This document shows positions 1-64,000 of a stretch of DNA of 64,000 bases, piece after piece (the stretch's first letter is position 1; every line of letters begins with the position of its first letter). Source of the stretch: a virus. The notes beneath the pieces were generated by a model that was not told the DNA's origin, ran no database searches, and worked only from the letters and a program-made list of their open reading frames with translations. A program made the position numbers and the translations under genes. The stretch lies in IMG/VR virus record IMGVR_UViG_3300034407_003683, positions 1-64,000 of that record. The stretch is one strand, 5' to 3'.

Positions 1-97
1 GCTGCAACTGCATAGTTGCCGCACCACCTTCAGAGGTCACTGTGATGTTACCAGCGGAGGTCTTGCCGGTGAGGTTATCTACTTTTATCTCACTCAT
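1..97 (-). CDS. Tail-fibre-like protein, 5' part only
   Basis: The first 32 codons of a minus-strand gene that runs off the left edge. The start codon is at 97-95 and overlaps the stop of the upstream gene by 4 bases (ATGA type), so the two are translationally coupled. The visible N-terminus begins MSEIKVDNLTGKTSAGN and continues into a short beta-rich stretch. This resembles the N-terminal tag of small marine phage fibre proteins and parallels the start of its neighbour (MSELRTDTITASNG). The function of the missing part is unknown; an adhesin or fibre tip is inferred from position and similarity only. Confidence 0.6.
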   Translation of the reverse strand, partial: MSEIKVDNLTGKTSAGNITVTSEGGAATMQLQ

Positions 98-483
98 GCT
101 AAATCCCCCGAAACGCAAGGCATCACAACTGCAATATCTGCTGGTTGTGGACTTGAGCCATACGGACCAGTTTGTATCTGATACTGAGATGTCGTCAGTT
201 GATTCACCGCAGCAGCACCGTATCCCGCAGAACCTGCCACTGTTGCTGAATAAGCACCTCCAGTCGCAACGCTATAATCTGCATTGCTCATGTTTGAAAC
301 AAAGGACAGGTCGTATCGGCCGGTCGTGATATCTGTTAAAGATGTCTGGTTAAATGTTGCTCTAATTGCAACTGTTCCAGTGCCATCGAAGTTTGCCCAC
401 GCCTTCGTTGCACTCTGCTTAGTCAGCGTGACAGGACTTGTGCCATTGCTAGCAGTGATTGTGTCTGTTCTTAGTTCACTCAT
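94..483 (-). CDS. Small tail-fibre-like virion protein
   Basis: 129 residues. The N-terminus MSELRTDTITASNGTSPVT has the same pattern as the next gene downstream (MSEIKVDNLTGK), so the two are probably tandem relatives. The body (AKAWANFDGTGTVAIRATFN, then SFVSNMSNADYSV) is a beta-rich module that I recognise from marine myovirus fibre proteins. There is no signal peptide, membrane segment or catalytic motif. It overlaps both neighbours by 4 bases, forming a coupled string of small genes. A role as fibre or receptor-contact protein is inferred. Confidence 0.65.
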   Translation of the reverse strand: MSELRTDTITASNGTSPVTLTKQSATKAWANFDGTGTVAIRATFNQTSLTDITTGRYDLSFVSNMSNADYSVATGGAYSATVAGSAGYGAAAVNQLTTSQYQIQTGPYGSSPQPADIAVVMPCVSGDLA

Positions 484-737
484 GCTATCACCAGATTACC
501 GTTAATTGTTAATACAACTGCACTATCGATTGTAAGTGGACCTGCAGTAAGTGCATTATCTGCAGAATCAATTGTATGAGATACCGAAAGGTTTTGATGA
601 TTTATTCTAAAAACATCTACTTCATATCCAATGGCTGCTGAATCCAATCCTACAGGAACATTATCCAAACTTTCGGATTTAATATCACCAGTAGATGTAA
701 ATGCTTTACTAATTAATCTTGCTTTTGACTCTGCCAT
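480..737 (-). CDS. Small hypothetical virion protein
   Basis: 85 residues; family not recognised. It begins MAESKARLISKAF and has a Ser/Asp-rich middle with IDSADNALTAG and TIDSAVVLTING, the same DSA-type motif that recurs in the fibre proteins of this window. It overlaps the next gene by 4 bases, and its start abuts the stop of the tube-fold gene upstream, so it belongs to the same transcript. Probably a fibre-associated structural protein, on context alone. Confidence 0.55.
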   Translation of the reverse strand: MAESKARLISKAFTSTGDIKSESLDNVPVGLDSAAIGYEVDVFRINHQNLSVSHTIDSADNALTAGPLTIDSAVVLTINGNLVIA

Positions 738-1247
738 TTATACCAACTTAAAGTAATTAAATCTAAATGATGCCGCGAAAGTAATAAAAGTCTGCCCATC
801 AGCAGTAGATTCAAATTGGATATCACCTAATGATGTAGGAATACAATCCAAATATCTTATTTGTTTTGTCTGATTATTATGACTGGAAAGAATTGATAGT
901 GTTATATCTGCATATGTTGGAGTATCCGTATTAGTAGCAATACTACCTCTGGTACTAGTACCCATATTAGTATTTACCAATCTAAGAATCCAGTTATACA
1001 TCTCAGAATAACCTTCTAAATTCTCATCTAAGATAACATTTGTTGAAAGTTCATTAAATGTAAGAGATTCACCAGGCATAGGTAACCCAGCAAGTCTAGG
1101 AATACCTAACTCAACTGGATTTAGAATCATTCCGGGATGTGTAATTGTCTGACAAAAGAATTCTAAATTAGGATAATTACGTCTATCAATTACCAGCTTA
1201 AAACTGGTAGGTTGTAGGTAATTAAAATTTTCTGTTAATTGAGCCAT
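738..1247 (-). CDS. T4-like tail-tube-fold virion protein
   Basis: 169 residues, close to the size of the gp19 tube protein. The sequence (FNYLQPTSFKLVIDRRNYPN, FFCQTITHPGM, ILSSHNNQTKQIRYLDCIPTSL) belongs to a family found next to gp23 in marine T4-like phages. It looks like the tail-tube/tube-initiator fold: an N-terminal PTSFKLVID strand, a long loop, and a central NWILRLV helix. It is separate from the true gp19 gene at 6605-7132. A TATAAATA octamer lies just upstream and a terminator separates it from gp23, so it may be its own late unit. Exact role (tube initiator, gp54-like, or tail completion) is not resolved. Confidence 0.6.
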   Translation of the reverse strand: MAQLTENFNYLQPTSFKLVIDRRNYPNLEFFCQTITHPGMILNPVELGIPRLAGLPMPGESLTFNELSTNVILDENLEGYSEMYNWILRLVNTNMGTSTRGSIATNTDTPTYADITLSILSSHNNQTKQIRYLDCIPTSLGDIQFESTADGQTFITFAASFRFNYFKLV

Positions 1248-1252
1248 GATAC

Positions 1253-1260
1253 TATTTATA
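1253..1260 (-). promoter_or_regulatory. T4-type late promoter octamer
   Basis: TATAAATA on the minus strand, immediately downstream of the gp23 terminator and 5 bases before the ATG of the tube-fold gene. T4 late promoters use this octamer at about -13 to -6. Here that would put the transcript start almost on the start codon, so either the mRNA is nearly leaderless or the match is fortuitous. Confidence 0.45.
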
Positions 1261-1272
1261 CAAATTAGTTGT

Positions 1273-1300
1273 TAAAAAAAGGGCGGCCGAAGCCGCCCTT
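1273..1300 (-). terminator. Rho-independent terminator after gp23
   Basis: On the minus strand AAGGGCGGC, loop TTCG, GCCGCCCTT, then a run of T. The stem is perfect and GC-rich in AT-rich surroundings, with a stable UUCG tetraloop. It sits 22 bases beyond the gp23 stop and would end the head-gene transcript. Confidence 0.9.
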
Positions 1301-1322
1301 AGTCTTATTTTCCGATTTATCC

Positions 1323-2678
1323 TTATGCTAGGATATTGTCGATTCTGAAAATACGATAGTACTGGTTGGTTTTGTTTGTTGCCAAACCGTCGCGACCAGA
1401 TACATTTGAAGTATCCACGAATGGATTTGAGACCATGCCGTAGCGAGTCTTAAAGCCAATCTTAGGCTGGAATGTATCCTCACCAACTGCACGTACCATT
1501 GTGAGTGGAACGTATGGGCAGTAGAAGAGACCTGCGTCATATGGGTTAGTTCCCTTATAACCTACAGTCACATAGTCTACTGATGCATATGGATCAATGT
1601 ACACACGAGTACGGCCATTCAGTACACCAGCAAAGGTGTTACCTGTATCGTCGACACTCAATGAAGTGTTCATTGCAGGTGAGTAATCAAGCATACCTGA
1701 AGCAGAAAGAACAGAAGCAACATCTGATGAACAGATGATAAAGTTACCTTTACCACGGCGTGTTTCTTTAGCAATAATGTTTGCTTCACGCTCAATCTGT
1801 ACGATCAGGCCTTTGAACTTCTCAACTGACCAACGGCCATCTGCATCTGTTGACAAGTCAAAGATACCATTAATAGCAGTATTAGTAGTAGAAGCACCAG
1901 TTTTTGCTTGTGCATTAACTGTACGGATTACTTCACGGTTAATTTCAGCCATGATTTCTGTTGACAGAATATTAGCAAGTTCTGTTTCAGCATCCAAACC
2001 ATGAATGGCTTTAAGATCCTGAGCAAGTTCCAAGCTGTATTCTGCTTTCAGTGCACGTGACTTAGCAGTTACAGTAGCTTTTTCAATGGTGAAACCCATT
2101 TCTGCAAAGGCAGAAGAAGGACCGGCACCAGTTGAACCCAAACCTTCGGCATCACCCAAGGCCATACCTGAACCAAAATCTGGACCGGTACGATCGTTGT
2201 CAATGCTTGAGTCTGAGTTAGAGTCGGTCAAACCAGAAAGACCTGAGGCATCCTGAGTCTGTGTACCAGTTGAGTCACCAGAGAAACCAGTAATGGCTTC
2301 ATTAAACAGTGCCTCATCACCAGCAGTTGCACCGGCACGAGTTGTCTGATAGTTTGATTTCATTGCGAAGATCAAACCGGTTGGACCTGACATTGGCTGA
2401 ACACCACACATGTCATATGCCATAAGGTTAGGCATTGCACGACGGACGAGAGCAATAAGAACTGGGTTCCAATTTGCTACCTGACCGGTTGCGTTAGTTG
2501 GAGCTGCTTCATTAAGAGCATGGGCTTGACCAGCTTCTTCTCTAAATGCATGCTCTTGGTTTTCGAGAATAGCAGCTGTTACTGCTTTTCTGTGATGATC
2601 GGTGATTTTGCCTGCTGATTCTTCATTCAGAACAGGTGCCCACTTTTCGATCAACTTATCGTAAGATGTTCCCATCAT
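1323..2678 (-). CDS. 23: Major capsid protein gp23
   Basis: 451 residues, somewhat shorter than T4 gp23 (521). It forms the hexameric shell of the prolate head. Strong family signatures are ALVRRAMPNLMAYDMCGVQP followed by MSGPTGLIFAMKS, and the C-terminal QPKIGFKTRYGMVSNPF. The gp21 protease should cut after LNE at residue 57 (QAHALNE|AAPTN), corresponding to the T4 pro-peptide site, removing an N-terminal region that binds the core. An SD-like GGGAG precedes the start; a second ATG follows immediately, so the start could be one codon later. It follows gp22 with an 17-base gap and ends in a strong terminator, as expected for the most highly expressed gene. Confidence 0.97.
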   Translation of the reverse strand: MMGTSYDKLIEKWAPVLNEESAGKITDHHRKAVTAAILENQEHAFREEAGQAHALNEAAPTNATGQVANWNPVLIALVRRAMPNLMAYDMCGVQPMSGPTGLIFAMKSNYQTTRAGATAGDEALFNEAITGFSGDSTGTQTQDASGLSGLTDSNSDSSIDNDRTGPDFGSGMALGDAEGLGSTGAGPSSAFAEMGFTIEKATVTAKSRALKAEYSLELAQDLKAIHGLDAETELANILSTEIMAEINREVIRTVNAQAKTGASTTNTAINGIFDLSTDADGRWSVEKFKGLIVQIEREANIIAKETRRGKGNFIICSSDVASVLSASGMLDYSPAMNTSLSVDDTGNTFAGVLNGRTRVYIDPYASVDYVTVGYKGTNPYDAGLFYCPYVPLTMVRAVGEDTFQPKIGFKTRYGMVSNPFVDTSNVSGRDGLATNKTNQYYRIFRIDNILA

Positions 2679-2695
2679 TGTTTTGGACTCCCAAA

Positions 2696-3748
2696 TTATT
2701 TGTTTGTTTTTTGGATTGCAGAGAGGTATTGAGCCATCATTGGCGAAGCTTCAACGATATCATCACCGTTGTCGTCTTCTACAATATCAGCAGACTCAGA
2801 TACTTTTTTGGTAAAGTATGATTCTTTGACAGTTTGTACTTTAGCAGCAAAACTTTCGGCGTCATCAAAATCAATGTCCTCAACCAAACCTTTAAGCTTC
2901 TCAACTTGTGTTTCAGCAAGGTCAGATGAATGTTCACGGATGATTGCATCGCGCTTCAATACTTCCAACTCTTCCTGCATTGAGATGTTTTTGGCAGTTG
3001 TTTCATTAAGAGCAGTTTCCAACTCTTCAACGTTTTCTGCCAATTCGTCAACTAGGTCAACCTTTGACTCTGGAACCTCAATATAAGACTCAGTAAACAG
3101 ATCTTTCAAGCTGTTCATGAACTTCTCTGCGATTTCAGTTCTAAGGCCAGACTGGACAGCAAGTTTATTTTCTTCCATCCAATTCTCAACTACGTAGTTA
3201 AGATAGCTGTCGACTTTTTCAACGAGTTCTGATTTAGTAGATTCTACTTCCTCAGCCAGTTCCTCATTGTATTTCTCTTCGAGACGGTCAATCTCTTCGG
3301 CAAGCTTAGATTTAATAGCTGCTTCAAAGATAACCTCTGCCTTTACTTTAAACTCTTCAGACAAAGTAGCTTCTTCATTAACCAATGCGTTCAGGTCTTC
3401 TGAAAAATCTGCTTTATAATCAAGGTCTAGTTCGGCAGTTGTTTCGGCAATTGCTTCACCGTCGGCATCTACGAATGACTCTGCTTTATACATAGCCATC
3501 AATGATTCCTTATTCATACCTTGCATTTTACCAACCATGGCTGACAAAAGACCAGCTTTTGTCTTAGGCATTGGATCTTGCTTAGTATTATCGCCTTTTC
3601 GTGCTCCGGCTTTTTTACCTGCATCGCCTGCTTTATCAACAGACGCTATAGATTGTGCCTCGGCATTTTTAGGATCGTGAGCTTCTTCCACGACATCGTT
3701 GTCATCATGGATGTCAATCTCTTGATCAGTGATTTGATCTTCAGTCAT
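2696..3748 (-). CDS. 22: Prohead core scaffolding protein gp22
   Basis: 350 residues. Very rich in Glu, Lys, Asp and Ala with long predicted coiled coil (residues roughly 110-300), typical of the T4 gp22 internal scaffold around which gp23 assembles and which gp21 later digests. It has an acidic N-terminus (DQEIDIHDDNDVVEEAHD) and a basic Lys/Gly stretch near residues 45-60, and ends DIVEASPMMAQYLSAIQK, a conserved gp22-type C-terminal segment. Located between gp21 and gp23 as in T4. A near-octamer (TCTAAATA on the minus strand, 3761-3768) lies just upstream, overlapping the end of gp21. Confidence 0.92.
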   Translation of the reverse strand: MTEDQITDQEIDIHDDNDVVEEAHDPKNAEAQSIASVDKAGDAGKKAGARKGDNTKQDPMPKTKAGLLSAMVGKMQGMNKESLMAMYKAESFVDADGEAIAETTAELDLDYKADFSEDLNALVNEEATLSEEFKVKAEVIFEAAIKSKLAEEIDRLEEKYNEELAEEVESTKSELVEKVDSYLNYVVENWMEENKLAVQSGLRTEIAEKFMNSLKDLFTESYIEVPESKVDLVDELAENVEELETALNETTAKNISMQEELEVLKRDAIIREHSSDLAETQVEKLKGLVEDIDFDDAESFAAKVQTVKESYFTKKVSESADIVEDDNGDDIVEASPMMAQYLSAIQKTNK

Positions 3749-3759
3749 AATTGACTCCT

Positions 3760-4416
3760 TTATTTAGATTTGAGCAACGAGAGGAAATTCTTAAACTCAC
3801 GAACTTGTGTCTCATAGAGATCGGCTCGAGGAGCTTTCTTAATTTCAGTCTCAATTTTTTCAATAGCCTGAGCTTCAATGATGCCGTTGTTCCATACCCA
3901 TTCAACACCTTCCATAACTCCATTAACGAATGCGCTAGGAGCAGATGGATCTTGAACAATATCTACTGCATTGAGTAGAAAGTCTGGTTTAACAACCATG
4001 GCGCCACCACGATTTTCAAGGCTTCCCATACCACGAGTTGAGACGCCTAGTTTGACACCACCATCAAGCAAACCTTTTACAATTTGTCCCATAGGAGTTT
4101 CCAAAATAGTCGCCTTGCCCACAACATCATTACCTTCCCAATTAAGGGATTCGATCTTGTGGGAAACTTTATCTAGATTAACAGTCGGTCCTTCAGGGTG
4201 ATTCAATTCACCTACAGCACGTCCCTTTGATACCTGTTCGCCAACATATTTGCCAACGGCAGATTCCATAACGGCTCTTGGATATACCCGACCATTTCTA
4301 TTCTTTTGTTCGGCTGACATGAACACGCCTTCAATAGCGTATTTTTTACCGCCATCTTTAGTTGCTTCAGTAACAACTTCCAATTGATCATCAACGTATT
4401 CGGCAATCAGCTTCAT
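3760..4416 (-). CDS. 21: Prohead core protein protease gp21
   Basis: 218 residues, the size of T4 gp21 (212). A serine protease that matures the prohead by cleaving core proteins and gp23. Family features: SAEQKNRNGRVYPRAVME near residues 34-51, the catalytic His in GELNHPEGP (H73), and the nucleophile Ser in GVSTRGMGS (S126). The C-terminus holds DPSAPSAFVNGVMEG. It overlaps the gp68-like gene by 4 bases (ATGA coupling). All active-site motifs look intact. Confidence 0.96.
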   Translation of the reverse strand: MKLIAEYVDDQLEVVTEATKDGGKKYAIEGVFMSAEQKNRNGRVYPRAVMESAVGKYVGEQVSKGRAVGELNHPEGPTVNLDKVSHKIESLNWEGNDVVGKATILETPMGQIVKGLLDGGVKLGVSTRGMGSLENRGGAMVVKPDFLLNAVDIVQDPSAPSAFVNGVMEGVEWVWNNGIIEAQAIEKIETEIKKAPRADLYETQVREFKNFLSLLKSK

Positions 4417-4625
4417 TTCTTTAATACCTTTACAAATTCAGTTGCAGCTTTCTCTGCTTCTTTTTGACTGTTATAGGCATCCAACCTATCGCCGTCAACA
4501 TAAGCTACAAACTTACCTAGATCCTTATGGATCATAATTTGAATGCCTTTAATCTTTTTATCAAAGACATGTTTGCCTTTGGGCATTCTACCGGTTAGTT
4601 CGCGTATTTGAGTAAACTGTTTCAT
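4413..4625 (-). CDS. Small prohead core protein, gp68-like
   Basis: 70 residues, basic: KQFTQIRELTGRMPKGKHVFD, KIKGIQIMIHKDLGKFVAYVDG, then a Glu/Lys C-terminal helix. It occupies the position of T4 gene 68 (prohead core) between 67 and 21, but is about half the length of T4 gp68, so the assignment rests mainly on synteny. A TATAAATA octamer lies upstream. An alternative is an unrelated small DNA- or core-binding protein. Confidence 0.55.
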   Translation of the reverse strand: MKQFTQIRELTGRMPKGKHVFDKKIKGIQIMIHKDLGKFVAYVDGDRLDAYNSQKEAEKAATEFVKVLKK

Positions 4626-4636
4626 TTTACAACTAT

Positions 4637-4644
4637 TATTTATA
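4637..4644 (-). promoter_or_regulatory. T4-type late promoter octamer
   Basis: TATAAATA on the minus strand in the 67-base gap between gp67 and the gp68-like gene, 11 bases before its ATG. Suitable to start a transcript for the gp68-like, 21, 22 and 23 genes, with a very short leader. Confidence 0.6.
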
Positions 4645-4692
4645 AGAAATTAATTTTTTATTTTAAAAAAAGATTACGTTCTAGTAGCTATC

Positions 4693-5004
4693 TTAGACTT
4701 CGTCTTCTTCCTCATCATCCTCATCTTCCGATTCAGACTCATCCTCTGTTTCAAGGTCAAGCTCGAGTTGGTCATCCTCGTCTTCAATATCCTCATCTTC
4801 GGCTCCATTATAGATTGTGTCGGCCAATCGAACTTGTTCTTGATCTAAAATGTCATTTAACTTTACAGTCATTAAATCATTAAAAACATTATTTGCTTTT
4901 GTATATTCATTATCCATTGCATGTTGAATCATATCTTGGATATGTGGTGGAGGCAAATCGTTATCTACCTCATTATCAATAGTATCTACTTCACTCACTG
5001 TCAT
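4693..5004 (-). CDS. 67: Prohead core protein gp67
   Basis: 103 residues. A helical N-terminal half (TKANNVFNDLMTVKLNDILD, then VRLADTIYNG) is followed by an extremely acidic Asp/Glu C-terminal tail of about 40 residues. This helix-plus-acidic-tail design and position after the portal gene match T4 gp67, an internal core protein processed by gp21 that influences head length. It overlaps the portal gene by 14 bases, suggesting coupled translation. Confidence 0.85.
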   Translation of the reverse strand: MTVSEVDTIDNEVDNDLPPPHIQDMIQHAMDNEYTKANNVFNDLMTVKLNDILDQEQVRLADTIYNGAEDEDIEDEDDQLELDLETEDESESEDEDDEEEDEV

Positions 5005-6547
5005 CTCCTTGTACAGGTTTTAATTCAAATTTTTGTCCGGCAGGTTGTGCCTGTTGTTCTGGTTCTTCATTAGGTGCTTCGGCTTCTTCACCAGAAATTT
5101 CCTTTTTCATTTTTTCAACATCTTCTTCAGAAAGCATAAGAATATTCTTTTGAATCCATTCTTTTGAAAAATACTCACCAACATAGTTCTGCAACATGTC
5201 AAGAGTTTGGATTCTTTCTCTCATTACCTCTGCATCACGAAGTTCTGTAAAGTGATTATCCTTTACAAAATCTACTGTAATATCATTCTTCCAATCTTCC
5301 CAATCTTCCTCTGTGCAGATACCTTTAAGAATCAATTGTTTCTTAAGAATACCATAGAAGAGATGCGAAAATCTCATACGAAGTCTGTCAATAAACTTTT
5401 GGAACTTTAACTCATCTCTATTTACCTCTGTAGATCTACCTAGGCTAAACTGTGATTCTTGTTCCAATCTATTAATTGGCACATTTAATGATTTATAAAC
5501 TTTCTTTTGGAAGAAAAGAACATCATCAATCTGACCTAGATTCTCACCACCAGGTAGTGTAGAGATCTCTGTTCCTCTACCACCTTCACGGCGAGGTAAC
5601 CAGAAGTCCTCAAGCATAGACATATGCTTACGATCATCTCTAATCTCACCAGTCTTAGCATCATAGACAAGCTTGTTACGATACTTGGCCATAATATCTT
5701 TCATATATTGTTCGGATTTACCTCTAGGTAAGTTACCAACATCGATATAGAAAATACGTCTTTCTGGTGCTCTAGCCAATCTATAAATGACCAGAGAATC
5801 TTCCATCATACGCAACTGATTAATTGGTTTTAGTGCCTTATGTAGATATGAAATAATCTTTCTACGATCTTCTGAAAGCAATCCTGAAGTAACATAACTC
5901 ACAGAATCGGCAGTCATTTTAACACCATTGGTAGAAGAACCTGGTTTCTCTTGAAACACAAAAAACTCTTCAGTCTTTTCAATGATATCAGCACCAGTTG
6001 CTGGATCTTTTTTCTTTTTAATCTTTTTGACCTTGCGCATTTTAGCAGCATCAATAGGTCTAATTTCAACAATGCCTTCTTTAGGATTTGTTTCATTGAT
6101 AACTAGATGATGATACATACGACCATCAATATACCAACGTCTAAAGATATCATGACCCAATTCCTTAAAATTGAGCATACCATAAATTTCGTCAAATTCT
6201 TCTTTAATTACTTTTTTAATTCTATCCGGAGCTTTTACGTCTTCTAGATTAAGATCTAGAGTTTGTTTTAATTCAGAACCGGTAATAGATTCATTTACAA
6301 TATCTTCGATAGCCATATCAACTTCAGGATGCATTGCGTTACCGCGATACTTCATAATAAGTTGATAATTATCTTTCGAATCGTCATCACCAAGATTGAG
6401 ATACTGGCCATAATGTGACCCAGATGCTGTGGCATAACTGCCACCTTCATCGTCTCGTGGCGGAACAATGGAAGGAGCTTTATCTTCTTCCTTTTTCTTG
6501 GCTTTTTTAATTTCAAAACCAAATAGTTTAATGCCGTCTTCTGCCAT
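4991..6547 (-). CDS. 20: Portal vertex protein gp20
   Basis: 518 residues, matching T4 gp20 (524). A dodecameric ring at the unique vertex that nucleates the prohead and passes DNA. Recognisable features: the MHPEVDMAIEDIVNE segment near residue 75, RRWYIDGRMYHHLVI, LRMMEDSLVIYRLARAPERR, FYIDVGNLPRGKSEQYM and the SQFSLGRSTEVNRDELKFQ segment. The first 40 residues are charged and probably flexible. Follows gp19 across a 57-base gap holding a UUCG hairpin. Confidence 0.97.
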   Translation of the reverse strand: MAEDGIKLFGFEIKKAKKKEEDKAPSIVPPRDDEGGSYATASGSHYGQYLNLGDDDSKDNYQLIMKYRGNAMHPEVDMAIEDIVNESITGSELKQTLDLNLEDVKAPDRIKKVIKEEFDEIYGMLNFKELGHDIFRRWYIDGRMYHHLVINETNPKEGIVEIRPIDAAKMRKVKKIKKKKDPATGADIIEKTEEFFVFQEKPGSSTNGVKMTADSVSYVTSGLLSEDRRKIISYLHKALKPINQLRMMEDSLVIYRLARAPERRIFYIDVGNLPRGKSEQYMKDIMAKYRNKLVYDAKTGEIRDDRKHMSMLEDFWLPRREGGRGTEISTLPGGENLGQIDDVLFFQKKVYKSLNVPINRLEQESQFSLGRSTEVNRDELKFQKFIDRLRMRFSHLFYGILKKQLILKGICTEEDWEDWKNDITVDFVKDNHFTELRDAEVMRERIQTLDMLQNYVGEYFSKEWIQKNILMLSEEDVEKMKKEISGEEAEAPNEEPEQQAQPAGQKFELKPVQGDDSE

Positions 6548-6570
6548 TATTAAATTCCTAAGCTAGAGAA

Positions 6571-6594
6571 TGGGACCGACCGAAGCCGGTCCCA
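6571..6594 (-). terminator. UUCG hairpin between gp19 and gp20
   Basis: A 10-bp stem (TGGGACCGGC / GTCGGTCCCA with one G-T wobble) capped by TTCG on the minus strand. It lies 10 bases past the gp19 stop and 23 bases before the portal ATG. No T-run follows, so it is a weak terminator, an mRNA-protecting 3' end or a processing site rather than a full terminator. A CATAAATA near-octamer (6595-6602) lies on its 5' side. Confidence 0.65.
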
Positions 6595-6604
6595 GTTATT
6601 TATG

Positions 6605-7132
6605 TTAGCTAGTAGTATCAGATTCAAAGTACTGGTATGCCCAGACACAAGTAAATCTTTCAATATTGTCATTATCAGCATATGATAGAGCAACTTCTGA
6701 TAGATCCTGAGGATATGCACCACGGAAGGTGTATGTCTTCAAAACATCTCCATTACGATCAAGCTGATCAACTTTAAGATCTGCTTCATATGCAATTGGT
6801 GTTGTCAGACCAGTATTTGCAGAATGTGCATTAATACCATTCATCCAACGCTCAATAGCATTACGGATATTAAAGTCAGTATCATTGATGATAGTTGTGT
6901 TCCATTCAGCGAATGTTCTATCACCAGCCATTTTTAGAATTCTTCCTCTAAAATAGACCGGAATAATACCAAATGTTGACCCTGGCAATGATGCAGCTTC
7001 TACCAAGAATGATGTCAATTCTGCATCACCATTTGCGAAACCAGGATAGTTAATAGTTACCTTAAAGAGGTTAGGACGAGCCCCACCGCCTCTTAGCTTT
7101 GACTTAAAGTCATCTACGCCGAGTACAGCCAT
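6605..7132 (-). CDS. 19: Tail tube protein gp19
   Basis: 175 residues (T4 gp19 is 163). Stacked hexamers build the inner tail tube. Seen: N-terminal DDFKSKLRGGGARPNLFKV, the LVEAASLPGSTFG loop, PVYFRGRILKMAGDRTF, and the C-terminal YPQDLSEVALSYADND with a terminal beta strand, all typical of the gp19 family in T4-like phages. It directly follows the sheath gene with a 14-base gap containing a good SD, so sheath and tube are made from one message. Confidence 0.96.
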   Translation of the reverse strand: MAVLGVDDFKSKLRGGGARPNLFKVTINYPGFANGDAELTSFLVEAASLPGSTFGIIPVYFRGRILKMAGDRTFAEWNTTIINDTDFNIRNAIERWMNGINAHSANTGLTTPIAYEADLKVDQLDRNGDVLKTYTFRGAYPQDLSEVALSYADNDNIERFTCVWAYQYFESDTTS

Positions 7133-7146
7133 TTTATGTTACCTCC

Positions 7147-8904
7147 TTAAACCGTGCCAACAACTTCTTCAAATTCCACACCTGTTCTAACTGCCACAAA
7201 ATTCAATGTGACGTAGTTAATAGAACGTGCAGGTTTGATGAAGACATTTGCAATGAACTCATTACGGTCCACAACGGCCGCAGTATTGTTTGTTTCGTCA
7301 CAGACAACTCTAAAGTCTGTAATACCACGTCTGCCTTGGACTTCTCTAAGAACAGGTTCGACAATATTAACGAATTCGGCCCGAGTAAACTCATCATTGA
7401 ATTCGAACAACACTTGTCTTGCTGCTCTACCAATTGCTCTTTCTAGTACGAGGAACAATCTACGGACATTGATACGATCAAATGCAGATGGTCTACCTAG
7501 CATTGTCTTATCGCCGTAAAGAAGTGTACCTTGCCCTGGAATATTAGCAACAGGGTTGACATCAACTTTATAAAGTGAATCTCTTTGTGCTTTATTTGGT
7601 GTCCAAGCCAAGCTTGTAATACCCAAATATTGACCGCGACGTGTACCAGCTGGTGAGAACCATGGTGCGCGTTCTAGGTCAGTTGCTGCACAAATACCAG
7701 CAGTAGATGATGCTGCCGGAATAAAGATGTATTGATCATTATACTTGTCATAAACTTTCAAGAAGTTATTATCAGCTACAAGGTATGATGAGTTAGTAAA
7801 TGCATTTGCAGTTGCCACAATATTTGTTGTGATAGTTGCTGCATTTGTAAGATTAATTACATCATCTCTTGCAGGAGAAGCATTAACAATACAATCCTTA
7901 CGAAGTGATTGGGCTGTTGAAACCAGATCATTAACAACTGTTGCCTGATCTGTACTGTTAACCATACTTGGTGCAATCAAGAAATCAATTTCAACTTGGT
8001 CTTTATCTTCGAAAAGATCGTAACCAGTCAAAACTTCACTTGTTGTCAAAGCGCCTGAATTTGCACCCTTTTCCAAGTCATGCTCAACGATTGTTGACGG
8101 AGTTGCCAATGAGAAATCATCACCGCTATCAATAGTTGTGCCGGCACCGGCAGTTGCATATGCAGCATCCCAACCAGCTAACCATACATAATCTGAACGA
8201 TCATTAATCACATCCAGTGCATAGTTATTTGTTCCATCAAAATTCTTTGCATCTGAACCAACAGATACAAATGGGAATGTTTCTAGGACTGTTCCTCTTG
8301 TACCAGTAAATTTACCTTCCTGGTCTACAACTACGATGTGAATTTCATCATCGGCTGCATTTCTCTGAGAAGCATATGTTGATGTATCAGGGGCTTTATC
8401 AAAGCTTGATGCATATGTCCAACTATTAAATGCGGAATCATTTGAAGGACAAATTGATACCTTCAATGAATTACCTAAAGCTCCGGGATATTTCGCAATA
8501 AATGTATGCGAATCTGAATCTAGTGCTGATTTTTGAGCCAAGAAATCTGCTTCGTTCTTAATAAACTCTTGCGGTAGTGATCCATTACTATCAGTTCCGA
8601 GTTGACCAGTTGTTGAACGAGCATTTTTTGCGGCTGAAGTTGCTTCGCGAACGACTTGCAAATTGCTTGAATATCTCAAGAAATATTGTGCAGAATGGAA
8701 ATCAATTGTCGAAGCAGAGTCAGGTGTTGCAAAAGTATCTACAAGAGTTGCCTCATTGTCTACCAATACTCTTTGTGCGACCGGACCCCAACGAAAATTA
8801 CCTACAATTGCGCCTGTTGTTGATTGGACGTTTGGAACTCCGCCCGTCAGATCAATTTCTTTGACGACAACCGCAGGACTTTCTGACGGTGTACCTAATG
8901 CCAT
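7147..8904 (-). CDS. 18: Contractile tail sheath protein gp18
   Basis: 585 residues, compared with 659 in T4. Forms the contractile sheath. Family marks are the N-terminal SESPAVVVKEIDLTGGVPN, IVGNFRWGPVAQRV, and the conserved C-terminal core with TLLYGDKTMLGRPSAFDRIN, VRRLFLVLERAIGRAARQVLF, GRRGITDFRVVCDETNNT and the terminal strand YVTLNFVAVRTGVEFEEVVG. The variable middle (residues about 100-330) is the surface-exposed protrusion domain. A TATAAATA octamer precedes it. Confidence 0.97.
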   Translation of the reverse strand: MALGTPSESPAVVVKEIDLTGGVPNVQSTTGAIVGNFRWGPVAQRVLVDNEATLVDTFATPDSASTIDFHSAQYFLRYSSNLQVVREATSAAKNARSTTGQLGTDSNGSLPQEFIKNEADFLAQKSALDSDSHTFIAKYPGALGNSLKVSICPSNDSAFNSWTYASSFDKAPDTSTYASQRNAADDEIHIVVVDQEGKFTGTRGTVLETFPFVSVGSDAKNFDGTNNYALDVINDRSDYVWLAGWDAAYATAGAGTTIDSGDDFSLATPSTIVEHDLEKGANSGALTTSEVLTGYDLFEDKDQVEIDFLIAPSMVNSTDQATVVNDLVSTAQSLRKDCIVNASPARDDVINLTNAATITTNIVATANAFTNSSYLVADNNFLKVYDKYNDQYIFIPAASSTAGICAATDLERAPWFSPAGTRRGQYLGITSLAWTPNKAQRDSLYKVDVNPVANIPGQGTLLYGDKTMLGRPSAFDRINVRRLFLVLERAIGRAARQVLFEFNDEFTRAEFVNIVEPVLREVQGRRGITDFRVVCDETNNTAAVVDRNEFIANVFIKPARSINYVTLNFVAVRTGVEFEEVVGTV

Positions 8905-8962
8905 TTCTTCTTCCTTTTTTTAATTATATGGTTTTCATAATACGGTTGTTCAAATATCCTAT

Positions 8963-8970
8963 TATTTATA
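8963..8970 (-). promoter_or_regulatory. T4-type late promoter octamer upstream of gp18
   Basis: TATAAATA on the minus strand, 58 bases before the sheath ATG and next to the end of gp17. Well placed to give strong late expression of sheath and tube independently of the packaging genes. Confidence 0.65.
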
Positions 8971-8973
8971 ACA

Positions 8974-10596
8974 TTACCAATTTTCATTATTTAAACCATA
9001 ATCTGTATTATAGTCTTTTATCTGCCAGTTATCTTCACCTTTTTCTAAGACTTCAATATGGGCATCGCCATTGTCGATATAACCAAAAGGAACTAATTCT
9101 TCTTCTATCTGTTTCATCTTTTGATCAAATAGCATTTGTTTTAAATCAATATCTGTCATATCACCAAAATATTGACTTGATGCAAAATAACCAAACATAA
9201 CTAGGTTCATCATTAGATCATCATGATTACCATCAGATGCTTCATATGATTGTCCTCTAGCTTCGAACGTAGATATTTCTAGGATTGTTTCATCATCTAC
9301 AATTTTTAGTTTATAAGCCTCTAGAATATCTTTAATTGCAGAACATCCTAGCCGTTTTGATTTTCTAGTCATTTCAATACCGATTGCATTTGCTTTTACG
9401 GCAGATTCGACATGTACATTTTCATATTCTAAATCATGGTATAATCCATTGCAGACCACGGTACCTTGATCATTTGATTCAATAACTACATAAGCTTCAT
9501 TATAAGATTTCGCGTACTTATATATAACATTAGGGAAGAGTAAGGGAGAGATAGTGTTGTTCCGATACACAGCCACCTGCTCAAAAGGCCGAACGCTTAT
9601 GTCGATTAAAGTAAAAGTTGAATAGTCCTGTCCTCTTCCCTTACTTACATCGACTGTCATAACATAATCATGATTGGCAATTGGTTTCTTATAGATTCTA
9701 AGACAATTACTTTCCAATAAATCAATATACGGCTCTGCTCTGAGTGATAAAAGACAATCTGCCGCTATAAGAGTATCTCCAGTACCGAAAAAAGTATTAC
9801 CAAATTCTTGGTCAAATTGTAATTGACTGGTATTTGCTACTGTCTGTTTTTTCCATTCCTCATCACGGCCTGGTACATCCCACCAATCTACCCTAAACGA
9901 TTTATATTCATTAATTTTTTGGACAGCGCCTTCCCAAATTTTATGAAACTGATTTCCAATACCATTTGCAGTAGATGTCACAATAACCTTTGTATCTTTA
10001 CCGGCAGATACAACAGGATATGTTGATGTATAAAATTCAGAAGCTCTTTCTACAAATGCAAACTCATCTAGATATAGAAGGTTTACAGACATACCCCGGA
10101 TAGAAGAACCAGAAGTAGCAGCAGCAATGATCCTCGAGTTATTGCTAAATTCGAGGGATCCTTTATTAAGAGCTTTTGATCCCGGTTGTAAAAAGAACGG
10201 AATGTTTTCCAACATGAGCGTAATCCGAGATAGCATTTCCCGAGATGTTGCCCCTTTGTTTGCAAGAACCGCAACTGTTTTTTCCGGATTAAAGAGCGCG
10301 TACCAGAGGAGATATGCACATGCCGAGATTGATTTTCCAGACTGGCGGCAAGCAAGAATGATTGAGAAACGATTGTCATTAAAATGTCCGAACATCTCTT
10401 TTTGATAAGGATATAGTTGGAATGGAACTAAACCTCTATCAAGTGAAATAACCTTAACGTAATTTTCTGCAAAGTATACGGGATCATTCATACACTTCTT
10501 ATATTCTTTTAATAAATCTGGAGTCCAAGCTTGTTGAACACCATCTCGTTTTACGTTTGGATTACCTAGGTAACTCTGAGTCTGGTGTAACATCAA
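8974..10596 (-). CDS. 17: Terminase large subunit gp17
   Basis: 540 residues. ATP-driven DNA packaging motor and headful nuclease acting at the portal. ATPase motifs: Walker A ACRQSGKS at residues 82-89, Walker B LLYLDE at 173-178 with catalytic E178, coupling motif TSTANG at 207-212. RNase H-fold nuclease: DVSKGRGQDYS with D316, VIESNDQG with E373, and NHDDLMMNLV with D459/D460. All catalytic residues are present. It overlaps gp16 by 35 bases, as commonly seen in T4-like phages; a second ATG follows immediately. Confidence 0.98.
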   Translation of the reverse strand: MMLHQTQSYLGNPNVKRDGVQQAWTPDLLKEYKKCMNDPVYFAENYVKVISLDRGLVPFQLYPYQKEMFGHFNDNRFSIILACRQSGKSISACAYLLWYALFNPEKTVAVLANKGATSREMLSRITLMLENIPFFLQPGSKALNKGSLEFSNNSRIIAAATSGSSIRGMSVNLLYLDEFAFVERASEFYTSTYPVVSAGKDTKVIVTSTANGIGNQFHKIWEGAVQKINEYKSFRVDWWDVPGRDEEWKKQTVANTSQLQFDQEFGNTFFGTGDTLIAADCLLSLRAEPYIDLLESNCLRIYKKPIANHDYVMTVDVSKGRGQDYSTFTLIDISVRPFEQVAVYRNNTISPLLFPNVIYKYAKSYNEAYVVIESNDQGTVVCNGLYHDLEYENVHVESAVKANAIGIEMTRKSKRLGCSAIKDILEAYKLKIVDDETILEISTFEARGQSYEASDGNHDDLMMNLVMFGYFASSQYFGDMTDIDLKQMLFDQKMKQIEEELVPFGYIDNGDAHIEVLEKGEDNWQIKDYNTDYGLNNENW

Positions 10597-10924
10597 TTAG
10601 TTCTTCATCCTGTTTCAATAATTTTTGCAAATCTGCAGTTGAACTTAAAAAGACATTATTATTTGTTGTATTACCTAATTGTTTAGGTTCGTCTTTTCTA
10701 TTGATATCAACTTGCTTTTTATTCAGATCCATTAACTTATCATTCACATCTGATACGTTTTTAATCATACCAGAAAGAACTTCATATGCTCTTGGATGCT
10801 CTGATTCACGAGCAACTTCGATCATCATTTCCAGACTCTCCCGGCCCTTTTCTATGAGATCATAGTAAGTTTGCCGAGAGTAATCATAGTCTGTCTGAAT
10901 ATTTTTGTTATCATCTTCACTCAT
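10562..10924 (-). CDS. 16: Terminase small subunit gp16
   Basis: 120 residues from the ATG at 10924; a TTG at 10939 would add five residues but lacks a better SD. The family signature is the helical hairpin region DYDYSRQTYYDLIEKG, ARESEHPRAYEVLSGMIKN, DVNDKLMDLNKKQ, typical of T4-like gp16, which forms rings, recognises DNA and stimulates gp17 ATPase. Its 3' end overlaps the gp17 start by 35 bases, so the two subunits are co-translated. The C-terminal tail is acidic and probably contacts gp17. Confidence 0.93.
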   Translation of the reverse strand: MSEDDNKNIQTDYDYSRQTYYDLIEKGRESLEMMIEVARESEHPRAYEVLSGMIKNVSDVNDKLMDLNKKQVDINRKDEPKQLGNTTNNNVFLSSTADLQKLLKQDEELIDVTPDSELPR

Positions 10925-10941
10925 AATATTAATATCCAATA

Positions 10942-11802
10942 TTAATGTTCAATGTAACCAGTTGGTGGTGAATAAGTCACATCTGTTCCAGTTCTGATTG
11001 TAACATCAAATCCAGTTATTGTATCACCAGCTCCACCGCTGAAAAATTGATGCGGATGAAATTGTACTGCATACGGAGATTCTGAAGTAAGTAATTTTAT
11101 AGGAGTCCCACTAGTGGCAGGATTGTGATTAGACTGGTAGGTACCATTATGTGAATAAAATACACCACCCTCACTGGTAACCGGGAACATATTTGTATCA
11201 TACGCAATACCGATAATGTCACCTGCTGCAAGAGTAATTGGCCCAGGCCAACTTGTATCTAAAAATTGACCAAAAGGTTTTAAAGGTTGACTTGGCGGTT
11301 GGTCAGTTAACGGTAAATTAAATGCTCTACCAAAGATAGATTCAAATGGATTTCCGAAATTCCAGCCCATAGGCGCAATAAAAAGATGCACAACAGCATC
11401 AGTCGCAGATCCTCCCGATGGCGTATAGGTACCTAAATTATTAATTTCTATTTCAAAATAGAATTTACCTTCTTTAAGAGGCAATGATTGAATTGCTTGA
11501 CCTAATTTATAATCAGCATGATCTGCTGCATTCGAATATGTCCAATTCTTTGTTACATTGCCGGATGAATTCCACGATGTAGGATTTTCATAGTTTGTTG
11601 GTGCAATTTGTGATGCTGGGTCAAAAATAATTTGTCTACTTACTGTTGGATATTGTTTAGCCATTTGTGACATAAATGATGCACTAGCTAGATCCATAAT
11701 TGATCCATTATAAGGATCATCATCAAATGCAGCACCTAGACCATCAGCCAATTGAAAGGCCATTGATAAAGGAGCATTCTTTAGTTTATAATACATAGGC
11801 AT
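10942..11802 (-). CDS. SPRY-like domain virion protein
   Basis: 286 residues; not a standard T4 gene. Residues about 125-245 read as a SPRY/concanavalin-like beta-sandwich: LKEGKFYFEIEINNLG, AAGDIIGIAYDTN and GGVFYSHNGTYQSN correspond to the usual GKxYxE, GDxIGxAxD and xxxFxxNG strands. SPRY domains are binding modules, so a surface decoration or adhesin is possible. It sits with a small beta-module gene between gp15 and gp16, an accessory insertion in the neck/packaging block. There is no signal peptide and no enzyme motif. Confidence 0.6.
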   Translation of the reverse strand: MPMYYKLKNAPLSMAFQLADGLGAAFDDDPYNGSIMDLASASFMSQMAKQYPTVSRQIIFDPASQIAPTNYENPTSWNSSGNVTKNWTYSNAADHADYKLGQAIQSLPLKEGKFYFEIEINNLGTYTPSGGSATDAVVHLFIAPMGWNFGNPFESIFGRAFNLPLTDQPPSQPLKPFGQFLDTSWPGPITLAAGDIIGIAYDTNMFPVTSEGGVFYSHNGTYQSNHNPATSGTPIKLLTSESPYAVQFHPHQFFSGGAGDTITGFDVTIRTGTDVTYSPPTGYIEH

Positions 11803-11813
11803 AGTTTATCTCC

Positions 11814-12164
11814 TTATACCAATTCCATAGAAGTAATAGTGATCAAATGGCCACTATCAATTCCAACAGTTGTTGTTACTGCATTACCACCAGTCAAGGT
11901 ATAGTCAACCCCTTGCATTAGCATCATACCATTCAAATAGACCAAAGCTGAATTTGAATCATATGTCATAGCATTTCCAAAGTAGTCATTTCCACTAAAG
12001 ACTGTATCTCCGGAGTCTGCTTCAAAATAATACTTATTTACTCTTACAGTACCTGCCGATGATGTTTCAAGGGTACCTACTCTAGTATTTAGGTCAGTAA
12101 AGTTACCGTCAAGCTCTGCATAGGTAAGCTCACTGCCTTTCGTTAGTCTAAGTGTAATTGCCAT
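11814..12164 (-). CDS. Small virion protein with fibre-type beta module
   Basis: 116 residues. The N-terminus ITLRLTKGSELTYAELDGNF resembles the attachment segment of phage fibre proteins (TxxELDxNFxxL). The rest (residues about 43-116) is one copy of the beta module repeated five times in the 961-residue fibre and three times in the 1560-residue fibre: KYYFEADSGDTVFSG, ALVYLNGMMLMQGVDYTLTG, GIDSGHLITI. A stand-alone copy next to the SPRY gene suggests a two-gene decoration or neck-fibre unit. Confidence 0.6.
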   Translation of the reverse strand: MAITLRLTKGSELTYAELDGNFTDLNTRVGTLETSSAGTVRVNKYYFEADSGDTVFSGNDYFGNAMTYDSNSALVYLNGMMLMQGVDYTLTGGNAVTTTVGIDSGHLITITSMELV

Positions 12165-12173
12165 TTATTTCTC

Positions 12174-12965
12174 CTATGCGCTATCACTAGCTAAAACGAT
12201 ATCTTCTGTAAATCCAAAATCACTATCTGGTAAACCAATAGCTGATAATGGGTTTGGTGTTATTGAAACTCTTTCTAAATAAATATCAGAGTCATTTAAT
12301 CCTGCATTCATATTATAAAGATGAGCATCTGCTCTACGAATGACATCTTTATTTTCAATATTTCCATAAAACTGAACTTTCATTTCAAACGTAAGTGTAT
12401 AAATGATAGTTCGTCTTTGTTCTAATGCACCTTCGTAATCATCTTGAAATGTTACTCCAGTAATCACAATAGGCACATCCTCAACTAAATCCGAATAGAT
12501 ATCCTTAAATGGATAAATTGATAATGTATATTGTGGATTAAATGTAGGTAAAATTTGTTCTACAACTTGTAAAGCATCATCTTGATTCTTGGCATATATA
12601 TTCAATGAAAATGAAATGTTATATGGTACAGGTGAATAAAACTTTTGTCGCTTTTCGGCACTGCTACCTTTTGTATTAAAATTGCCAACTTTTGTTAATT
12701 GTCTACTTAAGTCATATGAAATATCTGTTATCTCAAATGACATTCTAGGTAATTTAATAGCAACTCTAGTATCATTTTCTAGACTAGGATTTTCCCTAAT
12801 TCTATCTAGATACTTCTGTCTAGGAGCATATGCTAATGGAACCTTTAATTGGTTAAGAACACCACCAGATGCATTTTTACGAATGACATATATGTTATTA
12901 AACAGTCTACCAAAAATGGCAACTGACATTCGTATTCTTTCGTGATAAAAGTGACTACCAAACAT
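12174..12965 (-). CDS. 15: Tail sheath stabiliser / connector gp15
   Basis: 263 residues (T4 gp15 has 272). Caps the finished tail and joins it to the head. The start FGSHFYHERIRMSVAIFGRL parallels the T4 MFGYFYN start; conserved stretches are FNNIYVIRKN, KVPLAYAPRQKYLDRI, KLPRMSFEITDISYDLSRQL, PYNISFSLNIYAKN and LEQRRTIIYTLTFEMKVQFYG. A TATAAATA octamer lies upstream, in the short gap after gp14. Start chosen because it aligns with the family N-terminus. Confidence 0.93.
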   Translation of the reverse strand: MFGSHFYHERIRMSVAIFGRLFNNIYVIRKNASGGVLNQLKVPLAYAPRQKYLDRIRENPSLENDTRVAIKLPRMSFEITDISYDLSRQLTKVGNFNTKGSSAEKRQKFYSPVPYNISFSLNIYAKNQDDALQVVEQILPTFNPQYTLSIYPFKDIYSDLVEDVPIVITGVTFQDDYEGALEQRRTIIYTLTFEMKVQFYGNIENKDVIRRADAHLYNMNAGLNDSDIYLERVSITPNPLSAIGLPDSDFGFTEDIVLASDSA

Positions 12966-12996
12966 TTAGTTTATAAATTCCATTTATTTAAATTAC

Positions 12997-13004
12997 TATT
13001 TATA
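12997..13004 (-). promoter_or_regulatory. T4-type late promoter octamer upstream of gp15
   Basis: TATAAATA on the minus strand, 31 bases before the gp15 ATG, in the 43-base gap after gp14. Confidence 0.6.
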
Positions 13005-13008
13005 TTCA

Positions 13009-14220
13009 TCATTGATTCTCAGCATCACCGAATGGATTGTTTTCACTAAAATCAAGGAAGTCATCTACATATCCTGCAGTAAACTCATCATTCTGTTCGG
13101 TTTCTGATATGTAATTATATTCTGTGACATTAGAAATTGTTAAACCATTTCCTACTGCCATATTAGTTGTGCTATTGATCAGAGATCCACCTGCAGTAAA
13201 TGTGTGAAGATTACCATCACTTCCACCTACGTGTGCCAAATAATAGCAACGTGATGAATCACCGGCTGAATCCAATTGAATTCTTTGTATTTCGCCAGAC
13301 ATAATAACACCGGATGACAATGTTTGAGTAACTGTGTCGCCAACCGAGTAACCACTATCAACACCACTACCACCATCAAATACAATTGTTGGCAATGTTT
13401 GATAACCTTGACCAGAATCAATAAGCTGAATACTTGAAACCACTCCAGTGGCCGAATCAATGATGGCTATAGCATCTGCACTATCTGTAGGATTACCACC
13501 GATAAATCTAATAGTTGGTGGAGTTGTATAATAAGTACCACCATTTATTAATGTGATACCAAGTAGTGAACCACTGCCGGCATTAATATACCCAGAAGCT
13601 ACATAACCAGAATCAATATAGTCTGCATCGAACAAGAGACTTGCTGTAGCTTTCTTTGGCGCAATTGTACAGACCTTATATTGATATGCATAATCCTTTT
13701 CTAGTGAATCAATAAGAGTATTACCGGTATCCATATCTTCGCCAGAGTACTCAAAGAGAGTACAGCGCATTTTATATGTTGGTACATTTTCTATTTGATA
13801 AAAAGGTTGTTCGTGTTCTACATGTCTAATTTCAAACATAGACTTAGATAAAGGTAGATAAATTAGATCACCTTCGGTAGGTCTGTCACCCTGTAGTGCA
13901 TTATCTGCCCTTGCAACCTGATTTGCCCAACGATTTTTGGATACTACAAATGTACACTCATCTCTAATTTCTACACCAAATCTAGTAAAGAGATCTCCTT
14001 CACCATCAAATCCTTCGACATTCTCAATGTACATCTCAATTTTATATGATGATGCAAATTGGGATGCTGGATCGTCACCTAGTAAGGTGTCTTCATTTAC
14101 AATTGTTCTGGGAAGGTAATAGACATCTTGACCATAAATCTTCAGAGCCTCAATTATGAGTTCTTCATAAAGATTAATTTCTGATCTAACCTTCTCAGAG
14201 AAATAAAAATTACGTGCCAT
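13009..14220 (-). CDS. 14: Neck protein gp14, with an inserted beta module
   Basis: 403 residues, much longer than T4 gp14 (256). The N-terminal half is gp14-like: EELIIEALKIYGQDVYYLPR, SYKIEMYIENVEGFDGEGD, FTRFGVEIRDECTFVVSKN. Residues about 205-300 hold an insertion with two copies of a GGxxYxxxPTIxF-type beta repeat (LINGGTYYTTPPTIRF, LIDSGQGYQTLPTIVF), similar to repeats in the gp8-like protein of this window. The end returns to gp14-type sequence (FLDFSENNPFGD). Works with gp13 in the head-tail joint. Its stop is adjacent to the next start region; gp13 precedes it by one base. Confidence 0.9.
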   Translation of the reverse strand: MARNFYFSEKVRSEINLYEELIIEALKIYGQDVYYLPRTIVNEDTLLGDDPASQFASSYKIEMYIENVEGFDGEGDLFTRFGVEIRDECTFVVSKNRWANQVARADNALQGDRPTEGDLIYLPLSKSMFEIRHVEHEQPFYQIENVPTYKMRCTLFEYSGEDMDTGNTLIDSLEKDYAYQYKVCTIAPKKATASLLFDADYIDSGYVASGYINAGSGSLLGITLINGGTYYTTPPTIRFIGGNPTDSADAIAIIDSATGVVSSIQLIDSGQGYQTLPTIVFDGGSGVDSGYSVGDTVTQTLSSGVIMSGEIQRIQLDSAGDSSRCYYLAHVGGSDGNLHTFTAGGSLINSTTNMAVGNGLTISNVTEYNYISETEQNDEFTAGYVDDFLDFSENNPFGDAENQ

Positions 14221-14221
14221 A

Positions 14222-14977
14222 TTATCCTACAAAAAAGTCAGCCGGAAATTCGTGTTCTTCTCTGATTCTTTGCCTTAAATTTTCTATTTCTGTTGTGGCA
14301 TCATCATAGAGTTGACGGCCATTTAGTACAACACCACCAGGTAATTGTACACCCTCAAACTTAATAAGATTCATACCCCACTGTTGTTTGATAAGTGCTG
14401 TGGTATACTCTTTAAGCCACATATCATTATATATTGATGTATGTGTTTCGGGATTTAGAATTGTATAGACTTCTGCTACAATATATTCACCAGCCTTAAT
14501 ATCCTTATCGGCAAAATCACCAAAGATATAAAGTCTGTCTTGATGTCTAGAGAATTGAACTTGTGGTGTGCCGTTCAATTTCATATCAAGCATTGACAGA
14601 TATTGATTCATCTGCTCGTAATAAGCAAGGTCACCTGCAAAGTTTTGAAGGTCTGCAATATCATTTAACATCATCTGATATTTAATATCAAAGAAATTTA
14701 CTGATGAACCAAATGCACTTGATGTAGGAAATAATTGAGAGATATAAAGAATATCAGATGAAATAGGAATATATTCATTGGCAACGTCTGTTGCAGTTAC
14801 TAGATGCTTAAGATAAGTTCTTATTGTAGCATCAGAATGATACTCTTGATAATACTGTAATGCTTCGTCAACGCGATCCTCAATCTGGTCCTCATCAACA
14901 TTGATTTCCAGTACTGGATCACCTAAGCGTCTCTTACAATAATCAATAAGTGTGACTCTGGAATTAGGTGGTGCCAT
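14222..14977 (-). CDS. 13: Neck protein gp13
   Basis: 251 residues, shorter than T4 gp13 (309) but typical for marine relatives. Signature start: DYCKRRLGDPVLEINVDEDQ, DRVDEALQYYQEYHSD. The middle includes YDIKYQ-like FFDIKYQMMLNDIADL and YIFGDFADKDIKAGEYIVAE, and the C-terminus IKQQWGMNLIKFEGVQLPGG is conserved. Component of the head-completion/neck complex. Preceded by a TATAAATA octamer that would start the neck-to-packaging transcript. Confidence 0.94.
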   Translation of the reverse strand: MAPPNSRVTLIDYCKRRLGDPVLEINVDEDQIEDRVDEALQYYQEYHSDATIRTYLKHLVTATDVANEYIPISSDILYISQLFPTSSAFGSSVNFFDIKYQMMLNDIADLQNFAGDLAYYEQMNQYLSMLDMKLNGTPQVQFSRHQDRLYIFGDFADKDIKAGEYIVAEVYTILNPETHTSIYNDMWLKEYTTALIKQQWGMNLIKFEGVQLPGGVVLNGRQLYDDATTEIENLRQRIREEHEFPADFFVG

Positions 14978-15010
14978 AAAATAGTCTCCGATTCTTTAAA
15001 ATCTTTGTAC

Positions 15011-15018
15011 TATTTATA
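15011..15018 (-). promoter_or_regulatory. T4-type late promoter octamer upstream of gp13
   Basis: TATAAATA on the minus strand, 33 bases before the gp13 ATG, with an SD-like GGAGA between. Probable start of the 13-14-15 transcript. Confidence 0.7.
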
Positions 15019-15026
15019 TGTTTTTT

Positions 15027-15075
15027 ATATTAAGGAATTAATTTATTAACCTGCTTTATAGATGTATGCTGCACC
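15027..15075 (-). repeat. Relic of a propeller-gene 3' end
   Basis: 49 bases matching 16541-16589 at 46 positions. On the minus strand the coding part reads GAAYIYKAG then a stop, the same ending as the 581-residue propeller protein (GAAYIYEAG stop). Here it lies out of frame beyond the stop of the 479-residue protein, so it is a leftover 3' end plus flanking sequence from an exchange or duplication. Confidence 0.8.
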
Positions 15076-15077
15076 TG

Positions 15078-16517
15078 TTATGTTATGCCTACTGTCCCAA
15101 TATCTACTTGATAAGTTTGATTGGTGGTATAAGGTGACCACATAATAATACCATCATTACCACCTTGCCCCGCTCCCCCATCAGGCCAAATTTCAAACTC
15201 GCCAATCGAAGCCGTTGATTGACTAGCCGGCCAAGTAACAGGATTGGTTGCTGTAGATATATTCCAAGGAGTTGTTAAATCCCAAGATGCCAAATTCTGT
15301 GTTGGTGATTGGTTATAATTAGCGTTGCACATTACTACTTGAGTGCCATCATGATTGAGCCATATATCTCTTATAGTAGTAGTGGAGGCAAAAGGAGATG
15401 GTATGCTGTAAGTTGCAGCAAGAGTTGCTGTTGCTAGATTCCAAGGGGTAGATAAAGTAAGATAAGTTATATATCCTTGGTTGGTATTACCGGCGGTATA
15501 TGCCTTTGTACCATCATGATTCATATGAAAACCAGCTATATATCCACCAACTTTACAAACAACCCCATCATCATGATATTTTTGAACAGTTTGATATGAT
15601 CGTGAAGTTAAATCCCATGCGGTGGACATTGTATAGTGCTGAAGTCCTTCACCACCCATAGCAAGAAAAATATGATAACCGTCATGAGAAACATGCATTC
15701 CTCTAAAATTAGTCTCACTGCCCCCGTTCCAGTAAGTTACTGTTTGACCCGTATTTAATGTCTTGCTTGTATAATCATAGGGGGTAGACATATCATATCT
15801 TGTGATCATAGGTTCTAGCGGCGTCGTATCTGGTAGAGTTCGGTCAACACCCACAAATAAATAATTACCATTTGATGATAAGCCTAAGCCAGCAACAAAC
15901 TCGTTAGCAGCGGTGCCGGCACCCCATGTATCAATTTCAGCGTTTGTGATGTATCCACCTAACCTATATCCTGTACTTAAATCTACATCATAAACCGGTG
16001 GACCAAATGTCAAACTAAATGTAGTTGTACCAGACCCAAATGATATACCGTCTGATACCTTAAACGTGAGAGTAGAAGATCCTGGTGTAGCACTTTCCTC
16101 ACTTAATGGTGTAATAGTGAACACACTGGAATCTTGACTCAATGTCGCAATATCTGTAAACGATCCGTCCGATTCAACGCTGTATGTTAAACTTGCATCA
16201 GCATTATCCGAATCTGTCGCAGTCAATGTAATAACAGTTGGTGTAGATCCATCAACTGCTAATGTTACGGCACCGGATGGGCTAATACTCAATGTTGGAG
16301 TTGCATTTAATAGTGCGACATTATACCAACCAGAACCATTTGAAACATAGATGCGATTGTTTTCTGACACAAATGCCTGATCACCCGAAGTTAATGCGCT
16401 AGTCGGAAGCGAATCAAGAGTGGAATATACAGATAATCCTATATCACCAACAACGGTAGATTTTACATCACCAGTTGTACTGATAATACCTGCCATAGTT
16501 CTAGCAAATGATGCCAT
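15078..16517 (-). CDS. Adhesin-like tail protein, shared N-module plus STPW repeats
   Basis: 479 residues. Residues about 30-175 are the module shared by four genes here: LPTSALTSGDQAFV, NGSGWYNVALLNATP, a cadherin-like part with QDSSVFTITP and TLTFKVSDG. Residues about 180-479 form a repeat domain with ISTPWDL-like units (YDMSTPYDYTS, YTMSTAWDLTS, LTLSTPWNLAT, WDLTTPWNIST) alternating with HDGT-type turns, typical of a beta propeller in phage adhesins. No catalytic motif. It ends in a different frame just before a relic of its neighbour's 3' end, so the C-terminal domain appears to have been swapped in. Confidence 0.75.
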   Translation of the reverse strand: MASFARTMAGIISTTGDVKSTVVGDIGLSVYSTLDSLPTSALTSGDQAFVSENNRIYVSNGSGWYNVALLNATPTLSISPSGAVTLAVDGSTPTVITLTATDSDNADASLTYSVESDGSFTDIATLSQDSSVFTITPLSEESATPGSSTLTFKVSDGISFGSGTTTFSLTFGPPVYDVDLSTGYRLGGYITNAEIDTWGAGTAANEFVAGLGLSSNGNYLFVGVDRTLPDTTPLEPMITRYDMSTPYDYTSKTLNTGQTVTYWNGGSETNFRGMHVSHDGYHIFLAMGGEGLQHYTMSTAWDLTSRSYQTVQKYHDDGVVCKVGGYIAGFHMNHDGTKAYTAGNTNQGYITYLTLSTPWNLATATLAATYSIPSPFASTTTIRDIWLNHDGTQVVMCNANYNQSPTQNLASWDLTTPWNISTATNPVTWPASQSTASIGEFEIWPDGGAGQGGNDGIIMWSPYTTNQTYQVDIGTVGIT

Positions 16518-16535
16518 TTTAAATTCCTTTTACTT

Positions 16536-16543
16536 TATTTATA
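16536..16543 (-). promoter_or_regulatory. T4-type late promoter octamer
   Basis: TATAAATA on the minus strand, 18 bases before the ATG of the 479-residue adhesin, with SD AAAGGAA in between. Lies inside the duplicated 3' flank. Confidence 0.65.
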
Positions 16544-16589
16544 TTAAAGAATTAACTTATTAACCTGCTTCATAGATGTATGCTGCACC
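16541..16589 (-). repeat. Source copy of the duplicated 3' end
   Basis: The functional 3' end (GAAYIYEAG stop) and downstream flank of the 581-residue propeller gene. It is repeated at 15027-15075 with three mismatches. Confidence 0.8.
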
Positions 16590-18305
16590 AGCATTAAATA
16601 TTGGATCACCTGATCCACCGTCTTCCTGCGGTGCACCAACAGCAGCATAGCCTCCGTCACCGCTTATTGATACTGAATGACCAAATTCATCCTGTGATTT
16701 TGGATCGGATGCAGTTAACCTTCGTGTTTGTGTCCAAGTTGTTCCGTCTCTGGTAAAGATATAAGCAGCTCCAGCATCATCTACAGAATATTGAGATCTG
16801 AGTGCTCCAACAATAGCATAAGTTGCATCAGAATTTAATGACACTGACCAACCAAATTGATCATTCGCTTCACCATCTGATGATACTATTTTAGCTTGTT
16901 GTGTCCAAGTTGAACCTGATCTACTAAAGATATAAGCTGCGCCAGCATTGAAGGCACTAGTATCTTCTTGATATGCACCAACAATAACATAATCACCATC
17001 ATCGTTTATGTTCACTGACCAACCAAATCTATCACTTGCTTGTGCATCAGAAGCAGTTAGTTTAGCCTGTTGTGTCCAAGTTGAACCTGATCTACTAAAG
17101 ATATAAGCATTGCCTGCTTGGTTATTTTTATAGTAAGCACCAATTACAGCATAACTACCATCATCGCTTATTGATACTGAATATCCAAAATTATCATATT
17201 GAGCTCTATCCGAATGTTGTATTTTAGCTTGTTGTGTCCAAGTAGAACCTGACCTAACAAAGATATATGCTGCACCTGTACCAGTTTGTCCTGTATCTTC
17301 TGAATTTGCACCAGCAATAGCATACATTCCGTCACCGCTTATGGAAACAGACCAACCAAACTGATCACTTGCTTGTGCATCTGAAGCTCTTAATATTGCT
17401 TGTTCTGTCCAAGTTGATCCGGATCTTGTATAAATATAAGCAGCTCCACCATCAGATATTGTATTTGTAGCGCCGTCTTCACGATAGGCACCCGTAATAG
17501 CATAAGTACCATCAGAACTAATATCCACCGATGAACCATTCCGATCATTATCTCCAGTATTTGAAGCTGTTAATATAGCTTGTTCTGACCATGTAGAGCC
17601 AGATCTGTTAAAGATGTATGCTTGCCCTCTGATATTGTTCTGCCCACTATGTGCACCGGCACCAACTATTATATAATTACCATCACTACTTAGTGACAGA
17701 GCATATTCGCTAAATTCATCGCCCTGAAAAGCATCAGATGCAACTAATTTACTTTCAGTAGTATTTGCCCAATCTGGACCAAACGTCAAGCTAAATTCAG
17801 TAGTGCCAGAACCAAAATTAATACCATCAGAAACTTTAAATGTGAGAGTAGATGATGTTGTAGTTGCAGAACCCTCAGCAAGTGGTGTGATAGTAAATAC
17901 ACTTGAATCTTGACTCAGTGTACCAAGTCCACCGAAACTTCCATCCGACTCTACAGAATAGATCAAATTTGCATCTGCATTATCTGAATCTGTTCCCGTG
18001 AGTGTAATTACAGTTGGTGTTGTTCCATCAGTCGCAAGGGTAATCACACCAGATGGGCTGATGGTTAAGTTTGGTGTCGCATTAAACATTGCAACATTAT
18101 ACCAACCCGAACCGTTTGACAAATATAATCTTTGATTGCTTGTTACAAATGCTTGATCGCCAAGTGTTAGATTTGATGTAGGTAAATCATCTAGAGTTGC
18201 ATATGGCGTAACTCCTGCAGATATATCATCTAGCACGGACTCTTTCAATGCAGTTGTAGAAGGAACTAAAACTTCTGCCAATAATCTATTAATTGATTTA
18301 GGCAT
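16560..18305 (-). CDS. Adhesin-like tail protein with seven FG-GAP-type repeats
   Basis: 581 residues. Residues about 35-180 carry the shared module (LPTSNLTLGDQAFV, NGSGWYNVAMFNATP, QDSSVFTITP, TLTFKVSDG). Residues about 185-581 contain seven repeats of roughly 55 residues with the pattern ASDxQxxDxFGxSVSIxxDGxYxIxGA then AAYIFxRSGSTWTQQAKL. Seven such units make a closed seven-bladed propeller like integrin-type FG-GAP proteins, a likely receptor-binding surface. The last repeat lacks its outer strand, which the segment before repeat 1 could supply. DNA repeats in this gene are near-identical (16897-16937 and 17068-17108 match exactly). It overlaps the 69-residue gene by 8 bases. Confidence 0.8.
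   Translation of the reverse strand: MPKSINRLLAEVLVPSTTALKESVLDDISAGVTPYATLDDLPTSNLTLGDQAFVTSNQRLYLSNGSGWYNVAMFNATPNLTISPSGVITLATDGTTPTVITLTGTDSDNADANLIYSVESDGSFGGLGTLSQDSSVFTITPLAEGSATTTSSTLTFKVSDGINFGSGTTEFSLTFGPDWANTTESKLVASDAFQGDEFSEYALSLSSDGNYIIVGAGAHSGQNNIRGQAYIFNRSGSTWSEQAILTASNTGDNDRNGSSVDISSDGTYAITGAYREDGATNTISDGGAAYIYTRSGSTWTEQAILRASDAQASDQFGWSVSISGDGMYAIAGANSEDTGQTGTGAAYIFVRSGSTWTQQAKIQHSDRAQYDNFGYSVSISDDGSYAVIGAYYKNNQAGNAYIFSRSGSTWTQQAKLTASDAQASDRFGWSVNINDDGDYVIVGAYQEDTSAFNAGAAYIFSRSGSTWTQQAKIVSSDGEANDQFGWSVSLNSDATYAIVGALRSQYSVDDAGAAYIFTRDGTTWTQTRRLTASDPKSQDEFGHSVSISGDGGYAAVGAPQEDGGSGDPIFNAGAAYIYEAG
16897..16937 (-). repeat. Exact 41-base repeat in propeller gene, copy 1
   Basis: Identical to 17068-17108. 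It encodes the strand AYIFSRSGSTWTQQ of adjacent propeller repeats. Identity at synonymous sites indicates recent blade duplication or gene conversion. Confidence 0.85.
17068..17108 (-). repeat. Exact 41-base repeat in propeller gene, copy 2
   Basis: Identical to 16897-16937; see copy 1. Confidence 0.85.
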
Positions 18306-18507
18306 CTGACCATATCACTTCTAGCATATATTGCGAACCGCAATCTTGAATTTCATCATATGTGCGCGAAATAGTATTATGTACAACTCGACTACTACCT
18401 TCATATTCATATATCATTTGTTCTATACACATTGAGCAATCTTCAGCAGCAACTGGCAAACAATGAAAAGTATGCGTTAATCCGTCTGAATCTATATATT
18501 GTTCCAT
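18298..18507 (-). CDS. Small Cys-containing hypothetical protein
   Basis: 69 residues, acidic, with four Cys (HCLPVAAEDCSMCIEQMIYE and IQDCGSQYM). Family not recognised. It overlaps the start of the propeller gene by 8 bases and lies 21 bases after the 217-residue fibre gene, so it belongs to the fibre transcript. A small fibre-tip partner or assembly factor is possible, but nothing in the sequence proves it. The overlap and codon fit support a real gene. Confidence 0.55.
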   Translation of the reverse strand: MEQYIDSDGLTHTFHCLPVAAEDCSMCIEQMIYEYEGSSRVVHNTISRTYDEIQDCGSQYMLEVIWSDA

Positions 18508-18528
18508 ATCATTACTATGCCATTCGTA

Positions 18529-19182
18529 TTACTGATACGCTGGCCATACTCCTATTCCCATCCATTGACTTGGTTGATTACATCCACCATTAATACCGCC
18601 CCAATTCTGATTACCGATATGAGGCCTCATAACCGGATTTCCAGGGGGATCGCAATTACAAGCAACAGAGTTATTGAAGTGCCAACTTGCAGAATTTTTT
18701 CCAGTCAAATTATATGTACTATCATTTCCACAACTGCGTCCTAAAAATGGTGCTGTGCCAGTTCCGCTACCATAAGTTCCGTTATTTATTAAAGCAGACC
18801 TATAACTTTGCACATTTGAAGTTACGGTATATGTCGGGGAACCTTTATTGGATGATGACCCAAAGTAGAAATACATTTGTTGTATAGTTGTACCTTTATT
18901 ACTTATAAAATATTTTAAGAATTCAGAATAAGCATATGCATATTGCGCGCGACCGCTGGTACCGTTTGGAAAATATTCATACCACCACATTGTTGTTCCT
19001 GCCCATTGTAAAGGACCTGGGGGAACGGCACTTTTCCCATAAAACTGATTCATAGAAATAGTGCCACTTGAAGGAATTCCATCTGCAGCACTATAATATT
19101 CATTCAATGAGATAGGATTCGAACCACCAAACTCTGTTTGGATTTGAGATAAAGAAATTGCTCCTGAAGATTGTAAAGCCAT
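18529..19182 (-). CDS. Small fibre protein with SQIQTEFGG N-terminus
   Basis: 217 residues. The N-terminus (SSGAISLSQIQTEFGG, PISLNEYYSAADGIPSSG, ISMNQFYGKS) is a widespread marine-phage fibre module with ISLSxIQxEFGG and ISMxxFYG repeats. The rest is rich in Tyr, Trp, Gly, Asn and Ser (MWWYEYFPNGTSGRAQYAYA), a composition suited to carbohydrate binding. It shares one base with the S74-type fibre gene (start within stop), so the two are coupled. Function inferred as receptor contact. Confidence 0.7.
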   Translation of the reverse strand: MALQSSGAISLSQIQTEFGGSNPISLNEYYSAADGIPSSGTISMNQFYGKSAVPPGPLQWAGTTMWWYEYFPNGTSGRAQYAYAYSEFLKYFISNKGTTIQQMYFYFGSSSNKGSPTYTVTSNVQSYRSALINNGTYGSGTGTAPFLGRSCGNDSTYNLTGKNSASWHFNNSVACNCDPPGNPVMRPHIGNQNWGGINGGCNQPSQWMGIGVWPAYQ

Positions 19183-20510
19183 TATTCACCCTTTAACTTT
19201 TTAATTTCTGCTTTCAGTTCTTCGATTTGCTTTTGTTGTTCTTTAATCGCTTCGATAAAGTATCCTGATAATCCACTATAGTTTACAGAATAATAGTCAT
19301 GTTCTTCGTGTACTAGTTCTGGTGCAACTTCAAGCATTTCTTGAGCAATGACACCAGTACCTTGTTGTCCATCTTTTTCAAATGTTACGCCACGCATCTG
19401 AGTAACTTTATCAAGACCAGAAACAGTTTCAACATTTGTCTTGAGTCGTGCATCAGAGTATGCAGTAACGTTCCCAGACATGGTCAACGTACCACTGTTC
19501 ATAGTCATATAAGTTCCGACCTGAAGATAATTGATCATACCAGTACTAGTTCTATTACCTATGATACATTGATTTGAACTTGATGTACCTGTTGGTTCTG
19601 CATCATAACCAAGAAGAATATTATAATTGCCATTCAGCTGCGTTCCAGCTGTATATCCTATAGACGTATTATATGCACCGCTTCCGAAGAAACCAGCTTG
19701 ATACCCAATACCAATATTATAGTTGTTGCTAGTATTATAACCAGCCTGATATCCAATTGATACACCGTAACTTCCGTTACTCCCAGTATATCCTGCTCTA
19801 TATCCTATGCAAATTCTATCCGCGGCTGTAAGATTATATCCAGCCTGATGTCCTATCATGATATTTCTATTTCTATTCTGTTGTTGATAACCAGCTTGAT
19901 ATCCAATAGAAATAGAATAAGTTATACCATAAGCCAAACCTGCAGCATAATTACCAATAGCAACGTTATTATTATTCGCAGTAGCACTGGCACTTTGTCC
20001 ACCGTTACTAAATTCACCAATCGCAATATTACCAGGCCCAGTTGTATTATATTGCGATGCATCTTTACCGATTGCAATATTAAGATTTCCAGATGTAATA
20101 TCATCTAGTGAATTTAATCCCATTGAGATATTATTTGCACCTGTTACACTAGTTGATATTCCAGTGCCGGCATTATAAGAATATATGTTATTACTAGCGT
20201 CATTAGAGAATGCTCCACCACCACCTGCTCTAGCAGAAATATATGCAGAATCAATCAACGTAAGGACTTCACCGGAATCAAGTGAAATAGTTCTTACATC
20301 AGAAAGTGATGTTGCAGTAGAAGTAATCAGAGAAATAGTTGATGCAGAGTCTAGACCTCCAGCAGAAGCAACTTCTGATTTTCCACCTTTACCGTCATCA
20401 ATGGCGACATTACCGCTTGATGTAATGGACTCTTCTTCGATCGCACGTTTCATAAACGTAGCAATTTGCCGCGATTTACTGAATCTTCTTGTAAATGCTT
20501 TATACGCCAT
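19182..20510 (-). CDS. Tail fibre with S74 intramolecular chaperone
   Basis: 442 residues. The middle (about 135-320) has repeats of the type NIGIGYQAGYxxxxxYN and SIGYxAG, like the YadA head / left-handed beta-roll of trimeric adhesins. The C-terminus from residue 352 (SDARLKTNVETVSGLDKV, GVIAQEM, VNYSGLSGYFIEAIKEQQ, coiled-coil end) is the peptidase S74 domain that aids trimer folding and then cuts itself off, here before S352. An IDSAYISARAG segment near residue 90 is the repeat shared with the large fibres. A TATAAATA octamer lies upstream. Confidence 0.88.
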   Translation of the reverse strand: MAYKAFTRRFSKSRQIATFMKRAIEEESITSSGNVAIDDGKGGKSEVASAGGLDSASTISLITSTATSLSDVRTISLDSGEVLTLIDSAYISARAGGGGAFSNDASNNIYSYNAGTGISTSVTGANNISMGLNSLDDITSGNLNIAIGKDASQYNTTGPGNIAIGEFSNGGQSASATANNNNVAIGNYAAGLAYGITYSISIGYQAGYQQQNRNRNIMIGHQAGYNLTAADRICIGYRAGYTGSNGSYGVSIGYQAGYNTSNNYNIGIGYQAGFFGSGAYNTSIGYTAGTQLNGNYNILLGYDAEPTGTSSSNQCIIGNRTSTGMINYLQVGTYMTMNSGTLTMSGNVTAYSDARLKTNVETVSGLDKVTQMRGVTFEKDGQQGTGVIAQEMLEVAPELVHEEHDYYSVNYSGLSGYFIEAIKEQQKQIEELKAEIKKLKGE

Positions 20511-20529
20511 TTTTAATTCCTTTTAGTAA

Positions 20530-20537
20530 TATTTATA
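20530..20537 (-). promoter_or_regulatory. T4-type late promoter octamer
   Basis: TATAAATA on the minus strand, 19 bases before the S74-type fibre ATG, with SD AAAGGAA between. Confidence 0.65.
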
Positions 20538-20541
20538 TCTT

Positions 20542-22656
20542 TTATGGGGCAATATATGTTGGGAATGCCCAAGCAGCAGTATTGTTAGGATCACCATATC
20601 TAATTCTAATAGCACCGCCGCCTCTGCCACCTTCTCCCCAACTTATAGACCCAAACCACTGTGACAATGGAGTGTCATTTCCACCCGATCCACCACCGAA
20701 ATCACCTCCTGTGTCTCCCGATCCATATGTACCAGTCCCATTTAACCATCCATTATTTACTCCAGCAGAACCACCTGAACCGCCACCACCACGCGAACTA
20801 GTGCCACCACCATAACCAGATGTTCCTAGTCCATCTGGACCAACACCGCCGCCGCCATTATTGATATTGGTTGTGTATGATCCACCACCGCCGCCACCGT
20901 TAGTTCCAGCTGCTCCTCCCGAACCTCCGGCAGTTCCGCCATTGCCGCCACTAGATACATTCCAACTATTATTCGGTGCATATCCGCCAGCACCTCCTCC
21001 ACCACCGCCAGGAGCCCTAGGATATCCATTTAGGGTTCCGTATGTTGTGCTACTAGCACCGCCACCACTACCACCGCGACAAGATCCATGAGGAGATGAT
21101 GAGCCATATGTATATCCATAACCACCAGCGGCAGTACTACCATTATAATGACCACCGCCGCCACCGGTGCATCTCATAAGATATGAACCTCCACTGCTGC
21201 TCCATCTAAAGGCAGATTCGATTCCAGTGTATCCTGGCGATCCACCGGATATCGGACCAGTTTGTCCAGCTTGAAACCAGATCACATTTCCAGGATTTAC
21301 ATTAAATGTACCATATGCCGAACCACCGCCGCCACCGCCGCCGGCTCCATATGTGGTGTGACCAGCTGGTGGACTTCCAGAACCACCTCCACCAGCAACA
21401 CCAAATATAGAAAGTTTATATACATTAGCTGGTACAGTCCATGTTCCTGAAAGTGTGCTTCCTTGTGCTTGAACAAGGTATGTTCCGCTAGGTGGCGTCA
21501 ACGAAGTGTCATTAATAGTTACAAAATTATTTGAAGTATTGCTAACTAAAGTTGTTCCAGAGCTATTAGCAATTCTAGTGAGTCTAAAATAAAAGTTTTC
21601 ATTACCTTCTGTCAAAGAATCAGATGCGGCTGTATATGTTGGTGAAGTACCACTATTATTATTAATGGTAACATATCCCTCTTCAGTCTGATAACTTGCA
21701 CTCAATGATGGAGATGAAATATCAGACTGTGATACACCAGTAATTCTGTAATATGCTCTAGAATTATTAGGGACATTTGTAGTTGTTATTGTAAAATTAA
21801 ATGTACCGCCTTCGTTCACAGAAGCAGTTGATCTGCTTACACTAGCACCAATGGTGAGACTAGTATCGTTGATTGTAACAGTTGAAGTATTACCTGCCAA
21901 TGTATTATACGGTTCATTGAGGGTGAGTGTAATATATTCCACACCTTCTGTTAGATAATCATTGGTAACAGTAATAGGTAGTGAACCAAGTCCACCACTA
22001 TTTAATATAATATTTCCTGTTAATTGTTGATTAATATCAGCACCATTAACTCCAGTAATTTGATATCCTACTGCAGTGCCACTGGCCAATCCTGTGCTTT
22101 GAATATTATATGTAAATGAACCCCCCTCATTGACTGTGGAAGCTGTAGAAGATAAGGTCATAGTTTGTAATGTAAGTTCGATATCTGCACTATCAATTGA
22201 AGTATTAATTCCATCTGAAGCTGAACCAAATACTTTAAAATTATATGCACCACCCGATGCTGTAGTCGTAAGAGTAAGAACAGAAGAATCTGCAGCATAA
22301 TCAATTGCACTATCTACAATATTACTTGGATAGAATGAGTATGAATATGTGAGAGGTATACCTTCTGGATCAGATGCTGTCAATCTAAGAATAGTTGATT
22401 CACCACCAGCACTATCCATAATATATGACGATGAATCGAAAGAAGCAGACGGTGCTGTATTGAGTAAAGCAATAGTTCCCCAACCAGATCCATTCCAAAG
22501 ATATAATTTATTGTTACCTGTTACATATGCCTTTGTTCCAATAGTGACATTGGTAAGAGGTAACTGTGCTTGAGTAGCATAAACAACGGTTTCTTTATCT
22601 CTAACACCATCATCTTCTGCTGCACCAACTTTAAAATTTGAATAACTATTCGTCAA
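20542..22656 (-). CDS. Adhesin with Calx-beta-like repeats and polyglycine C-domain
   Basis: 704 residues. Residues about 25-165 are a diverged copy of the shared module (LPLTNVTIGTKAYVTGNNKL, LYLWNGSGWGTIALLN). Two Calx-beta-like domains follow (about 170-270 and 275-390), each with STVNEGGSFTYNI or ASVNEGGTFNFTI and a LTEGxExxxLxL strand. The last 300 residues are glycine-rich, with runs such as GGGGGGGSAYG and GGGGHYNGSTAAGGYG. This resembles the polyglycine-II packing seen in gp38-type adhesins of T-even phages. Likely receptor-binding tip; the N-module probably anchors it. Confidence 0.75.
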   Translation of the reverse strand: MTNSYSNFKVGAAEDDGVRDKETVVYATQAQLPLTNVTIGTKAYVTGNNKLYLWNGSGWGTIALLNTAPSASFDSSSYIMDSAGGESTILRLTASDPEGIPLTYSYSFYPSNIVDSAIDYAADSSVLTLTTTASGGAYNFKVFGSASDGINTSIDSADIELTLQTMTLSSTASTVNEGGSFTYNIQSTGLASGTAVGYQITGVNGADINQQLTGNIILNSGGLGSLPITVTNDYLTEGVEYITLTLNEPYNTLAGNTSTVTINDTSLTIGASVSRSTASVNEGGTFNFTITTTNVPNNSRAYYRITGVSQSDISSPSLSASYQTEEGYVTINNNSGTSPTYTAASDSLTEGNENFYFRLTRIANSSGTTLVSNTSNNFVTINDTSLTPPSGTYLVQAQGSTLSGTWTVPANVYKLSIFGVAGGGGSGSPPAGHTTYGAGGGGGGGSAYGTFNVNPGNVIWFQAGQTGPISGGSPGYTGIESAFRWSSSGGSYLMRCTGGGGGHYNGSTAAGGYGYTYGSSSPHGSCRGGSGGGASSTTYGTLNGYPRAPGGGGGGAGGYAPNNSWNVSSGGNGGTAGGSGGAAGTNGGGGGGSYTTNINNGGGGVGPDGLGTSGYGGGTSSRGGGGSGGSAGVNNGWLNGTGTYGSGDTGGDFGGGSGGNDTPLSQWFGSISWGEGGRGGGAIRIRYGDPNNTAAWAFPTYIAP

Positions 22657-22665
22657 TGTTATTTC

Positions 22666-24306
22666 CTAACTTCCAACATTATATGCAAACATTAAACCTG
22701 CGTTAGGAACTGTGTTACCAGGACCATCTTCACGTGGCGCCCCAACTGCTATCCAATTTCCATCTTGAGAAATGTGCGTGCTCCATTCTCCATAGTAATC
22801 ACCACTAGCAATACCAGTTGGTGTTAATGTTTTCACAAGAGTCCAAGTTCCGCCAACATCTTGATAAACATATGTGGCTTCGTCCTTAGCACTAATGGCA
22901 ATAACATCACCATTACGACTAACAGAAACTCCTCTAAAATCTCCTGCCCCAGGTTTGTTTATTTGTTGTTGTTGAGTCCAAGTTGATCCAGATCTTGTAA
23001 AAATATATACTGATGTAGATGAATTACCTGTAGCAGCCATTAAATCCCCAGCACCATTCATTGATATTTGAAGTCCAAAAAGATCGCTTGCAACTGTATC
23101 GGATCCTGAAATTGCTTGTTGTTGAGTCCAAGTAGATCCAGATCTGGTAAATGTGTATACCTTACCACCATTTTCTTCATAAGGCGCTGCAGCGGCAATT
23201 AGATCACCCGTAGAATTAATTCTTACCATAAACCCTACTTGATCACCAGCAGGAGTACCAGTAACAGTAGCAGTAATAGCCTGCTGTTGTGTCCAAGTTG
23301 ATCCTGAACGAGTAAATACAAATATATTACCAGCATCAGCACCTAAAGTATCGTCTAATCTTTTCCCTGCAACTAAATATGTTGCATCAGCATTTAAATC
23401 AACTCCAGATCCAAATCTGTCGTTCGATGCTTGATCATTATCTTGAATCTTTGCTTGTTGAGTCCAAGTGTTACCTGACCTAGTATAGACGCGGACAGAT
23501 CCTTCATAGACCCCAGTAGCGCCAGTCTCTCTTGGCACACCCACTGCAAAATAACTAAAGTCGTCTGTAGAACTCACATTGTTGTAAATGCCATAGTATG
23601 AGGCAGTGCCTGAATATAAAGTTGGTTGAATTCTTTGCACAGATGTCCAAGTGCTACCGCTACGAGTCCAATAGTGAACACCATATTCAAGACCAGCTGC
23701 TATCATTTGAGTTCCATCTGAGTTAAGTCTTATGCCATAACCTAGATTAGCAGAATTTACTAATGGATCACTAACTGCAGTTGTTTCTGTTGGTGTGCCG
23801 ACAGACCAATCAGGGCCAAATGTCAAAGTAAATGTAGAGATCTCTGACGCAATATTAACACCATCGGTTGCTTTAAATGTTAGAGTACCAGTTGATGTGG
23901 TTGCATTTGCTTCAGACTTTGGTGTGATCGTAAAGACCGAACTATCTTGTGATACAGTAGCCAATCCATTAAAGTCTGAATCAGCAACGACAGAATATGT
24001 AACAGCAAATCCTTCTGGGTCTGTAGCAAGAAGAGAGATAACAGTTGTTGTTACTCCGTCAGATGCGAGTGTATATGAAGCATCTGGACCAGTAGAGAAT
24101 GTTGGAGTTGTATTAATAATTGCAATATTATACCATCCAGCACCAGACCAAAGATACAGTCTATTTGTTGCAATCACAAATGCTTGATCACCTGCTTCAT
24201 TACCAGATAGAGGAAGATCGCCGATGACATCATAAGTAGTGGTGCCGCCTAAAATACCAACTTGATTTGCAACCTCACCTCTTATTGAACTTAAAACATT
24301 TGTCAT
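22666..24306 (-). CDS. Adhesin-like tail protein, second propeller paralogue
   Basis: 546 residues. Residues about 25-170 carry the shared module (LPLSGNEAGDQAFVIATNRL, SGAGWYNIAIIN, SQDSSVFTITPKSE, TLTFKATDG). Residues about 175-546 hold seven diverged propeller repeats ending in YTFTRSGSTWTQQQAI-type strands, related to the 581-residue protein but with more sequence drift. The final unit again keeps the fuller VAVGAPREDGPGN form. Only one base separates its stop from the next start region of the large fibre (24308). Receptor-binding role inferred. Confidence 0.78.
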   Translation of the reverse strand: MTNVLSSIRGEVANQVGILGGTTTYDVIGDLPLSGNEAGDQAFVIATNRLYLWSGAGWYNIAIINTTPTFSTGPDASYTLASDGVTTTVISLLATDPEGFAVTYSVVADSDFNGLATVSQDSSVFTITPKSEANATTSTGTLTFKATDGVNIASEISTFTLTFGPDWSVGTPTETTAVSDPLVNSANLGYGIRLNSDGTQMIAAGLEYGVHYWTRSGSTWTSVQRIQPTLYSGTASYYGIYNNVSSTDDFSYFAVGVPRETGATGVYEGSVRVYTRSGNTWTQQAKIQDNDQASNDRFGSGVDLNADATYLVAGKRLDDTLGADAGNIFVFTRSGSTWTQQQAITATVTGTPAGDQVGFMVRINSTGDLIAAAAPYEENGGKVYTFTRSGSTWTQQQAISGSDTVASDLFGLQISMNGAGDLMAATGNSSTSVYIFTRSGSTWTQQQQINKPGAGDFRGVSVSRNGDVIAISAKDEATYVYQDVGGTWTLVKTLTPTGIASGDYYGEWSTHISQDGNWIAVGAPREDGPGNTVPNAGLMFAYNVGS

Positions 24307-24307
24307 A

Positions 24308-27193
24308 TTATTTCTCTGTTAGTAACCAGCCTTGGGCTACATTATAGTATACCAACCCAATTGCTGCTCTGTTAATATCAATAATAAAGTCTGAATCAGC
24401 CGCTTGAATCTTATGCCCATTTCTTGCCACTGTAATATTATTTGTTGCAGCATTGCCAGTTGCATCAATAATTCTAATTTCATCACCAATTAATGCAAGT
24501 GAAGGTAGAGTTACAGTTTTAGCAGATGTTGTTTCAATAAAGAGTTTATCTCCCGCAACTGCTGGATAATTCGGCATTATTTGCGGCGAAGACCAAGTGT
24601 TAACTCTTCTAGTTGAAGTGCCTAAATCAAACGAATTGATTATAATATCATCATTCAAATTTGCTGCAGTAGCAAGAGTGATGGTATTACCATTCGTTGC
24701 AGTATAATCGCTATCCGTAAGAAGAATACCATTAAGGAATACTTGACTGTTTGTTATTTCGTATGCAAGATAGTTATTATTAAGATCTACACCAGAGAAT
24801 GATAATTGACCAGAATCAGCAGTATATCTAAATTGATTTAAATAAGTTCCTGGTGCAGCAAAGGTATTAATAACAACATCATCTGCAGAGTCTAGTGGAT
24901 TTGAGAATACTATGCTTGATCCATTTGTAGCAGTAAAGTCAATATCACCTCTGAGTAAAATACCATTCAAGAACACTTGAACCTGGCCATTCACATAGGT
25001 AAGTGTTGCACCACCATCATCGGCACCAGTAATAGAAGATTGCCCAGAATCAGCGGTATAGTGATAATTTGTTAATGTAGGTGTTAGGATTTGACCACGA
25101 GTATTTAAGATTGTTACTAGGTCACCAGAATCCGTTGCACTTGTAAGAGTAACGGTAGAAGATGTGGTGCTATAATCATCACTATCTTTTAGAAGAATAC
25201 CATTAAGAAATAGATTTGTAATACCTAGACTAATATCCAGAGTAAGGTTATTATCATCTGCACCACTCAGGACAGTTGTAGGCGTTGCTGTTGTATAATA
25301 ATATTTTGTTTCTATAACTGAATTTTGTGTGGCAACTCTACCGATGGTCTCAATAACACTAACAGAATATCCTGAATCAGCACCAGAAGTCAAAGTAAGA
25401 GTATTGCTGCTAAGGGAATAGTCTGCACTATCTACAAGTACGATACCATTCAAATATACTATTGAATTAGAAGGTAATACACTCAGAGTGTTACCGAATA
25501 TATCTGCACCAGTAAATACTGTTTGAGCCGCAGTTGCAGTATAGTAAAACTTGTTAATATCAAGTTCACCACGAGCATTTACGGTTTGTCTTTCTAGTAC
25601 ATAATCAGAATCAATAATAACTTTAATTGCAGCACTATCCAATAACGGCGGTGCATATTCTTGGATGGTAATTCTATCTTGTGAATCTGCAGCCTGCAAA
25701 AGTGTGATTGTAGTACCACTTGTTCTGGTATAATCATCAGAATCAATGAGTAGTGTACCATTTAAGAATACAAGAGTATTATCAAAGGCAGTATTAATAC
25801 TTAAAGTTGCGTTATTATCATCAGCACCAGTAAATACGGACTGACCTGAAGTTGCAATATATTGGTATGTTGATACCGAAATACCAGCTGAAGGATTCGC
25901 GTATGATCTTTCGCGAACATATGCAGAATCAACTAATTGAGTTATAAGAGCAGAATCTAAGTAGTGAGTCTGATGTTCCTGAACATATGCAGAATCAATA
26001 ATGCTTCTGGCAATATCTGCATTGAGATCGTTAACGATACTAATCGTGTCTGTATTTGGATCTGTCGTAATGGAAATTCCAGCACCTGCCTCAAATATCA
26101 GTATATCTGATGCACTATCTGCAACAACATTATCTTGACCGCTAACGTGAATTGTACTAAAAGCATTGCCGCCGCCGCCAGATGTTTGTCTAGCTTGGAC
26201 ATAAGCACTATCTACCGTTTCACCAATAATTGTAACAACAGTGGCAGAATCGGTACCACCTTCAGCCTGTGAAATTGTGATTGTTTTAGTTGTACCTGAT
26301 CCACTAGCAGTTACTGCAGAACCAACAAAATTCAATGTAGTTGCTGCAGTTGAGAGTGGTGTGCCTTCTTCCTGAATTGTAATTTCACCACCAGATTGTC
26401 TTGCCTGAACGTATGCACTATCAATAAGGGATAGTGTATCGGCAGAATCATAATCTGTCTTAGTGCCAATTAGAGTAACTAATGTTGCATATGCACTATC
26501 GTCATCATTAAGTGCTGCAGCAATTTCATTTAATGTGTTTAGTGTTCCAGGAGCACCATCAATGAGTGCATCAATCTGTGCCGTAACATAAGCACTATCT
26601 GTAAAATTAGATGTATTATATTTTATCTGGTTCGCTTGAATATATGTTGCATCAACGATACCAGTTACGAAAGCAGAATCAACCGAAAGATCTGTTTCAT
26701 CTAGAATAATAATATCGCCGACCATACCAGAATGTATAGTACATTGATAGACCAATGATGTTGGTGCATTCATAGGTACTGTAAATTCAACAGTACCAGA
26801 ACCACCATTGTTTGTTACACCATCACTATATGCTGAACCACCATCCGACACTCTAATTTCGAGTGGATGTGATCCAGGAACATTGGTAAATTTATATGTT
26901 TTACCACGTGTTAGATATATTTTAGGATCTGTTGCAGATGAAGGAAAACCATCACCAGTAAATATATAATTAGATCCATCACCAGAAAGTGAGAAAATAG
27001 TTTCGGCAGGTCTTCTTAGTTCAATATAAGCAGAATCAATTAATTGAGTTATAAGAGCAGAATCTAGAATATTACTTCCAGTTACTATTCCAGTACTGAT
27101 TATATTTCCAGTAACTGTTAGTGTGTTACCAAAAGTTCCTGAGTCATTGACTACTAGACCGTTTTTTACTTTAAAGTCATGATGCTGAGCCAT
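24308..27193 (-). CDS. Large tail fibre with cupredoxin-like domain
   Basis: 961 residues. Order: N-terminal MAQHHDFKVKNGLVV tag common in marine phage fibres; IDSAYIELRR repeat; cupredoxin-like domain (about 66-165); several DSAYVQARQ repeats (about 180-420); five copies of a 70-residue beta module (about 425-860) with the pattern YTADSGQ, TGADxNxxTL, VFLNGILLxDSDYT, ADSGDxVxI; and a C-terminal beta domain ending VYYNVAQGWLLTEK. The last domain (GDKLFIETTSAKTVTLP, ITVARNGHKIQ) resembles terminal folding domains of phage fibres. The promoter octamer and a start-codon hairpin precede it. Confidence 0.85.
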   Translation of the reverse strand: MAQHHDFKVKNGLVVNDSGTFGNTLTVTGNIISTGIVTGSNILDSALITQLIDSAYIELRRPAETIFSLSGDGSNYIFTGDGFPSSATDPKIYLTRGKTYKFTNVPGSHPLEIRVSDGGSAYSDGVTNNGGSGTVEFTVPMNAPTSLVYQCTIHSGMVGDIIILDETDLSVDSAFVTGIVDATYIQANQIKYNTSNFTDSAYVTAQIDALIDGAPGTLNTLNEIAAALNDDDSAYATLVTLIGTKTDYDSADTLSLIDSAYVQARQSGGEITIQEEGTPLSTAATTLNFVGSAVTASGSGTTKTITISQAEGGTDSATVVTIIGETVDSAYVQARQTSGGGGNAFSTIHVSGQDNVVADSASDILIFEAGAGISITTDPNTDTISIVNDLNADIARSIIDSAYVQEHQTHYLDSALITQLVDSAYVRERSYANPSAGISVSTYQYIATSGQSVFTGADDNNATLSINTAFDNTLVFLNGTLLIDSDDYTRTSGTTITLLQAADSQDRITIQEYAPPLLDSAAIKVIIDSDYVLERQTVNARGELDINKFYYTATAAQTVFTGADIFGNTLSVLPSNSIVYLNGIVLVDSADYSLSSNTLTLTSGADSGYSVSVIETIGRVATQNSVIETKYYYTTATPTTVLSGADDNNLTLDISLGITNLFLNGILLKDSDDYSTTSSTVTLTSATDSGDLVTILNTRGQILTPTLTNYHYTADSGQSSITGADDGGATLTYVNGQVQVFLNGILLRGDIDFTATNGSSIVFSNPLDSADDVVINTFAAPGTYLNQFRYTADSGQLSFSGVDLNNNYLAYEITNSQVFLNGILLTDSDYTATNGNTITLATAANLNDDIIINSFDLGTSTRRVNTWSSPQIMPNYPAVAGDKLFIETTSAKTVTLPSLALIGDEIRIIDATGNAATNNITVARNGHKIQAADSDFIIDINRAAIGLVYYNVAQGWLLTEK
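26699..26998 (-). other. Cupredoxin-like domain inside the fibre, with type-1 Cu ligands
   Basis: Residues 66-165 of the 961-residue fibre. Strands KIYLTRGKTYKFTNV and GTVEFTVPMNAPTSLVYQ flank the ligands His109 (in GSHPLE), Cys151, His154 and Met157 (in QCTIHSGM). The Cys-x2-His-x2-Met spacing is that of amicyanin. Copper binding is inferred from these residues. Confidence 0.7.
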
Positions 27194-27224
27194 CGATTTC
27201 CCTATCCGTCGATGTTATTAATTT

Positions 27225-27232
27225 TATTTATA
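27225..27232 (-). promoter_or_regulatory. T4-type late promoter octamer
   Basis: TATAAATA on the minus strand, 31 bases before the ATG of the 961-residue fibre and overlapping the stop of the 1560-residue fibre. Confidence 0.6.
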
Positions 27233-30200
27233 CATCTACATTAATGCGTGTGATATTTATATTTGTGTTGGTATTTACTGGTGATACTAGCAGTCTCACA
27301 TTACCGGCATTTATATCCCCATCAATGGTTCCTAGTGAGGCATTAGTAATAATATCTGCATATGTTGTCATATAAACAGTTGATCCATCATGTACCAATA
27401 GAATTTCACTAGAGTGATAACCACTAGTGTGTGACATTTGTACAATATATTTTGCTGTCCTATATGTTGCCGCAGCAAATGTATCTACTACTTGATCTAC
27501 AGTTGTTGTTGTAAGGTTTGTTGCAGTTTGATCAATATACTCATTAACAATAGAAACAACGGTTGCTGAATCTGTACCACCACCACCAGAACCAAAGCCC
27601 AGAGCAGAAATATATGCAGAATCAATTAGATTTCTTACTTCGCCTGAGTCAAGTCCGATATTATTACCACTGAGTTTTGCAACTGTGAGATGGTTACCAG
27701 AATCTGCTGCAGTATCAAGTGTTACAGTATTTCCACCAGACAAAGTATAATCTGTAGATGTTAATAGAATACCATTGAGGTAGACAACAACTTTATCATT
27801 GCTAAAGTCCAGAGTTGCAGAATTATCATCAACACCAGTAAATACTGTTTGACCAGAGTCTGCAGTATATTCGTAAAGAGTCTGTGATAATGGAGCAAAT
27901 GAACCAGTATTACCAGTCAGTGTTTGAATATTAACAATATGACCAGCAGTTACACCCGATGTAAATGTAACTGTATCGCCTGTAACATTTTGTGTATAAT
28001 CTGCAGAATCAATAAGAAGCAGACCATTGAGATATACATTCACTCTACCTTGTGTATAACTTAGAGTTGCGGCATTATCATCAGCACCAGTAAAGATCGT
28101 TTGACCAGAAGTAGCAGTGTAGATATAATGTCTCTGTTGAATTGCAGTGGCACCAGTATCATTACCAGAGAACTTTATAACATTTAGAATATCACCACTG
28201 TCTGCAGCAACTACCAGATCAACCTTAGTAGAATTAAAGGTATAATCTGATGCTGCAAGTAGTGAACCGTTTAAGTAAGTTTGGAATTTACCAGAATCAA
28301 TATCCAGTCCAGTAAATGATGATTGACCAGCCGTTGCAGTAAATTCATATGAAACCTGAGTAAGCGGCGCGGCAACTTCATTTAATTGTCTTGCCTGTAC
28401 ATATGCACTATCAACATCTGCAAGAATAATAGTAGAAACAGTGGCTGAATCTGTACCGGCACCACCAACTAGTGATTGTCTTAGTTGGACATAAGCACTA
28501 TCAACAGTAGAATTGATGATGGAGACAACGGTAGCCGAATCTGTACCGGCAGAAGTTCTAGCGGCAATATAGGCAGAATCAATAATATTAGTTATAAATC
28601 CAGAATCTCTTTGGAGATCAATTTGTCTTGCCTGGACATAGGCCGAATCAATAAGAGCAATAATTGCACCAGAATCAACACCACCTAGTGAATTATGAAT
28701 TGCTATAACATGAGAAGAATCTAGAACATTTGGAGTTCCAGTTAATGATGAATATGCATAATCTTGTAAAGCTTGAACAAATGTTGCATCAACATCAGCA
28801 GTAATAATACTAGACACATTAGCGGAATCTAAAACATTAGGTGCACCAGTAAGATTTGCATAATTGGTATAATAGGTACCTTGTTGACCATCAAGTGTAT
28901 CTGCATTCACATTTAAGGCATTAACAAATGCTTGATTAACATCAGTACTTATAATACTGGATACATTAATTGAGTCAAGTACATTTGGTGTACCGGTCAA
29001 TGATGCATATGCATAATCTTGTCTAGCCTGAACATATGCTGCATTCACATCAGTTGTAATGATATTAGATACGTTTACAGAATCAAGTACATTTGGAGTA
29101 TTCGTGGCATTTGTATAATCTAGATAATAAGCACCATGTTGACCATCCAATGTATCTGCATTCACATTTAAAGCATTTACAAATGCCTGATCTACATCAG
29201 CAGTTATAACACTTGACACATTTGCAGAATCAAGTATGTTAGGTTTTCCAGTTAATGAAGCATATGCAAAGTCTTGTGGCGTTTGCCTTGCTTGAACATA
29301 TGCTGCATCTACATGAGCAGTAACACGGGCGTTTGTATAATACTGATTTGAACCTTCGGTAAGATTACTTGTAGTCTTTGTACCAAAGTCGGAATCAAAT
29401 CCAAGATATTGACCAGTAAGAGTGCTTGCTTCGAATGGAGCCGGTGTGTATGATGCATGGGCAGTATTCAGTTCTGCAGTATCAGGTTCTGGACTATATG
29501 CATTAAATACTTTCCATACACCATCAGTTGCATCTCTAAAGAATCCAGCATGTGTATATGTGCCAGTCTCATTAACATTACCAGCAAAACCGATATCAAT
29601 ATATTGTGTAGGAGATCCGGCAGACTCAAGGTCATTAAGATAGAATAAGTTTTCATCAACAGAGAATGATGCAGTATTTGCAGTAAAAGTAGTTCCTTGA
29701 ACTTGTAGGTTACCACCAATAACAACATTACCAGATACATCGATATTACCAAATTCTACAGAGTCCGTAGTTCCGACAGACTGACCAATCGAAATATCAC
29801 CGGTGTGATTATTATAAATGACACCAGTTCCACCGGATAACCCCTTGCGCGCAATCGGTTGAATCCATGCTGAATCAGTTCTATCAATAATCCTAGCCTG
29901 AACGTATGCAGAATCAACCGTATCTGTAATTGTGTTATTAATTGTAATTGTAACAGTATTTCCAGAATCACTCAATGAAGCAGAAATATCTGAATCAACA
30001 CGGGCTTTTAAATAATACTGATTGGTAGAACCTTCGGTAAGATCATCGGTAGTCTTAGCAGCAAAGTTTGTATTAATAACTGCTTGTGATGTATTTGAAT
30101 CTAGGTAATTTGCATCGTTAGTAAATGCACTAACATTAGTTGGTGCACCAGTTAATGATGCATATGCAAAGTCCTGTGGTGTCTGATTTGACTGAACATA

Positions 30201-31910
30201 GGTTGCATCAATAACGCCAGTAACCGTATTTGAATCCAAATAATTTGCATCATTAGCAAATTGACTTACGTTAGTCGGTACACCTGTAAGTGAAGCATAG
30301 GCATAATCCTGCCTTGCTTGTACATGAGCACTGTCAATAATAGAAATAACTTCGGCTGAATCTGTAGACTGTGCAGTAGTGATATAACCAGCATCATTAG
30401 TAAACTGACTCACATTAGTTGGTGCACCAGTTAAGGATGCATAGGCATAATCTTGTCTTAATTGTACATATGCAGAATCAACTGTAGATACATCTACAGA
30501 ATTACCTGATAAATCTCTAAATGCAAGTTTACCATTACTATCGGTAAGTTTAATATTACCAATATACAGAGATGATCCACTAAGATAAAGATCACGGAAT
30601 CTATTTGAAAGTGTACCAAGATCATATGTGGCATCAGCGGCCGGAATAATATCTTGTGATAGATTTTGAAAATTACTATCAATAATATTTTGTGCTTCAA
30701 CCGAATCGAGAGAATTAGCTCTTACAATTGCCGGAATATCAGGTGCACCGGTTAGAGATGCATATGCATAATCCTGTTTAGATTGAATATAGGCGGAATC
30801 AACATTAGAAAGAGTAATATATCCAGCATCATTACCAAATGCACTTAAAGTGGTTGGTGCTCCAGTTAATGATGCATATGCATAATCTTGTTTTAACTGT
30901 ACATAGGCAGAATCAATAATTGATTCAACTGCAGAAGAATCCAAATATGCAGGTATATTTTGTCTAGCCTGCACATATGCAGAATCAACTTGTAGCAATG
31001 TATCTGCATTATGTCTAACGGTCGTATAATATTGATTAACACCTTCCGACAAATTATCTGTCGATTTGGTTGCCAACCTTGCATCAAAATCTGAATCAGC
31101 TCTAACAGTAGTATAATAAAGGTTATTGCCTTCAGCTATATCTGTAGTAGATTTAGTGGTAATTCTAACATCAAAATCTGAATCTGCCCTAGCAGTAGTA
31201 TAATAAAGATTTGTAGTACCTTCGGGCAGTCCATCAGTAGTTGCATCAGCCAAATCTGAATCAAAATTAGCCTTAGAATAAACTTGTTCCACATCAATAC
31301 TAAATTGACCAGTGACAGAATCATATACTAAATCACCAGATGCACTAAAGTGTGCTCTAATTTCCGCAGCACTGGCACCTGTATATGTTATAATACCGGT
31401 ATTTGGATCATATGATACACTACCATCACCACCAGTATTTGTGACAGAAATTGCATTCTTTGCATCACTATCAGCACGTGCAGTGGTATAATATAAATTA
31501 GTAGAACCTTCAGATAGCTCATCCGTTGTTCTTGTAATAAAATCAGAATCAATAATGCCTTGGGCTTCGGCCGAATCAAGTGCATTTGCTCTTACAATTG
31601 ATGGAATATCTGGAGTGCCAGTAAGTGATGCATAAGCATAATCTTGCCTTGCTTGTACATAGGCAGAGTCAATAAGAGTTATAATCTCTCCAGAATCAAG
31701 TTGTGCTAGTGCTGTGACTTCAACGGCATCTGCAATTGCTTGGACTCTGGCAGAATCAACAAAAGCTCTAATAGTATCCGAAGTATCTTTGTAGTAAAGT
31801 TTACCATCTTCGAAGTTAATGGCGAGTTCACCATATTGCAAATCACCGGCGGTAGGAATTTTGCCGGCAATGGAAGATCTTTTAAGGAGTACCTTTGGTG
31901 TAGTAGTCAT
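27228..31910 (-). CDS. Very large repetitive tail fibre protein
   Basis: 1560 residues, the longest gene in the window. The N-terminus (PKVLLKRSSIAGKIPTAGDL, QYGELAINFEDGKLYYKD) is a standard fibre-start module. The shaft has at least 15 DSAYVQARQ-type units, about ten YAYASLTGxPNxx units and several TDxLxEGSTNLYYTTARADS units. An insert near residue 720 (GNLQVQGTTFTANT, FSVDENLFYLND) matches the neighbouring 450-residue protein. Three copies of the 70-residue beta module follow (about 1215-1440), then an end domain (KYIVQMSHTSGYHSSEILLV). Probably the long, antenna-like fibre shaft. Preceded by a TATAAATA octamer. Confidence 0.85.
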   Translation of the reverse strand: MTTTPKVLLKRSSIAGKIPTAGDLQYGELAINFEDGKLYYKDTSDTIRAFVDSARVQAIADAVEVTALAQLDSGEIITLIDSAYVQARQDYAYASLTGTPDIPSIVRANALDSAEAQGIIDSDFITRTTDELSEGSTNLYYTTARADSDAKNAISVTNTGGDGSVSYDPNTGIITYTGASAAEIRAHFSASGDLVYDSVTGQFSIDVEQVYSKANFDSDLADATTDGLPEGTTNLYYTTARADSDFDVRITTKSTTDIAEGNNLYYTTVRADSDFDARLATKSTDNLSEGVNQYYTTVRHNADTLLQVDSAYVQARQNIPAYLDSSAVESIIDSAYVQLKQDYAYASLTGAPTTLSAFGNDAGYITLSNVDSAYIQSKQDYAYASLTGAPDIPAIVRANSLDSVEAQNIIDSNFQNLSQDIIPAADATYDLGTLSNRFRDLYLSGSSLYIGNIKLTDSNGKLAFRDLSGNSVDVSTVDSAYVQLRQDYAYASLTGAPTNVSQFTNDAGYITTAQSTDSAEVISIIDSAHVQARQDYAYASLTGVPTNVSQFANDANYLDSNTVTGVIDATYVQSNQTPQDFAYASLTGAPTNVSAFTNDANYLDSNTSQAVINTNFAAKTTDDLTEGSTNQYYLKARVDSDISASLSDSGNTVTITINNTITDTVDSAYVQARIIDRTDSAWIQPIARKGLSGGTGVIYNNHTGDISIGQSVGTTDSVEFGNIDVSGNVVIGGNLQVQGTTFTANTASFSVDENLFYLNDLESAGSPTQYIDIGFAGNVNETGTYTHAGFFRDATDGVWKVFNAYSPEPDTAELNTAHASYTPAPFEASTLTGQYLGFDSDFGTKTTSNLTEGSNQYYTNARVTAHVDAAYVQARQTPQDFAYASLTGKPNILDSANVSSVITADVDQAFVNALNVNADTLDGQHGAYYLDYTNATNTPNVLDSVNVSNIITTDVNAAYVQARQDYAYASLTGTPNVLDSINVSSIISTDVNQAFVNALNVNADTLDGQQGTYYTNYANLTGAPNVLDSANVSSIITADVDATFVQALQDYAYSSLTGTPNVLDSSHVIAIHNSLGGVDSGAIIALIDSAYVQARQIDLQRDSGFITNIIDSAYIAARTSAGTDSATVVSIINSTVDSAYVQLRQSLVGGAGTDSATVSTIILADVDSAYVQARQLNEVAAPLTQVSYEFTATAGQSSFTGLDIDSGKFQTYLNGSLLAASDYTFNSTKVDLVVAADSGDILNVIKFSGNDTGATAIQQRHYIYTATSGQTIFTGADDNAATLSYTQGRVNVYLNGLLLIDSADYTQNVTGDTVTFTSGVTAGHIVNIQTLTGNTGSFAPLSQTLYEYTADSGQTVFTGVDDNSATLDFSNDKVVVYLNGILLTSTDYTLSGGNTVTLDTAADSGNHLTVAKLSGNNIGLDSGEVRNLIDSAYISALGFGSGGGGTDSATVVSIVNEYIDQTATNLTTTTVDQVVDTFAAATYRTAKYIVQMSHTSGYHSSEILLVHDGSTVYMTTYADIITNASLGTIDGDINAGNVRLLVSPVNTNTNINITRINVDV

Positions 31911-31954
31911 TGTTGATTCCTAATAAGGATAAAATAAGATAAAAATCTTAGTGC

Positions 31955-31962
31955 TATTTATA
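31955..31962 (-). promoter_or_regulatory. T4-type late promoter octamer
   Basis: TATAAATA on the minus strand, 44 bases before the ATG of the 1560-residue fibre. Confidence 0.65.
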
Positions 31963-33315
31963 TTAATATGTGCCGCAGTCAATAGTTTGAATTTCAACAT
32001 TACCCGCCGTAACTAAAAAGTCTGTGGCATCAAATGTTGCAATACCAGGATTAAGTGCTGTGGCCAATTCAGCCGAAACTATTAATTGATTTGCACCATC
32101 TGTATATTCTAGGTCAATACCTTCGCCTGGATGTAAAAGTGCAGCAACTCGATCATCTACTCTTTCATTTGTAAAATATAATCCTGTACCTTCTGCAATA
32201 TTGGTAGTGGTTTTTGTTGCCAATCTTACATCGAATGCTGAATCTGCACGTGCAGTGGTATAATATAAATTTGAACCTTCTGTAAGATCATTAGTAGTTT
32301 TTTGAGCAAAATCAGAATCAAAGCCCAAATACTTACCAACTAATGTATTAGATACAAATGCACCAGAAACATCAATATTGGGTGCCGATACTTTCTTATT
32401 AAAGTTCCATGTATCTGTTGATGCTTCATAATAAATATCAGCATTGGCACCATCAACGTGAATACCAGCCGAATCAGCTGCAGTTGCATTTGCAGCACCA
32501 GAAGCAAGAGTTATATTTTTATCATCAACTTCAAGTGTAGTTGAATTAATAGTTGTGGTGGTTCCATCAACCTGTAGATTACCTGCAATAATTAAAGTAC
32601 CTGTATTGCCTACAGGACTTGGATCAATTGTAATATCACCACTGGTAGAACTAATGGTGTTGCCGTCTAGGCTAAGGTTGTCGACAGTAAGTGATGTAAG
32701 GCCTAGTACATCTCCATCTAGATTAATATCAACTTGTACGCCATTGCCTTGAGCTACTGTGGCAGTATTGACATTAGTTCCACCTAATATCTTTAATTCA
32801 TTGCCTGTAATTAATTGCCCATCTTCTCCAATACCAGCAACATCTGCAGTAATATCTAAAGTATTTAAAGTATCGACATAATTTTTGGTAGCAGCATCTT
32901 GTGCTAAAGTAGGATCAACTACATTTTTAATTTGTGCTGTGGATGCATCAATTAATCCACTGGTTGAAGATAGTGTAATATTACCACTGGTAGAACTAAT
33001 TGTATTACCATCGATGGATATATTGTCAACATTTAATAGATTAATTTTATTATTAGCATCTGTAATAATAACACTCGAAGGTTTTATTTGACCCTTCGGA
33101 TGATCCATCATATCGGTATAATATTTACCGCCTATGGTATGGATTTCTGCAGCCTTACCGCCATTAGTATTAGCACCGGCACCAATAAAGAGACGATCAC
33201 CACCAGCAGAATCACCATCTGCATAACTATAGGCTAGTTCACCACTCTTAAGAATCTGATCATCAGGGATGATAGTACTAGTAGTGCCACTTCTTTTTAT
33301 GAGATAAATTGGCAT
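31963..33315 (-). CDS. Tail fibre protein
   Basis: 450 residues. The N-terminus IYLIKRSGTTSTIIPDDQIL, SGELAYSYADGDSAGG, RLFIGAG is the fibre-start module of this phage group. The body has repeats NISIDGNTISSTSGNIT and LSLDGNTISSTSGDIT, a segment with GNLQVDGTTTTINSTTLEV also present in the 1560-residue fibre, and DLTEGSNLYYTTARADS units. Its start overlaps the stop of the 65-residue gene by one base. Likely the proximal part of the same fibre or its baseplate attachment. Shared sequence with the large fibre suggests duplication. Confidence 0.8.
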   Translation of the reverse strand: MPIYLIKRSGTTSTIIPDDQILKSGELAYSYADGDSAGGDRLFIGAGANTNGGKAAEIHTIGGKYYTDMMDHPKGQIKPSSVIITDANNKINLLNVDNISIDGNTISSTSGNITLSSTSGLIDASTAQIKNVVDPTLAQDAATKNYVDTLNTLDITADVAGIGEDGQLITGNELKILGGTNVNTATVAQGNGVQVDINLDGDVLGLTSLTVDNLSLDGNTISSTSGDITIDPSPVGNTGTLIIAGNLQVDGTTTTINSTTLEVDDKNITLASGAANATAADSAGIHVDGANADIYYEASTDTWNFNKKVSAPNIDVSGAFVSNTLVGKYLGFDSDFAQKTTNDLTEGSNLYYTTARADSAFDVRLATKTTTNIAEGTGLYFTNERVDDRVAALLHPGEGIDLEYTDGANQLIVSAELATALNPGIATFDATDFLVTAGNVEIQTIDCGTY

Positions 33316-33512
33316 TAGAACGTACCACCATCAATTTCAGATTCGTTATCCCATTTACCGGTGGCAGCATTATATAGTAGAATATCACCATCGGTAAGGC
33401 CAGTTATTGTTATATCTGTGAGATCTTCTAGTGTTTGAGCTGCAGCACCAGTAACCCTACGTATCGGAGTACCAATGGTGATTTTTCTTACTAAAGTTTG
33501 TTGAGTAGCCAT
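33315..33512 (-). CDS. Small fibre-associated protein
   Basis: 65 residues: ATQQTLVRKITIGTPIRRVT, then LEDLTDITITGLTDGDILLY, NAATGKWDNE. The TITGLTDGDILLYNAATGKW motif is a frequent linker in marine phage fibre proteins, where it normally lies within a long fibre. It is coupled to both neighbours (shares one base with the fibre; the upstream gene ends just before its start). Probably a trimeric collar or connector between baseplate and fibre; inference from motif and position. Confidence 0.65.
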   Translation of the reverse strand: MATQQTLVRKITIGTPIRRVTGAAAQTLEDLTDITITGLTDGDILLYNAATGKWDNESEIDGGTF

Positions 33513-33866
33513 CTACACACCCGTAACGTTAGGATTAACACGAATCTTTCCTTCAAGAACTCTTTCAATAACGGTAGAACCATTACTATCAACATAAGAG
33601 ATCTCGACATCATATACATAAGACCCAACTTTTAAAGCCGATGTCTGTATATTTGTCAAAGAGAGTGTTAGTATCCCTCCGGTAGGGTCTGAAAGTGCGG
33701 CAGCAAATGTGGTTGTATCAGCCGAATCGCTATTAAAATTGCGCTTCATTTGAGCCGCAGCTGAGAAATTAGTTAGGTTTTTTGGATTACCATTTACATC
33801 TACTAGCTCTAATTCTAAAGCTATATCTGAACCTTGGTCAAAGGTAAATTTTTCGTATTCTGCCAT
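33513..33866 (-). CDS. BppU-like immunoglobulin-fold baseplate/fibre adaptor
   Basis: 117 residues. One beta-sandwich domain: FTFDQGSDIALELELVDVNG, PKNLTNFSAAAQMKRNFNSD, LSLTNIQTSALKVGSYVYDV and VIERVLEGKIRV. The pattern QGSDxxxxLxLxDxxGxPxxLTxxxxxxQxR, then G-x-Y-x-Y-D-V, matches the N-terminal domain of BppU-type proteins that fix receptor-binding proteins to base plates. First gene of the minus-strand fibre transcript, preceded by a TATAAATA octamer and divergent to the plus-strand island. Confidence 0.7.
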   Translation of the reverse strand: MAEYEKFTFDQGSDIALELELVDVNGNPKNLTNFSAAAQMKRNFNSDSADTTTFAAALSDPTGGILTLSLTNIQTSALKVGSYVYDVEISYVDSNGSTVIERVLEGKIRVNPNVTGV

Positions 33867-33913
33867 TTATCCCAACTTCGATACTAAGTAACTCGAACAT
33901 AATTAGTTAAAGT

Positions 33914-33921
33914 TATTTATA
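33914..33921 (-). promoter_or_regulatory. T4-type late promoter octamer for the fibre array
   Basis: TATAAATA on the minus strand in the 125-base divergent gap, 47 bases before the BppU-like ATG. Likely start of the fibre-array transcript. Confidence 0.65.
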
Positions 33922-33931
33922 AAAAAAGTTG

Positions 33932-33960
33932 TTTACAAAACCACATAAATATGATATAAT
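33932..33960 (+). promoter_or_regulatory. Sigma70-type promoter for the plus-strand island
   Basis: TTTACA (33932-33937), a 17-base spacer, then a perfect TATAAT (33955-33960). It lies 32 bases before the first island gene with an AGGAAAAGGGG SD between. The spacer also contains a CATAAATA near-octamer. Unlike the late octamers of the structural genes, this looks like a host-recognised (early-type) promoter. Confidence 0.75.
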
Positions 33961-33991
33961 AGAGATATAATTTGAGGAAAAGGGGTATTGG

Positions 33992-34828
33992 TTGGAACTA
34001 AATATATTATGTACATCTAAACCGTGTGATGGTCTTTTGTATTACAGCTATGAATATTGTAGTTATCTAAATTCAATTGGAATTAAAACACAATTAATTA
34101 TAATTCCACATCCAGGATTTAATCAAGAAGATTACTTTAATTCAATTACATCAAAATATATCTCATATCAAAATGTAACATTTGATCCAGATAGATGGTC
34201 AAATACTACACTCATTATGGGTCGAAGCATGCTGACAATTGGATATCTTAACAGAAATAGATATTCCATGGAACAATTGCTCTTACTTCATTTACTTTTT
34301 AGAGATACAATTGTTGCTGTCTATTCTGAAAATCATCCAATCGAATATGAAAATGCCTTAGAGTATTTTTGTCCATACGATGTAATTGATATCTGTGACT
34401 ATGATGTATATCCAAATGGTGTTGGAGAACATTTTGAAAAGAGAATTAATTTTGACATATATAAACCTATAATCAATGATATTAAATTTAAATATCTTTT
34501 CAATGGAACCAATAAGAAATACTATACTGCAGCGCAAAATATTTTACATAAATATAAGTCACATGGAATTTTAGTATATGATCTAAGTGTCATTGATATA
34601 AACAACAATAATATTATAGTGCCTATGGATAATTTATTAGGTTCGTTTGAATCATACGTCTATACAAAAAATATATTGGATCCAGCTCCACGATTAATTC
34701 AAGAGTGTAAACACTTTAATAAAGAAATAATTATAGAAAATTCCAATCGCGGCCTAGAAGTCTATATGAATAGGAATACTTATGAAAAAAATACTACTAG
34801 TTTCTGGTTGCAGTTTTACAACAGATAA
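33992..34828 (+). CDS. Putative glycosyltransferase-like protein, first island gene
   Basis: 278 residues with a TTG start, chosen because AGGAAAAGGGG lies just upstream and no ATG fits. The N-terminal part (LNILCTSKPCDGLLYYSYEY, LNSIGIKTQLIIIPHPGF) looks like a Rossmann-type strand-helix-strand of a GT-B glycosyltransferase, and a middle segment (CPYDVIDICDYDVYPNGVGE) could border the second domain. No decisive catalytic motif is visible, so the call depends largely on context with three GT-A enzymes. It overlaps the SGNH gene by 47 bases. AT-rich, unlike the fibre genes next door. Confidence 0.45.
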   Translation: MELNILCTSKPCDGLLYYSYEYCSYLNSIGIKTQLIIIPHPGFNQEDYFNSITSKYISYQNVTFDPDRWSNTTLIMGRSMLTIGYLNRNRYSMEQLLLLHLLFRDTIVAVYSENHPIEYENALEYFCPYDVIDICDYDVYPNGVGEHFEKRINFDIYKPIINDIKFKYLFNGTNKKYYTAAQNILHKYKSHGILVYDLSVIDINNNNIIVPMDNLLGSFESYVYTKNILDPAPRLIQECKHFNKEIIIENSNRGLEVYMNRNTYEKNTTSFWLQFYNR

Positions 34829-35516
34829 TTTTAATTCGCTTTTTCACCCAGAAATATCATGCGCTTGGCCTAAATGGCCAAAATTGTTAGCAAATAAATT
34901 AGATATGGATTTAATCAATTTAGCTAATTCAGGTGCTGGTAATGAATACATATATAGTACTCTTATTGACAAAATATCTGAAATTAATCCAAAAAATATA
35001 GGGTTAACTATTGCAGCATGGTCACAATCACAGCGCTGTGACTATGAAATAAGAGATACTTCCCGATGGCTACATGAAAGAATTGACGAAAAAGGTGACA
35101 TACATTATTTTGTTAGAAAAAGTTTAAGATATTATTATAGTTTTCAATTATTATGCGAAAGACTAGATATTCCATATAAGCAAATGCAAATGATAGAATT
35201 ATTTGATGATTATCTTAATGGGTTAAAAGGGTTGCCCGGAAAAAATAATGAAAGAACTATATTATATCCAAAAAATAAATCTATATCTCGAGATAAAGTG
35301 AATGCGTCGTTTTGCACTCATTCAATATTTGACAAAATAGATGATAATATGTTTTTAGGTTGGCCAATCTTACCCGAGTTAAATGGATATAATATACAAA
35401 ACAAAGTAACAGATAACTCTAGATTAAGGCATATTTTTTCTCTTTCTGAATTAGATAGCCACCCAAATAAAAAAGGTCATGAAATGATAGCGGAATTTAT
35501 ATATGAAAATCTTTAG
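34782..35516 (+). CDS. SGNH/GDSL-type hydrolase
   Basis: 244 residues. Block I is the start, ILLVSGCSFT, with nucleophile S11. The NSGAGNEYI segment (G53/N54) serves as the oxyanion-hole Asn region. The C-terminal DSHPNKKGHEMIAEFI provides the catalytic Asp/His (D225, H227). This is a small cytoplasmic SGNH hydrolase of a type seen in marine phages; enzymes of this fold remove or transfer O-acyl groups on sugars. It lies between a GT-like gene and the carbamoyltransferase, overlapping both (47 and 14 bases). Substrate unknown; O-acyl modification of a glycan is inferred. Confidence 0.8.
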   Translation: MKKILLVSGCSFTTDNFNSLFHPEISCAWPKWPKLLANKLDMDLINLANSGAGNEYIYSTLIDKISEINPKNIGLTIAAWSQSQRCDYEIRDTSRWLHERIDEKGDIHYFVRKSLRYYYSFQLLCERLDIPYKQMQMIELFDDYLNGLKGLPGKNNERTILYPKNKSISRDKVNASFCTHSIFDKIDDNMFLGWPILPELNGYNIQNKVTDNSRLRHIFSLSELDSHPNKKGHEMIAEFIYENL

Positions 35517-36987
35517 CGCAGCTCTTAATTCACATGATCATAATACATATGATGGTGTCTTGCACAAACAAATGGAGAGATATACTCGCTTTAAGCATAA
35601 TATCCCATACCATTTTGATGCGTATGATATACATCCAGTTGAAACAAGGCAAAATAAATACGATTATACTTTAATTAATGATTTTTATAAAGAACATTTT
35701 CTTTCTCAATATAAATTATTAGCTTTTACTTTTACTACAAATGCCCTTTCTAAATTAAAAAGTCATAATATACATCAAAACTTTATAAACTTTAAACCAA
35801 AAAACATATGGGACTACTGTAAAATTGATAATCAATATTATATTGACCATCATCAATCTCATGCAACATATGCATACTTGAGTTCTGGTTATAATGAGTC
35901 TGATATATTAGCAATTGACGGTAATGGATCTAATTTTAAATGCATCTTTATTGATAAATTTGGTAATATTACAGATTTATCTAATAAATTACCTATCGGT
36001 CTAATATGGAATTTTATATCATATAATTGTGGGTTCGGTTATCTCAATGCGGGAAAGGTGATGGGGTTGGTAGCATATGGTGAATATAATAACTTACACA
36101 ATTCTCTTTTTAATATAATGGTGACTGATATGGATAATAGTAAAAGTGATTATAAAGATTATTTAAAAAATGAGAATAAATTAGATTTAGCATTTACTTT
36201 ACAAAAATTTACAATGGAACAAGTGTTCAAATATGTATTATCTCTTAAAACTTCAGATAATATATGTATAGCTGGTGGTGTTGCATATAATGGCTATATG
36301 AATGAAGAGTTTACAAAGCATTATAGAAACGTACATGTACCTCCGGCATGTGGGGATGAGGGACAATCACTTGGGGCTTATATGCACGCCGACTATATTT
36401 TAAATAATAATATCCATGTACCTGAAACATATGCTGGACAAGAGTATAAATTTGATGAAGGAGACCCAATTACACCTAGAGAAGTTGGTCAAGCAATTGC
36501 TGATGGAAAAATTATAGGATGGTTTAATGGTAAATCTGAATCAGGAAATAGAGCTTTAGGTAATCGTAGTATTCTTGCTGATCCTCGTAATGCTCATATA
36601 AAAGATATTATTAATGAAACAATAAAAGAAAGAGAAGATTTTAGACCATTTGCGCCTGCAGTATTGGAACAACACTATAAAGATTATTTTAATACAAATC
36701 AACCTAGCCCATATATGTCGCGTATTGTGCCAGTTAAATCAGATAAGATACCTGGTGTGACTCATATAGATAATACTGCTAGGATACAAACGGTAAATAG
36801 AAAACAGAACGAAAAATTTTATGATGTAATACATGGATTTTATCAAGCAACTGGAATTCCTATGGTATTGAATACAAGTTTTAACTGTAAAGAACCAATA
36901 GTTGAAACACCAGAAGATGCAATAAGAACATTTAAAAGAACTAAGTTGGATATGGTAGTGATTAATGGAAGAGCATTAAAGAAATGA
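35503..36987 (+). CDS. Carbamoyltransferase, NodU/CmcH/TobZ family
   Basis: 494 residues, a little shorter than usual for the family. These enzymes make carbamoyl-AMP from carbamoyl phosphate and ATP and move the carbamoyl group to a hydroxyl of a sugar or antibiotic. Kae1-like domain: metal ligands H116 and H120 in IDHHQSHATYAY, AIDGNGS with D139, AGKVMGLVAYG at 183-193, and the glycine loop AGGVAYNG at 257-264. C-terminal domain: GNRALGNRSILADPR at 348-362, RPFAPAVLE at 381-389, LNTSFN at 456-461 and EPIVETPEDAI at 464-474. The N-terminal hairpin is shortened but keeps ERYTRFKHN. Catalytic motifs are intact. Overlaps its neighbours by 14 and 4 bases. Confidence 0.92.
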   Translation: MKIFSAALNSHDHNTYDGVLHKQMERYTRFKHNIPYHFDAYDIHPVETRQNKYDYTLINDFYKEHFLSQYKLLAFTFTTNALSKLKSHNIHQNFINFKPKNIWDYCKIDNQYYIDHHQSHATYAYLSSGYNESDILAIDGNGSNFKCIFIDKFGNITDLSNKLPIGLIWNFISYNCGFGYLNAGKVMGLVAYGEYNNLHNSLFNIMVTDMDNSKSDYKDYLKNENKLDLAFTLQKFTMEQVFKYVLSLKTSDNICIAGGVAYNGYMNEEFTKHYRNVHVPPACGDEGQSLGAYMHADYILNNNIHVPETYAGQEYKFDEGDPITPREVGQAIADGKIIGWFNGKSESGNRALGNRSILADPRNAHIKDIINETIKEREDFRPFAPAVLEQHYKDYFNTNQPSPYMSRIVPVKSDKIPGVTHIDNTARIQTVNRKQNEKFYDVIHGFYQATGIPMVLNTSFNCKEPIVETPEDAIRTFKRTKLDMVVINGRALKK

Positions 36988-37310
36988 AATATATAAATCC
37001 ACAATGCGTAAGCTTCTCTTATAATGAAAATGGAAAAAAAATATACAAATCTCCATACGGATGGTGTAAAGGTATTGCTTACTGTACTGATGGATTTTTA
37101 TTACCATGTTGTTGGTGTGATCAAACAAATCTTTATGAAGATTTTAAAAATTTAGGTTTTTATAATGAAAATTTAAAATTAGAAAATAATGATAGTATAG
37201 AAGATATATTACTTTCAGAAACATGGAAAAATTTTATCCATGTTATATTAAGCACTCCCCATTTAGCCCCTCGAGTTTGTAAAAAGAAATGTGGTATATA
37301 TGAGGGATAA
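36984..37310 (+). CDS. Stand-alone SPASM-like iron-sulphur protein
   Basis: 108 residues with nine Cys, most arranged as in SPASM auxiliary-cluster domains: WCKGIAYCTDGFLLPCCWC (C28, C34, C42, C43, C45) and a closing CKKKC (C99, C103), with an LGFYNEN stretch between. SPASM domains hold extra 4Fe-4S clusters in radical SAM enzymes and are normally fused to the C-terminal side of the core. Here the domain is a separate gene immediately upstream of a radical SAM core, coupled by an 11-base overlap. I infer that the two proteins form one enzyme. No frameshift is needed, since each gene has its own start. Confidence 0.65.
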   Translation: MKYINPQCVSFSYNENGKKIYKSPYGWCKGIAYCTDGFLLPCCWCDQTNLYEDFKNLGFYNENLKLENNDSIEDILLSETWKNFIHVILSTPHLAPRVCKKKCGIYEG

Positions 37311-37962
37311 TGATTATTATCGATATATGCTACATCAAAAAGAAAATGCTAGCATTAATATTGATACGTCTAATAAGTGCATTCTAGAATGTCCTGGTTG
37401 CCAACGAAATGATTTAAGAAATAAAGATAAAATAAAAAATGGCAATATTATGCCTATATCTGATTTTATAAAAATTGTAGAATATTACGATAATATAAAC
37501 TTATGCGGTCAAATATCAGATCCAGTTTATTATAGACATTTTAATGAATTTTTAGATATTACAAAAGAATATCCGACTAAAACTTTTAAAATAGCCACCG
37601 CGGCTCATCAAAAAAATTTACAATGGTATAAAAATGCATTTAATAGACATAATAATAATGTTCAATGGATTTTTGGTTTAGACGGTTTACCCAATACTAG
37701 TTTTTTATATAGAATAAAACAGAATAGTCAATTAATATTTGATGCCATGATATTAGGCACAAAATTAAATAAAAAAATTTCATGGCAATTTATAGTTTTT
37801 GATTATAATAAACATCAAATTGAAGAAGCAAAAAAGATAGCAAAGGAAAATGATATAAGATTTATATTAACAATATCTGATAGAAATAGAAATAGATCAG
37901 ATAGTCCAGAAGAATATAAAAAAAAATATAAGATAAAAAATACAAAAAGAATTATAACATGA
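37300..37962 (+). CDS. Radical SAM core protein
   Basis: 220 residues from the ATG at 37300 (a GTG at 37291 would add three). The cluster motif CILECPGC (C27, C31, C34; CxxxCxxC) follows the beta strand ASINIDTSNK, the usual arrangement that binds 4Fe-4S and S-adenosylmethionine. VEYYDNINLCGQISDPVYY and WIFGLDGLPNTSF are typical later strands of the partial TIM barrel. The auxiliary cluster domain is missing and is probably supplied by the preceding SPASM-like gene. The C-terminus is very Lys/Arg rich. Substrate unknown; in this setting a sugar or a peptide is possible. Confidence 0.85.
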   Translation: MRDNDYYRYMLHQKENASINIDTSNKCILECPGCQRNDLRNKDKIKNGNIMPISDFIKIVEYYDNINLCGQISDPVYYRHFNEFLDITKEYPTKTFKIATAAHQKNLQWYKNAFNRHNNNVQWIFGLDGLPNTSFLYRIKQNSQLIFDAMILGTKLNKKISWQFIVFDYNKHQIEEAKKIAKENDIRFILTISDRNRNRSDSPEEYKKKYKIKNTKRIIT

Positions 37963-38663
37963 ATATTATATGTGTTAAATGGGGTGATAAGTTTAATCAT
38001 GAGCATGTTAATAGGCTCTATAAGATGATACTTAAAAATATAAAAGATGATTTTACATTTGTGTGTTACACAGAAAATCCAAATAATCTACACCCGGATA
38101 TTAAAACTATTCCACTTGATCTCAATTTAAATCTAGAAAATTGGTGGTGGAAACTTACACTCTTTAAACATAAAACGGATGAAGTTAATATCTTTTTTGA
38201 TCTTGATGTAGTAATTCAAAATGATATTACACATCTTAAAGATCTTTGTGTAGAAGATATGTTGTATATGATAAAAGCATATTGGAAAACATATCCTTTA
38301 ACTGAATTTGATACCAATCTAAACTCTTCTGTTATGATATGGAAAGGTGATTTATCTGATCTTTGGATTAAATTTGAAAAAGATCAAGATTATTATATGC
38401 TCAAATATAATGGTATAGATTCTTATTTAGATCATGATCAACATGATAAACTACTTTACATTCCGAAAGGTGAAGTTTATTCTAGGTTATATGGTATAGA
38501 TGAGAATAACTATTGGAAAGTTGGCACAGAATTTAAAAATTATTTCTATTCAGAAAAATATAATATATGCATTTTTAATGGTTGGCGTAGGAAAACCGAT
38601 AAGATTAATAACAAATATTTACTAGATAATAATGGATACGAAGGCTTTGAACAATATTATTGA
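37959..38663 (+). CDS. GT-A type glycosyltransferase 1
   Basis: 234 residues. The N-terminal nucleotide-sugar fold (MNIICVKWGDKF, FTFVCYTENPNNL, WWWKLTLF) leads to the metal-binding DxD in IFFDLDVVI (D81, D83). The C-terminal end has an IFNGWRRKTD segment. Length and layout suit a small cytoplasmic glycosyltransferase without membrane anchor. It overlaps the radical SAM gene by 4 bases and the methyltransferase-like gene by 32. Sugar donor and acceptor cannot be read from the sequence. Confidence 0.78.
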   Translation: MNIICVKWGDKFNHEHVNRLYKMILKNIKDDFTFVCYTENPNNLHPDIKTIPLDLNLNLENWWWKLTLFKHKTDEVNIFFDLDVVIQNDITHLKDLCVEDMLYMIKAYWKTYPLTEFDTNLNSSVMIWKGDLSDLWIKFEKDQDYYMLKYNGIDSYLDHDQHDKLLYIPKGEVYSRLYGIDENNYWKVGTEFKNYFYSEKYNICIFNGWRRKTDKINNKYLLDNNGYEGFEQYY

Positions 38664-39264
38664 TCCAATATATTGGAAAGTTTTATGGAATGCTGCTAAT
38701 GCAGGCTACGACATGAAACAAATGCTTGACAGTTTGTCTCCTAATCAAATTAAATCTAAAGTATGGTTAGTTGAAATGTTAAGTATATGTGCAATAAAAA
38801 ATCCATCTATTCAATTATATGGTGGGTGGAATGGATTTCCTCTTATTGACTTGTTAAGAGAAGAATTCAAAATTTCATTATTAGAAAATATTGATTTAGA
38901 TGAATCAGCGCTGAAGGTCTATAAAAATTTTATTAACAAAAAACAACTCAAAACTAGTGTATATAGAGCAAGACATGGAGATGCGTGTGAGCCATATAAA
39001 GTTGATAAGGAAATAGATATTGTAATTAATACTTCATCTGAACATATGCCAGATTTACCAGAACTTATAAAAAGTAAAAACTATAAAAAATCTTGTATAT
39101 TTGCGTTACAGAGTAATAATATGTTTTACGTTAAAGATCATATTAATTGTGTAAATAGTAAAGAAGAATTAGAAACAAAATCTAAATTATCTAGAATATT
39201 GTATTCTGGTACATATGTAATGCCAAATGGATATGAAAGATATATGGTAATAGGCAATGTCTAA
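38632..39264 (+). CDS. Class I SAM methyltransferase-like protein
   Basis: 210 residues. A Rossmann-type start LYGGWNGFPLIDLLRE (motif I-like, GxxG) is followed by SLLENIDLDESALKVYKNF (motif II region), then RARHGDACEP and a motif IV-like strand IDIVINTSSEHMPDLPELIK. These resemble small SAM-dependent methyltransferases with a GGW loop that occur in marine phages. It overlaps the glycosyltransferases on both sides (32 and 8 bases). No SD is obvious, so its translation probably depends on the upstream gene. Target unknown; O-methylation of a sugar is inferred. Confidence 0.65.
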   Translation: MDTKALNNIIDPIYWKVLWNAANAGYDMKQMLDSLSPNQIKSKVWLVEMLSICAIKNPSIQLYGGWNGFPLIDLLREEFKISLLENIDLDESALKVYKNFINKKQLKTSVYRARHGDACEPYKVDKEIDIVINTSSEHMPDLPELIKSKNYKKSCIFALQSNNMFYVKDHINCVNSKEELETKSKLSRILYSGTYVMPNGYERYMVIGNV

Positions 39265-40162
39265 AGTTATTTTTAGTTTATATATTGACATCCCGGAAAA
39301 TGAATTAGACGAACAGTCTGCTCATTGGGGATCAAACATATCAAAAACTCTTCATACGAAAATACAATTAAAAGATAATTATAAATGGCTTATAGAGTCT
39401 CAACAAAGATATGCCAACTATATTGGTGTTGAGTATAAACACTATACATATGATTCTGCTTATATAAAATATAAAGAATGGTTTAATTTAAATTATCCAG
39501 AGGTTACGTCATATAACATTGTTAATTTTTATAAACTTAAATTATTATATAATTTAGCAAAAGACTATGATGAAATATTATATCTAGATCTAGATGTTAT
39601 TCCAGTTTCAACCGATAACTTTTTTAAAACTTGGGATTTATCACAAGGTATTGCTATTATGAGTGGTACAGCAGAAAGTCAAAAAGATATTGAAACTGAT
39701 AATAGAGAACTTTTAAGAATTAAATATACGAATAATAGTAATAGATCGCCAATCGCAAAGTATTGGAATGCAAAAGCTATGCTTTTAGAAAAAGGATATA
39801 CATGTGAATCAACAGTATTTAATACTGGAATTGTTGGAGCATCTCAAAAATGGCTTAAAGCTTTAGACTATTTTGGTGACTTTAGAAATATAATAGATTA
39901 TATGACGCAGCTAAAAACAGATGATGGATTTTATCCAGAACAGATTCAAAGCTTATTTGGATATGATAATGAAACAATATGGGCATACAAAACACTAAGT
40001 AAAGATGTACCATGGCAAAAGCTAACACCAGATTGGCATTGTTTTATGGATAAATGGAGTTATATTCCATCAAATACTAAACTAGTTCATTGTATCAATA
40101 AAGATTTTAAGTATGTAAGAGATTGGTATGAAAAGAATAATATTCTCAATCTTTTCAAATAA
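39257..40162 (+). CDS. GT-A type glycosyltransferase 2
   Basis: 301 residues. DxD motif in DEILYLDLDVIPVS (D111, D113), preceded by helix FYKLKLLYNLAKDY. Downstream come VFNTGIVGASQKWL (acceptor-side motif) and a C-terminal KLVHCINKDFKYVRDWYEKN. The same three blocks occur in the next gene, so the two are tandem paralogues. Cytoplasmic, with no membrane segment. Overlaps neighbours by 8 and 35 bases. Probably adds one sugar each in a short glycan; identity not determined. Confidence 0.82.
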   Translation: MSKVIFSLYIDIPENELDEQSAHWGSNISKTLHTKIQLKDNYKWLIESQQRYANYIGVEYKHYTYDSAYIKYKEWFNLNYPEVTSYNIVNFYKLKLLYNLAKDYDEILYLDLDVIPVSTDNFFKTWDLSQGIAIMSGTAESQKDIETDNRELLRIKYTNNSNRSPIAKYWNAKAMLLEKGYTCESTVFNTGIVGASQKWLKALDYFGDFRNIIDYMTQLKTDDGFYPEQIQSLFGYDNETIWAYKTLSKDVPWQKLTPDWHCFMDKWSYIPSNTKLVHCINKDFKYVRDWYEKNNILNLFK

Positions 40163-40904
40163 AGTAGAGAAAAATCACCAGTCAACCGGCGATTTTAAAA
40201 TATCTCAATTTATAAAATATAAAGATTCTTTAGTTAAATCGCAAAAGGCGTATGCACAAATTTGTAATGCTGATTACGAATTATTTGAAGTATCAGAAAC
40301 GCTGTATGATAAAATTCAATTTGACAAACTTTATAAAATGGAAGAGTTAACTCAATATTATGATGAAGTTCTTTATTTTGATTTAGATGTCATTCCTAAT
40401 ACAAATGAAAGTTTTTTTAAATCTAATGATTTAAATTCCATTTGTGCATATTCATTTGAAAGAACGTTACAATCAAATGTTCTACAAAGAAAAATATCAG
40501 AAAATGATTTTGATAAAATGAATGTATTTTCAAAAGGCTGTTGTAAAAAATCTATGCTATTACTTGAAGACATAAATTCTGATTATAAAGTAATTAACAC
40601 AGGTATTATTGGAGGTAATAAATACTCTATAGATGCTTTATCATTTGATAAGCGATTAGAAAGTACCTATGATATTTACAATCAAACAATTACTGATAAT
40701 CTTTATCCTATAGAAATTTCTAGAAACTGGAGACCTAATAATGAAGTGTTTATTACATATATGATAGAAAAATACAAAGTTCCATTTATTAATATTGGTA
40801 TTCAGTGGAATTTTATAATTGACGATATATATCCAAATGTCTCAGAAGCGGGTAAATTAATACATGTAGTGCATAAGGATTTTGGTAAAATATATGACAA
40901 ATAA
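40128..40904 (+). CDS. GT-A type glycosyltransferase 3
   Basis: 258 residues. DxD motif in DEVLYFDLDVIPNT (D85, D87), helix FDKLYKMEELTQYYDE, then VINTGIIGGNKYSI and KLIHVVHKDFGKIYDK. Each block aligns with glycosyltransferase 2, but the surrounding sequence is well diverged, suggesting a different acceptor. The 35-base overlap at its start and the 11-base overlap at its end fit the tightly coupled island. Confidence 0.82.
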   Translation: MKRIIFSIFSNKVEKNHQSTGDFKISQFIKYKDSLVKSQKAYAQICNADYELFEVSETLYDKIQFDKLYKMEELTQYYDEVLYFDLDVIPNTNESFFKSNDLNSICAYSFERTLQSNVLQRKISENDFDKMNVFSKGCCKKSMLLLEDINSDYKVINTGIIGGNKYSIDALSFDKRLESTYDIYNQTITDNLYPIEISRNWRPNNEVFITYMIEKYKVPFINIGIQWNFIIDDIYPNVSEAGKLIHVVHKDFGKIYDK

Positions 40905-42102
40905 AAGAATAAAAAAACTTGAAACTATAGCAGATATCGTTTCAAAATTACCCTCTTATTGTTCTGCTGCATTTACTGAAATGTATGTAGACAATAATGG
41001 TCAATATAGATTATGCTGTCATGCTAAACCAAATCCAGTACTTAAACAATATACTAGTGATTCCATTTTACCATTTGAATATTTTTTATCAAAAGAAATG
41101 GAAAATATTCGTGACTCAATGCTTGAAGGAAAACATATCCCAGATTGTGAAAAATGTAATTTGTTGGAAAAATATGGAAAATATTCATATAGACATAAAT
41201 ACATTGCGCGAGACGGGTTTATAACAGATATACAAGAAAAAACAATTAATCTAAAATTAAGAATTTCAGGATCATTCTGTAACCTTGCATGCTATATGTG
41301 CAATCCAGTAAATTCTACTACAAAGAGAAATGAATTAAATAAAATATTTGACATTGATAATACATTAAATGTATTTACTACAGGTATGAAAAATGCTAAA
41401 AGTGTTAAACATGCGCAGTGGAATGATATTGTAACTAATATATTAGAAAATATTCACCTCATTAAAATAATTCATATGACTGGTGGGGAAACTTTACAAC
41501 TTCCTAAATATTGGGAATTTTTGGATCTTATTCCAGATAAACATGCAAAGGAATTAATACTTACACATGATACTAATTTAACAAAGATTACATATAATAA
41601 TCGCCATGTTTCAGATAATGCAAAGAGATTTAAATCATTTAATTTAAGTATTTCATGTGATCATATATTAGATAAATTATCTTGGATCAGATATCCAATT
41701 AACGTAGAAGAATTTGAGAATAATTTACAAGAAATAATATTAGATAAGAATATTAATAAAAACATTAATTGTACGGTTTCAATATTAAATATTGATGACT
41801 TATTTGAAATTAGAGACTACTATAAAAATAAATTTAAAGTTGATGTTTTATTTGAATGTATGGTTGTAAGCCCAAAAGAATTATCAATTTCTAATTTGCC
41901 AGAAAAACTTAAAGATGTATATAAAGAAAAATATAAAAATGATTTTGAATTTATATTAGCAGAGCTTAATAAACCAGCAGATCTAAAATTATTTGATAAA
42001 GGTCTAAAGTACTGTGATAAATTGTCAGCTCACCGACAATTTAATTTTAGAGTTCTATGGAAAGATTGGCTAGAAAAAGTTACGACTTATAAAGATCAAT
42101 AG
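40894..42102 (+). CDS. Radical SAM enzyme with N-terminal SPASM/twitch-like domain
   Basis: 402 residues from the ATG at 40894; a TTG at 40882 would add four. Residues about 20-92 hold a Cys-rich auxiliary-cluster domain (C23, CC at 41-42, C85 and C88 in DCEKC). The radical SAM motif follows in SFCNLACYMC (C129, C133, C136), then HMTGGETLQLP (GGE motif that contacts SAM) and later strands FNLSISCDHI and NCTVSIL. The auxiliary domain precedes the core, the same order as the split pair at 36984-37962. Last island gene; its 3' end overlaps the opposing 162-residue gene by 23 bases. Substrate unknown. Confidence 0.87.
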   Translation: MTNKRIKKLETIADIVSKLPSYCSAAFTEMYVDNNGQYRLCCHAKPNPVLKQYTSDSILPFEYFLSKEMENIRDSMLEGKHIPDCEKCNLLEKYGKYSYRHKYIARDGFITDIQEKTINLKLRISGSFCNLACYMCNPVNSTTKRNELNKIFDIDNTLNVFTTGMKNAKSVKHAQWNDIVTNILENIHLIKIIHMTGGETLQLPKYWEFLDLIPDKHAKELILTHDTNLTKITYNNRHVSDNAKRFKSFNLSISCDHILDKLSWIRYPINVEEFENNLQEIILDKNINKNINCTVSILNIDDLFEIRDYYKNKFKVDVLFECMVVSPKELSISNLPEKLKDVYKEKYKNDFEFILAELNKPADLKLFDKGLKYCDKLSAHRQFNFRVLWKDWLEKVTTYKDQ

Positions 42103-42568
42103 CAACTGACAGCGCTTCAATTAAATTATGTGCTTTTCTTAATTTAGTTTTTGCTTCTTTGTCTTCAGAGTCTTTTACAAAATCTAATTCAAATAATTTA
42201 AGTTTAAACATAAAAAGTTTTTCTTTATCTCTTTTAGAATCAAATTTTTTAAAAATATATTCTGCCAATATTTCGTGCAATGCGCTATCAATATCATTAA
42301 TATCATAAATCATACCGCGTTCTTTAGCAACTCTGATTACTTGATTTTCATATGCTTCTACTTGATCACGAATATGCTTATAAGTTAATTCATGAAGTGT
42401 ATCAATGTCAATGTACTCGAGCAACTTTTGCCAATTAGGATCACCTTCTTCAGCATTAATGACTATTTCAATTGTCTCATCTGCATTTCCCCAATACGAA
42501 GTAACAATAGTTCTTTCATTATTTGAAAAGTGTGCAGTTAAAAATTCATATTTATTTGTATCAATCAT
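42080..42568 (-). CDS. Conserved phage hypothetical protein
   Basis: 162 residues, charged and mostly helical after residue 45. N-terminal part: YEFLTAHFSNNERTIVTSYW, VINAEEGDPNWQKLLEYIDI, then a long helical region (QVEAYENQVIRVAKERGMIY, ALHEILAEYIFKKFDSK). I do not recognise a function. It begins 2 bases after the stop of the 355-residue structural gene, so it is the last gene of that transcript. It converges with the plus-strand island with a 23-base overlap and no terminator in between. Confidence 0.65.
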   Translation of the reverse strand: MIDTNKYEFLTAHFSNNERTIVTSYWGNADETIEIVINAEEGDPNWQKLLEYIDIDTLHELTYKHIRDQVEAYENQVIRVAKERGMIYDINDIDSALHEILAEYIFKKFDSKRDKEKLFMFKLKLFELDFVKDSEDKEAKTKLRKAHNLIEALSVAIDLYKS

Positions 42569-42570
42569 CT

Positions 42571-43638
42571 CTATACGCCTGTCTTAAGATTATATGTACT
42601 TTGGATTACTGATGTTCCATCAGGGAATTCTTGTGCGCGATAATCGTCAGTATTAACATAACGCGTCTGATAGTTACCAGCACCGTTTAATTTGGTATCT
42701 GTAATTGCAGCACCAGCAGCAAAGTTACCAGTACCATTAATACTATAGTCTAAATTATTTGCCGCCCAATATCTAGCAGTATCTCTTAACCATGTTTCAA
42801 GTGTTGTCCAATCATATCTTCTCACACTGTTTGCTGTATCATGATATATCATATTATGTGGAAGTTCCATATGAATACCATTACCAAATAAGAGTTTATA
42901 TTCAACTGCTGTAAATGGTTGATCTAATGCTTCTGGAATTCCGCCGGCAGAATATGCTGCAGTATTTGCTCGAGTATCATTAAATACTGTACCAACATCA
43001 GTGTAACCGGCACCATCAAAATTTGTTGCACCTTGATATGCTATAGCAGTATTATTCCAGAAAACATATTGACCAGTCCATCCTAAAATGCCAGGATTAC
43101 CAGGATTAAGTGCCGGAACAATAAGACTATTAATCACATCACTCATAGACATATGCTGAATTACTGGTTTTGAAAATGAATAGTAATTCATTCGTAATGG
43201 TCTTGGAAAATTATAGTCAAGAGATAATCCAGTAGTTTTGGTTTGCTCTATTCTAGAATAATTTACAGTGACTGTAGATGGTTCGGCAGTCTCAGCTTCT
43301 GTAGGGAATCTTTCAACTCTAGTTAAGTATGCACCTGCCTGCAACCTTGTATCAGCCATTGTACCTAGGTTACCACCACTAGCTACATAACTTAGTATAA
43401 CACTAGGATTTGTAGAATAGATATTTCTTATCCATTGATGTACTCTAGCCAATTCCTGGCTAGTCATCTCGCGCAGACCATATGCTCCTGCACGATCTCT
43501 CATTCCATGGATTTTACCTATAGGTGTTCCGGCAGAATGTTCATCGGCCATGTTAGGGTTATATTCGACCTCATTACCTGTGATCTTACTTATACCCTTA
43601 TGCCAATCAACAATAAGTGGTCTTATCGGTCTAGTCAT
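42571..43638 (-). CDS. Virion structural protein, marine T4-like family
   Basis: 355 residues. The N-terminus (PIRPLIVDWHKGISKITGNE, EYNPNMADEHSAGTPIG) and middle (MTSQELARVHQWIRNIY, GGNLGTMADTRLQAGAYLTR) resemble structural proteins of marine T4-like phages whose exact place in the particle I cannot name. The C-terminal part is beta-rich (LKTGV end, HMELPHNMIYHD). There is no catalytic motif. It lies after DSA-rich fibre-like genes, so a distal tail or fibre location is likely. Short 9-base gap from the preceding gene. Confidence 0.7.
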   Translation of the reverse strand: MTRPIRPLIVDWHKGISKITGNEVEYNPNMADEHSAGTPIGKIHGMRDRAGAYGLREMTSQELARVHQWIRNIYSTNPSVILSYVASGGNLGTMADTRLQAGAYLTRVERFPTEAETAEPSTVTVNYSRIEQTKTTGLSLDYNFPRPLRMNYYSFSKPVIQHMSMSDVINSLIVPALNPGNPGILGWTGQYVFWNNTAIAYQGATNFDGAGYTDVGTVFNDTRANTAAYSAGGIPEALDQPFTAVEYKLLFGNGIHMELPHNMIYHDTANSVRRYDWTTLETWLRDTARYWAANNLDYSINGTGNFAAGAAITDTKLNGAGNYQTRYVNTDDYRAQEFPDGTSVIQSTYNLKTGV

Positions 43639-43647
43639 ATTAAATCC

Positions 43648-44259
43648 TTAAGGTATTGTTACATCACTGTCAGTAGAAAGTAGATAACCACCTAATATAA
43701 TTGTGCCTACAGAATCTTTAATTGAGAATGGAAAGACATAAGAGAATGATTGACTGTCAAATGTAAGTGAACTATCAATTGTGAGATTTTGAATTGTGAC
43801 ATTACCAAAATGAGCACTGTCTGCACTAATTTTGTTAAATTTAGCACTATCAAAATTTAGATATTCACCAGATAAATTTCTAATCCGAGCACTGTCAATG
43901 TCTGCGCTATCAAATCTTAAATGATGACCAGTTGCAATATTAAAATATCCACTATCAATATCTGCACTATCGGCATAAAGATAATTTACTCTCAGTCTAT
44001 TAATAACAGCACTATCTGCATATAATGTCTTAACACTAAAAGTACCACCGGAATCAAATAGTGCTTCTGTGATACTATCAACTAATTCATGAAGATAATT
44101 GAGTGCTGATACAAAGTTGGAATCATTTTTACCAAACCGCGATGAGTCAAATGCTGAATCTAAATTATCCAGATCCCCCATATAATCAGACAACTTATTA
44201 TTCTTTGCAACCCACGTGCCAATAGAATTAGATGTTTGAATTTGTATTTTACGTGCCAT
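43648..44259 (-). CDS. DSA-repeat fibre-like protein, short paralogue
   Basis: 203 residues. The N-terminus MARKIQIQTSNSIGTWVAKN, LSDYMGDLDNLDSAFDSSRF, DSNFVSALNYLHELVDSI aligns with the start of the upstream 393-residue gene (ISDYQEDLDDL, DNNFVSAANHLFKYLDLVD). The C-terminal two thirds are ladder-like repeats of about 20 residues with LYADSAVINRLRV, FDSADIDSARIRNL, FDSAKFNKISADSAHFGNV, probably a beta-solenoid. The repeated DSA turns match the DS-rich composition of other fibres here. Preceded by a TATAAATA octamer. Confidence 0.7.
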   Translation of the reverse strand: MARKIQIQTSNSIGTWVAKNNKLSDYMGDLDNLDSAFDSSRFGKNDSNFVSALNYLHELVDSITEALFDSGGTFSVKTLYADSAVINRLRVNYLYADSADIDSGYFNIATGHHLRFDSADIDSARIRNLSGEYLNFDSAKFNKISADSAHFGNVTIQNLTIDSSLTFDSQSFSYVFPFSIKDSVGTIILGGYLLSTDSDVTIP

Positions 44260-44281
44260 TTCTTATACCATCCATTGAAAC

Positions 44282-44289
44282 TATTTATA
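44282..44289 (-). promoter_or_regulatory. T4-type late promoter octamer
   Basis: TATAAATA on the minus strand, 22 bases before the ATG of the 203-residue DSA protein, next to the stop of the 393-residue paralogue. Confidence 0.65.
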
Positions 44290-45466
44290 ATCGCCCATCA
44301 CTATCATATTGACTAATTAGGTATGCACCAAATAGTCTAACAGGTTGGAAAGATACTGGATTTATTGAATCAGAATATATTGATAATAATGAAGTATATC
44401 TAAAGTGGTTATCTACTTCATTATCAGTACCTAGACTATCATGCCATACAACTCTACCACTATCAATTCTATATGGAAAAGCACTATCAAAACCAGAATC
44501 TGCAGAATCAAATATATATCCAAAGCTAATACTATCTGTAAATCTAGCATCAAAATCTAATGCAAACCCATCCAATTTTATGATACCAGGTGCGGCAGTA
44601 ATTGCTTGACCCCATGGTTGATCACTCAGATAAAATGACGAATCTTGTCTAAAATTAGGATCATTTGATGAATCAAAATAATAACTAGAATCTGTAGCTA
44701 ATTTAAATATTCCAAATTTTGCGCTGTCATATCTCAGAGATGATGAATCATTAGTGTAACCAGAATCCCATGGTCCTCTCTTACGGAATGGAAATGGGAA
44801 ATTATTTCCCGGACCCGACAGATTAACTATATTTGCACTATCTAGGAATAATCCAAATTTTGGATTACTGTCAAACCTAATTGCCCAATTTCCAATTGAA
44901 TCACCAGAATCTAATGAATCACCAGGATTATAGAAAGAATATAATTCACTATCTGTATAGTGCCATTCACCAACTCTTAAATAACCACCAGTAAAGTTAT
45001 TAAGATAAGCACTATCAATTGTCACATTTAATCTATGAGGAAGTGGTCTATTGAATTGTGTATATGGTGGTAAGACCCAAGCACCAAATGAATCATGATA
45101 TCCAAAACTACTATCCAAAGAATCTCTGAGAACAATAGAACTATCAATAATTGTAGACAATTTATCAACTTTAAGTCTACGAATAACGGCACTATCAGAT
45201 ACTAATGTTTTATTAAATCTTAGTGGTATATCACTATCGTTGCTGTCACCACCAAAGAGAACATTATCAACAAGATCTAAATATTTGAATAAATGATTTG
45301 CTGCACTTACAAAATTATTATCTGTATTTGCTGCTGCAAACCCAGGGAGATAATCGGCAGTTTTAGCAAGATCATCTAGATCTTCTTGGTAGTCACTTAT
45401 ATCATTAAGCCCACCAATAAAATCTGTGAGAGTATCATTACTATCAAATAAAGATTTACGCGCCAT
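44285..45466 (-). CDS. DSA-repeat fibre-like protein, long paralogue
   Basis: 393 residues. N-terminus MARKSLFDSNDTLTDFIGGL, ISDYQEDLDDLAKTADYLPG, DNNFVSAANHLFKYLDLVD, followed by repeated DS-containing strands (VSDSAVIRRLKVDKL, DSAYLNNFTGGYLRVG, LFLDSANIVNLSG, YDSAKFGIFKL). It is a longer relative of the next gene, most probably by tandem duplication. Very rich in Asp, Ser, Phe and Tyr, with no Cys-based or enzyme motif. Overlaps the 70-residue coiled-coil gene by 11 bases. Likely a tail-fibre or baseplate-edge protein. Confidence 0.7.
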   Translation of the reverse strand: MARKSLFDSNDTLTDFIGGLNDISDYQEDLDDLAKTADYLPGFAAANTDNNFVSAANHLFKYLDLVDNVLFGGDSNDSDIPLRFNKTLVSDSAVIRRLKVDKLSTIIDSSIVLRDSLDSSFGYHDSFGAWVLPPYTQFNRPLPHRLNVTIDSAYLNNFTGGYLRVGEWHYTDSELYSFYNPGDSLDSGDSIGNWAIRFDSNPKFGLFLDSANIVNLSGPGNNFPFPFRKRGPWDSGYTNDSSSLRYDSAKFGIFKLATDSSYYFDSSNDPNFRQDSSFYLSDQPWGQAITAAPGIIKLDGFALDFDARFTDSISFGYIFDSADSGFDSAFPYRIDSGRVVWHDSLGTDNEVDNHFRYTSLLSIYSDSINPVSFQPVRLFGAYLISQYDSDGRL

Positions 45467-45668
45467 TTAATTTATCCACAATCTGATTAAGCAAGATTTT
45501 TATATCATTAACATCATTTTTAAGTGTGTTAATTTCTTCTTTTTCTTTTTTTAACCTAGCTTTTCTTTCCTTGGCAGACTCAATAGCTGTCTTATCTGTA
45601 TTTAATATAGCATATGATTCAGCATCTCTAATTAAATTTTGTTCATCTAGAACTCTAAAATAACTCAT
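45456..45668 (-). CDS. Small coiled-coil protein
   Basis: 70 residues. FRVLDEQNLIRDAESYAILN, then a charged helix AKERKARLKKEKEEINTLKN ending in DIKILLNQIVDKLNG, a good heptad pattern for a trimeric or parallel coiled coil. Similar small genes occur beside the baseplate-periphery genes of marine T4-like phages, perhaps linking fibres. It shares one base with the 523-residue gene upstream and overlaps the next by 11 bases. Confidence 0.6.
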   Translation of the reverse strand: MSYFRVLDEQNLIRDAESYAILNTDKTAIESAKERKARLKKEKEEINTLKNDVNDIKILLNQIVDKLNGA

Positions 45669-47239
45669 TATACACTCAGTGCAATTACTCTTAAATCTTT
45701 AATAATTGGTCCTCGGGCGCGGCTAATAGATCTCATAACAATCTTTAACTGGAATGTGGTAAATTCCGGTAATGCTCCACCATCACCACCTGCAAGATAT
45801 TGATATTCTCTGAATATATATGGATTTTCATCAGAAGGATTATTACTAGTTGTTGTAAGAGCAGTCCAATTAGTTGTTCTAATATCTCCATCTGCAGCTG
45901 CCGTTCTATAGTATACTAAGAAATCAGCAACCGGGGCTTTATTTGCAGCTAAAATAATTTTAAGACCAACTGCAGGTTCTTTAAGAGTTATAGTTTTTGT
46001 AATATGTTTTGATGCAGATGATCCACCAGTAGGTTGTGTTTCATCAACATAATTTAGTGGAACATTAAATCCAGAAGTTGCGGCAGAATCTTGTTTATCA
46101 ATAATTCTATCAATAAGTGTTATGGATGCTCTCTGCATATCCAACATTGGTGATACAATATTAGAACCAGTAGAAAAATCAATATGATGTTCTAAAGATT
46201 TCACATTTGCACCTAATTCAGTTGTTTCAATATCATCATTTGCAACAACATAGGCTTTGCTTTTATAAACGGTATTTAAAATTTGAGCCTGCTGCACTGT
46301 ATTTTCTTTTGAATATGCAGTTTCCGAGCCAGCAAATGATTTACCGCCAGTACCTAATATCCCCGCTGAATAACTAGTATTTTCTGGAATCAGCAATTGT
46401 ACATTAGAATAATATGTTGACCATGGAATATTTTTGGTTACATTAACTGTATTACCACCACCAATAGCATTTGATGTTGCAGTACCGCCGGCAGTAATTT
46501 CATACCCAGTCCAATCAACTGCTGTAATTGTTTTTGCAGTACCCATGATATCAGTAGTTGCCAAACCGCCAATTGTTGATGCTGAATCCAATCCTCTAAT
46601 TGTGACTGGATCATTTACGATAAACCCATGTCCAACATCAGCAATTCTTACAGTTGCACTAGAGGCAAATGTTTGTACTGGATCCAATCCCAACAACTTT
46701 TTAGGAAGTGAGGCATTCTTAAGTACTGCAGTACCGGTAGTGGCTGTAAAATTAGCTCTATGTATAACAAAAGCCATATCTTGATCTTGGGCAGCGGTAA
46801 ATGTTCCACCATTTGCTGAATAGAAAAGTGTACCCAATGCTGGGTTTCTGGCAATTCTTCCTGCAGTAGTACCTACTTCAAATTCATCAATTTGTGCAAT
46901 AAAAATTTCTGCATTAGGCGATGATGAGATAACTACAATTGCATAATCAGTTAAACCTTTTAGATAAAGGGGTTCCTCAAAAGCAAATGTTGTTGTAAGT
47001 GATGCATCAGAACTACCATTAATATTACCACCATTGACGTATACAATTGATTGTGGTACTATTTCAGTTGTTGATGGAACTCCATTTACCATTGGTCTAA
47101 TTTGTAAACAAACTGGATCAGCCCCTGCAGTTTTAAAATATAATTCTATCTTAGTAAGATAAACTCCAGTTGGTTCATCTACAAAAAAAGATTGTGCAAT
47201 AGGATTTCTACTAATTTGATAACCGAGCGAGGTCGCCAT
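45668..47239 (-). CDS. Virion structural protein, baseplate periphery
   Basis: 523 residues. The N-terminus SRNPIAQSFFVDEPTGVYLT, KIELYFKTAGADPVCLQIRP, MVNGVPS is a signature of a large marine T4-like structural family. Many beta strands, and the C-terminus GGALPEFTTFQLKIVMRSIS, IIKDLRVIAL is conserved as well. By position (after gp8 and the DUF4815 gene) it replaces the gp9-gp10 region of T4 and may connect fibres to the base plate. No enzyme motif. It starts one base before the stop of the 1329-residue gene. Confidence 0.75.
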   Translation of the reverse strand: MATSLGYQISRNPIAQSFFVDEPTGVYLTKIELYFKTAGADPVCLQIRPMVNGVPSTTEIVPQSIVYVNGGNINGSSDASLTTTFAFEEPLYLKGLTDYAIVVISSSPNAEIFIAQIDEFEVGTTAGRIARNPALGTLFYSANGGTFTAAQDQDMAFVIHRANFTATTGTAVLKNASLPKKLLGLDPVQTFASSATVRIADVGHGFIVNDPVTIRGLDSASTIGGLATTDIMGTAKTITAVDWTGYEITAGGTATSNAIGGGNTVNVTKNIPWSTYYSNVQLLIPENTSYSAGILGTGGKSFAGSETAYSKENTVQQAQILNTVYKSKAYVVANDDIETTELGANVKSLEHHIDFSTGSNIVSPMLDMQRASITLIDRIIDKQDSAATSGFNVPLNYVDETQPTGGSSASKHITKTITLKEPAVGLKIILAANKAPVADFLVYYRTAAADGDIRTTNWTALTTTSNNPSDENPYIFREYQYLAGGDGGALPEFTTFQLKIVMRSISRARGPIIKDLRVIALSV

Positions 47240-50200
47240 TTACTTATCTCTTTCCATATAATTAGCAATTCTACCAATTAATCTATACAAAGGCCTTACC
47301 GTTTTACCCGAAATAGCCTGTACTATTTTTTGTTTAGTATTAAGTGGTTTATTTTCAACAAGGTCTCTGTAATATTCTGTGAGGAATACACCACCTTTAG
47401 CCATAAATTGATGTTTTTTCACTTTATTTGCAATCCATGGTCCAATAATGTCATAACCTTTCATCATCATAGGATCATTTCTTCTCATCATGATGCCATA
47501 TTTCTTTGTAATTCTAAATAGGTTATCATCAATTAAGCCTAATCCAAATGTTGCGGTACAAATATGAGTACCACCACCGCCGCCGCCACCGCCGTCGTCA
47601 CCGCCGTCATCATCTCCATCACCATAACCGCCCACACCACTGCCAACGCCTCCATAACCGCCAACATCATCCGCGCTCTGGAAAAGGCTACCGCCACCAC
47701 CACCATCTTCGTAGCCGCCACCACCACTAGAACGTCTGTTTTCAACATTTATTCTGTGTTCAACATTTAGAACTCTGGTAGATTTAATAGTTTGATCAAC
47801 AGTATCCAGCCAACCGGTCGCGGAATATAGTGCCCTAGCAATTGTACCTGAAGCATTTTCTCTATTTGAACTAATATCTAAGATTTTAAATTCAGTAACA
47901 CCAGTTCTAAATCTAAGGGCATTTGTATTAGGAATAAAGAATGATCCTTCAACAGCACCATTAATATCTGTTGTTAGTACAGAAGATCCATCCGGATGTT
48001 GTGTAGCATTATTCTGTGTATTACCATAATCAATCGGATCATTTGAAATGCGAGTAAAAGTTTCTTCTCTTACCCAAGCATCAACACGTATTCCATCAAA
48101 ATATGCCCAAACCTTTGAATTAGGTCTTAGTCCTTGAGCCTTAAAGTATACCTTCCTTGATCTCATGAAAGGAATGAGAGCGATATTAAGTACTCTTTGA
48201 TCAACAACTTCAAGTAATGTTTCTTCCGAAACAACTTTATTTACATTGGAGATAATTTGTGAAGATGTGGTATCGGTCTTTGTGTTTGTTGAGTGTCCAA
48301 CATTTAGATTATCAATGCCGATGCCACCCCAGTTCCACTGCCAGTTATTCCAAAGATAAGCTTGTGTAGTATCTAGTTTTGTACCACCACTAATTGTTTT
48401 CTTGGCCCTTACATTTATTTCTCTCCATTCATCAGATGATGGTGAAATATCAATGTCACCATGATATATTACTGTTTCAAATGGATTAATAACTGTTGAT
48501 CTAGAAGCTTGATTCTGAGTAATAAATGGTACTTCAGTATATTTAAGATAGATATTATCACCCTTCTTAATTACATTAGTTGATTCTGCAGAATCATAAA
48601 CTAGTCTAATATTATCTTCATTAAACCTAGCAGCAAGATAATTTAATTTAGGATCAATTGCTGCTCTATAATCATTTTCTCTAATTGCAGAAAATATTTG
48701 TGTAGAGAAATTGTCAACAAAGAATCCAGATTTTGTTCTATCATTACCTGCAGAATCAAACACTTGTAGATTCTTTGTATCCATTTCTAAAAGACTTAAC
48801 GCAGTAACATCTTCTAGATTATCAACTCTTCTTTCCAACTCTGCAATATCACGCATAGTATACCTACGATGATCAATTCTTTCCATATTTAAATCAGAAT
48901 CATTAATCGTATTTGCATTAAATGTGATATTAAACAAAGGTAAGTTTTTAGGTGGAACTATAGGTCTTTGTGGATTAAGACTAGGTGTACCTTTACGAAG
49001 TATAATATCACCTTCAGTATTAATTGTTAAGATTGCACTCTGTGGTTGATAATAGTTAATATCAGCAGTAACTGTATCATTTACTTGTGGTAATTCATTA
49101 ATTCTTGCACCTAAACCTGTAGATGCAAAGTTACCCGCGGAATCAACTACTGATCTAAAATCTAGTACATTTCTAAGAGAAATAGTTCTACCAGTATTTA
49201 ATGTATGTGCCGGAATATCTCTATAATCAACTTGACCGGTGTAAGAGTTAATAGCAAAGAAATCACCATTCACACCATGGTTAAAATGCTTATACCTTAC
49301 AAAGATAGGACCAGATGGAGCTGAATATCCTGGCTTAAGTAACAACTGGCCTTTGCCATAATAATTATCTCTTTGACCATTATCCAAGTTAAATCTGTTA
49401 CTTACATCAGTACCATTAGAATCAACGGTTGTAACTCTTATAACTTTAAAAATATCAGGTTTATCAAATTGAAAATTACCATTACCATCAACTGCTCGGG
49501 TAAGTGTTGTTTCATTAAGTGTTTTATTTCTAATGACGCCGACAGATTTATTAACATAAGCCAAAATTTCTACAGTAGCACTTATAGGTAAGCCTGTTAA
49601 GTTTGCAGCAGTAGATCCTGCACCACTATTACCCACACTAGTAAGAATAATATCATCATTGGTTTCTGCATATATCCAATCATTCACGTTTGCAAATGTC
49701 TCACCAGTGGCTGTAAGTGAAATGGATGCTGCACCAGAACCATTTGTAGTAACTTGGAATCTTCGCTGTACTGTCAGAGAAATATCATCTAAAGCCTGAG
49801 GTCTAACTCTAGGTAATGAAAACAAACTTCTATTTTTGTTAACATCTTTTAATTCAGCTTTACTCAATGGCCGATATAGATTAAAATAGCTACTAGATGA
49901 ACTACCGATACTTATTGCATTTCTAAAATTCTGTCCGGCATTCATTTGAACATCAAACAAATAATAACGATAATAATTACCGGTATCTTCGGTTACAGCC
50001 CTAACTCTACAAGTACCAATAGTAGATCCACCATGTGCAGCTGCAGTCCGAATATTTAGTGGTTCAAATGTATTAATATTTGGAAGACCAGCAGTATTAT
50101 TAGCAACACCGGCATCAACCAAAACATAGTTACCATAATCAGCCGCAATTACCTCATTACTAATAGTGGAAGTAGTTGCAGGTTTTGTAATTCTTTGTTT

Positions 50201-51229
50201 TAATGGTGCGTGTAATATTGCTCTGTAACCATCAACAACTGCAACACCATCACTGATTTTCATAATCAAATTATCTACATCTGAATCTTCTTCAAATGTA
50301 AGTTTAAATGGCTTTACCAGATAATCGCCAGAATTTTCTTTAATGCGCGTTGCGATAACATTGTTAATAACATTGAATGAATTATTTTCATCAACCGTAC
50401 GAGCAACAACTCCATCTTTCAATGTAACAACAGGAATAAAATTATCTGTTGATGTAATCTTTGATTGTATAGTTAACTGTAAAGTAATTCTAAGTCTATC
50501 GGCACCAGGTGATGAAATATTTGGTGTAGCGCCTTGATTATCATATAGCCCTGTGTCATCATCTACAGTAACAATATCTTCAACAATTTTATATCCAACA
50601 ACATCTGATGCAGTATCAGAATATCTACTTACAATTGTTGATTGTGCCTCAGTAAATACAAAGAAACCTTTGGCAAAGTATATACCTTGTGAGATAGAAA
50701 ATCGTGTGCCGCGGCCGACTGCAGGGTTAACAGCTGTATTTGTTGTCTGTACCTTAAGTGTTACAGCACCATTTGTAATTGTTTCACCCGGAGTGAATTT
50801 AACAGACGAAGCTCCAGCAACACCAGCCGGAGCATTTGTATATGCAACATAAATGGTCGTTGGATTGGCAGCGCCATCGGCAGCAGCTACTTCAATAATT
50901 CTTGCAGTTACACCAGAAGTATTACCTGTAAAAATAGTACCAATAATTGTAGTTGGATCTGACGGAGGTGCATAGCTAGAAATATCTAATTTTGCAAATT
51001 CATATGCATTATTAAGAATTGACTCACCAGGTTTTACAACTCCACCTTCCTTAAATAGGTTGGTTCCAACATGTCTAATTTGATTCTGCAGAATGGTTTG
51101 CATCTGTGTAAGTTCACGTGCTTGCAAAGGTCTGCCACTATTAAATAGGATTCTGTAGTAGCCATCACTGTCTACAAAATCATCCTTGTAAGTGTTACTT
51201 AAAACTCTTGAATTTAGTGTGCTAGCCAT
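47240..51229 (-). CDS. Large DUF4815-type baseplate/tail structural protein
   Basis: 1329 residues. The N-terminus SRVLSNTYKDDFVDSDGYYR, ILFNSGRPLQARELTQMQTI, LQNQIRHVGTNLFKEGGVVK is the DUF4815 signature found in phage virion proteins. The middle is long and beta-rich with a helical piece (RDIAELERRVDNLEDVTALS). A glycine tract (minus strand of about 47564-47730) separates it from a basic C-terminal domain of about 100 residues beginning HICTATFGLGLIDDNLFRI. That C-terminal domain is conserved-looking but of unknown fold. Probable wedge-to-fibre connector. Confidence 0.8.
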   Translation of the reverse strand: MASTLNSRVLSNTYKDDFVDSDGYYRILFNSGRPLQARELTQMQTILQNQIRHVGTNLFKEGGVVKPGESILNNAYEFAKLDISSYAPPSDPTTIIGTIFTGNTSGVTARIIEVAAADGAANPTTIYVAYTNAPAGVAGASSVKFTPGETITNGAVTLKVQTTNTAVNPAVGRGTRFSISQGIYFAKGFFVFTEAQSTIVSRYSDTASDVVGYKIVEDIVTVDDDTGLYDNQGATPNISSPGADRLRITLQLTIQSKITSTDNFIPVVTLKDGVVARTVDENNSFNVINNVIATRIKENSGDYLVKPFKLTFEEDSDVDNLIMKISDGVAVVDGYRAILHAPLKQRITKPATTSTISNEVIAADYGNYVLVDAGVANNTAGLPNINTFEPLNIRTAAAHGGSTIGTCRVRAVTEDTGNYYRYYLFDVQMNAGQNFRNAISIGSSSSSYFNLYRPLSKAELKDVNKNRSLFSLPRVRPQALDDISLTVQRRFQVTTNGSGAASISLTATGETFANVNDWIYAETNDDIILTSVGNSGAGSTAANLTGLPISATVEILAYVNKSVGVIRNKTLNETTLTRAVDGNGNFQFDKPDIFKVIRVTTVDSNGTDVSNRFNLDNGQRDNYYGKGQLLLKPGYSAPSGPIFVRYKHFNHGVNGDFFAINSYTGQVDYRDIPAHTLNTGRTISLRNVLDFRSVVDSAGNFASTGLGARINELPQVNDTVTADINYYQPQSAILTINTEGDIILRKGTPSLNPQRPIVPPKNLPLFNITFNANTINDSDLNMERIDHRRYTMRDIAELERRVDNLEDVTALSLLEMDTKNLQVFDSAGNDRTKSGFFVDNFSTQIFSAIRENDYRAAIDPKLNYLAARFNEDNIRLVYDSAESTNVIKKGDNIYLKYTEVPFITQNQASRSTVINPFETVIYHGDIDISPSSDEWREINVRAKKTISGGTKLDTTQAYLWNNWQWNWGGIGIDNLNVGHSTNTKTDTTSSQIISNVNKVVSEETLLEVVDQRVLNIALIPFMRSRKVYFKAQGLRPNSKVWAYFDGIRVDAWVREETFTRISNDPIDYGNTQNNATQHPDGSSVLTTDINGAVEGSFFIPNTNALRFRTGVTEFKILDISSNRENASGTIARALYSATGWLDTVDQTIKSTRVLNVEHRINVENRRSSGGGGYEDGGGGGSLFQSADDVGGYGGVGSGVGGYGDGDDDGGDDGGGGGGGGTHICTATFGLGLIDDNLFRITKKYGIMMRRNDPMMMKGYDIIGPWIANKVKKHQFMAKGGVFLTEYYRDLVENKPLNTKQKIVQAISGKTVRPLYRLIGRIANYMERDK

Positions 51230-51240
51230 TCTCTATACCT

Positions 51241-52596
51241 TTAGAATTGAATAATAACTTTAATATCTTCATTTTGTGCAAGTGATCTGTCAACCGGTGA
51301 TCTATTATCAATAAACAATACTTCACCAGTATTAGGAAGAACCTCAGGAGATCTTGCCGCAGAATCAATCACACCTTCGCCACCACCATTTGTTTCTTCA
51401 ATGAGTTCCCCATTTTGGAAAGCCACAAATCCAGTATCTGATGTCTGATGATAATATAGAATGTTTGAATCAATTTCATCTATATAGGCCCTAGCTAAGG
51501 TCGTTTGGCCTTCAATGATTTTATCAACAGTAAAGTTTGTGATAACACTTGAAAGTGTCATTGACTTAAGAGCATTACCGGTTGATCTATTAAAGATGGC
51601 ATTATTTGCATCCCTAATATCTCTAATTAAACCTACTTGTCTAAAGTCTTGGTTAATAATAAGATCACTATCCGTACCAAGCAATTCCGAATGGAACATA
51701 ATTGATGCAGATTTTAGATCTTCTCTTGGATCTCTACCAATACCTGAATCAGCACCCAATACTGCCCGAGCAGTTGCATTAAGAGAGGCACCACCACCAG
51801 TAATACTAATTACTGGGTTTGTATATCCAGAACCATGGCCTTTAACATCACCATTAGTACTATCTTCCATTCTAATTCTAACAACTTGACCAGTTGCAGA
51901 ATCAATTGTAACATTAACATTGGCAGAAGAACCATTAGGATCACTAATAGTTACAGATGGAATGCTAGTATAACCAGCACCACCATTTGTAATAATAACA
52001 CTAAGAATCTCACCAGGTACTGCGGCATTTTGTACTGCCGCTTGTTTTAATTGGATACCAGTTGAGTTTGAATCTGTCGCGCCTTGCAATTGTGTAGGCA
52101 TAAAGTTTGATGACATAAAATTAATTGCTGATGCAGAACTAATTGTGTAAAGGAATTTCCAAACATATCCATCTGCTTCACGTCGTGCATCTAAATTAGA
52201 ATGTGTAGGTTCAACAGTAGATGGTACAATTGAACCATTGGCATCTCTACCACTTTCCAAACATACATACACTTGCTGATTTTCGGTCATTACATAATAA
52301 GGACGAACTGGATATCCACCTTGTTGATCATCATACTGCGAATATGTAGCACCAGATGACCAGTTATTTCTAGGAACAACCAGTGATGTAGCTTGAACTT
52401 TCTTTACAGACTGCAAACCATTTCTAAACCCTTGAACTTCGATAGGATTATTTACCGGAGTTGGAACAGTATCGGATGAATCCCACTGTTCTGACCGGCC
52501 GATGCCTATATAATACTTTCTGGTATCAGCAGTAAACTGATCAAAGAAATCCTGAGCGATTTGCCTTCTAAGGGCGTCTGTTACAATTGCTGGCAT
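51241..52596 (-). CDS. 8: Baseplate wedge protein gp8-like
   Basis: 451 residues; T4 gp8 has 334. N-terminal landmarks align with T4 gp8: IVTDALRRQIAQDFFDQF, then YYIGIGRSEQWDSSDTVP, VVPRNNWSSGATYSQYD, QVYVCLESG and DGYVWKFLYTI. Residues about 185-290 add two GGxGYxxxPxVxI beta repeats (ITNGGAGYTSIPSVTI) like those inserted in gp14, explaining the extra length. The C-terminus YIDEIDSNILYYHQT, EDIKVIIQF is conserved in relatives. gp8 dimers connect wedge proteins to gp7 and gp10. Confidence 0.82.
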   Translation of the reverse strand: MPAIVTDALRRQIAQDFFDQFTADTRKYYIGIGRSEQWDSSDTVPTPVNNPIEVQGFRNGLQSVKKVQATSLVVPRNNWSSGATYSQYDDQQGGYPVRPYYVMTENQQVYVCLESGRDANGSIVPSTVEPTHSNLDARREADGYVWKFLYTISSASAINFMSSNFMPTQLQGATDSNSTGIQLKQAAVQNAAVPGEILSVIITNGGAGYTSIPSVTISDPNGSSANVNVTIDSATGQVVRIRMEDSTNGDVKGHGSGYTNPVISITGGGASLNATARAVLGADSGIGRDPREDLKSASIMFHSELLGTDSDLIINQDFRQVGLIRDIRDANNAIFNRSTGNALKSMTLSSVITNFTVDKIIEGQTTLARAYIDEIDSNILYYHQTSDTGFVAFQNGELIEETNGGGEGVIDSAARSPEVLPNTGEVLFIDNRSPVDRSLAQNEDIKVIIQF

Positions 52597-52611
52597 TTTT
52601 TATATATCCTA

Positions 52612-53472
52612 TTAAGTACTAATCTGAGCACCGAGTGCAATTCTTCTATAATAACCCACATCACTATCATAAACTCCTATACAAGGTGCACCAGAATTAC
52701 CATTGGTGACAAAGATTAGATTACCGTGAGGTGGTGAATTAGGTACTGTAGCTACAGTATAATTATTTAAATCAATGGTTGTTGCCCGAGCTTTTACATA
52801 ATCGGAATCAACAAGAGCAATAACTTCACCCGAATCCAAATTATCTGCTTGTTGGGACTGAATATATGTTGAATCAATAATTGACTTTAAATATGACGAA
52901 TCAGCTTGTGACTGAATGTAAGACGAATCAATTATTGATTTTAAATAAGATGAATCTGCCTGCAATTTAATATATGAAGAATCAATCAGAGACAATATTT
53001 CAGCTGAATCAAGTCCAGTTGTAAAGGCTTGTCTAGCCTGGACATATGCAGAGTCAATCAAAGTAATGGCATCGGCAGAATCAATTGAATTTGCTTGCAC
53101 AATAACTAAAGTGGTTGCAGAATCAAATGCAGTACCAGTGATTAATGAGATATAAGCAGAGTCAACAATAGATGTAATATCAGAAGTAAAGGCAAGAGTA
53201 CCACTGGCATCTTGAATATAAATTGTTCTATCGGCAGTAGGATCAACAGGAATCAATTTAATTTCACTGGAATCTACTGTGGTACCTTCAAATACAATAC
53301 CACCACTCTCAAAATAAACACCAGATGTTCCTAGGCCAGCAGCACTTTGAAGAATACCAACACTACCATAAAGTTCATCAAAATTCTCATTAACTTTTTG
53401 ACCTGCCGTACGCAGATCATCACCGGTACCATCATTACCGGCTGCCCCTAAAAATATACTTTGCTTTGCCAT
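52612..53472 (-). CDS. Short DSxY-repeat fibre protein
   Basis: 286 residues. The N-terminus SIFLGAAGNDGTGDDLRTAG, QKVNENFDELYGSVG is a common attachment module of phage fibres. The shaft has six DSxY units in a row (LIDSAYVQARQ, LIDSSYIKLQ, IIDSSYIQSQ, IIDSTYIQSQ, LVDSDYVKAR). The C-terminus LIFVTNGNSGAPCIGVYDSD ends in a small beta tip. Related in its repeats to the two largest fibres far to the left, although it lies among baseplate genes. Preceded by a TATAAATA octamer. Confidence 0.75.
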   Translation of the reverse strand: MAKQSIFLGAAGNDGTGDDLRTAGQKVNENFDELYGSVGILQSAAGLGTSGVYFESGGIVFEGTTVDSSEIKLIPVDPTADRTIYIQDASGTLAFTSDITSIVDSAYISLITGTAFDSATTLVIVQANSIDSADAITLIDSAYVQARQAFTTGLDSAEILSLIDSSYIKLQADSSYLKSIIDSSYIQSQADSSYLKSIIDSTYIQSQQADNLDSGEVIALVDSDYVKARATTIDLNNYTVATVPNSPPHGNLIFVTNGNSGAPCIGVYDSDVGYYRRIALGAQIST

Positions 53473-53500
53473 TTTAAATCCTACACAAATGAATTACTAT

Positions 53501-53508
53501 TATTTATA
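53501..53508 (-). promoter_or_regulatory. T4-type late promoter octamer
   Basis: TATAAATA on the minus strand, 28 bases before the ATG of the short DSxY fibre, with SD AGGA between. Confidence 0.65.
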
Positions 53509-53512
53509 ACAC

Positions 53513-54517
53513 TTATATACCAATAACATAACCTTTTGCAACATAACCTGAGCTCATATAAGGTTTGGTATAACCGGTGAATTGTCTTGCATCCATGGTG
53601 GTATATGTATTATCAAAGCTTACGGCAGAACCGGTAATGTCTGCAGAATCATCCATTGTGACACCAGCTTTGGCATAACCACCCCATTCGTCAATACTGC
53701 TATACCATGTTTCAAAGAATGACATAGGATTACTAGTACCAAAGTAGTCAATGGTTCTATTTGGATCCATTCTTTGTGGTGCACTATTTAGATCACCGTC
53801 ATCATCTGGAATTAGAATAGAAGTATCGGCTTGTGGTGCACCATAAAGTATACTTGCATTTGCATATACTTTTGATCTATTAGCAAATGGGTCATAAATT
53901 GATTCGGCAGTACTAATAGTAATAGCACCTTGACCTTCCAGAACTGTTTGAGCACCTAGATAAAAGCCAGAAGGGTGTACAAATTTTCTATAAAGTTCTT
54001 CCCAAGTACTTAATGATACTGGGGATTTAATTAGAACAGAAAAAATTTGATATAATCTACCATCGGTCATCACATATGCTTGTTCAGGACCGATTGGACT
54101 AATACCAACTCTAAGCAGTCTCTTTTTTGGATAAGTTATATCAACATCTTCATTAAAGAATGCTCTAAAGAAACCTTCGGCAGAATATAACGAACCTTTT
54201 ACTCTAAAAAAGTTACCAAAGTTTCTTAATGCTTCTCTTGGAAACAAAAATTGACTCTGTGAAATACCAAGAGCTAATTCATTAAAAACAAAATCCAATC
54301 TAGCTAAGGCAGTATCCTGTAAATCTCTTATTGTTTTTAATTCATTAATTACACCACCAACATTTTCATCAGAATCTAACCATTCATAATACCCCTCCAA
54401 AAATTCAATAATATTAGGATAGCTAGACTGAAAGTGTTCTGGTAGTGTCTCGAGTACTATACTTTTCCGAAAATTCGGCTCGAGTCTTAAATAATCTTTT
54501 TGTGTTTCAAACGACAT
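53513..54517 (-). CDS. Baseplate wedge-associated protein in the gp7 position
   Basis: 334 residues, coupled to gp6 by a one-base overlap. The N-terminal helical region (SYPNIIEFLEGYYEWLDSDE, LARLDFVFNELALGISQ, FFRVKGSLYSAEGFFRAFF) is a signature of marine T4-like phages. T4 gp7 is much longer (1032), so only its core may be represented. The middle WEELYRKFVHPSGFYLGAQT and the end YTKPYMSSGYVAKGYVIG are beta-rich. By order after gp6 it is the best candidate for the gp7 function; direct homology is not shown by motif alone. Confidence 0.65.
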   Translation of the reverse strand: MSFETQKDYLRLEPNFRKSIVLETLPEHFQSSYPNIIEFLEGYYEWLDSDENVGGVINELKTIRDLQDTALARLDFVFNELALGISQSQFLFPREALRNFGNFFRVKGSLYSAEGFFRAFFNEDVDITYPKKRLLRVGISPIGPEQAYVMTDGRLYQIFSVLIKSPVSLSTWEELYRKFVHPSGFYLGAQTVLEGQGAITISTAESIYDPFANRSKVYANASILYGAPQADTSILIPDDDGDLNSAPQRMDPNRTIDYFGTSNPMSFFETWYSSIDEWGGYAKAGVTMDDSADITGSAVSFDNTYTTMDARQFTGYTKPYMSSGYVAKGYVIGI

Positions 54518-56361
54518 TAGACATTAACTTTTAATGATGGTGTTTGTCTATCTACTAGAGCAGTAGCTGATGATCTATCTGGATCCAATCTAAGGATATA
54601 ATTTCTTAATGGTGCAACGTACCCATCGCTTTGTGGTAGTGCATTAATCTTAACATAATTATTACCACTGATAACCTGAGATGGATTAAAACCAACCAAT
54701 GACACTGTTCCATTTTCTGCTGAATATGATCCAACATTATCAAGTAGAACATTACCGTCCAAATCAAATATCTGAAGAACATTTGAAGAAAGTCTATTTT
54801 TAATTTGGGCTGGAACACCATTAAACTCAAATGCATCTGATTGTATTCTATAAAATACATCATCAGGTGTTGCAATGGTTGTAGGGAAATACAACACACC
54901 GGTATTTTCATTATTTGTAACAACAGTAAATCTCATTTGCATTTTTACTGCAATTGATGTTGAAAGAATTGATTTATTTAGAGCATCAATTTCAGTAGCA
55001 AGATTTGATTTTCTAAATACTGAATTAAAGTCACTCAAGTTATTTGAAAAATATGTTTTCATATAATTGTAGACTTGAGTTTCGGTAGCACCAAGTGTAA
55101 ATCCTGTAAGAGCCGGATCAAATTGGAATTGTGTATTCACTTCCAAATAAACATAAGCCGGATCCACAAATTCTGTGGTCATTGACATAACAGAAAGGTT
55201 ATCACTATAATTTGTAACGAATGCATCTTTTACAGCTTGTTGAACTGCTGCAGAAGTACCAGAAGTAAAATTAAGTGATATGAAAACTTTACCATAATCA
55301 ATAGGAAGATTTTGGTCACCACTCCATACTGAGGCAGATCTAACCTGTGGGAAGTTAGATTCAATGGCGGCCTTATAATCAAGTGATGTAACCAATCTTT
55401 TCTGTGAGGCATAAGCAATTGGAGCAAGTTGTCTAATAGATTCAATTGTCTGCCTAGCGGCACCACCAGTTGATTCTGTATTTGTTACCACATTTAATGT
55501 ATAGTTAGTACCCCCAACCGAAATACCTGAACTGGCAGAGAATACAGTACCATTATTTGCAGCTTCACCAACACAAGAAAGATATGTAATAACTACCTTT
55601 TCGCCAGGCTCTGGTGATTTACCAAATGAAATACCATCACCAAAATTAAGTTCATAGAATCCATTTGGTGCTTCTAGAATAGAGAAATGTGTAGAATTTG
55701 CATCAACCTGAATTGCAAATGATAGTGGTGTATATGTTGTAAAACTAGATGAGCTTACCGTATTATATACTACAACATTTGCAGTTGATGTATCAATGGT
55801 CTCATCTGGAATAATATAGATTTGTCTTTCTGTCTTTTCGCCGACAATAAATGTCTTTGTTTTTTCGGTACCTTCATAAACAGGAATTTCTGTTGATCCA
55901 GTACTAGTCTTAAATGTATATAGTCCTGTACCATCATCACTAGCATAGACAGATTCACGTGTTCTGAATGTATATGATACACCATCAATTGAACTAGTAA
56001 ATTGTTTACCAGTAGGTATCTCTAATTTTGCAGGTCTACTAGAAACACCGGCCAGACTAACGCTTAGATTAATAAGGGCATATGCTGCACTACGAGATCT
56101 AATTTCGTATCCCAACATTGTTGCATGAGATACTACAGAACTTCTTAGTTGTGCAGTACTTAAAAATGCTTCATTCAATGAAAAGTTTGCAGTTAAAGCA
56201 TTTACATGAGTATTATAAGCCAATACATCAAGGATATTTGAGAGACCTGAAGCCTCAAAATCATAACTTGCATATTGCGGTTGATTACTTAGGTAATCTT
56301 TTAACCTGGCTTTAATATTAGTAAAATCTAGATCGGCTGACCTAACTGTGCTTGTTGCCAT
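54517..56361 (-). CDS. 6: Baseplate wedge protein gp6
   Basis: 614 residues (T4 gp6 has 660). Conserved N-terminus: DFTNIKARLKDYLSNQPQY, YDFEASGLSNILDVLAYNTH, FSLNEAFLSTAQLRSSVVSH. Middle: LNFGDGISFGKSPEPGEKVV and RQTIESIRQLAPIAYASQKR, typical of gp6/gpJ-like proteins. gp6 dimers with gp7 form the iris-like ring of the base plate that opens on contraction. Preceded by gp25 with one spare base, so both are made together. Confidence 0.95.
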   Translation of the reverse strand: MATSTVRSADLDFTNIKARLKDYLSNQPQYASYDFEASGLSNILDVLAYNTHVNALTANFSLNEAFLSTAQLRSSVVSHATMLGYEIRSRSAAYALINLSVSLAGVSSRPAKLEIPTGKQFTSSIDGVSYTFRTRESVYASDDGTGLYTFKTSTGSTEIPVYEGTEKTKTFIVGEKTERQIYIIPDETIDTSTANVVVYNTVSSSSFTTYTPLSFAIQVDANSTHFSILEAPNGFYELNFGDGISFGKSPEPGEKVVITYLSCVGEAANNGTVFSASSGISVGGTNYTLNVVTNTESTGGAARQTIESIRQLAPIAYASQKRLVTSLDYKAAIESNFPQVRSASVWSGDQNLPIDYGKVFISLNFTSGTSAAVQQAVKDAFVTNYSDNLSVMSMTTEFVDPAYVYLEVNTQFQFDPALTGFTLGATETQVYNYMKTYFSNNLSDFNSVFRKSNLATEIDALNKSILSTSIAVKMQMRFTVVTNNENTGVLYFPTTIATPDDVFYRIQSDAFEFNGVPAQIKNRLSSNVLQIFDLDGNVLLDNVGSYSAENGTVSLVGFNPSQVISGNNYVKINALPQSDGYVAPLRNYILRLDPDRSSATALVDRQTPSLKVNV

Positions 56362-56362
56362 T

Positions 56363-56809
56363 TTATCGTAACCTTGTCAGTGTTAAATCTAATAATACCA
56401 ATTCAGATGTGCTCAATACCTGAAACTCTACTGTAACTCTTACTTCATTGTTATCAGGTTTTATATTTGCATCAACTCTAGTTACTTCAGCTCTTGGCTC
56501 ATATAAGTCAACAGCTTCAATAATCTGATTGGCTAATAAATCAATATCGGTATCAGTATCTAGTTCGAATAAGAAATCATTTAAGTTACCACCAAATTCC
56601 ATATTAAATGGCTTTTCGGTGTAATTAGTAAGAAGAAGATTTTTTACAGATTGTTTTACATCTGCAGCATCTGTTTTCTTGTAAATATCTCCAGAAGGTT
56701 TGGCAGTAAATGTTAGATCAATATCGGAATATGACTGACGTCGTGCAGAAATAATTGGCTGACTACTTAGGTTGCCGTCCTCAATTGAAAATGCTTTTGT
56801 TACTGCCAT
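56363..56809 (-). CDS. 25: Baseplate wedge protein gp25
   Basis: 148 residues. Family motifs: YSDIDLTFTAKPSGDIYKK, then VKQSVKNLLLTNYTEKPFNM, FGGNLNDFLFE and VEFQVLSTSEL. The FNMEFGGNLNDFLFE stretch corresponds to the conserved EPR-containing turn region of gp25/TssE proteins, which start sheath assembly on the wedge; EPRAEVTRVD is present near residue 103. Late octamer and SD GAGGT upstream. Confidence 0.95.
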   Translation of the reverse strand: MAVTKAFSIEDGNLSSQPIISARRQSYSDIDLTFTAKPSGDIYKKTDAADVKQSVKNLLLTNYTEKPFNMEFGGNLNDFLFELDTDTDIDLLANQIIEAVDLYEPRAEVTRVDANIKPDNNEVRVTVEFQVLSTSELVLLDLTLTRLR

Positions 56810-56828
56810 TTGTATAACCTCATGTTCT

Positions 56829-56836
56829 TATTTATA
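56829..56836 (-). promoter_or_regulatory. T4-type late promoter octamer upstream of gp25
   Basis: TATAAATA on the minus strand, 19 bases before the gp25 ATG, overlapping the boundary with the spike gene. Start of the 25-6-7-like transcript. Confidence 0.65.
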
Positions 56837-58861
56837 TCATTCTTGGATGCATTCTAATAACTCGTCCGTACTTTGTACAAAGTTATTAAAGCGCGTTTCA
56901 ATGGTATTTGTATATGTTACACCATAATCACTAGATATTGTCGGCGTAATAAGAACAATTTGAGCAATCATTGAACCATCTTTATTTAATGTATCATAAC
57001 TCAAAATCATTTTTTCAAACTGTAGACTATCTTTCCACCAAGAGGCAAGATCAAATGTTTTCTTCATATCAATATTACCATTTCTATCTCTCAGTTCATA
57101 TACAACTGCTCTGCCTTCTTTTTTCAATGCATTAATTCCATTTGCAGTCACAGTTTCATTAATATATGGTCTATAGATACCTTCGGCAACAATTAGTCTA
57201 TGTTCGTCATATTCAATATTATCAATCATAATTGCTCTAATGGCATGAGCATGCAGTAATAGATTCCTTGCTACTGCAATACGTTCATCATTTGTAGTTA
57301 CATGATCGAATGTAATTGAATGCCCATAACCACCTAAGAATTTAGCAATTGTGACACCCTGAGCTAACTCGGTCCGTGATGATATCTGTCCTAAATTTTC
57401 TGGTTTATATTTTGGTGCTACATTCAGTACTGTTGTCTTATTGGCAACCGAACCTCTAAATCTTTTTGTTTCGGCACCAATATTTTTACCAATGACATCC
57501 TTAGGATTTACTCTACGAACAGTTGCTTCATTAGATTCAATTCTGTCAATATCATCAGGAATGGCATTTGTAAATGTTGCAGATATAATACCTTCTGCCA
57601 ATACAGCACCAACAAATGTCTCATTTTGCTGATTGGAAGTATCTCTTAATTTAGATCTAACTTCTGTTGTTGAGAGTGTTCTATCAGAAACCCCACCATA
57701 GTCTGCATCTCTATTGATCTGATTATATAATGAGTTACCTGGATCAATTGAAACTTTTCTGGTAAGGAATTCAGATTCATTTAAGTATGACTGCATAATT
57801 ACATTATCAGGTTGTGCTGTAGTCTTTTCTGTGGCAACTGTTGTATCATTAATATTCGTGTAACCTGCAGGACCACCTGGACCGCCACCATAACTAGCAT
57901 AAACTGCAGTATCGGATGCAATTGCAGTATCTGCCATACCCGTTAAATCACCTGTAAATGTATTTGCATACATTGCTGTTGCATGAATCGATGTAGAATT
58001 CATTCTTGGGATGTGTGATGTATGTCCATAATACACCATATTCTCACCACCAATTGTACCAGAATCACCACCAACAAAGAGACTAGATGCACCAATGTTT
58101 ATTGATGGGGCAGATAATATAGCTTCCTCTTCTGATGTCTGTCGTAGTAATCCCTTTGAAACCTGTTCCATCTCACCTTGCACGACGGTCGAATTATCAC
58201 CTTTAATATAATTATCTACATTTCCATGTACAAAATGCATTTCATTTTTAGTAATTTGAGTAGATACATTACCATTAATTAGTGATTGGACATTTCCATT
58301 GATATCCTGTCTATAACCACCTTTAATATCGTCTACCTTATCGCCACCAGCTGTTACGTTAATATCCCCACCAACATCCAAATCAAAATTACCATCAACA
58401 CGTAGTTTTAGATTACCATGATATGTAATATCACCATCACCTTCGATGATAACTTTTTCATCACCAGCAGTAATTCGTACAGTATTTTTTGTGCTGTACA
58501 TTAGAATAGTACCATCTGGTTGGAATTCTACACCAGTACCGGTACGATGTTTAATAAGAATTCTTTCACGGCCGGGTGTGTCATCAAACTCTGTTACATG
58601 ACCAGCAAGTGTTTTTCTAACTTGATTATATGGATATTCAGCTGATGGAAAATCTTTTAATTCTAAACCTAGGTCCTTATCACCACCACCATAAGGTAGT
58701 GTATTTTCTTCTACGCCACGTGCTTCTAAATTTGTAGATTGTTTACCAGCATATTTGCGCATAGGAAAATTACCAGAGAAATCGGCAAATCCATCTACAG
58801 GCTTATTACTATTATCTGCTACGCCATCGGCTTCTAGGTCATCATTGGTGTAGTTACTCAT
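56837..58861 (-). CDS. Beta-helical tail spike (gp5 C-terminal-like)
   Basis: 674 residues. Residues about 85-260 carry short-period beta repeats (YHGNLKLRVDGNFDLDVGGD, INVTAGGD, YRQDINGNVQSLINGNVSTQ, FVHGNVDNYIKGDNS), the signature of the triple-stranded beta-prism needle of T4 gp5 and VgrG proteins. A Gly-rich linker follows, then a large C-terminal domain (about 400-674) with ITFDHVTTNDERIAVARNLL, LHAHAIRAIM and RLIVAEGIYRPYIN that I cannot assign. The start overlaps the amidase-like gene by 4 bases. It probably forms the membrane-piercing needle, here as a separate polypeptide from the lysozyme part. Confidence 0.75.
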   Translation of the reverse strand: MSNYTNDDLEADGVADNSNKPVDGFADFSGNFPMRKYAGKQSTNLEARGVEENTLPYGGGDKDLGLELKDFPSAEYPYNQVRKTLAGHVTEFDDTPGRERILIKHRTGTGVEFQPDGTILMYSTKNTVRITAGDEKVIIEGDGDITYHGNLKLRVDGNFDLDVGGDINVTAGGDKVDDIKGGYRQDINGNVQSLINGNVSTQITKNEMHFVHGNVDNYIKGDNSTVVQGEMEQVSKGLLRQTSEEEAILSAPSINIGASSLFVGGDSGTIGGENMVYYGHTSHIPRMNSTSIHATAMYANTFTGDLTGMADTAIASDTAVYASYGGGPGGPAGYTNINDTTVATEKTTAQPDNVIMQSYLNESEFLTRKVSIDPGNSLYNQINRDADYGGVSDRTLSTTEVRSKLRDTSNQQNETFVGAVLAEGIISATFTNAIPDDIDRIESNEATVRRVNPKDVIGKNIGAETKRFRGSVANKTTVLNVAPKYKPENLGQISSRTELAQGVTIAKFLGGYGHSITFDHVTTNDERIAVARNLLLHAHAIRAIMIDNIEYDEHRLIVAEGIYRPYINETVTANGINALKKEGRAVVYELRDRNGNIDMKKTFDLASWWKDSLQFEKMILSYDTLNKDGSMIAQIVLITPTISSDYGVTYTNTIETRFNNFVQSTDELLECIQE

Positions 58862-60597
58862 TCGTCATTCCCATCTACTGAATCAAATTTTTTGGCATAG
58901 TCGGCCGATTTAAATCCTGGACCATATGTTAAATTACTACTAATATCAGCATCAGTTATATTACCACTTCCTACATCAGATAAATCTAACATTTTTAGAC
59001 CAGGTTTAACTTTCAAAAAGCTTATAACTAATTTATCATATGCTTCCCATTGTTCTCTAGTAATAGACTTAGGATCAAGTTTATCATATGATTTTTCTTC
59101 TTTAGTACAATTATAACCTGCATCAAATATAACCATAACAGCAGAATTTATATAAGTTAATTGTGTTGATGCTTGTACACTTACTTGTTTAAATATATCT
59201 GCAACGTTGTCGATAAAATCCTTTGGTGTTAAATTTGCTGGTCTGCTAGCCCAAAAGTTAACACTTAGATCCAAAGGTAATACGCGTTCGACTGAACCAT
59301 CTCTTAATATAAAATAATGAGCAGGTCCACTTAAATCACTTTCAATTGGAACCTTTTCTTTGGCTTTTAGAAAGTCATTTCTATTTCTGTTAATAATTTG
59401 TGTGTTCCAGTCCTTTGCACTTTTAGCTCTTCTGTCTGTTGGTGATGCATTCCAACCGGTGACGAAATTAGTTATTTCACGGCGGCATGATGCAGCATCA
59501 AGTTCAATTTCCTTTGAACTAATAACTCTTGTATATAAAAACCCTTCGACCGGTCTAGAGTTTGATGTTCCAATTTCTTCGATCGGTACTGAAGGCTTTA
59601 GATTTGGAACCAAGTTACCCTTCGATAATACACCTGATAAATTTGTTCTTCCATCAGCTCTTACCAACGTTGGTATATTATCTGCCGTAAAACCTTCGGC
59701 TGTAGCATGACTGCCGGTAAGTGCAGGAATACTTGTACCTAATTCATTAAATTTTGGAACATTATTTACTAGTGATGTTGTAACAGATTGAATATTACTA
59801 AAATCAACACCCATAGAACCAAGTGGACTAGTCTCGGCAACATTGGCTAAATTTGTATTTGCTTTTTTAATTGCATTTAATAAAGTTGGTGATGATGGCG
59901 AAACTGGTGTATTGGCTTTTATATTTCCTATATTAACTTTAGTCTTAAATGAGCCTATAGGATTACCCAAGGCCTTCATTTGTCTAATTGTAGAAACTTT
60001 TTGAGCTTTTACGGCTTCACTCTTTTGATCAATGCTAGTTAATTTTCCAACATTTGTTGTGAGTTGACCTACAATTGATTTAAAGTCATCACCAGTTAGC
60101 CCTATCTTTTTTAATTGCTCTTGAACTTCTGGATCATCAGTTGCATTGTTTGCTTCTGCAACTGCCTCATTAATTTTGTCCTCATTTAATTTAAAAACTT
60201 CTTGAGCTGCAGCTCTAATACCTTCAGGACTACCATTTGCAATTGCTTTTCTAATAATTGTTTCTTCCTTGGTAGTTTTACCAGTAATTGCATCAATGGC
60301 AGATTTATTTGGAGCTGATGGTGTATTAACATTTGAAGTGTCTTTACCAATAACTGCACCAGATAAGGCAGGAGTTGGATCCTTTTTAGTACCACGTGGT
60401 TTTACACTTGCTGCCTTAGTAATAAAACCAGAAACTGCATTACCAAAATCACCAGAGCCAGCCGCTAATGTATTAAACAGATGAATTGCTTCTCTATCCA
60501 AAGCATCTTTTTCTGCTTTTGTTAACTGCGCAGCTTCTTTTATTTCTTTATTCTTATTCTTAAGAGATTGTCTATTTGTTTGCCAAGTATCAGCCAT
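58858..60597 (-). CDS. Baseplate hub protein with amidase-like C-domain
   Basis: 579 residues. Residues 1-340 are low-complexity and mostly helical (Lys, Ala, Asn, Thr rich). Residues about 365-475 look like an N-acetylmuramoyl-L-alanine amidase fold: CRREITNFVTGWNASP, then GPAHYFILRDGSVERVLPLD with H427 in the HYFI strand. The first zinc His of active enzymes is not clear (WN where HH is usual), so the domain may be inactive or a distant relative. It overlaps the gp5-like and spike genes (8 and 4 bases), so it is probably part of the tail-lysis apparatus. Confidence 0.6.
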   Translation of the reverse strand: MADTWQTNRQSLKNKNKEIKEAAQLTKAEKDALDREAIHLFNTLAAGSGDFGNAVSGFITKAASVKPRGTKKDPTPALSGAVIGKDTSNVNTPSAPNKSAIDAITGKTTKEETIIRKAIANGSPEGIRAAAQEVFKLNEDKINEAVAEANNATDDPEVQEQLKKIGLTGDDFKSIVGQLTTNVGKLTSIDQKSEAVKAQKVSTIRQMKALGNPIGSFKTKVNIGNIKANTPVSPSSPTLLNAIKKANTNLANVAETSPLGSMGVDFSNIQSVTTSLVNNVPKFNELGTSIPALTGSHATAEGFTADNIPTLVRADGRTNLSGVLSKGNLVPNLKPSVPIEEIGTSNSRPVEGFLYTRVISSKEIELDAASCRREITNFVTGWNASPTDRRAKSAKDWNTQIINRNRNDFLKAKEKVPIESDLSGPAHYFILRDGSVERVLPLDLSVNFWASRPANLTPKDFIDNVADIFKQVSVQASTQLTYINSAVMVIFDAGYNCTKEEKSYDKLDPKSITREQWEAYDKLVISFLKVKPGLKMLDLSDVGSGNITDADISSNLTYGPGFKSADYAKKFDSVDGNDE

Positions 60598-61492
60598 CGT
60601 TTAACCTTCTATAAATCTCTTCGCCAGCACTAATTCTTTCTTGCTGACCTTTTACTTTTGGATTTTCAAATCTATCTTCGAAGATAAGACATGCTTCTCT
60701 CACCGTTTGTGCTCTTTTTAAGTCATTTAGTCTATAATATGTTTTATTATCATATAACTCTTTTACAGTAAAAAGCAATTGGCAATACATTGTATCCCAT
60801 GGTATATTTTTACTAGCGGCAAAATTAACTAGTTTTTGATATCTATGTTTGGCATTGGCTGATGAATTCCATTGCGCAATACCAAATGATCTTTCCGAAC
60901 CACCTGATCTGGCCTTAGGATTTAAATCTCCATTATTTTGATTGGCACCAGATTCGACAAAGAAATTACCAATAATACCACAAGCTTGTTTATGTGAAAA
61001 ACCACCACCCTGTTGTGATATAAAAAAGTTAAATGCCTTCTCAATATTTGTGCCACCTATCAAATATGTATCATCAATTTTATTGGCTGGTATATTATTT
61101 TTTACATTGGTTTGTGCATCAGTTAATGGTTGCCTCTGTACTTGGTCTGGAATTCCAGCCTCATTTGCAATATAATTTGGTGTGATTGGTCTTTCATATT
61201 TTGGAATTGATCCTAAAACCAATGGTAATTGTGAGCTTTTACCATCAAGGAAAATACCATAAACTTGTGCTTGTGGTTTAATGCCTAGATTGGTTCCAAT
61301 ACCTGAGGTACCACCTTCGGTAATTGGTGCTGCTACAGAAGCCCATGGTAAATCACCATCACTAATATCACTAGTATTTTCTGAATGAATACCAAATATT
61401 CTAACTCTGATTCTACCTAACTCGAGTGGATCATTGATATCTTTTACAATACCAATAAACCATCTAGTATCATCACCGTAATATTCTTTCAT
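60590..61492 (-). CDS. 5: Tail spike/hub protein: gp5 OB-fold plus tail lysozyme
   Basis: 300 residues. The N-terminal OB-fold of gp5 is clear (WFIGIVKDINDPLELGRIRV, LPWASVAAP, VYGIFLDGKSSQLPLVLGSI). Residues about 150-297 are a phage tail lysozyme domain: FSHKQACGIIGNFFVESGAN with likely catalytic E180, then RSFGIAQWNSSA and the helix CLIFEDRFENPKV. It digests peptidoglycan during injection. The C-terminal beta-helix of T4 gp5 is missing and appears instead two genes downstream. Start overlaps the hub gene stop by one base. Confidence 0.88.
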   Translation of the reverse strand: MKEYYGDDTRWFIGIVKDINDPLELGRIRVRIFGIHSENTSDISDGDLPWASVAAPITEGGTSGIGTNLGIKPQAQVYGIFLDGKSSQLPLVLGSIPKYERPITPNYIANEAGIPDQVQRQPLTDAQTNVKNNIPANKIDDTYLIGGTNIEKAFNFFISQQGGGFSHKQACGIIGNFFVESGANQNNGDLNPKARSGGSERSFGIAQWNSSANAKHRYQKLVNFAASKNIPWDTMYCQLLFTVKELYDNKTYYRLNDLKRAQTVREACLIFEDRFENPKVKGQQERISAGEEIYRRLNDG

Positions 61493-62832
61493 TATCCCAA
61501 AACCTTTAATGGATTATCATCGTTAAAGTTTGTCAGTTTCACACAATTTAAATGTATGTTATAATTAGTAGATGAAAAAGAATGTTTAGCACTATAGATC
61601 AAATAATCACCAGACTTTTTAAGGTCCAATTTGACATCCTCAACCATTGGTCTATTTGCTAAAAACAATATTCTAACAATATTGCCAGTTGTATAATGTG
61701 CTTTCTTTTCAATAAATCCAGCACCTTCAATACGAATTGTGATTGGTGACTTTGTTAAAAACTTATTTAAAGCTCTTGCTATAATTTTCTTTGAGTGATC
61801 TGTATTGGTGTTATCTTCATCATATGATTTAAATCTTTCGGATCCATCATCATATGCACCAGATTCAGATATAACAGAAATTTGCTTTGATCTATATTTC
61901 TGCAATAACATATCATCAATTTCAAAATTATCTGCAAATGCTTGGTCTTTGGTAGTTATAGAAGTATTTAATACCTTTGACATTGCATCTTTATTTACAT
62001 CAAATTCATAATCTTTACTGGTAGCACTGTGTGTACTATAGAATGAATGCCTAGCGCCAACCAAACCATCAGCAATAATATTAAACATATTTTCGATATT
62101 TTCAATTTTATATTCCTTAATAGGAACATGTCTAAATTGAGGAGTTACTTCTCTATCAAAGTTAGAAATACTATATGTAAAAGGCGAGGAAATATTAATA
62201 GGTTGTCTATCCAACATTGTTTTTAAATCAGAATAGATTAAATCATTTGTTGTAAAACTAGAAAATAGATATGTCGGAAACCCATCAGCTGTTGTTGCTC
62301 TATTCTTAATCCACTGCATTGATTCAAGTGGTGAAAGATTAGGCACAATAACTTTAAGTTTGTTTTGAAATATATCTGACGTAATATTGTTTACATCTTT
62401 ATTCAACCACTCTTTTGATATATTTGAAATAATCTTTTGTGGGCTACCAGAATATGCCTTATTGACATTTTGTACATTTGATTTAAATAAAATATCCTCA
62501 ACCAAATGTAGTACCAATAAATCAACTTGTTCATTAGCTTTTTTATTAGAAATAATTTTATCAATAACAAATCTTTTTTCAATAATGTCTTCAGAATTTT
62601 CTGTCTGTTTCATTATAATAGTGCAATATTCAGCACCTTGTAGATCTAATCTATCATATAATCTAAATGAATCAATCAGAGCAAGCTGGCCAGTCAGATA
62701 TGGTAAATCCATATGCTCAAAAATCTCAATATCAGTGACAGCGCCGACTAAATCTTGAGGCTCTAACATTCTAGATGAATTAATGATAACAGATTGTAGT
62801 ATATAACCTGCCGTTGTTTTAATCTGAGACAT
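61492..62832 (-). CDS. Baseplate hub protein, gp27-like
   Basis: 446 residues (T4 gp27 has 391). Hub signatures in the N-terminus: VGAVTDIEIFEHMDLPYLTG, QLALIDSFRLYDRLDLQG, then RFVIDKIISNKKANEQVD and LLVLHLVEDILF. The middle holds NISKEWLNKDVNNI and SPLESMQWIKNRATTADGFP, the conserved SPxxxIxxL-type hub motif. The C-terminus ITIRIEGAGFIEKKAHYTTG, NIVRI is also typical of hub proteins of contractile tails. It stands between gp53 and gp5 and shares one base with gp5, so it should form the torus under the tube. Confidence 0.72.
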   Translation of the reverse strand: MSQIKTTAGYILQSVIINSSRMLEPQDLVGAVTDIEIFEHMDLPYLTGQLALIDSFRLYDRLDLQGAEYCTIIMKQTENSEDIIEKRFVIDKIISNKKANEQVDLLVLHLVEDILFKSNVQNVNKAYSGSPQKIISNISKEWLNKDVNNITSDIFQNKLKVIVPNLSPLESMQWIKNRATTADGFPTYLFSSFTTNDLIYSDLKTMLDRQPINISSPFTYSISNFDREVTPQFRHVPIKEYKIENIENMFNIIADGLVGARHSFYSTHSATSKDYEFDVNKDAMSKVLNTSITTKDQAFADNFEIDDMLLQKYRSKQISVISESGAYDDGSERFKSYDEDNTNTDHSKKIIARALNKFLTKSPITIRIEGAGFIEKKAHYTTGNIVRILFLANRPMVEDVKLDLKKSGDYLIYSAKHSFSSTNYNIHLNCVKLTNFNDDNPLKVLG

Positions 62833-62838
62833 ACTATA

Positions 62839-63588
62839 TTAACTTTTTATAGATTGGAAGAAAGCCGAAGTTATTTCTTGCATTAGTTCTGGTCTTATGA
62901 TTTTAATTTGTTTTAAAGAATCATTTTCCTTAACATATCTATCTAGGTGTGTCACCTCTGTGAGTTGTGCACCTGGTCCTATCCTAGGATCAATATCAAC
63001 ATAATTACCATCTGCATCCTCATAATGATGTGCTGCCAAATATTCTTTACTAACAGAAGAGGAAATAATAGAACCAGAGGCCGAGGCAGTTGTTGCCACG
63101 TTTCTAATAACCTCTCCGGTCAAATATGTTGATGTTGAATCAATTACTACCTGGCCTAAATCTAAATATCTTCGTACGACATCACCTTTGGCTCCTGATG
63201 TACTACCGGCGGCAGTTTGACCAACCAATAGAATACCAGTTAAATCATCTCTTGTGGTAACAGTATAATGTGGAAAATCTCTCTTAGCCACATCTTCAAG
63301 TTGTTTCATTGTCAAAGGCCAACCACTAGCTCTTAAATGATCATTCATCAAAAAGAATGTCCAATGATATTCCGGAGTGCCGTATAGTTTATATGACACT
63401 TGATCTGGTCTATCATTTTCTTGAATATCGTAATACTGATAAAAACTTACATTATCCTTAACTTGATCAATAACGTCAGAATAAAGTGACACATTTTGGA
63501 ATATTTCATATGTTACTTGCTCACCACCTAGTGTTTCTTGATCTCCAAACACATATGGAATTCTAGGAAAGTTTCTAAAATATAACAT
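62839..63588 (-). CDS. 53: Baseplate wedge protein gp53
   Basis: 249 residues, longer than T4 gp53 (196) but typical for marine relatives. N-terminal LysM-like wedge domain: VSFYQYYDIQENDRPDQVSY, KLYGTPEYHWTFFLMNDHLR, ASGWPLTMKQLE. The C-terminal part adds YLTGEVIRNVATT and HYEDADGNYVDIDPRIGPGA. It clamps neighbouring wedges together. Overlaps gp48 by one base and leads into the hub gene after 6 bases. Confidence 0.9.
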   Translation of the reverse strand: MLYFRNFPRIPYVFGDQETLGGEQVTYEIFQNVSLYSDVIDQVKDNVSFYQYYDIQENDRPDQVSYKLYGTPEYHWTFFLMNDHLRASGWPLTMKQLEDVAKRDFPHYTVTTRDDLTGILLVGQTAAGSTSGAKGDVVRRYLDLGQVVIDSTSTYLTGEVIRNVATTASASGSIISSSVSKEYLAAHHYEDADGNYVDIDPRIGPGAQLTEVTHLDRYVKENDSLKQIKIIRPELMQEITSAFFQSIKS

Positions 63589-64000
63589 TAGTAACCCTTC
63601 TGTATATCTTGTTTTGATAGTGCACGATATTCTTGGAATACTAGTGTCATATCAACTTCTGTAGGTTGCCCATCTGCATGGAATACCATACTATTAGGAT
63701 TATATGTAACCTGACAGCTTCTTAAATATGAGAATTGAATCATTGGTACCTTTGCTTTGGCACCAATAAAATCAAATTCAATCTTAAATAGATTTGGAAA
63801 TTTATAACCAGCAGGAACACCATTAATCATATCAATAGTTTCTGGATACATTTCTTCTCTAAATGTTTGAATGATTTTTTCAATTTGAGTTGCTTCTGCC
63901 GAAGATGTTGAAATTAATCTAAAAGTGAATGTAAAGTTTCTAATGTTTGGTTGTTCAAACATAGTTCTAGTACCAGGATTAATGCCAACTTGTAATGCAG
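63588..64000 (-). CDS. 48: Baseplate tube cap gp48, 3' part
   Basis: The C-terminal 137 residues of a gene whose start lies beyond the right edge. An ATG at 63962 is internal: the frame stays open to the edge, and the upstream codons ALQVGINPGTR continue the family pattern. Visible landmarks: FEQPNIRNFTFTFRLISTSS, AEATQIEKIIQTFREEMYPE, FKIEFDFIG and CQVTYNPNSMVFHADGQPTE, VDMTLVFQEYRAL, typical of gp48, which caps the hub and starts tube growth with gp54. Confidence 0.9.
   Translation of the reverse strand, partial: ALQVGINPGTRTMFEQPNIRNFTFTFRLISTSSAEATQIEKIIQTFREEMYPETIDMINGVPAGYKFPNLFKIEFDFIGAKAKVPMIQFSYLRSCQVTYNPNSMVFHADGQPTEVDMTLVFQEYRALSKQDIQKGY

What the first reader, a model, noticed from the sequence alone, without database searches (positions are those of the whole stretch)
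26699..26998. Cupredoxin-like domain with complete type-1 copper ligands in a tail fibre
His109, Cys151, His154 and Met157 occur on the expected strands, and CTIHSGM has the Cys-x2-His-x2-Met spacing of amicyanin. A copper site on a fibre could stabilise the tip, sense redox, or bind a metal-handling host receptor. The fold may also simply be structural, but conservation of all four ligands argues for metal.
Basis: partly seen in the sequence, partly recalled or inferred. Interest (0 to 1): 0.76.

Follow-up and report, generated by a model that had tools for sequence, protein, structure and literature searches.

The report
Copper-protein-like module in marine phage fibres
A tail-fibre protein of an uncultured ocean virus that infects bacteria carries a small domain shaped like plastocyanin, with every amino acid needed to hold a copper atom; the same domain, with the same four residues kept, recurs in tail proteins of hundreds of marine phages, which suggests that many virus particles in the sea carry bound copper.

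Summary
Residues 66-165 of a 961-aa fibre protein (minus strand, 24308-27193) form a cupredoxin-like beta-sandwich. AlphaFold gives pLDDT 92, and the PDB fold matches listed are all copper proteins or their close relatives. His109, Cys151, His154 and Met157 are where stated; Cys151 is the protein's only cysteine. The ligands are conserved even in samples recruited without using them: 67 of 69 viral domains keep all four (two after correcting an alignment shift), 54 of 54 of a second type do, and 21 named-phage domains (median identity 42%) have eight invariant columns of 100, including all four. The two exceptions are a copy with the axial Met replaced by Gln and a copy that lost both His and the Cys together. 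The module also sits at the C-terminus of the baseplate connector gp9 (PHROG 677) of T4-like cyanophages; about 345 phage records match. In this phage the gp9 homologue lacks it and the fibre carries it. The 'tip' reading is not supported. Copper binding is likely but unproven (about 0.65); function is open, with metal-locked structure or docking favoured over redox sensing. I found no paper describing a cupredoxin in a phage virion.

The parts
24308..27193 (-). 961-aa tail-fibre protein with DSAY-type repeats
   Evidence: ORF; residues 14-165 match the C-terminal part of PHROG 677 (E 2e-33), 874-961 match phrog_31104, other parts match tail-fibre PHROGs
26699..26998 (-). cupredoxin-like module, residues 66-165
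   Evidence: AF2 model pLDDT 92, pTM 0.84; PDB fold matches are copper proteins or close relatives; 21 of 25 profile hits in the PDB are cupredoxin-fold proteins, at weak E-values
26867..26869 (-). codon of His109, first predicted copper ligand, followed by Pro110
   Evidence: 21 of 21 named-phage homologues
26741..26743 (-). codon of Cys151, predicted thiolate ligand, only Cys of the protein
26732..26734 (-). codon of His154, second predicted His ligand
26723..26725 (-). codon of Met157, predicted axial ligand
52612..53472 (-). gp9 homologue (286 aa) of this phage, without a cupredoxin module
   Evidence: residues 1-39 match PHROG 677 1-39, E 9.5e-12; no match to the domain profile; lies next to gp8-like and gp6-like genes

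Best explanation
The segment is a cupredoxin-fold module with an intact type-1 (blue) copper ligand set (2 His, Cys, Met). It is a recurrent building block of tail-fibre and baseplate-connector proteins of marine T4-like phages. Shown: the sequence, the predicted fold and the conserved ligands. Likely: it binds one copper ion per chain, taken up during or after lysis, so a trimeric fibre would carry three. Inferred: the metal locks the Cys-His-Met loop, and so the exposed end of the sandwich, and that surface makes a protein contact. In cyanophage gp9 and in N-terminal fibre copies this would be at the joint between baseplate connector and fibre; elsewhere it would be along the fibre or towards a host receptor. 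Electron transfer as the main job is less likely, since no redox partner was identified.
For: Ligands at the stated positions. Invariant in 38 aligned relatives and in the ligand-blind samples: 65 of 69 by HMM column, 67 of 69 after correcting a one-residue shift in two rows; 54 of 54 in a second domain type recruited only by the segment between ligands; 21 of 21 named phages. The loop residues between the ligands vary widely while the ligands do not. One copy lost both His and Cys together while keeping the rest (L199), as expected if they form one site; another swaps Met for Gln (L176), a known axial ligand in stellacyanin (general knowledge). Confident model whose PDB matches are plastocyanin, pseudoazurin, rusticyanin, nitrite reductase, multicopper oxidases and CuA-fold subunits. 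The profile alignment puts all four residues on the ligands of Prochlorothrix plastocyanin 1b3i (structure name from general knowledge). Module conserved at 54-90% in the nearest relatives while flanks are unrelated and its position varies.
Against: No direct metal evidence. Sequence similarity to solved cupredoxins is marginal (best E 0.013); Pfam gives no hit for the window domain. Fold matches have modest TM-scores of about 0.4-0.6. The residue after the first His is Pro, not the Asn or Ser usual in type-1 sites, so the usual backbone N-H bond to the Cys sulfur is absent and site properties could differ. Virions assemble in a cytoplasm poor in free copper. Several non-ligand residues (Tyr149, Gly97, Gly80, Pro110) are equally invariant, so fold constraint alone also operates. 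Another metal such as zinc could occupy the site.
Confidence: 0.62

Rival explanations
1. The fold is a purely structural beta-sandwich; the ligands are inherited from a copper protein and kept because they pack the loop (buried Cys, His and Met), with no metal in the virion.
For: Other core residues are equally invariant. A copy without ligands exists and otherwise looks intact (L199). Cupredoxin folds without metal are known elsewhere (general knowledge).
Against: Metal-free cupredoxin relatives normally lose ligands (general knowledge); here nearly all copies in many lineages and in two domain types keep them. The exposed-type C-terminal His would have little packing reason to be invariant.
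Confidence: 0.22
2. The site holds metal and acts chemically: redox sensing, electron transfer at the host surface, or copper used to dock on a host metal-uptake receptor, a copper version of the published iron Trojan-horse idea for phage tails.
For: Iron in T4 gp37 and HxH motifs in marine phage fibres have been proposed to work this way (PMC11705849). The module sits in adhesion machinery.
Against: No redox partner or copper gene was identified in the parts of the record that I examined; the window copy is near the N-terminus of its fibre, far from an expected tip.
Confidence: 0.13
3. Chance motif or misread frame.
For: Pfam has no match.
Against: 961-aa open frame, hundreds of homologues, confident fold, conserved ligands.
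Confidence: 0.01

Closest known systems
gp9 baseplate wedge tail-fibre connector of T4-like cyanophages (PHROG 677), C-terminal domain
   Same: Homologous domain over its whole length (E 2e-33) with the same four ligands
   Different: There it ends the short (about 400-aa) connector; here it is N-terminal in a long fibre, and this phage's own gp9 homologue lacks it
Amicyanin, plastocyanin and pseudoazurin (type-1 copper proteins)
   Same: Predicted fold, ligand order His...Cys-x2-His-x2-Met, C-T-x-H start of the loop
   Different: Sequence similarity marginal; His-Pro instead of His-Asn; a module of a virion protein instead of a periplasmic or lumenal electron carrier
Iron-binding HxH sites of phage tail fibres (T4 gp37, Alteromonas phage R22Y)
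   Same: Metal site carried by a phage tail fibre
   Different: Iron held between chains by paired His in a needle-like tip; here a self-contained domain with a Cys-containing copper-type site
Cyanophage plastocyanin petE (auxiliary metabolic gene)
   Same: Cupredoxin encoded by marine T4-like phages (PMC2984593)
   Different: petE is a free electron carrier for host photosynthesis; this is part of a fibre

Membership tests
Cupredoxin fold | Greek-key beta-sandwich of about 100 residues | tested here: met
   AF2 model pLDDT 92; PDB matches are cupredoxin-fold proteins with E down to 3e-5, TM about 0.4-0.6
Type-1 copper site | His...Cys-xn-His-xn-Met ligand set in the expected places | tested here: met
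Type-1 copper site | Ligands within bonding distance of one metal | not testable with these tools
   model coordinates are not released
Type-1 copper site | Copper bound, with blue or green Cys-to-Cu charge transfer | not testable with these tools
   needs purified protein
Type-1 copper site | Asn or Ser after the first His, giving a backbone N-H bond to the Cys sulfur (general knowledge; usual, not universal) | tested here: not met
   Pro110 in 21 of 21 named-phage domains; the remote type in L186 and L300 has His-Asn
Amicyanin (TIGR02657) and Pfam Copper-bind PF00127 | Match to the family profile | tested here: not met
   no match for the window domain; 13 of 38 relatives match each weakly, best E 0.0015 and 0.0024
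PHROG 677, gp9 C-terminal domain | Sequence match to the profile | tested here: met
   E 1.6e-33 for the domain
PHROG 677, gp9 as a whole protein | gp9 N-terminal segment | tested here: not met
   the match covers profile 261-410 only; the gp9 N-terminus is in ORF 52612-53472

The most novel reading that the evidence does not exclude
A large share of marine T4-like phage virions are copper proteins: cupredoxin modules with live type-1 copper sites sit in fibres and baseplate connectors, up to several per genome and so many per particle. The copper state controls fibre attachment or adsorption, and phage particles form part of the organically bound copper pool of the surface ocean.
Probability: 0.2. 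Interest if true: 0.9.

Novelty: new variant of a known kind. Interest (0 to 1): 0.66.

Why it matters
If copper is bound, a widespread class of ocean virus particles carries a redox-active metal in its attachment machinery. That would link copper chemistry to infection, mirroring the iron hypothesis for phage tails, and would add a copper ligand to seawater. It also gives a fold and a testable function to the C-terminal domain of a cyanophage baseplate connector that is annotated only by homology to T4 gp9. Isolated phages such as Syn33 and S-RIM8 carry it, so it is directly testable.

Tried and rejected
Fibre-tip role: rejected for this protein from the N-terminal position and homologue architecture. 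Derivation from petE: not supported, since similarity to plastocyanins is only at background level and the signature differs (HP versus HN). Seed bias: the genome-contig scan and about half of the first viral scan used the ligand motif as a seed, so I did not rest the conservation claim on those and made ligand-blind samples instead. One probe was a consensus I composed myself; its only use is the His-Asn example in L300, which is also seen in L186. My first regex tally was off by one and was replaced. Apparent exceptions checked: L186/L187 are alignment shifts; L176 is axial Gln; L167 is a truncated match with Lys at the axial place; L199 is a true loss; S-CAM1 has C..H..M before the His part, possibly a permuted or shuffled copy. 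A model of residues 1-250 was poor outside the module (pLDDT 53).

Full report
What is there. The window is part of a 97.9-kb virus record with T4-like structural genes: major head protein, sheath, terminase, gp6-like and gp8-like baseplate wedge. Its gp6-like protein is closest to phage C48C1 (Kyanoviridae, 39.7% identity), then Methylophilales phages Melnitz and Pelagibacter phage HTVC008M. I therefore take it as a marine T4-like myovirus whose host is unknown and may be a heterotroph (inference). The finding lies in ORF 24308-27193 (minus), a 961-aa tail-fibre protein. His109, Cys151, His154 and Met157 are exactly as described, and Cys151 is the only cysteine.

Fold. An alignment of 38 domains gave a confident AlphaFold model, mean pLDDT 92, pTM 0.84. 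The 50 PDB matches shown by Foldseek are copper proteins or their close relatives: nitrite reductase, rusticyanin, pseudoazurin, plastocyanin, multicopper oxidases and CuA-fold oxidase subunits (some copper-free), at probability 1.00 but modest TM-score. Sequence profiles alone are only suggestive: 21 of 25 PDB hits are cupredoxin-fold proteins, best E 0.013. In the printed alignment to plastocyanin 1b3i, all four phage residues fall on the copper ligands. Pfam does not hit the window domain, and 13 of 38 relatives hit PF00127 weakly.

Ligand conservation without circularity. The first scan used seeds that included QCTIHSGM, so I built samples that ignore the ligands. (a) A scan seeded only on a pattern around GG-S/A-x-Y-S-D-G-V-T gave 69 distinct domains with letters at all four columns. 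65 read HCHM; two more do after correcting a one-residue shift; one has Gln as axial residue; one (L199) reads Ser, Ser, Asp, Met with the rest of the domain intact. (b) The second type of the domain lies in the gene next to gp9 in many cyanophages. Recruited by the segment between the ligands, it reads HCHM in 54 of 54 distinct sequences. (c) 21 domains of named phages found by tblastn have median pairwise identity 42% and minimum 26%. Eight of 100 columns are invariant: Gly80, Gly97, His109, Pro110, Tyr149, Cys151, His154, Met157. The joint loss in L199 and the Met-to-Gln swap in L176 are what one expects of a single metal site.

Where the module sits. About 345 phage records, nearly all cyanophages, encode it, mostly as the C-terminal end of the baseplate wedge tail-fibre connector gp9 (for example). 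Others have it near the N-terminus of a long fibre annotated as proximal subunit (S-SCSM1; the P-SSM2 relative is listed) or repeated (four matches in P-SSM2). In the window phage, the gp9 homologue is ORF 52612-53472 and has no such domain; the module is on the fibre instead. In close relatives the module is about 54-90% identical while its flanks are largely unrelated and its position ranges from about residue 80 to 930. It is thus a movable block of fibre and connector proteins, and its natural place in several lineages is the connector-fibre joint, not the tip (inference from order and homology).

How it probably works. Shown: residues, fold prediction, conservation. Likely: a copper site. 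Inferred: bound copper locks the Cys-His-Met loop and the exposed end of the sandwich used for a protein contact. A feature that sets the family apart is Pro after the first His, where classical type-1 sites have Asn or Ser. Pro has no backbone N-H, so a hydrogen bond to the Cys sulfur found in azurin and plastocyanin would be missing; this should alter the potential (general knowledge, not tested). Structural retention without metal, and active redox or receptor roles, remain as rivals.

Literature. Searches for cupredoxin, plastocyanin-like, blue copper or copper-binding together with phage, cyanophage or tail fibre found no report of a cupredoxin domain in a phage virion. The open library is incomplete, so this is weak evidence of novelty. 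Related known facts: petE plastocyanin in cyanophages (PMC2984593) and HxH iron sites in phage fibres with the Trojan-horse hypothesis (PMC11705849).

Noticed in passing
L103 1825 onward; L107, L108, L109, L115 near 1795; loci L202-L281: The gene next to gp9 in many cyanophages (baseplate wedge subunit) carries a second, divergent cupredoxin-like domain (HPM...YYxCxxHxxM) with the full ligand set in 54 of 54 distinct sequences.
   Followed up: partly
L199, ORF starting 905, residues 483-591: A natural copy that lost both His and the Cys (Ser, Ser, Asp) but kept the Met and the rest of the domain; a good metal-free control.
   Followed up: partly
L118 (phage S-CAM1), about 1350-1680: WYQCTAHPNM comes just before the N-terminal half of the domain with HPFEIR; looks like a circular permutation or a shuffled copy.
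   Followed up: partly
L176 and L167, second domains: Axial Met replaced by Gln (L176) or Lys (L167) in the remote type of the domain, resembling stellacyanin in the Gln case.
   Followed up: partly
window 33992-42102, plus strand: Block of about nine genes on the opposite strand inside the fibre region, including a NodU-like carbamoyltransferase and a weak radical SAM match; a possible surface-glycan or small-molecule modification cassette.
   Followed up: no
window 16560-18305 and 22666-24306: Two proteins with FG-GAP repeats (seven stretches in the first), probably beta-propellers, among the fibre genes; 19182-20510 ends in a Peptidase_S74 intramolecular chaperone.
   Followed up: no
L084, L085, L087: Related domains with intact ligands in Nonlabens, marine Euryarchaeota and Gammaproteobacteria contigs, in two of them at the end of proteins of about 500 aa; could be proviruses or host surface proteins.
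   Followed up: no

What the first reader, a model, noticed from the sequence alone, without database searches (positions are those of the whole stretch)
33932..42102. Plus-strand glycan-modification island embedded in the late structural region
Ten genes on the strand opposite to all others, each overlapping the next, very AT-rich, with a carbamoyltransferase, SGNH hydrolase, three DxD glycosyltransferases, a methyltransferase-like protein, a possible GT-B protein and two radical SAM systems. No integrase or host gene is present, so it behaves as one functional pathway. Established: these families modify sugars or peptides. Inference: a phage-encoded pathway that builds or alters a carbamoylated, methylated or acylated glycan on the host envelope (superinfection exclusion) or on phage fibres.
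Basis: partly seen in the sequence, partly recalled or inferred. Interest (0 to 1): 0.92.

Follow-up and report, generated by a model that had tools for sequence, protein, structure and literature searches.

The report
Swappable phage sugar-modification gene cassette
A marine T4-like phage carries a block of ten intact sugar-modifying genes, with its own promoter, in a fixed slot beside its tail-fibre genes where related phages carry other versions of the block; it probably changes sugars on the infected cell's surface or on the virus, and islands of this kind were already described in SAR11 phages in 2020.

Summary
Ten overlapping, intact plus-strand ORFs (33992-42102, GC 0.27 against 0.37) sit in a minus-strand late region. 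All proposed families check out: GT-B (A), SGNH (B), NodU/TobZ carbamoyltransferase (C), split radical-SAM/SPASM pair (D+E), three GT-A enzymes (F, H, I), Rossmann methyltransferase-like (G), N_Twi radical SAM (J).

More than 100 related viral loci hold colinear versions of the island between the same two flanking genes. Purifying selection is clear (dN/dS 0.10-0.16). The smallest versions are F-G-H-I; larger ones add A-B-C-D-E and an aminotransferase. Some relatives carry the cassette on the late strand. The closest named phage by terminase, C48C1, keeps both flanks but has only two other genes between them.

This is a member of the 'host recognition cluster' islands described for pelagimyophages (PMC7029224). 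New here: fixed slot, modular order, standalone SPASM subunit, radical-SAM-carbamoyltransferase fusions, and an early-type, often leaderless promoter back to back with a late one. Glycan modification is well supported. Whether the target is the host envelope (favoured) or virion fibres is unresolved.

The parts
33513..33866 (-). Left flank (k117): homologue of the L-shaped tail-fibre assembly protein; boundary of the slot
   Evidence: PHROG 3304 4.9e-20 and 1084 4.9e-22; TATAAATA about 50 nt upstream in close relatives
33914..33921 (-). T4-type late promoter element TATAAATA reading left into k117
   Evidence: 14 such sites on minus, 13 minus genes have one close upstream, 1 on plus, none in the island
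33932..33960 (+). Sigma-70 promoter TTTACA-17-TATAAT with TG extended -10, reading into the island. A late-like CATAAATA (33944-33951) lies in its spacer
   Evidence: equivalents upstream of the first island gene in 17 of 62 non-identical loci against 1% in shuffles and 0 of 242 flank genes
33974..33985 (+). Shine-Dalgarno-like GAGGAAAAGGGG before TTG 33992
   Evidence: sequence
33992..34828 (+). A: GT-B-fold glycosyltransferase, anchor gene of the larger cassettes
   Evidence: AlphaFold2 pLDDT 91; Foldseek best PimA 3e-5; viral GT-B hits
34782..35516 (+). B: SGNH/GDSL hydrolase or acyltransferase; Ser11 and Asp225/His227 invariant
35503..36987 (+). C: O-carbamoyltransferase (NodU/TobZ type); HHxSHA and GDEG active-site motifs conserved
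36984..37310 (+). D: standalone SPASM iron-sulfur protein, presumed partner of E
   Evidence: C8, C42, C43, C99, C103 invariant; SPASM in 16/19 members
37291..37962 (+). E: radical SAM core (CxxxCxxC) without its own SPASM domain
   Evidence: D and E fused in L015 10153-11205
37959..38663 (+). F: GT-A glycosyltransferase (DLD); first gene of the minimal cassette
   Evidence: phrog_1962 9.5e-13
38632..39264 (+). G: Rossmann class I methyltransferase / spermidine-synthase-like enzyme; one of the most widespread cassette genes
39257..40162 (+). H: GT-A glycosyltransferase (GT8-like retaining fold, DLD)
   Evidence: AlphaFold2 pLDDT 90; Foldseek LARGE1, XXYLT1, LgtC
40128..40904 (+). I: paralogue-like GT-A glycosyltransferase (DLD)
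40882..42102 (+). J: N-terminal-twitch radical SAM enzyme
   Evidence: NF033640 3.2e-66, above cut-off
42080..42568 (-). Right flank (k162): conserved late gene of unknown function, convergent with J; boundary of the slot

Best explanation
The island is a replaceable glycan-modification cassette of a T4-like marine myophage, held in a fixed slot between a tail-fibre assembly gene and a conserved late gene. Shown by sequence or structure prediction: four glycosyltransferases, an O-carbamoyltransferase, an SGNH acyl-handling enzyme, a methyltransferase-like enzyme and two radical-SAM enzymes, one split into core and SPASM subunits. They are encoded as one overlapping unit behind a sigma-70-type promoter. 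Inferred: host RNA polymerase transcribes the unit early. The cytosolic enzymes build or decorate a short glycan from host sugar nucleotides; the radical-SAM enzymes alter a sugar, and C and G (and perhaps B) cap it with carbamoyl, methyl or acyl groups. The glycan goes onto the host's surface polysaccharide, changing phage receptors and so excluding competing phages.
For: Enzyme families. No clearly hydrophobic, membrane-spanning-like stretch in any of the ten. Conserved order and intactness in more than 100 loci, dN/dS 0.10-0.16 for the five families tested. Gene fusions link the radical-SAM and carbamoyl steps (SPASM+rSAM+carbamoyltransferase in 15 loci) and D with E. Many relatives add a DegT sugar aminotransferase. 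Bacterial relatives of C in the SAR11 family sit beside NeuB/PseI, PseC-like aminotransferase, CMP-sugar transferase, WbuX/WbuZ and PglK/MsbA-like transporter genes. Sigma-70 promoter of the island opposed to a T4 late promoter. Published proposal for the same island type.
Against: The slot lies in the tail-fibre module. In L251, L255-257 and L266 the cassette is on the late strand inside a late operon, and 15 of 62 first genes have a late promoter motif. A late-like CATAAATA also lies in the window's own promoter spacer. No flippase, polymerase or lipid-linked initiating transferase is among the ten families. No expression or glycan data exist. The host of this phage is unknown.
Confidence: 0.5

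Rival explanations
1. The cassette glycosylates phage structural proteins, most likely the tail fibres encoded next to it, tuning adhesion or hiding the fibres, in the manner of phages that glycosylate their own virions.
For: Fixed slot beside a tail-fibre assembly gene. The close relatives in which both flanks could be read all had a cassette between them. Late-strand, late-operon versions in several relatives. H structurally resembles, among others, the PBCV-1 capsid glycosyltransferase, though the match is weak and LPS and eukaryotic enzymes score similarly.
Against: Own sigma-70 promoter on the opposite strand in the window and a quarter of divergent loci. Bacterial relatives of C sit in envelope loci. 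Carbamoyl, radical-SAM and aminotransferase chemistry is more than simple O-glycosylation needs.
Confidence: 0.3
2. The carbamoyltransferase (and glycosyltransferases) hypermodify phage DNA, like the 5-hydroxymethylcytosine carbamoyltransferase.
For: A related carbamoyltransferase from a phage metagenome carbamoylates 5hmC (PMC8670742).
Against: In that study the DNA-modifying enzymes co-occur with thymidylate-synthase-type hydroxymethylases, whereas those beside glycosyltransferases came from unmodified DNA. No ThyA-type gene in this record, although the record may be a fragment. The neighbours of C here are sugar enzymes.
Confidence: 0.04
3. The radical-SAM enzymes modify a peptide (RiPP-like) or a small molecule, and the glycosyltransferases finish that product.
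For: SPASM and twitch radical-SAM proteins often act on peptides (family knowledge, not tested here).
Against: No precursor-peptide candidate is known here (none was systematically searched for). The minimal cassettes F-G-H-I lack radical-SAM genes.
Confidence: 0.08
4. The block is functionally idle filler DNA for headful packaging, as was once considered for cyanophage LPS clusters.
For: That possibility is raised for S-SSM7-type clusters (PMC3037559). Phage C48C1 does without the block.
Against: dN/dS 0.10-0.16 and no decay; conserved promoter.
Confidence: 0.02

Closest known systems
Host recognition cluster (HRC) islands of pelagimyophages (PMC7029224)
   Same: Same place (between VrlC/gp8 side and neck gene gp14), tail fibres plus glycosyltransferases, radical-SAM cassettes that come and go, same proposed function
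   Different: That paper does not mention carbamoyltransferases (0 occurrences); the fixed flanking pair, minimal and extended modules, separate promoter, split radical-SAM and fusions are added here
Pelagibacter phage Mosig EXVC030M island (MT647606, 60990-71305)
   Same: Same slot, plus strand against minus late genes, homologues of A, B, C, D, E, F, G and H in a similar order
   Different: Adds an aminotransferase, a further radical-SAM gene and nitroreductase-like genes; lacks I and J; carries a late-type promoter motif before the first gene
Cyanophage LPS gene clusters (S-SSM7, P-SSM2; PMC3037559)
   Same: Myophage-borne envelope-type sugar genes; the same phages encode carbamoyltransferases
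   Different: Located near hli03/phoH and tRNAs rather than in the fibre slot; carbamoyltransferase of S-SSM7 only about 30% identical
Phage 5hmC carbamoyltransferase (PMC8670742)
   Same: Same carbamoyltransferase superfamily in phages
   Different: Partner there is a thymidylate-synthase-type enzyme; here glycosyltransferases and no ThyA found

Membership tests
Pelagimyophage host recognition cluster island | Lies in the structural region between the VrlC/gp8 side and neck gene gp14 | tested here: met
   gp13/gp14 at 13.7-15.0 kb, gp8 at 51.2-52.6 kb, island between
Pelagimyophage host recognition cluster island | Holds tail-fibre genes plus glycosyltransferases | tested here: met
   k117 fibre assembly homologue and tail/structural protein matches; A, F, H, I
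Pelagimyophage host recognition cluster island | Hypervariable between related phages | tested here: met
   L248-L267 and C48C1 compared
Pelagimyophage host recognition cluster island | Host is a SAR11 bacterium | not testable with these tools
   Only relatedness to a Pelagibacter phage (C 60.6% identical, structural proteins about 23-60%)
NodU/TobZ O-carbamoyltransferase | Carbam_trans_N and _C domains with HxxxH and D metal ligands | tested here: met
NodU/TobZ O-carbamoyltransferase | Transfers carbamoyl to a sugar hydroxyl | not testable with these tools
   needs an enzyme assay
DNA-modifying (5hmC) carbamoyltransferase | Linked to a ThyA-type hydroxymethylase | tested here: not met
   no PF00303 match in the 97.9-kb record, controls rang; record may be incomplete
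Radical SAM / SPASM enzyme (D+E) | CxxxCxxC core plus auxiliary-cluster cysteines | tested here: met
   with the two parts on separate proteins; fused homologue in L015
SGNH hydrolase (B) | Catalytic Ser and Asp/His blocks | tested here: met
   S11, D225, H227 invariant; 12/30 members match Lipase_GDSL_2
Class I methyltransferase (G) | SAM-binding Rossmann fold | tested here: inconclusive
   Weak profile hits to both methyltransferases and spermidine synthases

The most novel reading that the evidence does not exclude
The cassette makes a previously undescribed radical-modified, carbamoylated sugar using a two-protein radical-SAM enzyme (core E plus standalone SPASM subunit D) whose product feeds the carbamoyltransferase. 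Phages swap such sugar-writing modules in a fixed slot, coupling their fibres to a self-made change of receptor or virion glycan.
Probability: 0.25. Interest if true: 0.7.

Novelty: new member of a known kind. Interest (0 to 1): 0.42.

Why it matters
SAR11-type bacteria and their phages are very abundant in the ocean, and how co-infecting phages compete is largely untested. A compact, conserved cassette with a defined slot, minimal version (F-G-H-I), extended version and near-empty version (C48C1) turns the published superinfection-exclusion idea into a testable comparison. It also offers unusual enzymes: a separate SPASM subunit and radical-SAM-carbamoyltransferase fusions.

Tried and rejected
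DNA hypermodification: no ThyA in the record and wrong neighbourhood. D/E as a frameshifted gene: rejected, because relatives keep them as two adjacent ORFs in either order (63 E-D, 33 D-E). Recent capture from a host: not seen. A has only three matches in the bacterial genome collection, all MAG contigs carrying the phage island; G is close only to one such contig. 'Opposite strand' as a defining feature: rejected, since late-strand cassettes exist. Early-only expression: not claimable, late motifs occur too. Sequence searches of the PDB with A and H found nothing useful; fold comparison was needed. A paper search for radical-SAM enzymes with a separate SPASM subunit gave nothing relevant.

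Full report
WHAT IS THERE. The window is the first 64 kb of a 97.9-kb IMG/VR virus record. Structural genes identify a T4-like marine myophage; its terminase is 73.5% identical to phage C48C1 and about 46% to cyanophages, and its structural proteins are about 23-60% identical to Pelagibacter phage Mosig. Between 33992 and 42102 ten plus-strand ORFs overlap head to tail by 4-47 nt; all other window genes are on the minus strand. GC is 0.27 against 0.37.

THE GENES. C is clearly a NodU/TobZ-type carbamoyltransferase with its metal-binding motifs. J is a twitch-domain radical-SAM protein above the curated cut-off. A has no detectable sequence relative in the PDB, but its confident model (pLDDT 91) is a GT-B glycosyltransferase fold. 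H models as a GT-A enzyme of the GT8-like kind; I aligns with H and keeps the DxD; F matches a phage glycosyltransferase family. B belongs to the SGNH hydrolases. G has a Rossmann methyltransferase or aminopropyltransferase fold, weakly resolved between the two. D and E are a split radical-SAM/SPASM pair: E has CxxxCxxC, D has the SPASM cysteines; they stay adjacent in nearly all relatives and are fused in L015.

THE SLOT. Comparison of more than 100 viral loci shows that the same two genes flank the island: k117, a tail-fibre assembly homologue, and k162, a conserved late gene. Among close relatives the content ranges from F-G-H-I alone (L262, L267), through F-G-H-I-J (L258, the same gene order as the right half of the window's island), to versions with A-B-C-D-E, a DegT aminotransferase and further radical-SAM genes. 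In L251, L255-257, L264 and L266 a related set lies on the late strand. In some more distant relatives extra genes lie between the cassette and one of the flanks. In phage C48C1 the two flanks enclose only two genes that match none of the A-J families. The island is thus modular, replaceable and not universal. The five gene families tested (A, C, F, G, H) evolve under purifying selection (dN/dS 0.10-0.16). Fusions of a radical-SAM protein with the carbamoyltransferase (15 loci) indicate one pathway.

REGULATION. The window has 14 T4-type late elements (TATAAATA) on the minus strand, 13 minus-strand genes have one close upstream, and none lies in the island (about 7 expected by chance in total). 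In the 125-bp gap between k117 and A, a late element points left and an 11/12 sigma-70 promoter with extended -10 points right. Across 62 non-identical divergent junctions, 17 have a sigma-70 match of 11/12 or better, against 1% in shuffles and 0 of 242 flank-gene upstream regions. In about 18 of them the -10 box ends exactly 5 nt before the ATG of A, predicting a leaderless mRNA; the window instead has a 31-nt leader with a Shine-Dalgarno-like stretch. Against a simple early-only picture, 15 of 62 junctions carry TATAAATA in the island's direction, and the window's spacer holds CATAAATA.

FUNCTION. The enzyme set, the DegT aminotransferase in many relatives, and the polysaccharide-locus context of three of the nearest bacterial carbamoyltransferases in the SAR11 family (NeuB/PseI, PseC-like, CMP-sugar transferase, WbuX/WbuZ/HisH, PglK/MsbA-like) make glycan modification very likely (my estimate 0.85-0.9). 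The target is less sure: host envelope 0.5, virion fibres 0.3. Each further step (early expression, order of reactions, receptor change) is inference.

KNOWN OR NEW. Zaragoza-Solas et al. 2020 (PMC7029224) described a hypervariable island at this position in pelagimyophages with glycosyltransferases and radical-SAM cassettes, and proposed host-surface change against co-infection. The finding is a member of that kind. The additions here are the fixed flanks, modular order, promoter arrangement, split radical-SAM enzyme and fusions; I did not find these in the papers searched, but that library is incomplete.

Noticed in passing
L041, L047-L049, L054, L059, L060, L063, L066, L076 and others, upstream of gene A: TATAAT ends exactly 5 nt before the ATG in about 18 non-identical loci, predicting a leaderless mRNA for the island.
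   Followed up: partly
L018 3994-6897 and 14 other loci: Proteins of about 960-975 aa fuse SPASM, radical SAM and carbamoyltransferase.
   Followed up: partly
L083, L084, L085: MAG contigs labelled Pelagibacter, Rhodobiaceae and Planctomycetota carry this phage island region, so they look like binning contamination.
   Followed up: yes
Mosig MT647606 61562-62428: The homologue of gene A is annotated there as a molybdenum cofactor enzyme; the predicted fold of A says GT-B glycosyltransferase.
   Followed up: yes
record positions 65387-68411 (L086): A short plus-strand run of baseplate/gp2 homologues lies just outside the window.
   Followed up: no
window 27228-31910: 1560-aa structural protein with many DSAYVQ-type repeats next to the slot.
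   Followed up: no
window 33944-33951: Late-promoter-like CATAAATA inside the sigma-70 spacer, also present in L248 and L249.
   Followed up: partly
L282 43598-45030 (phage C48C1): The same slot holds only two other genes, one with a DxD-like motif (YIDADME) suggestive of a glycosyltransferase.
   Followed up: partly
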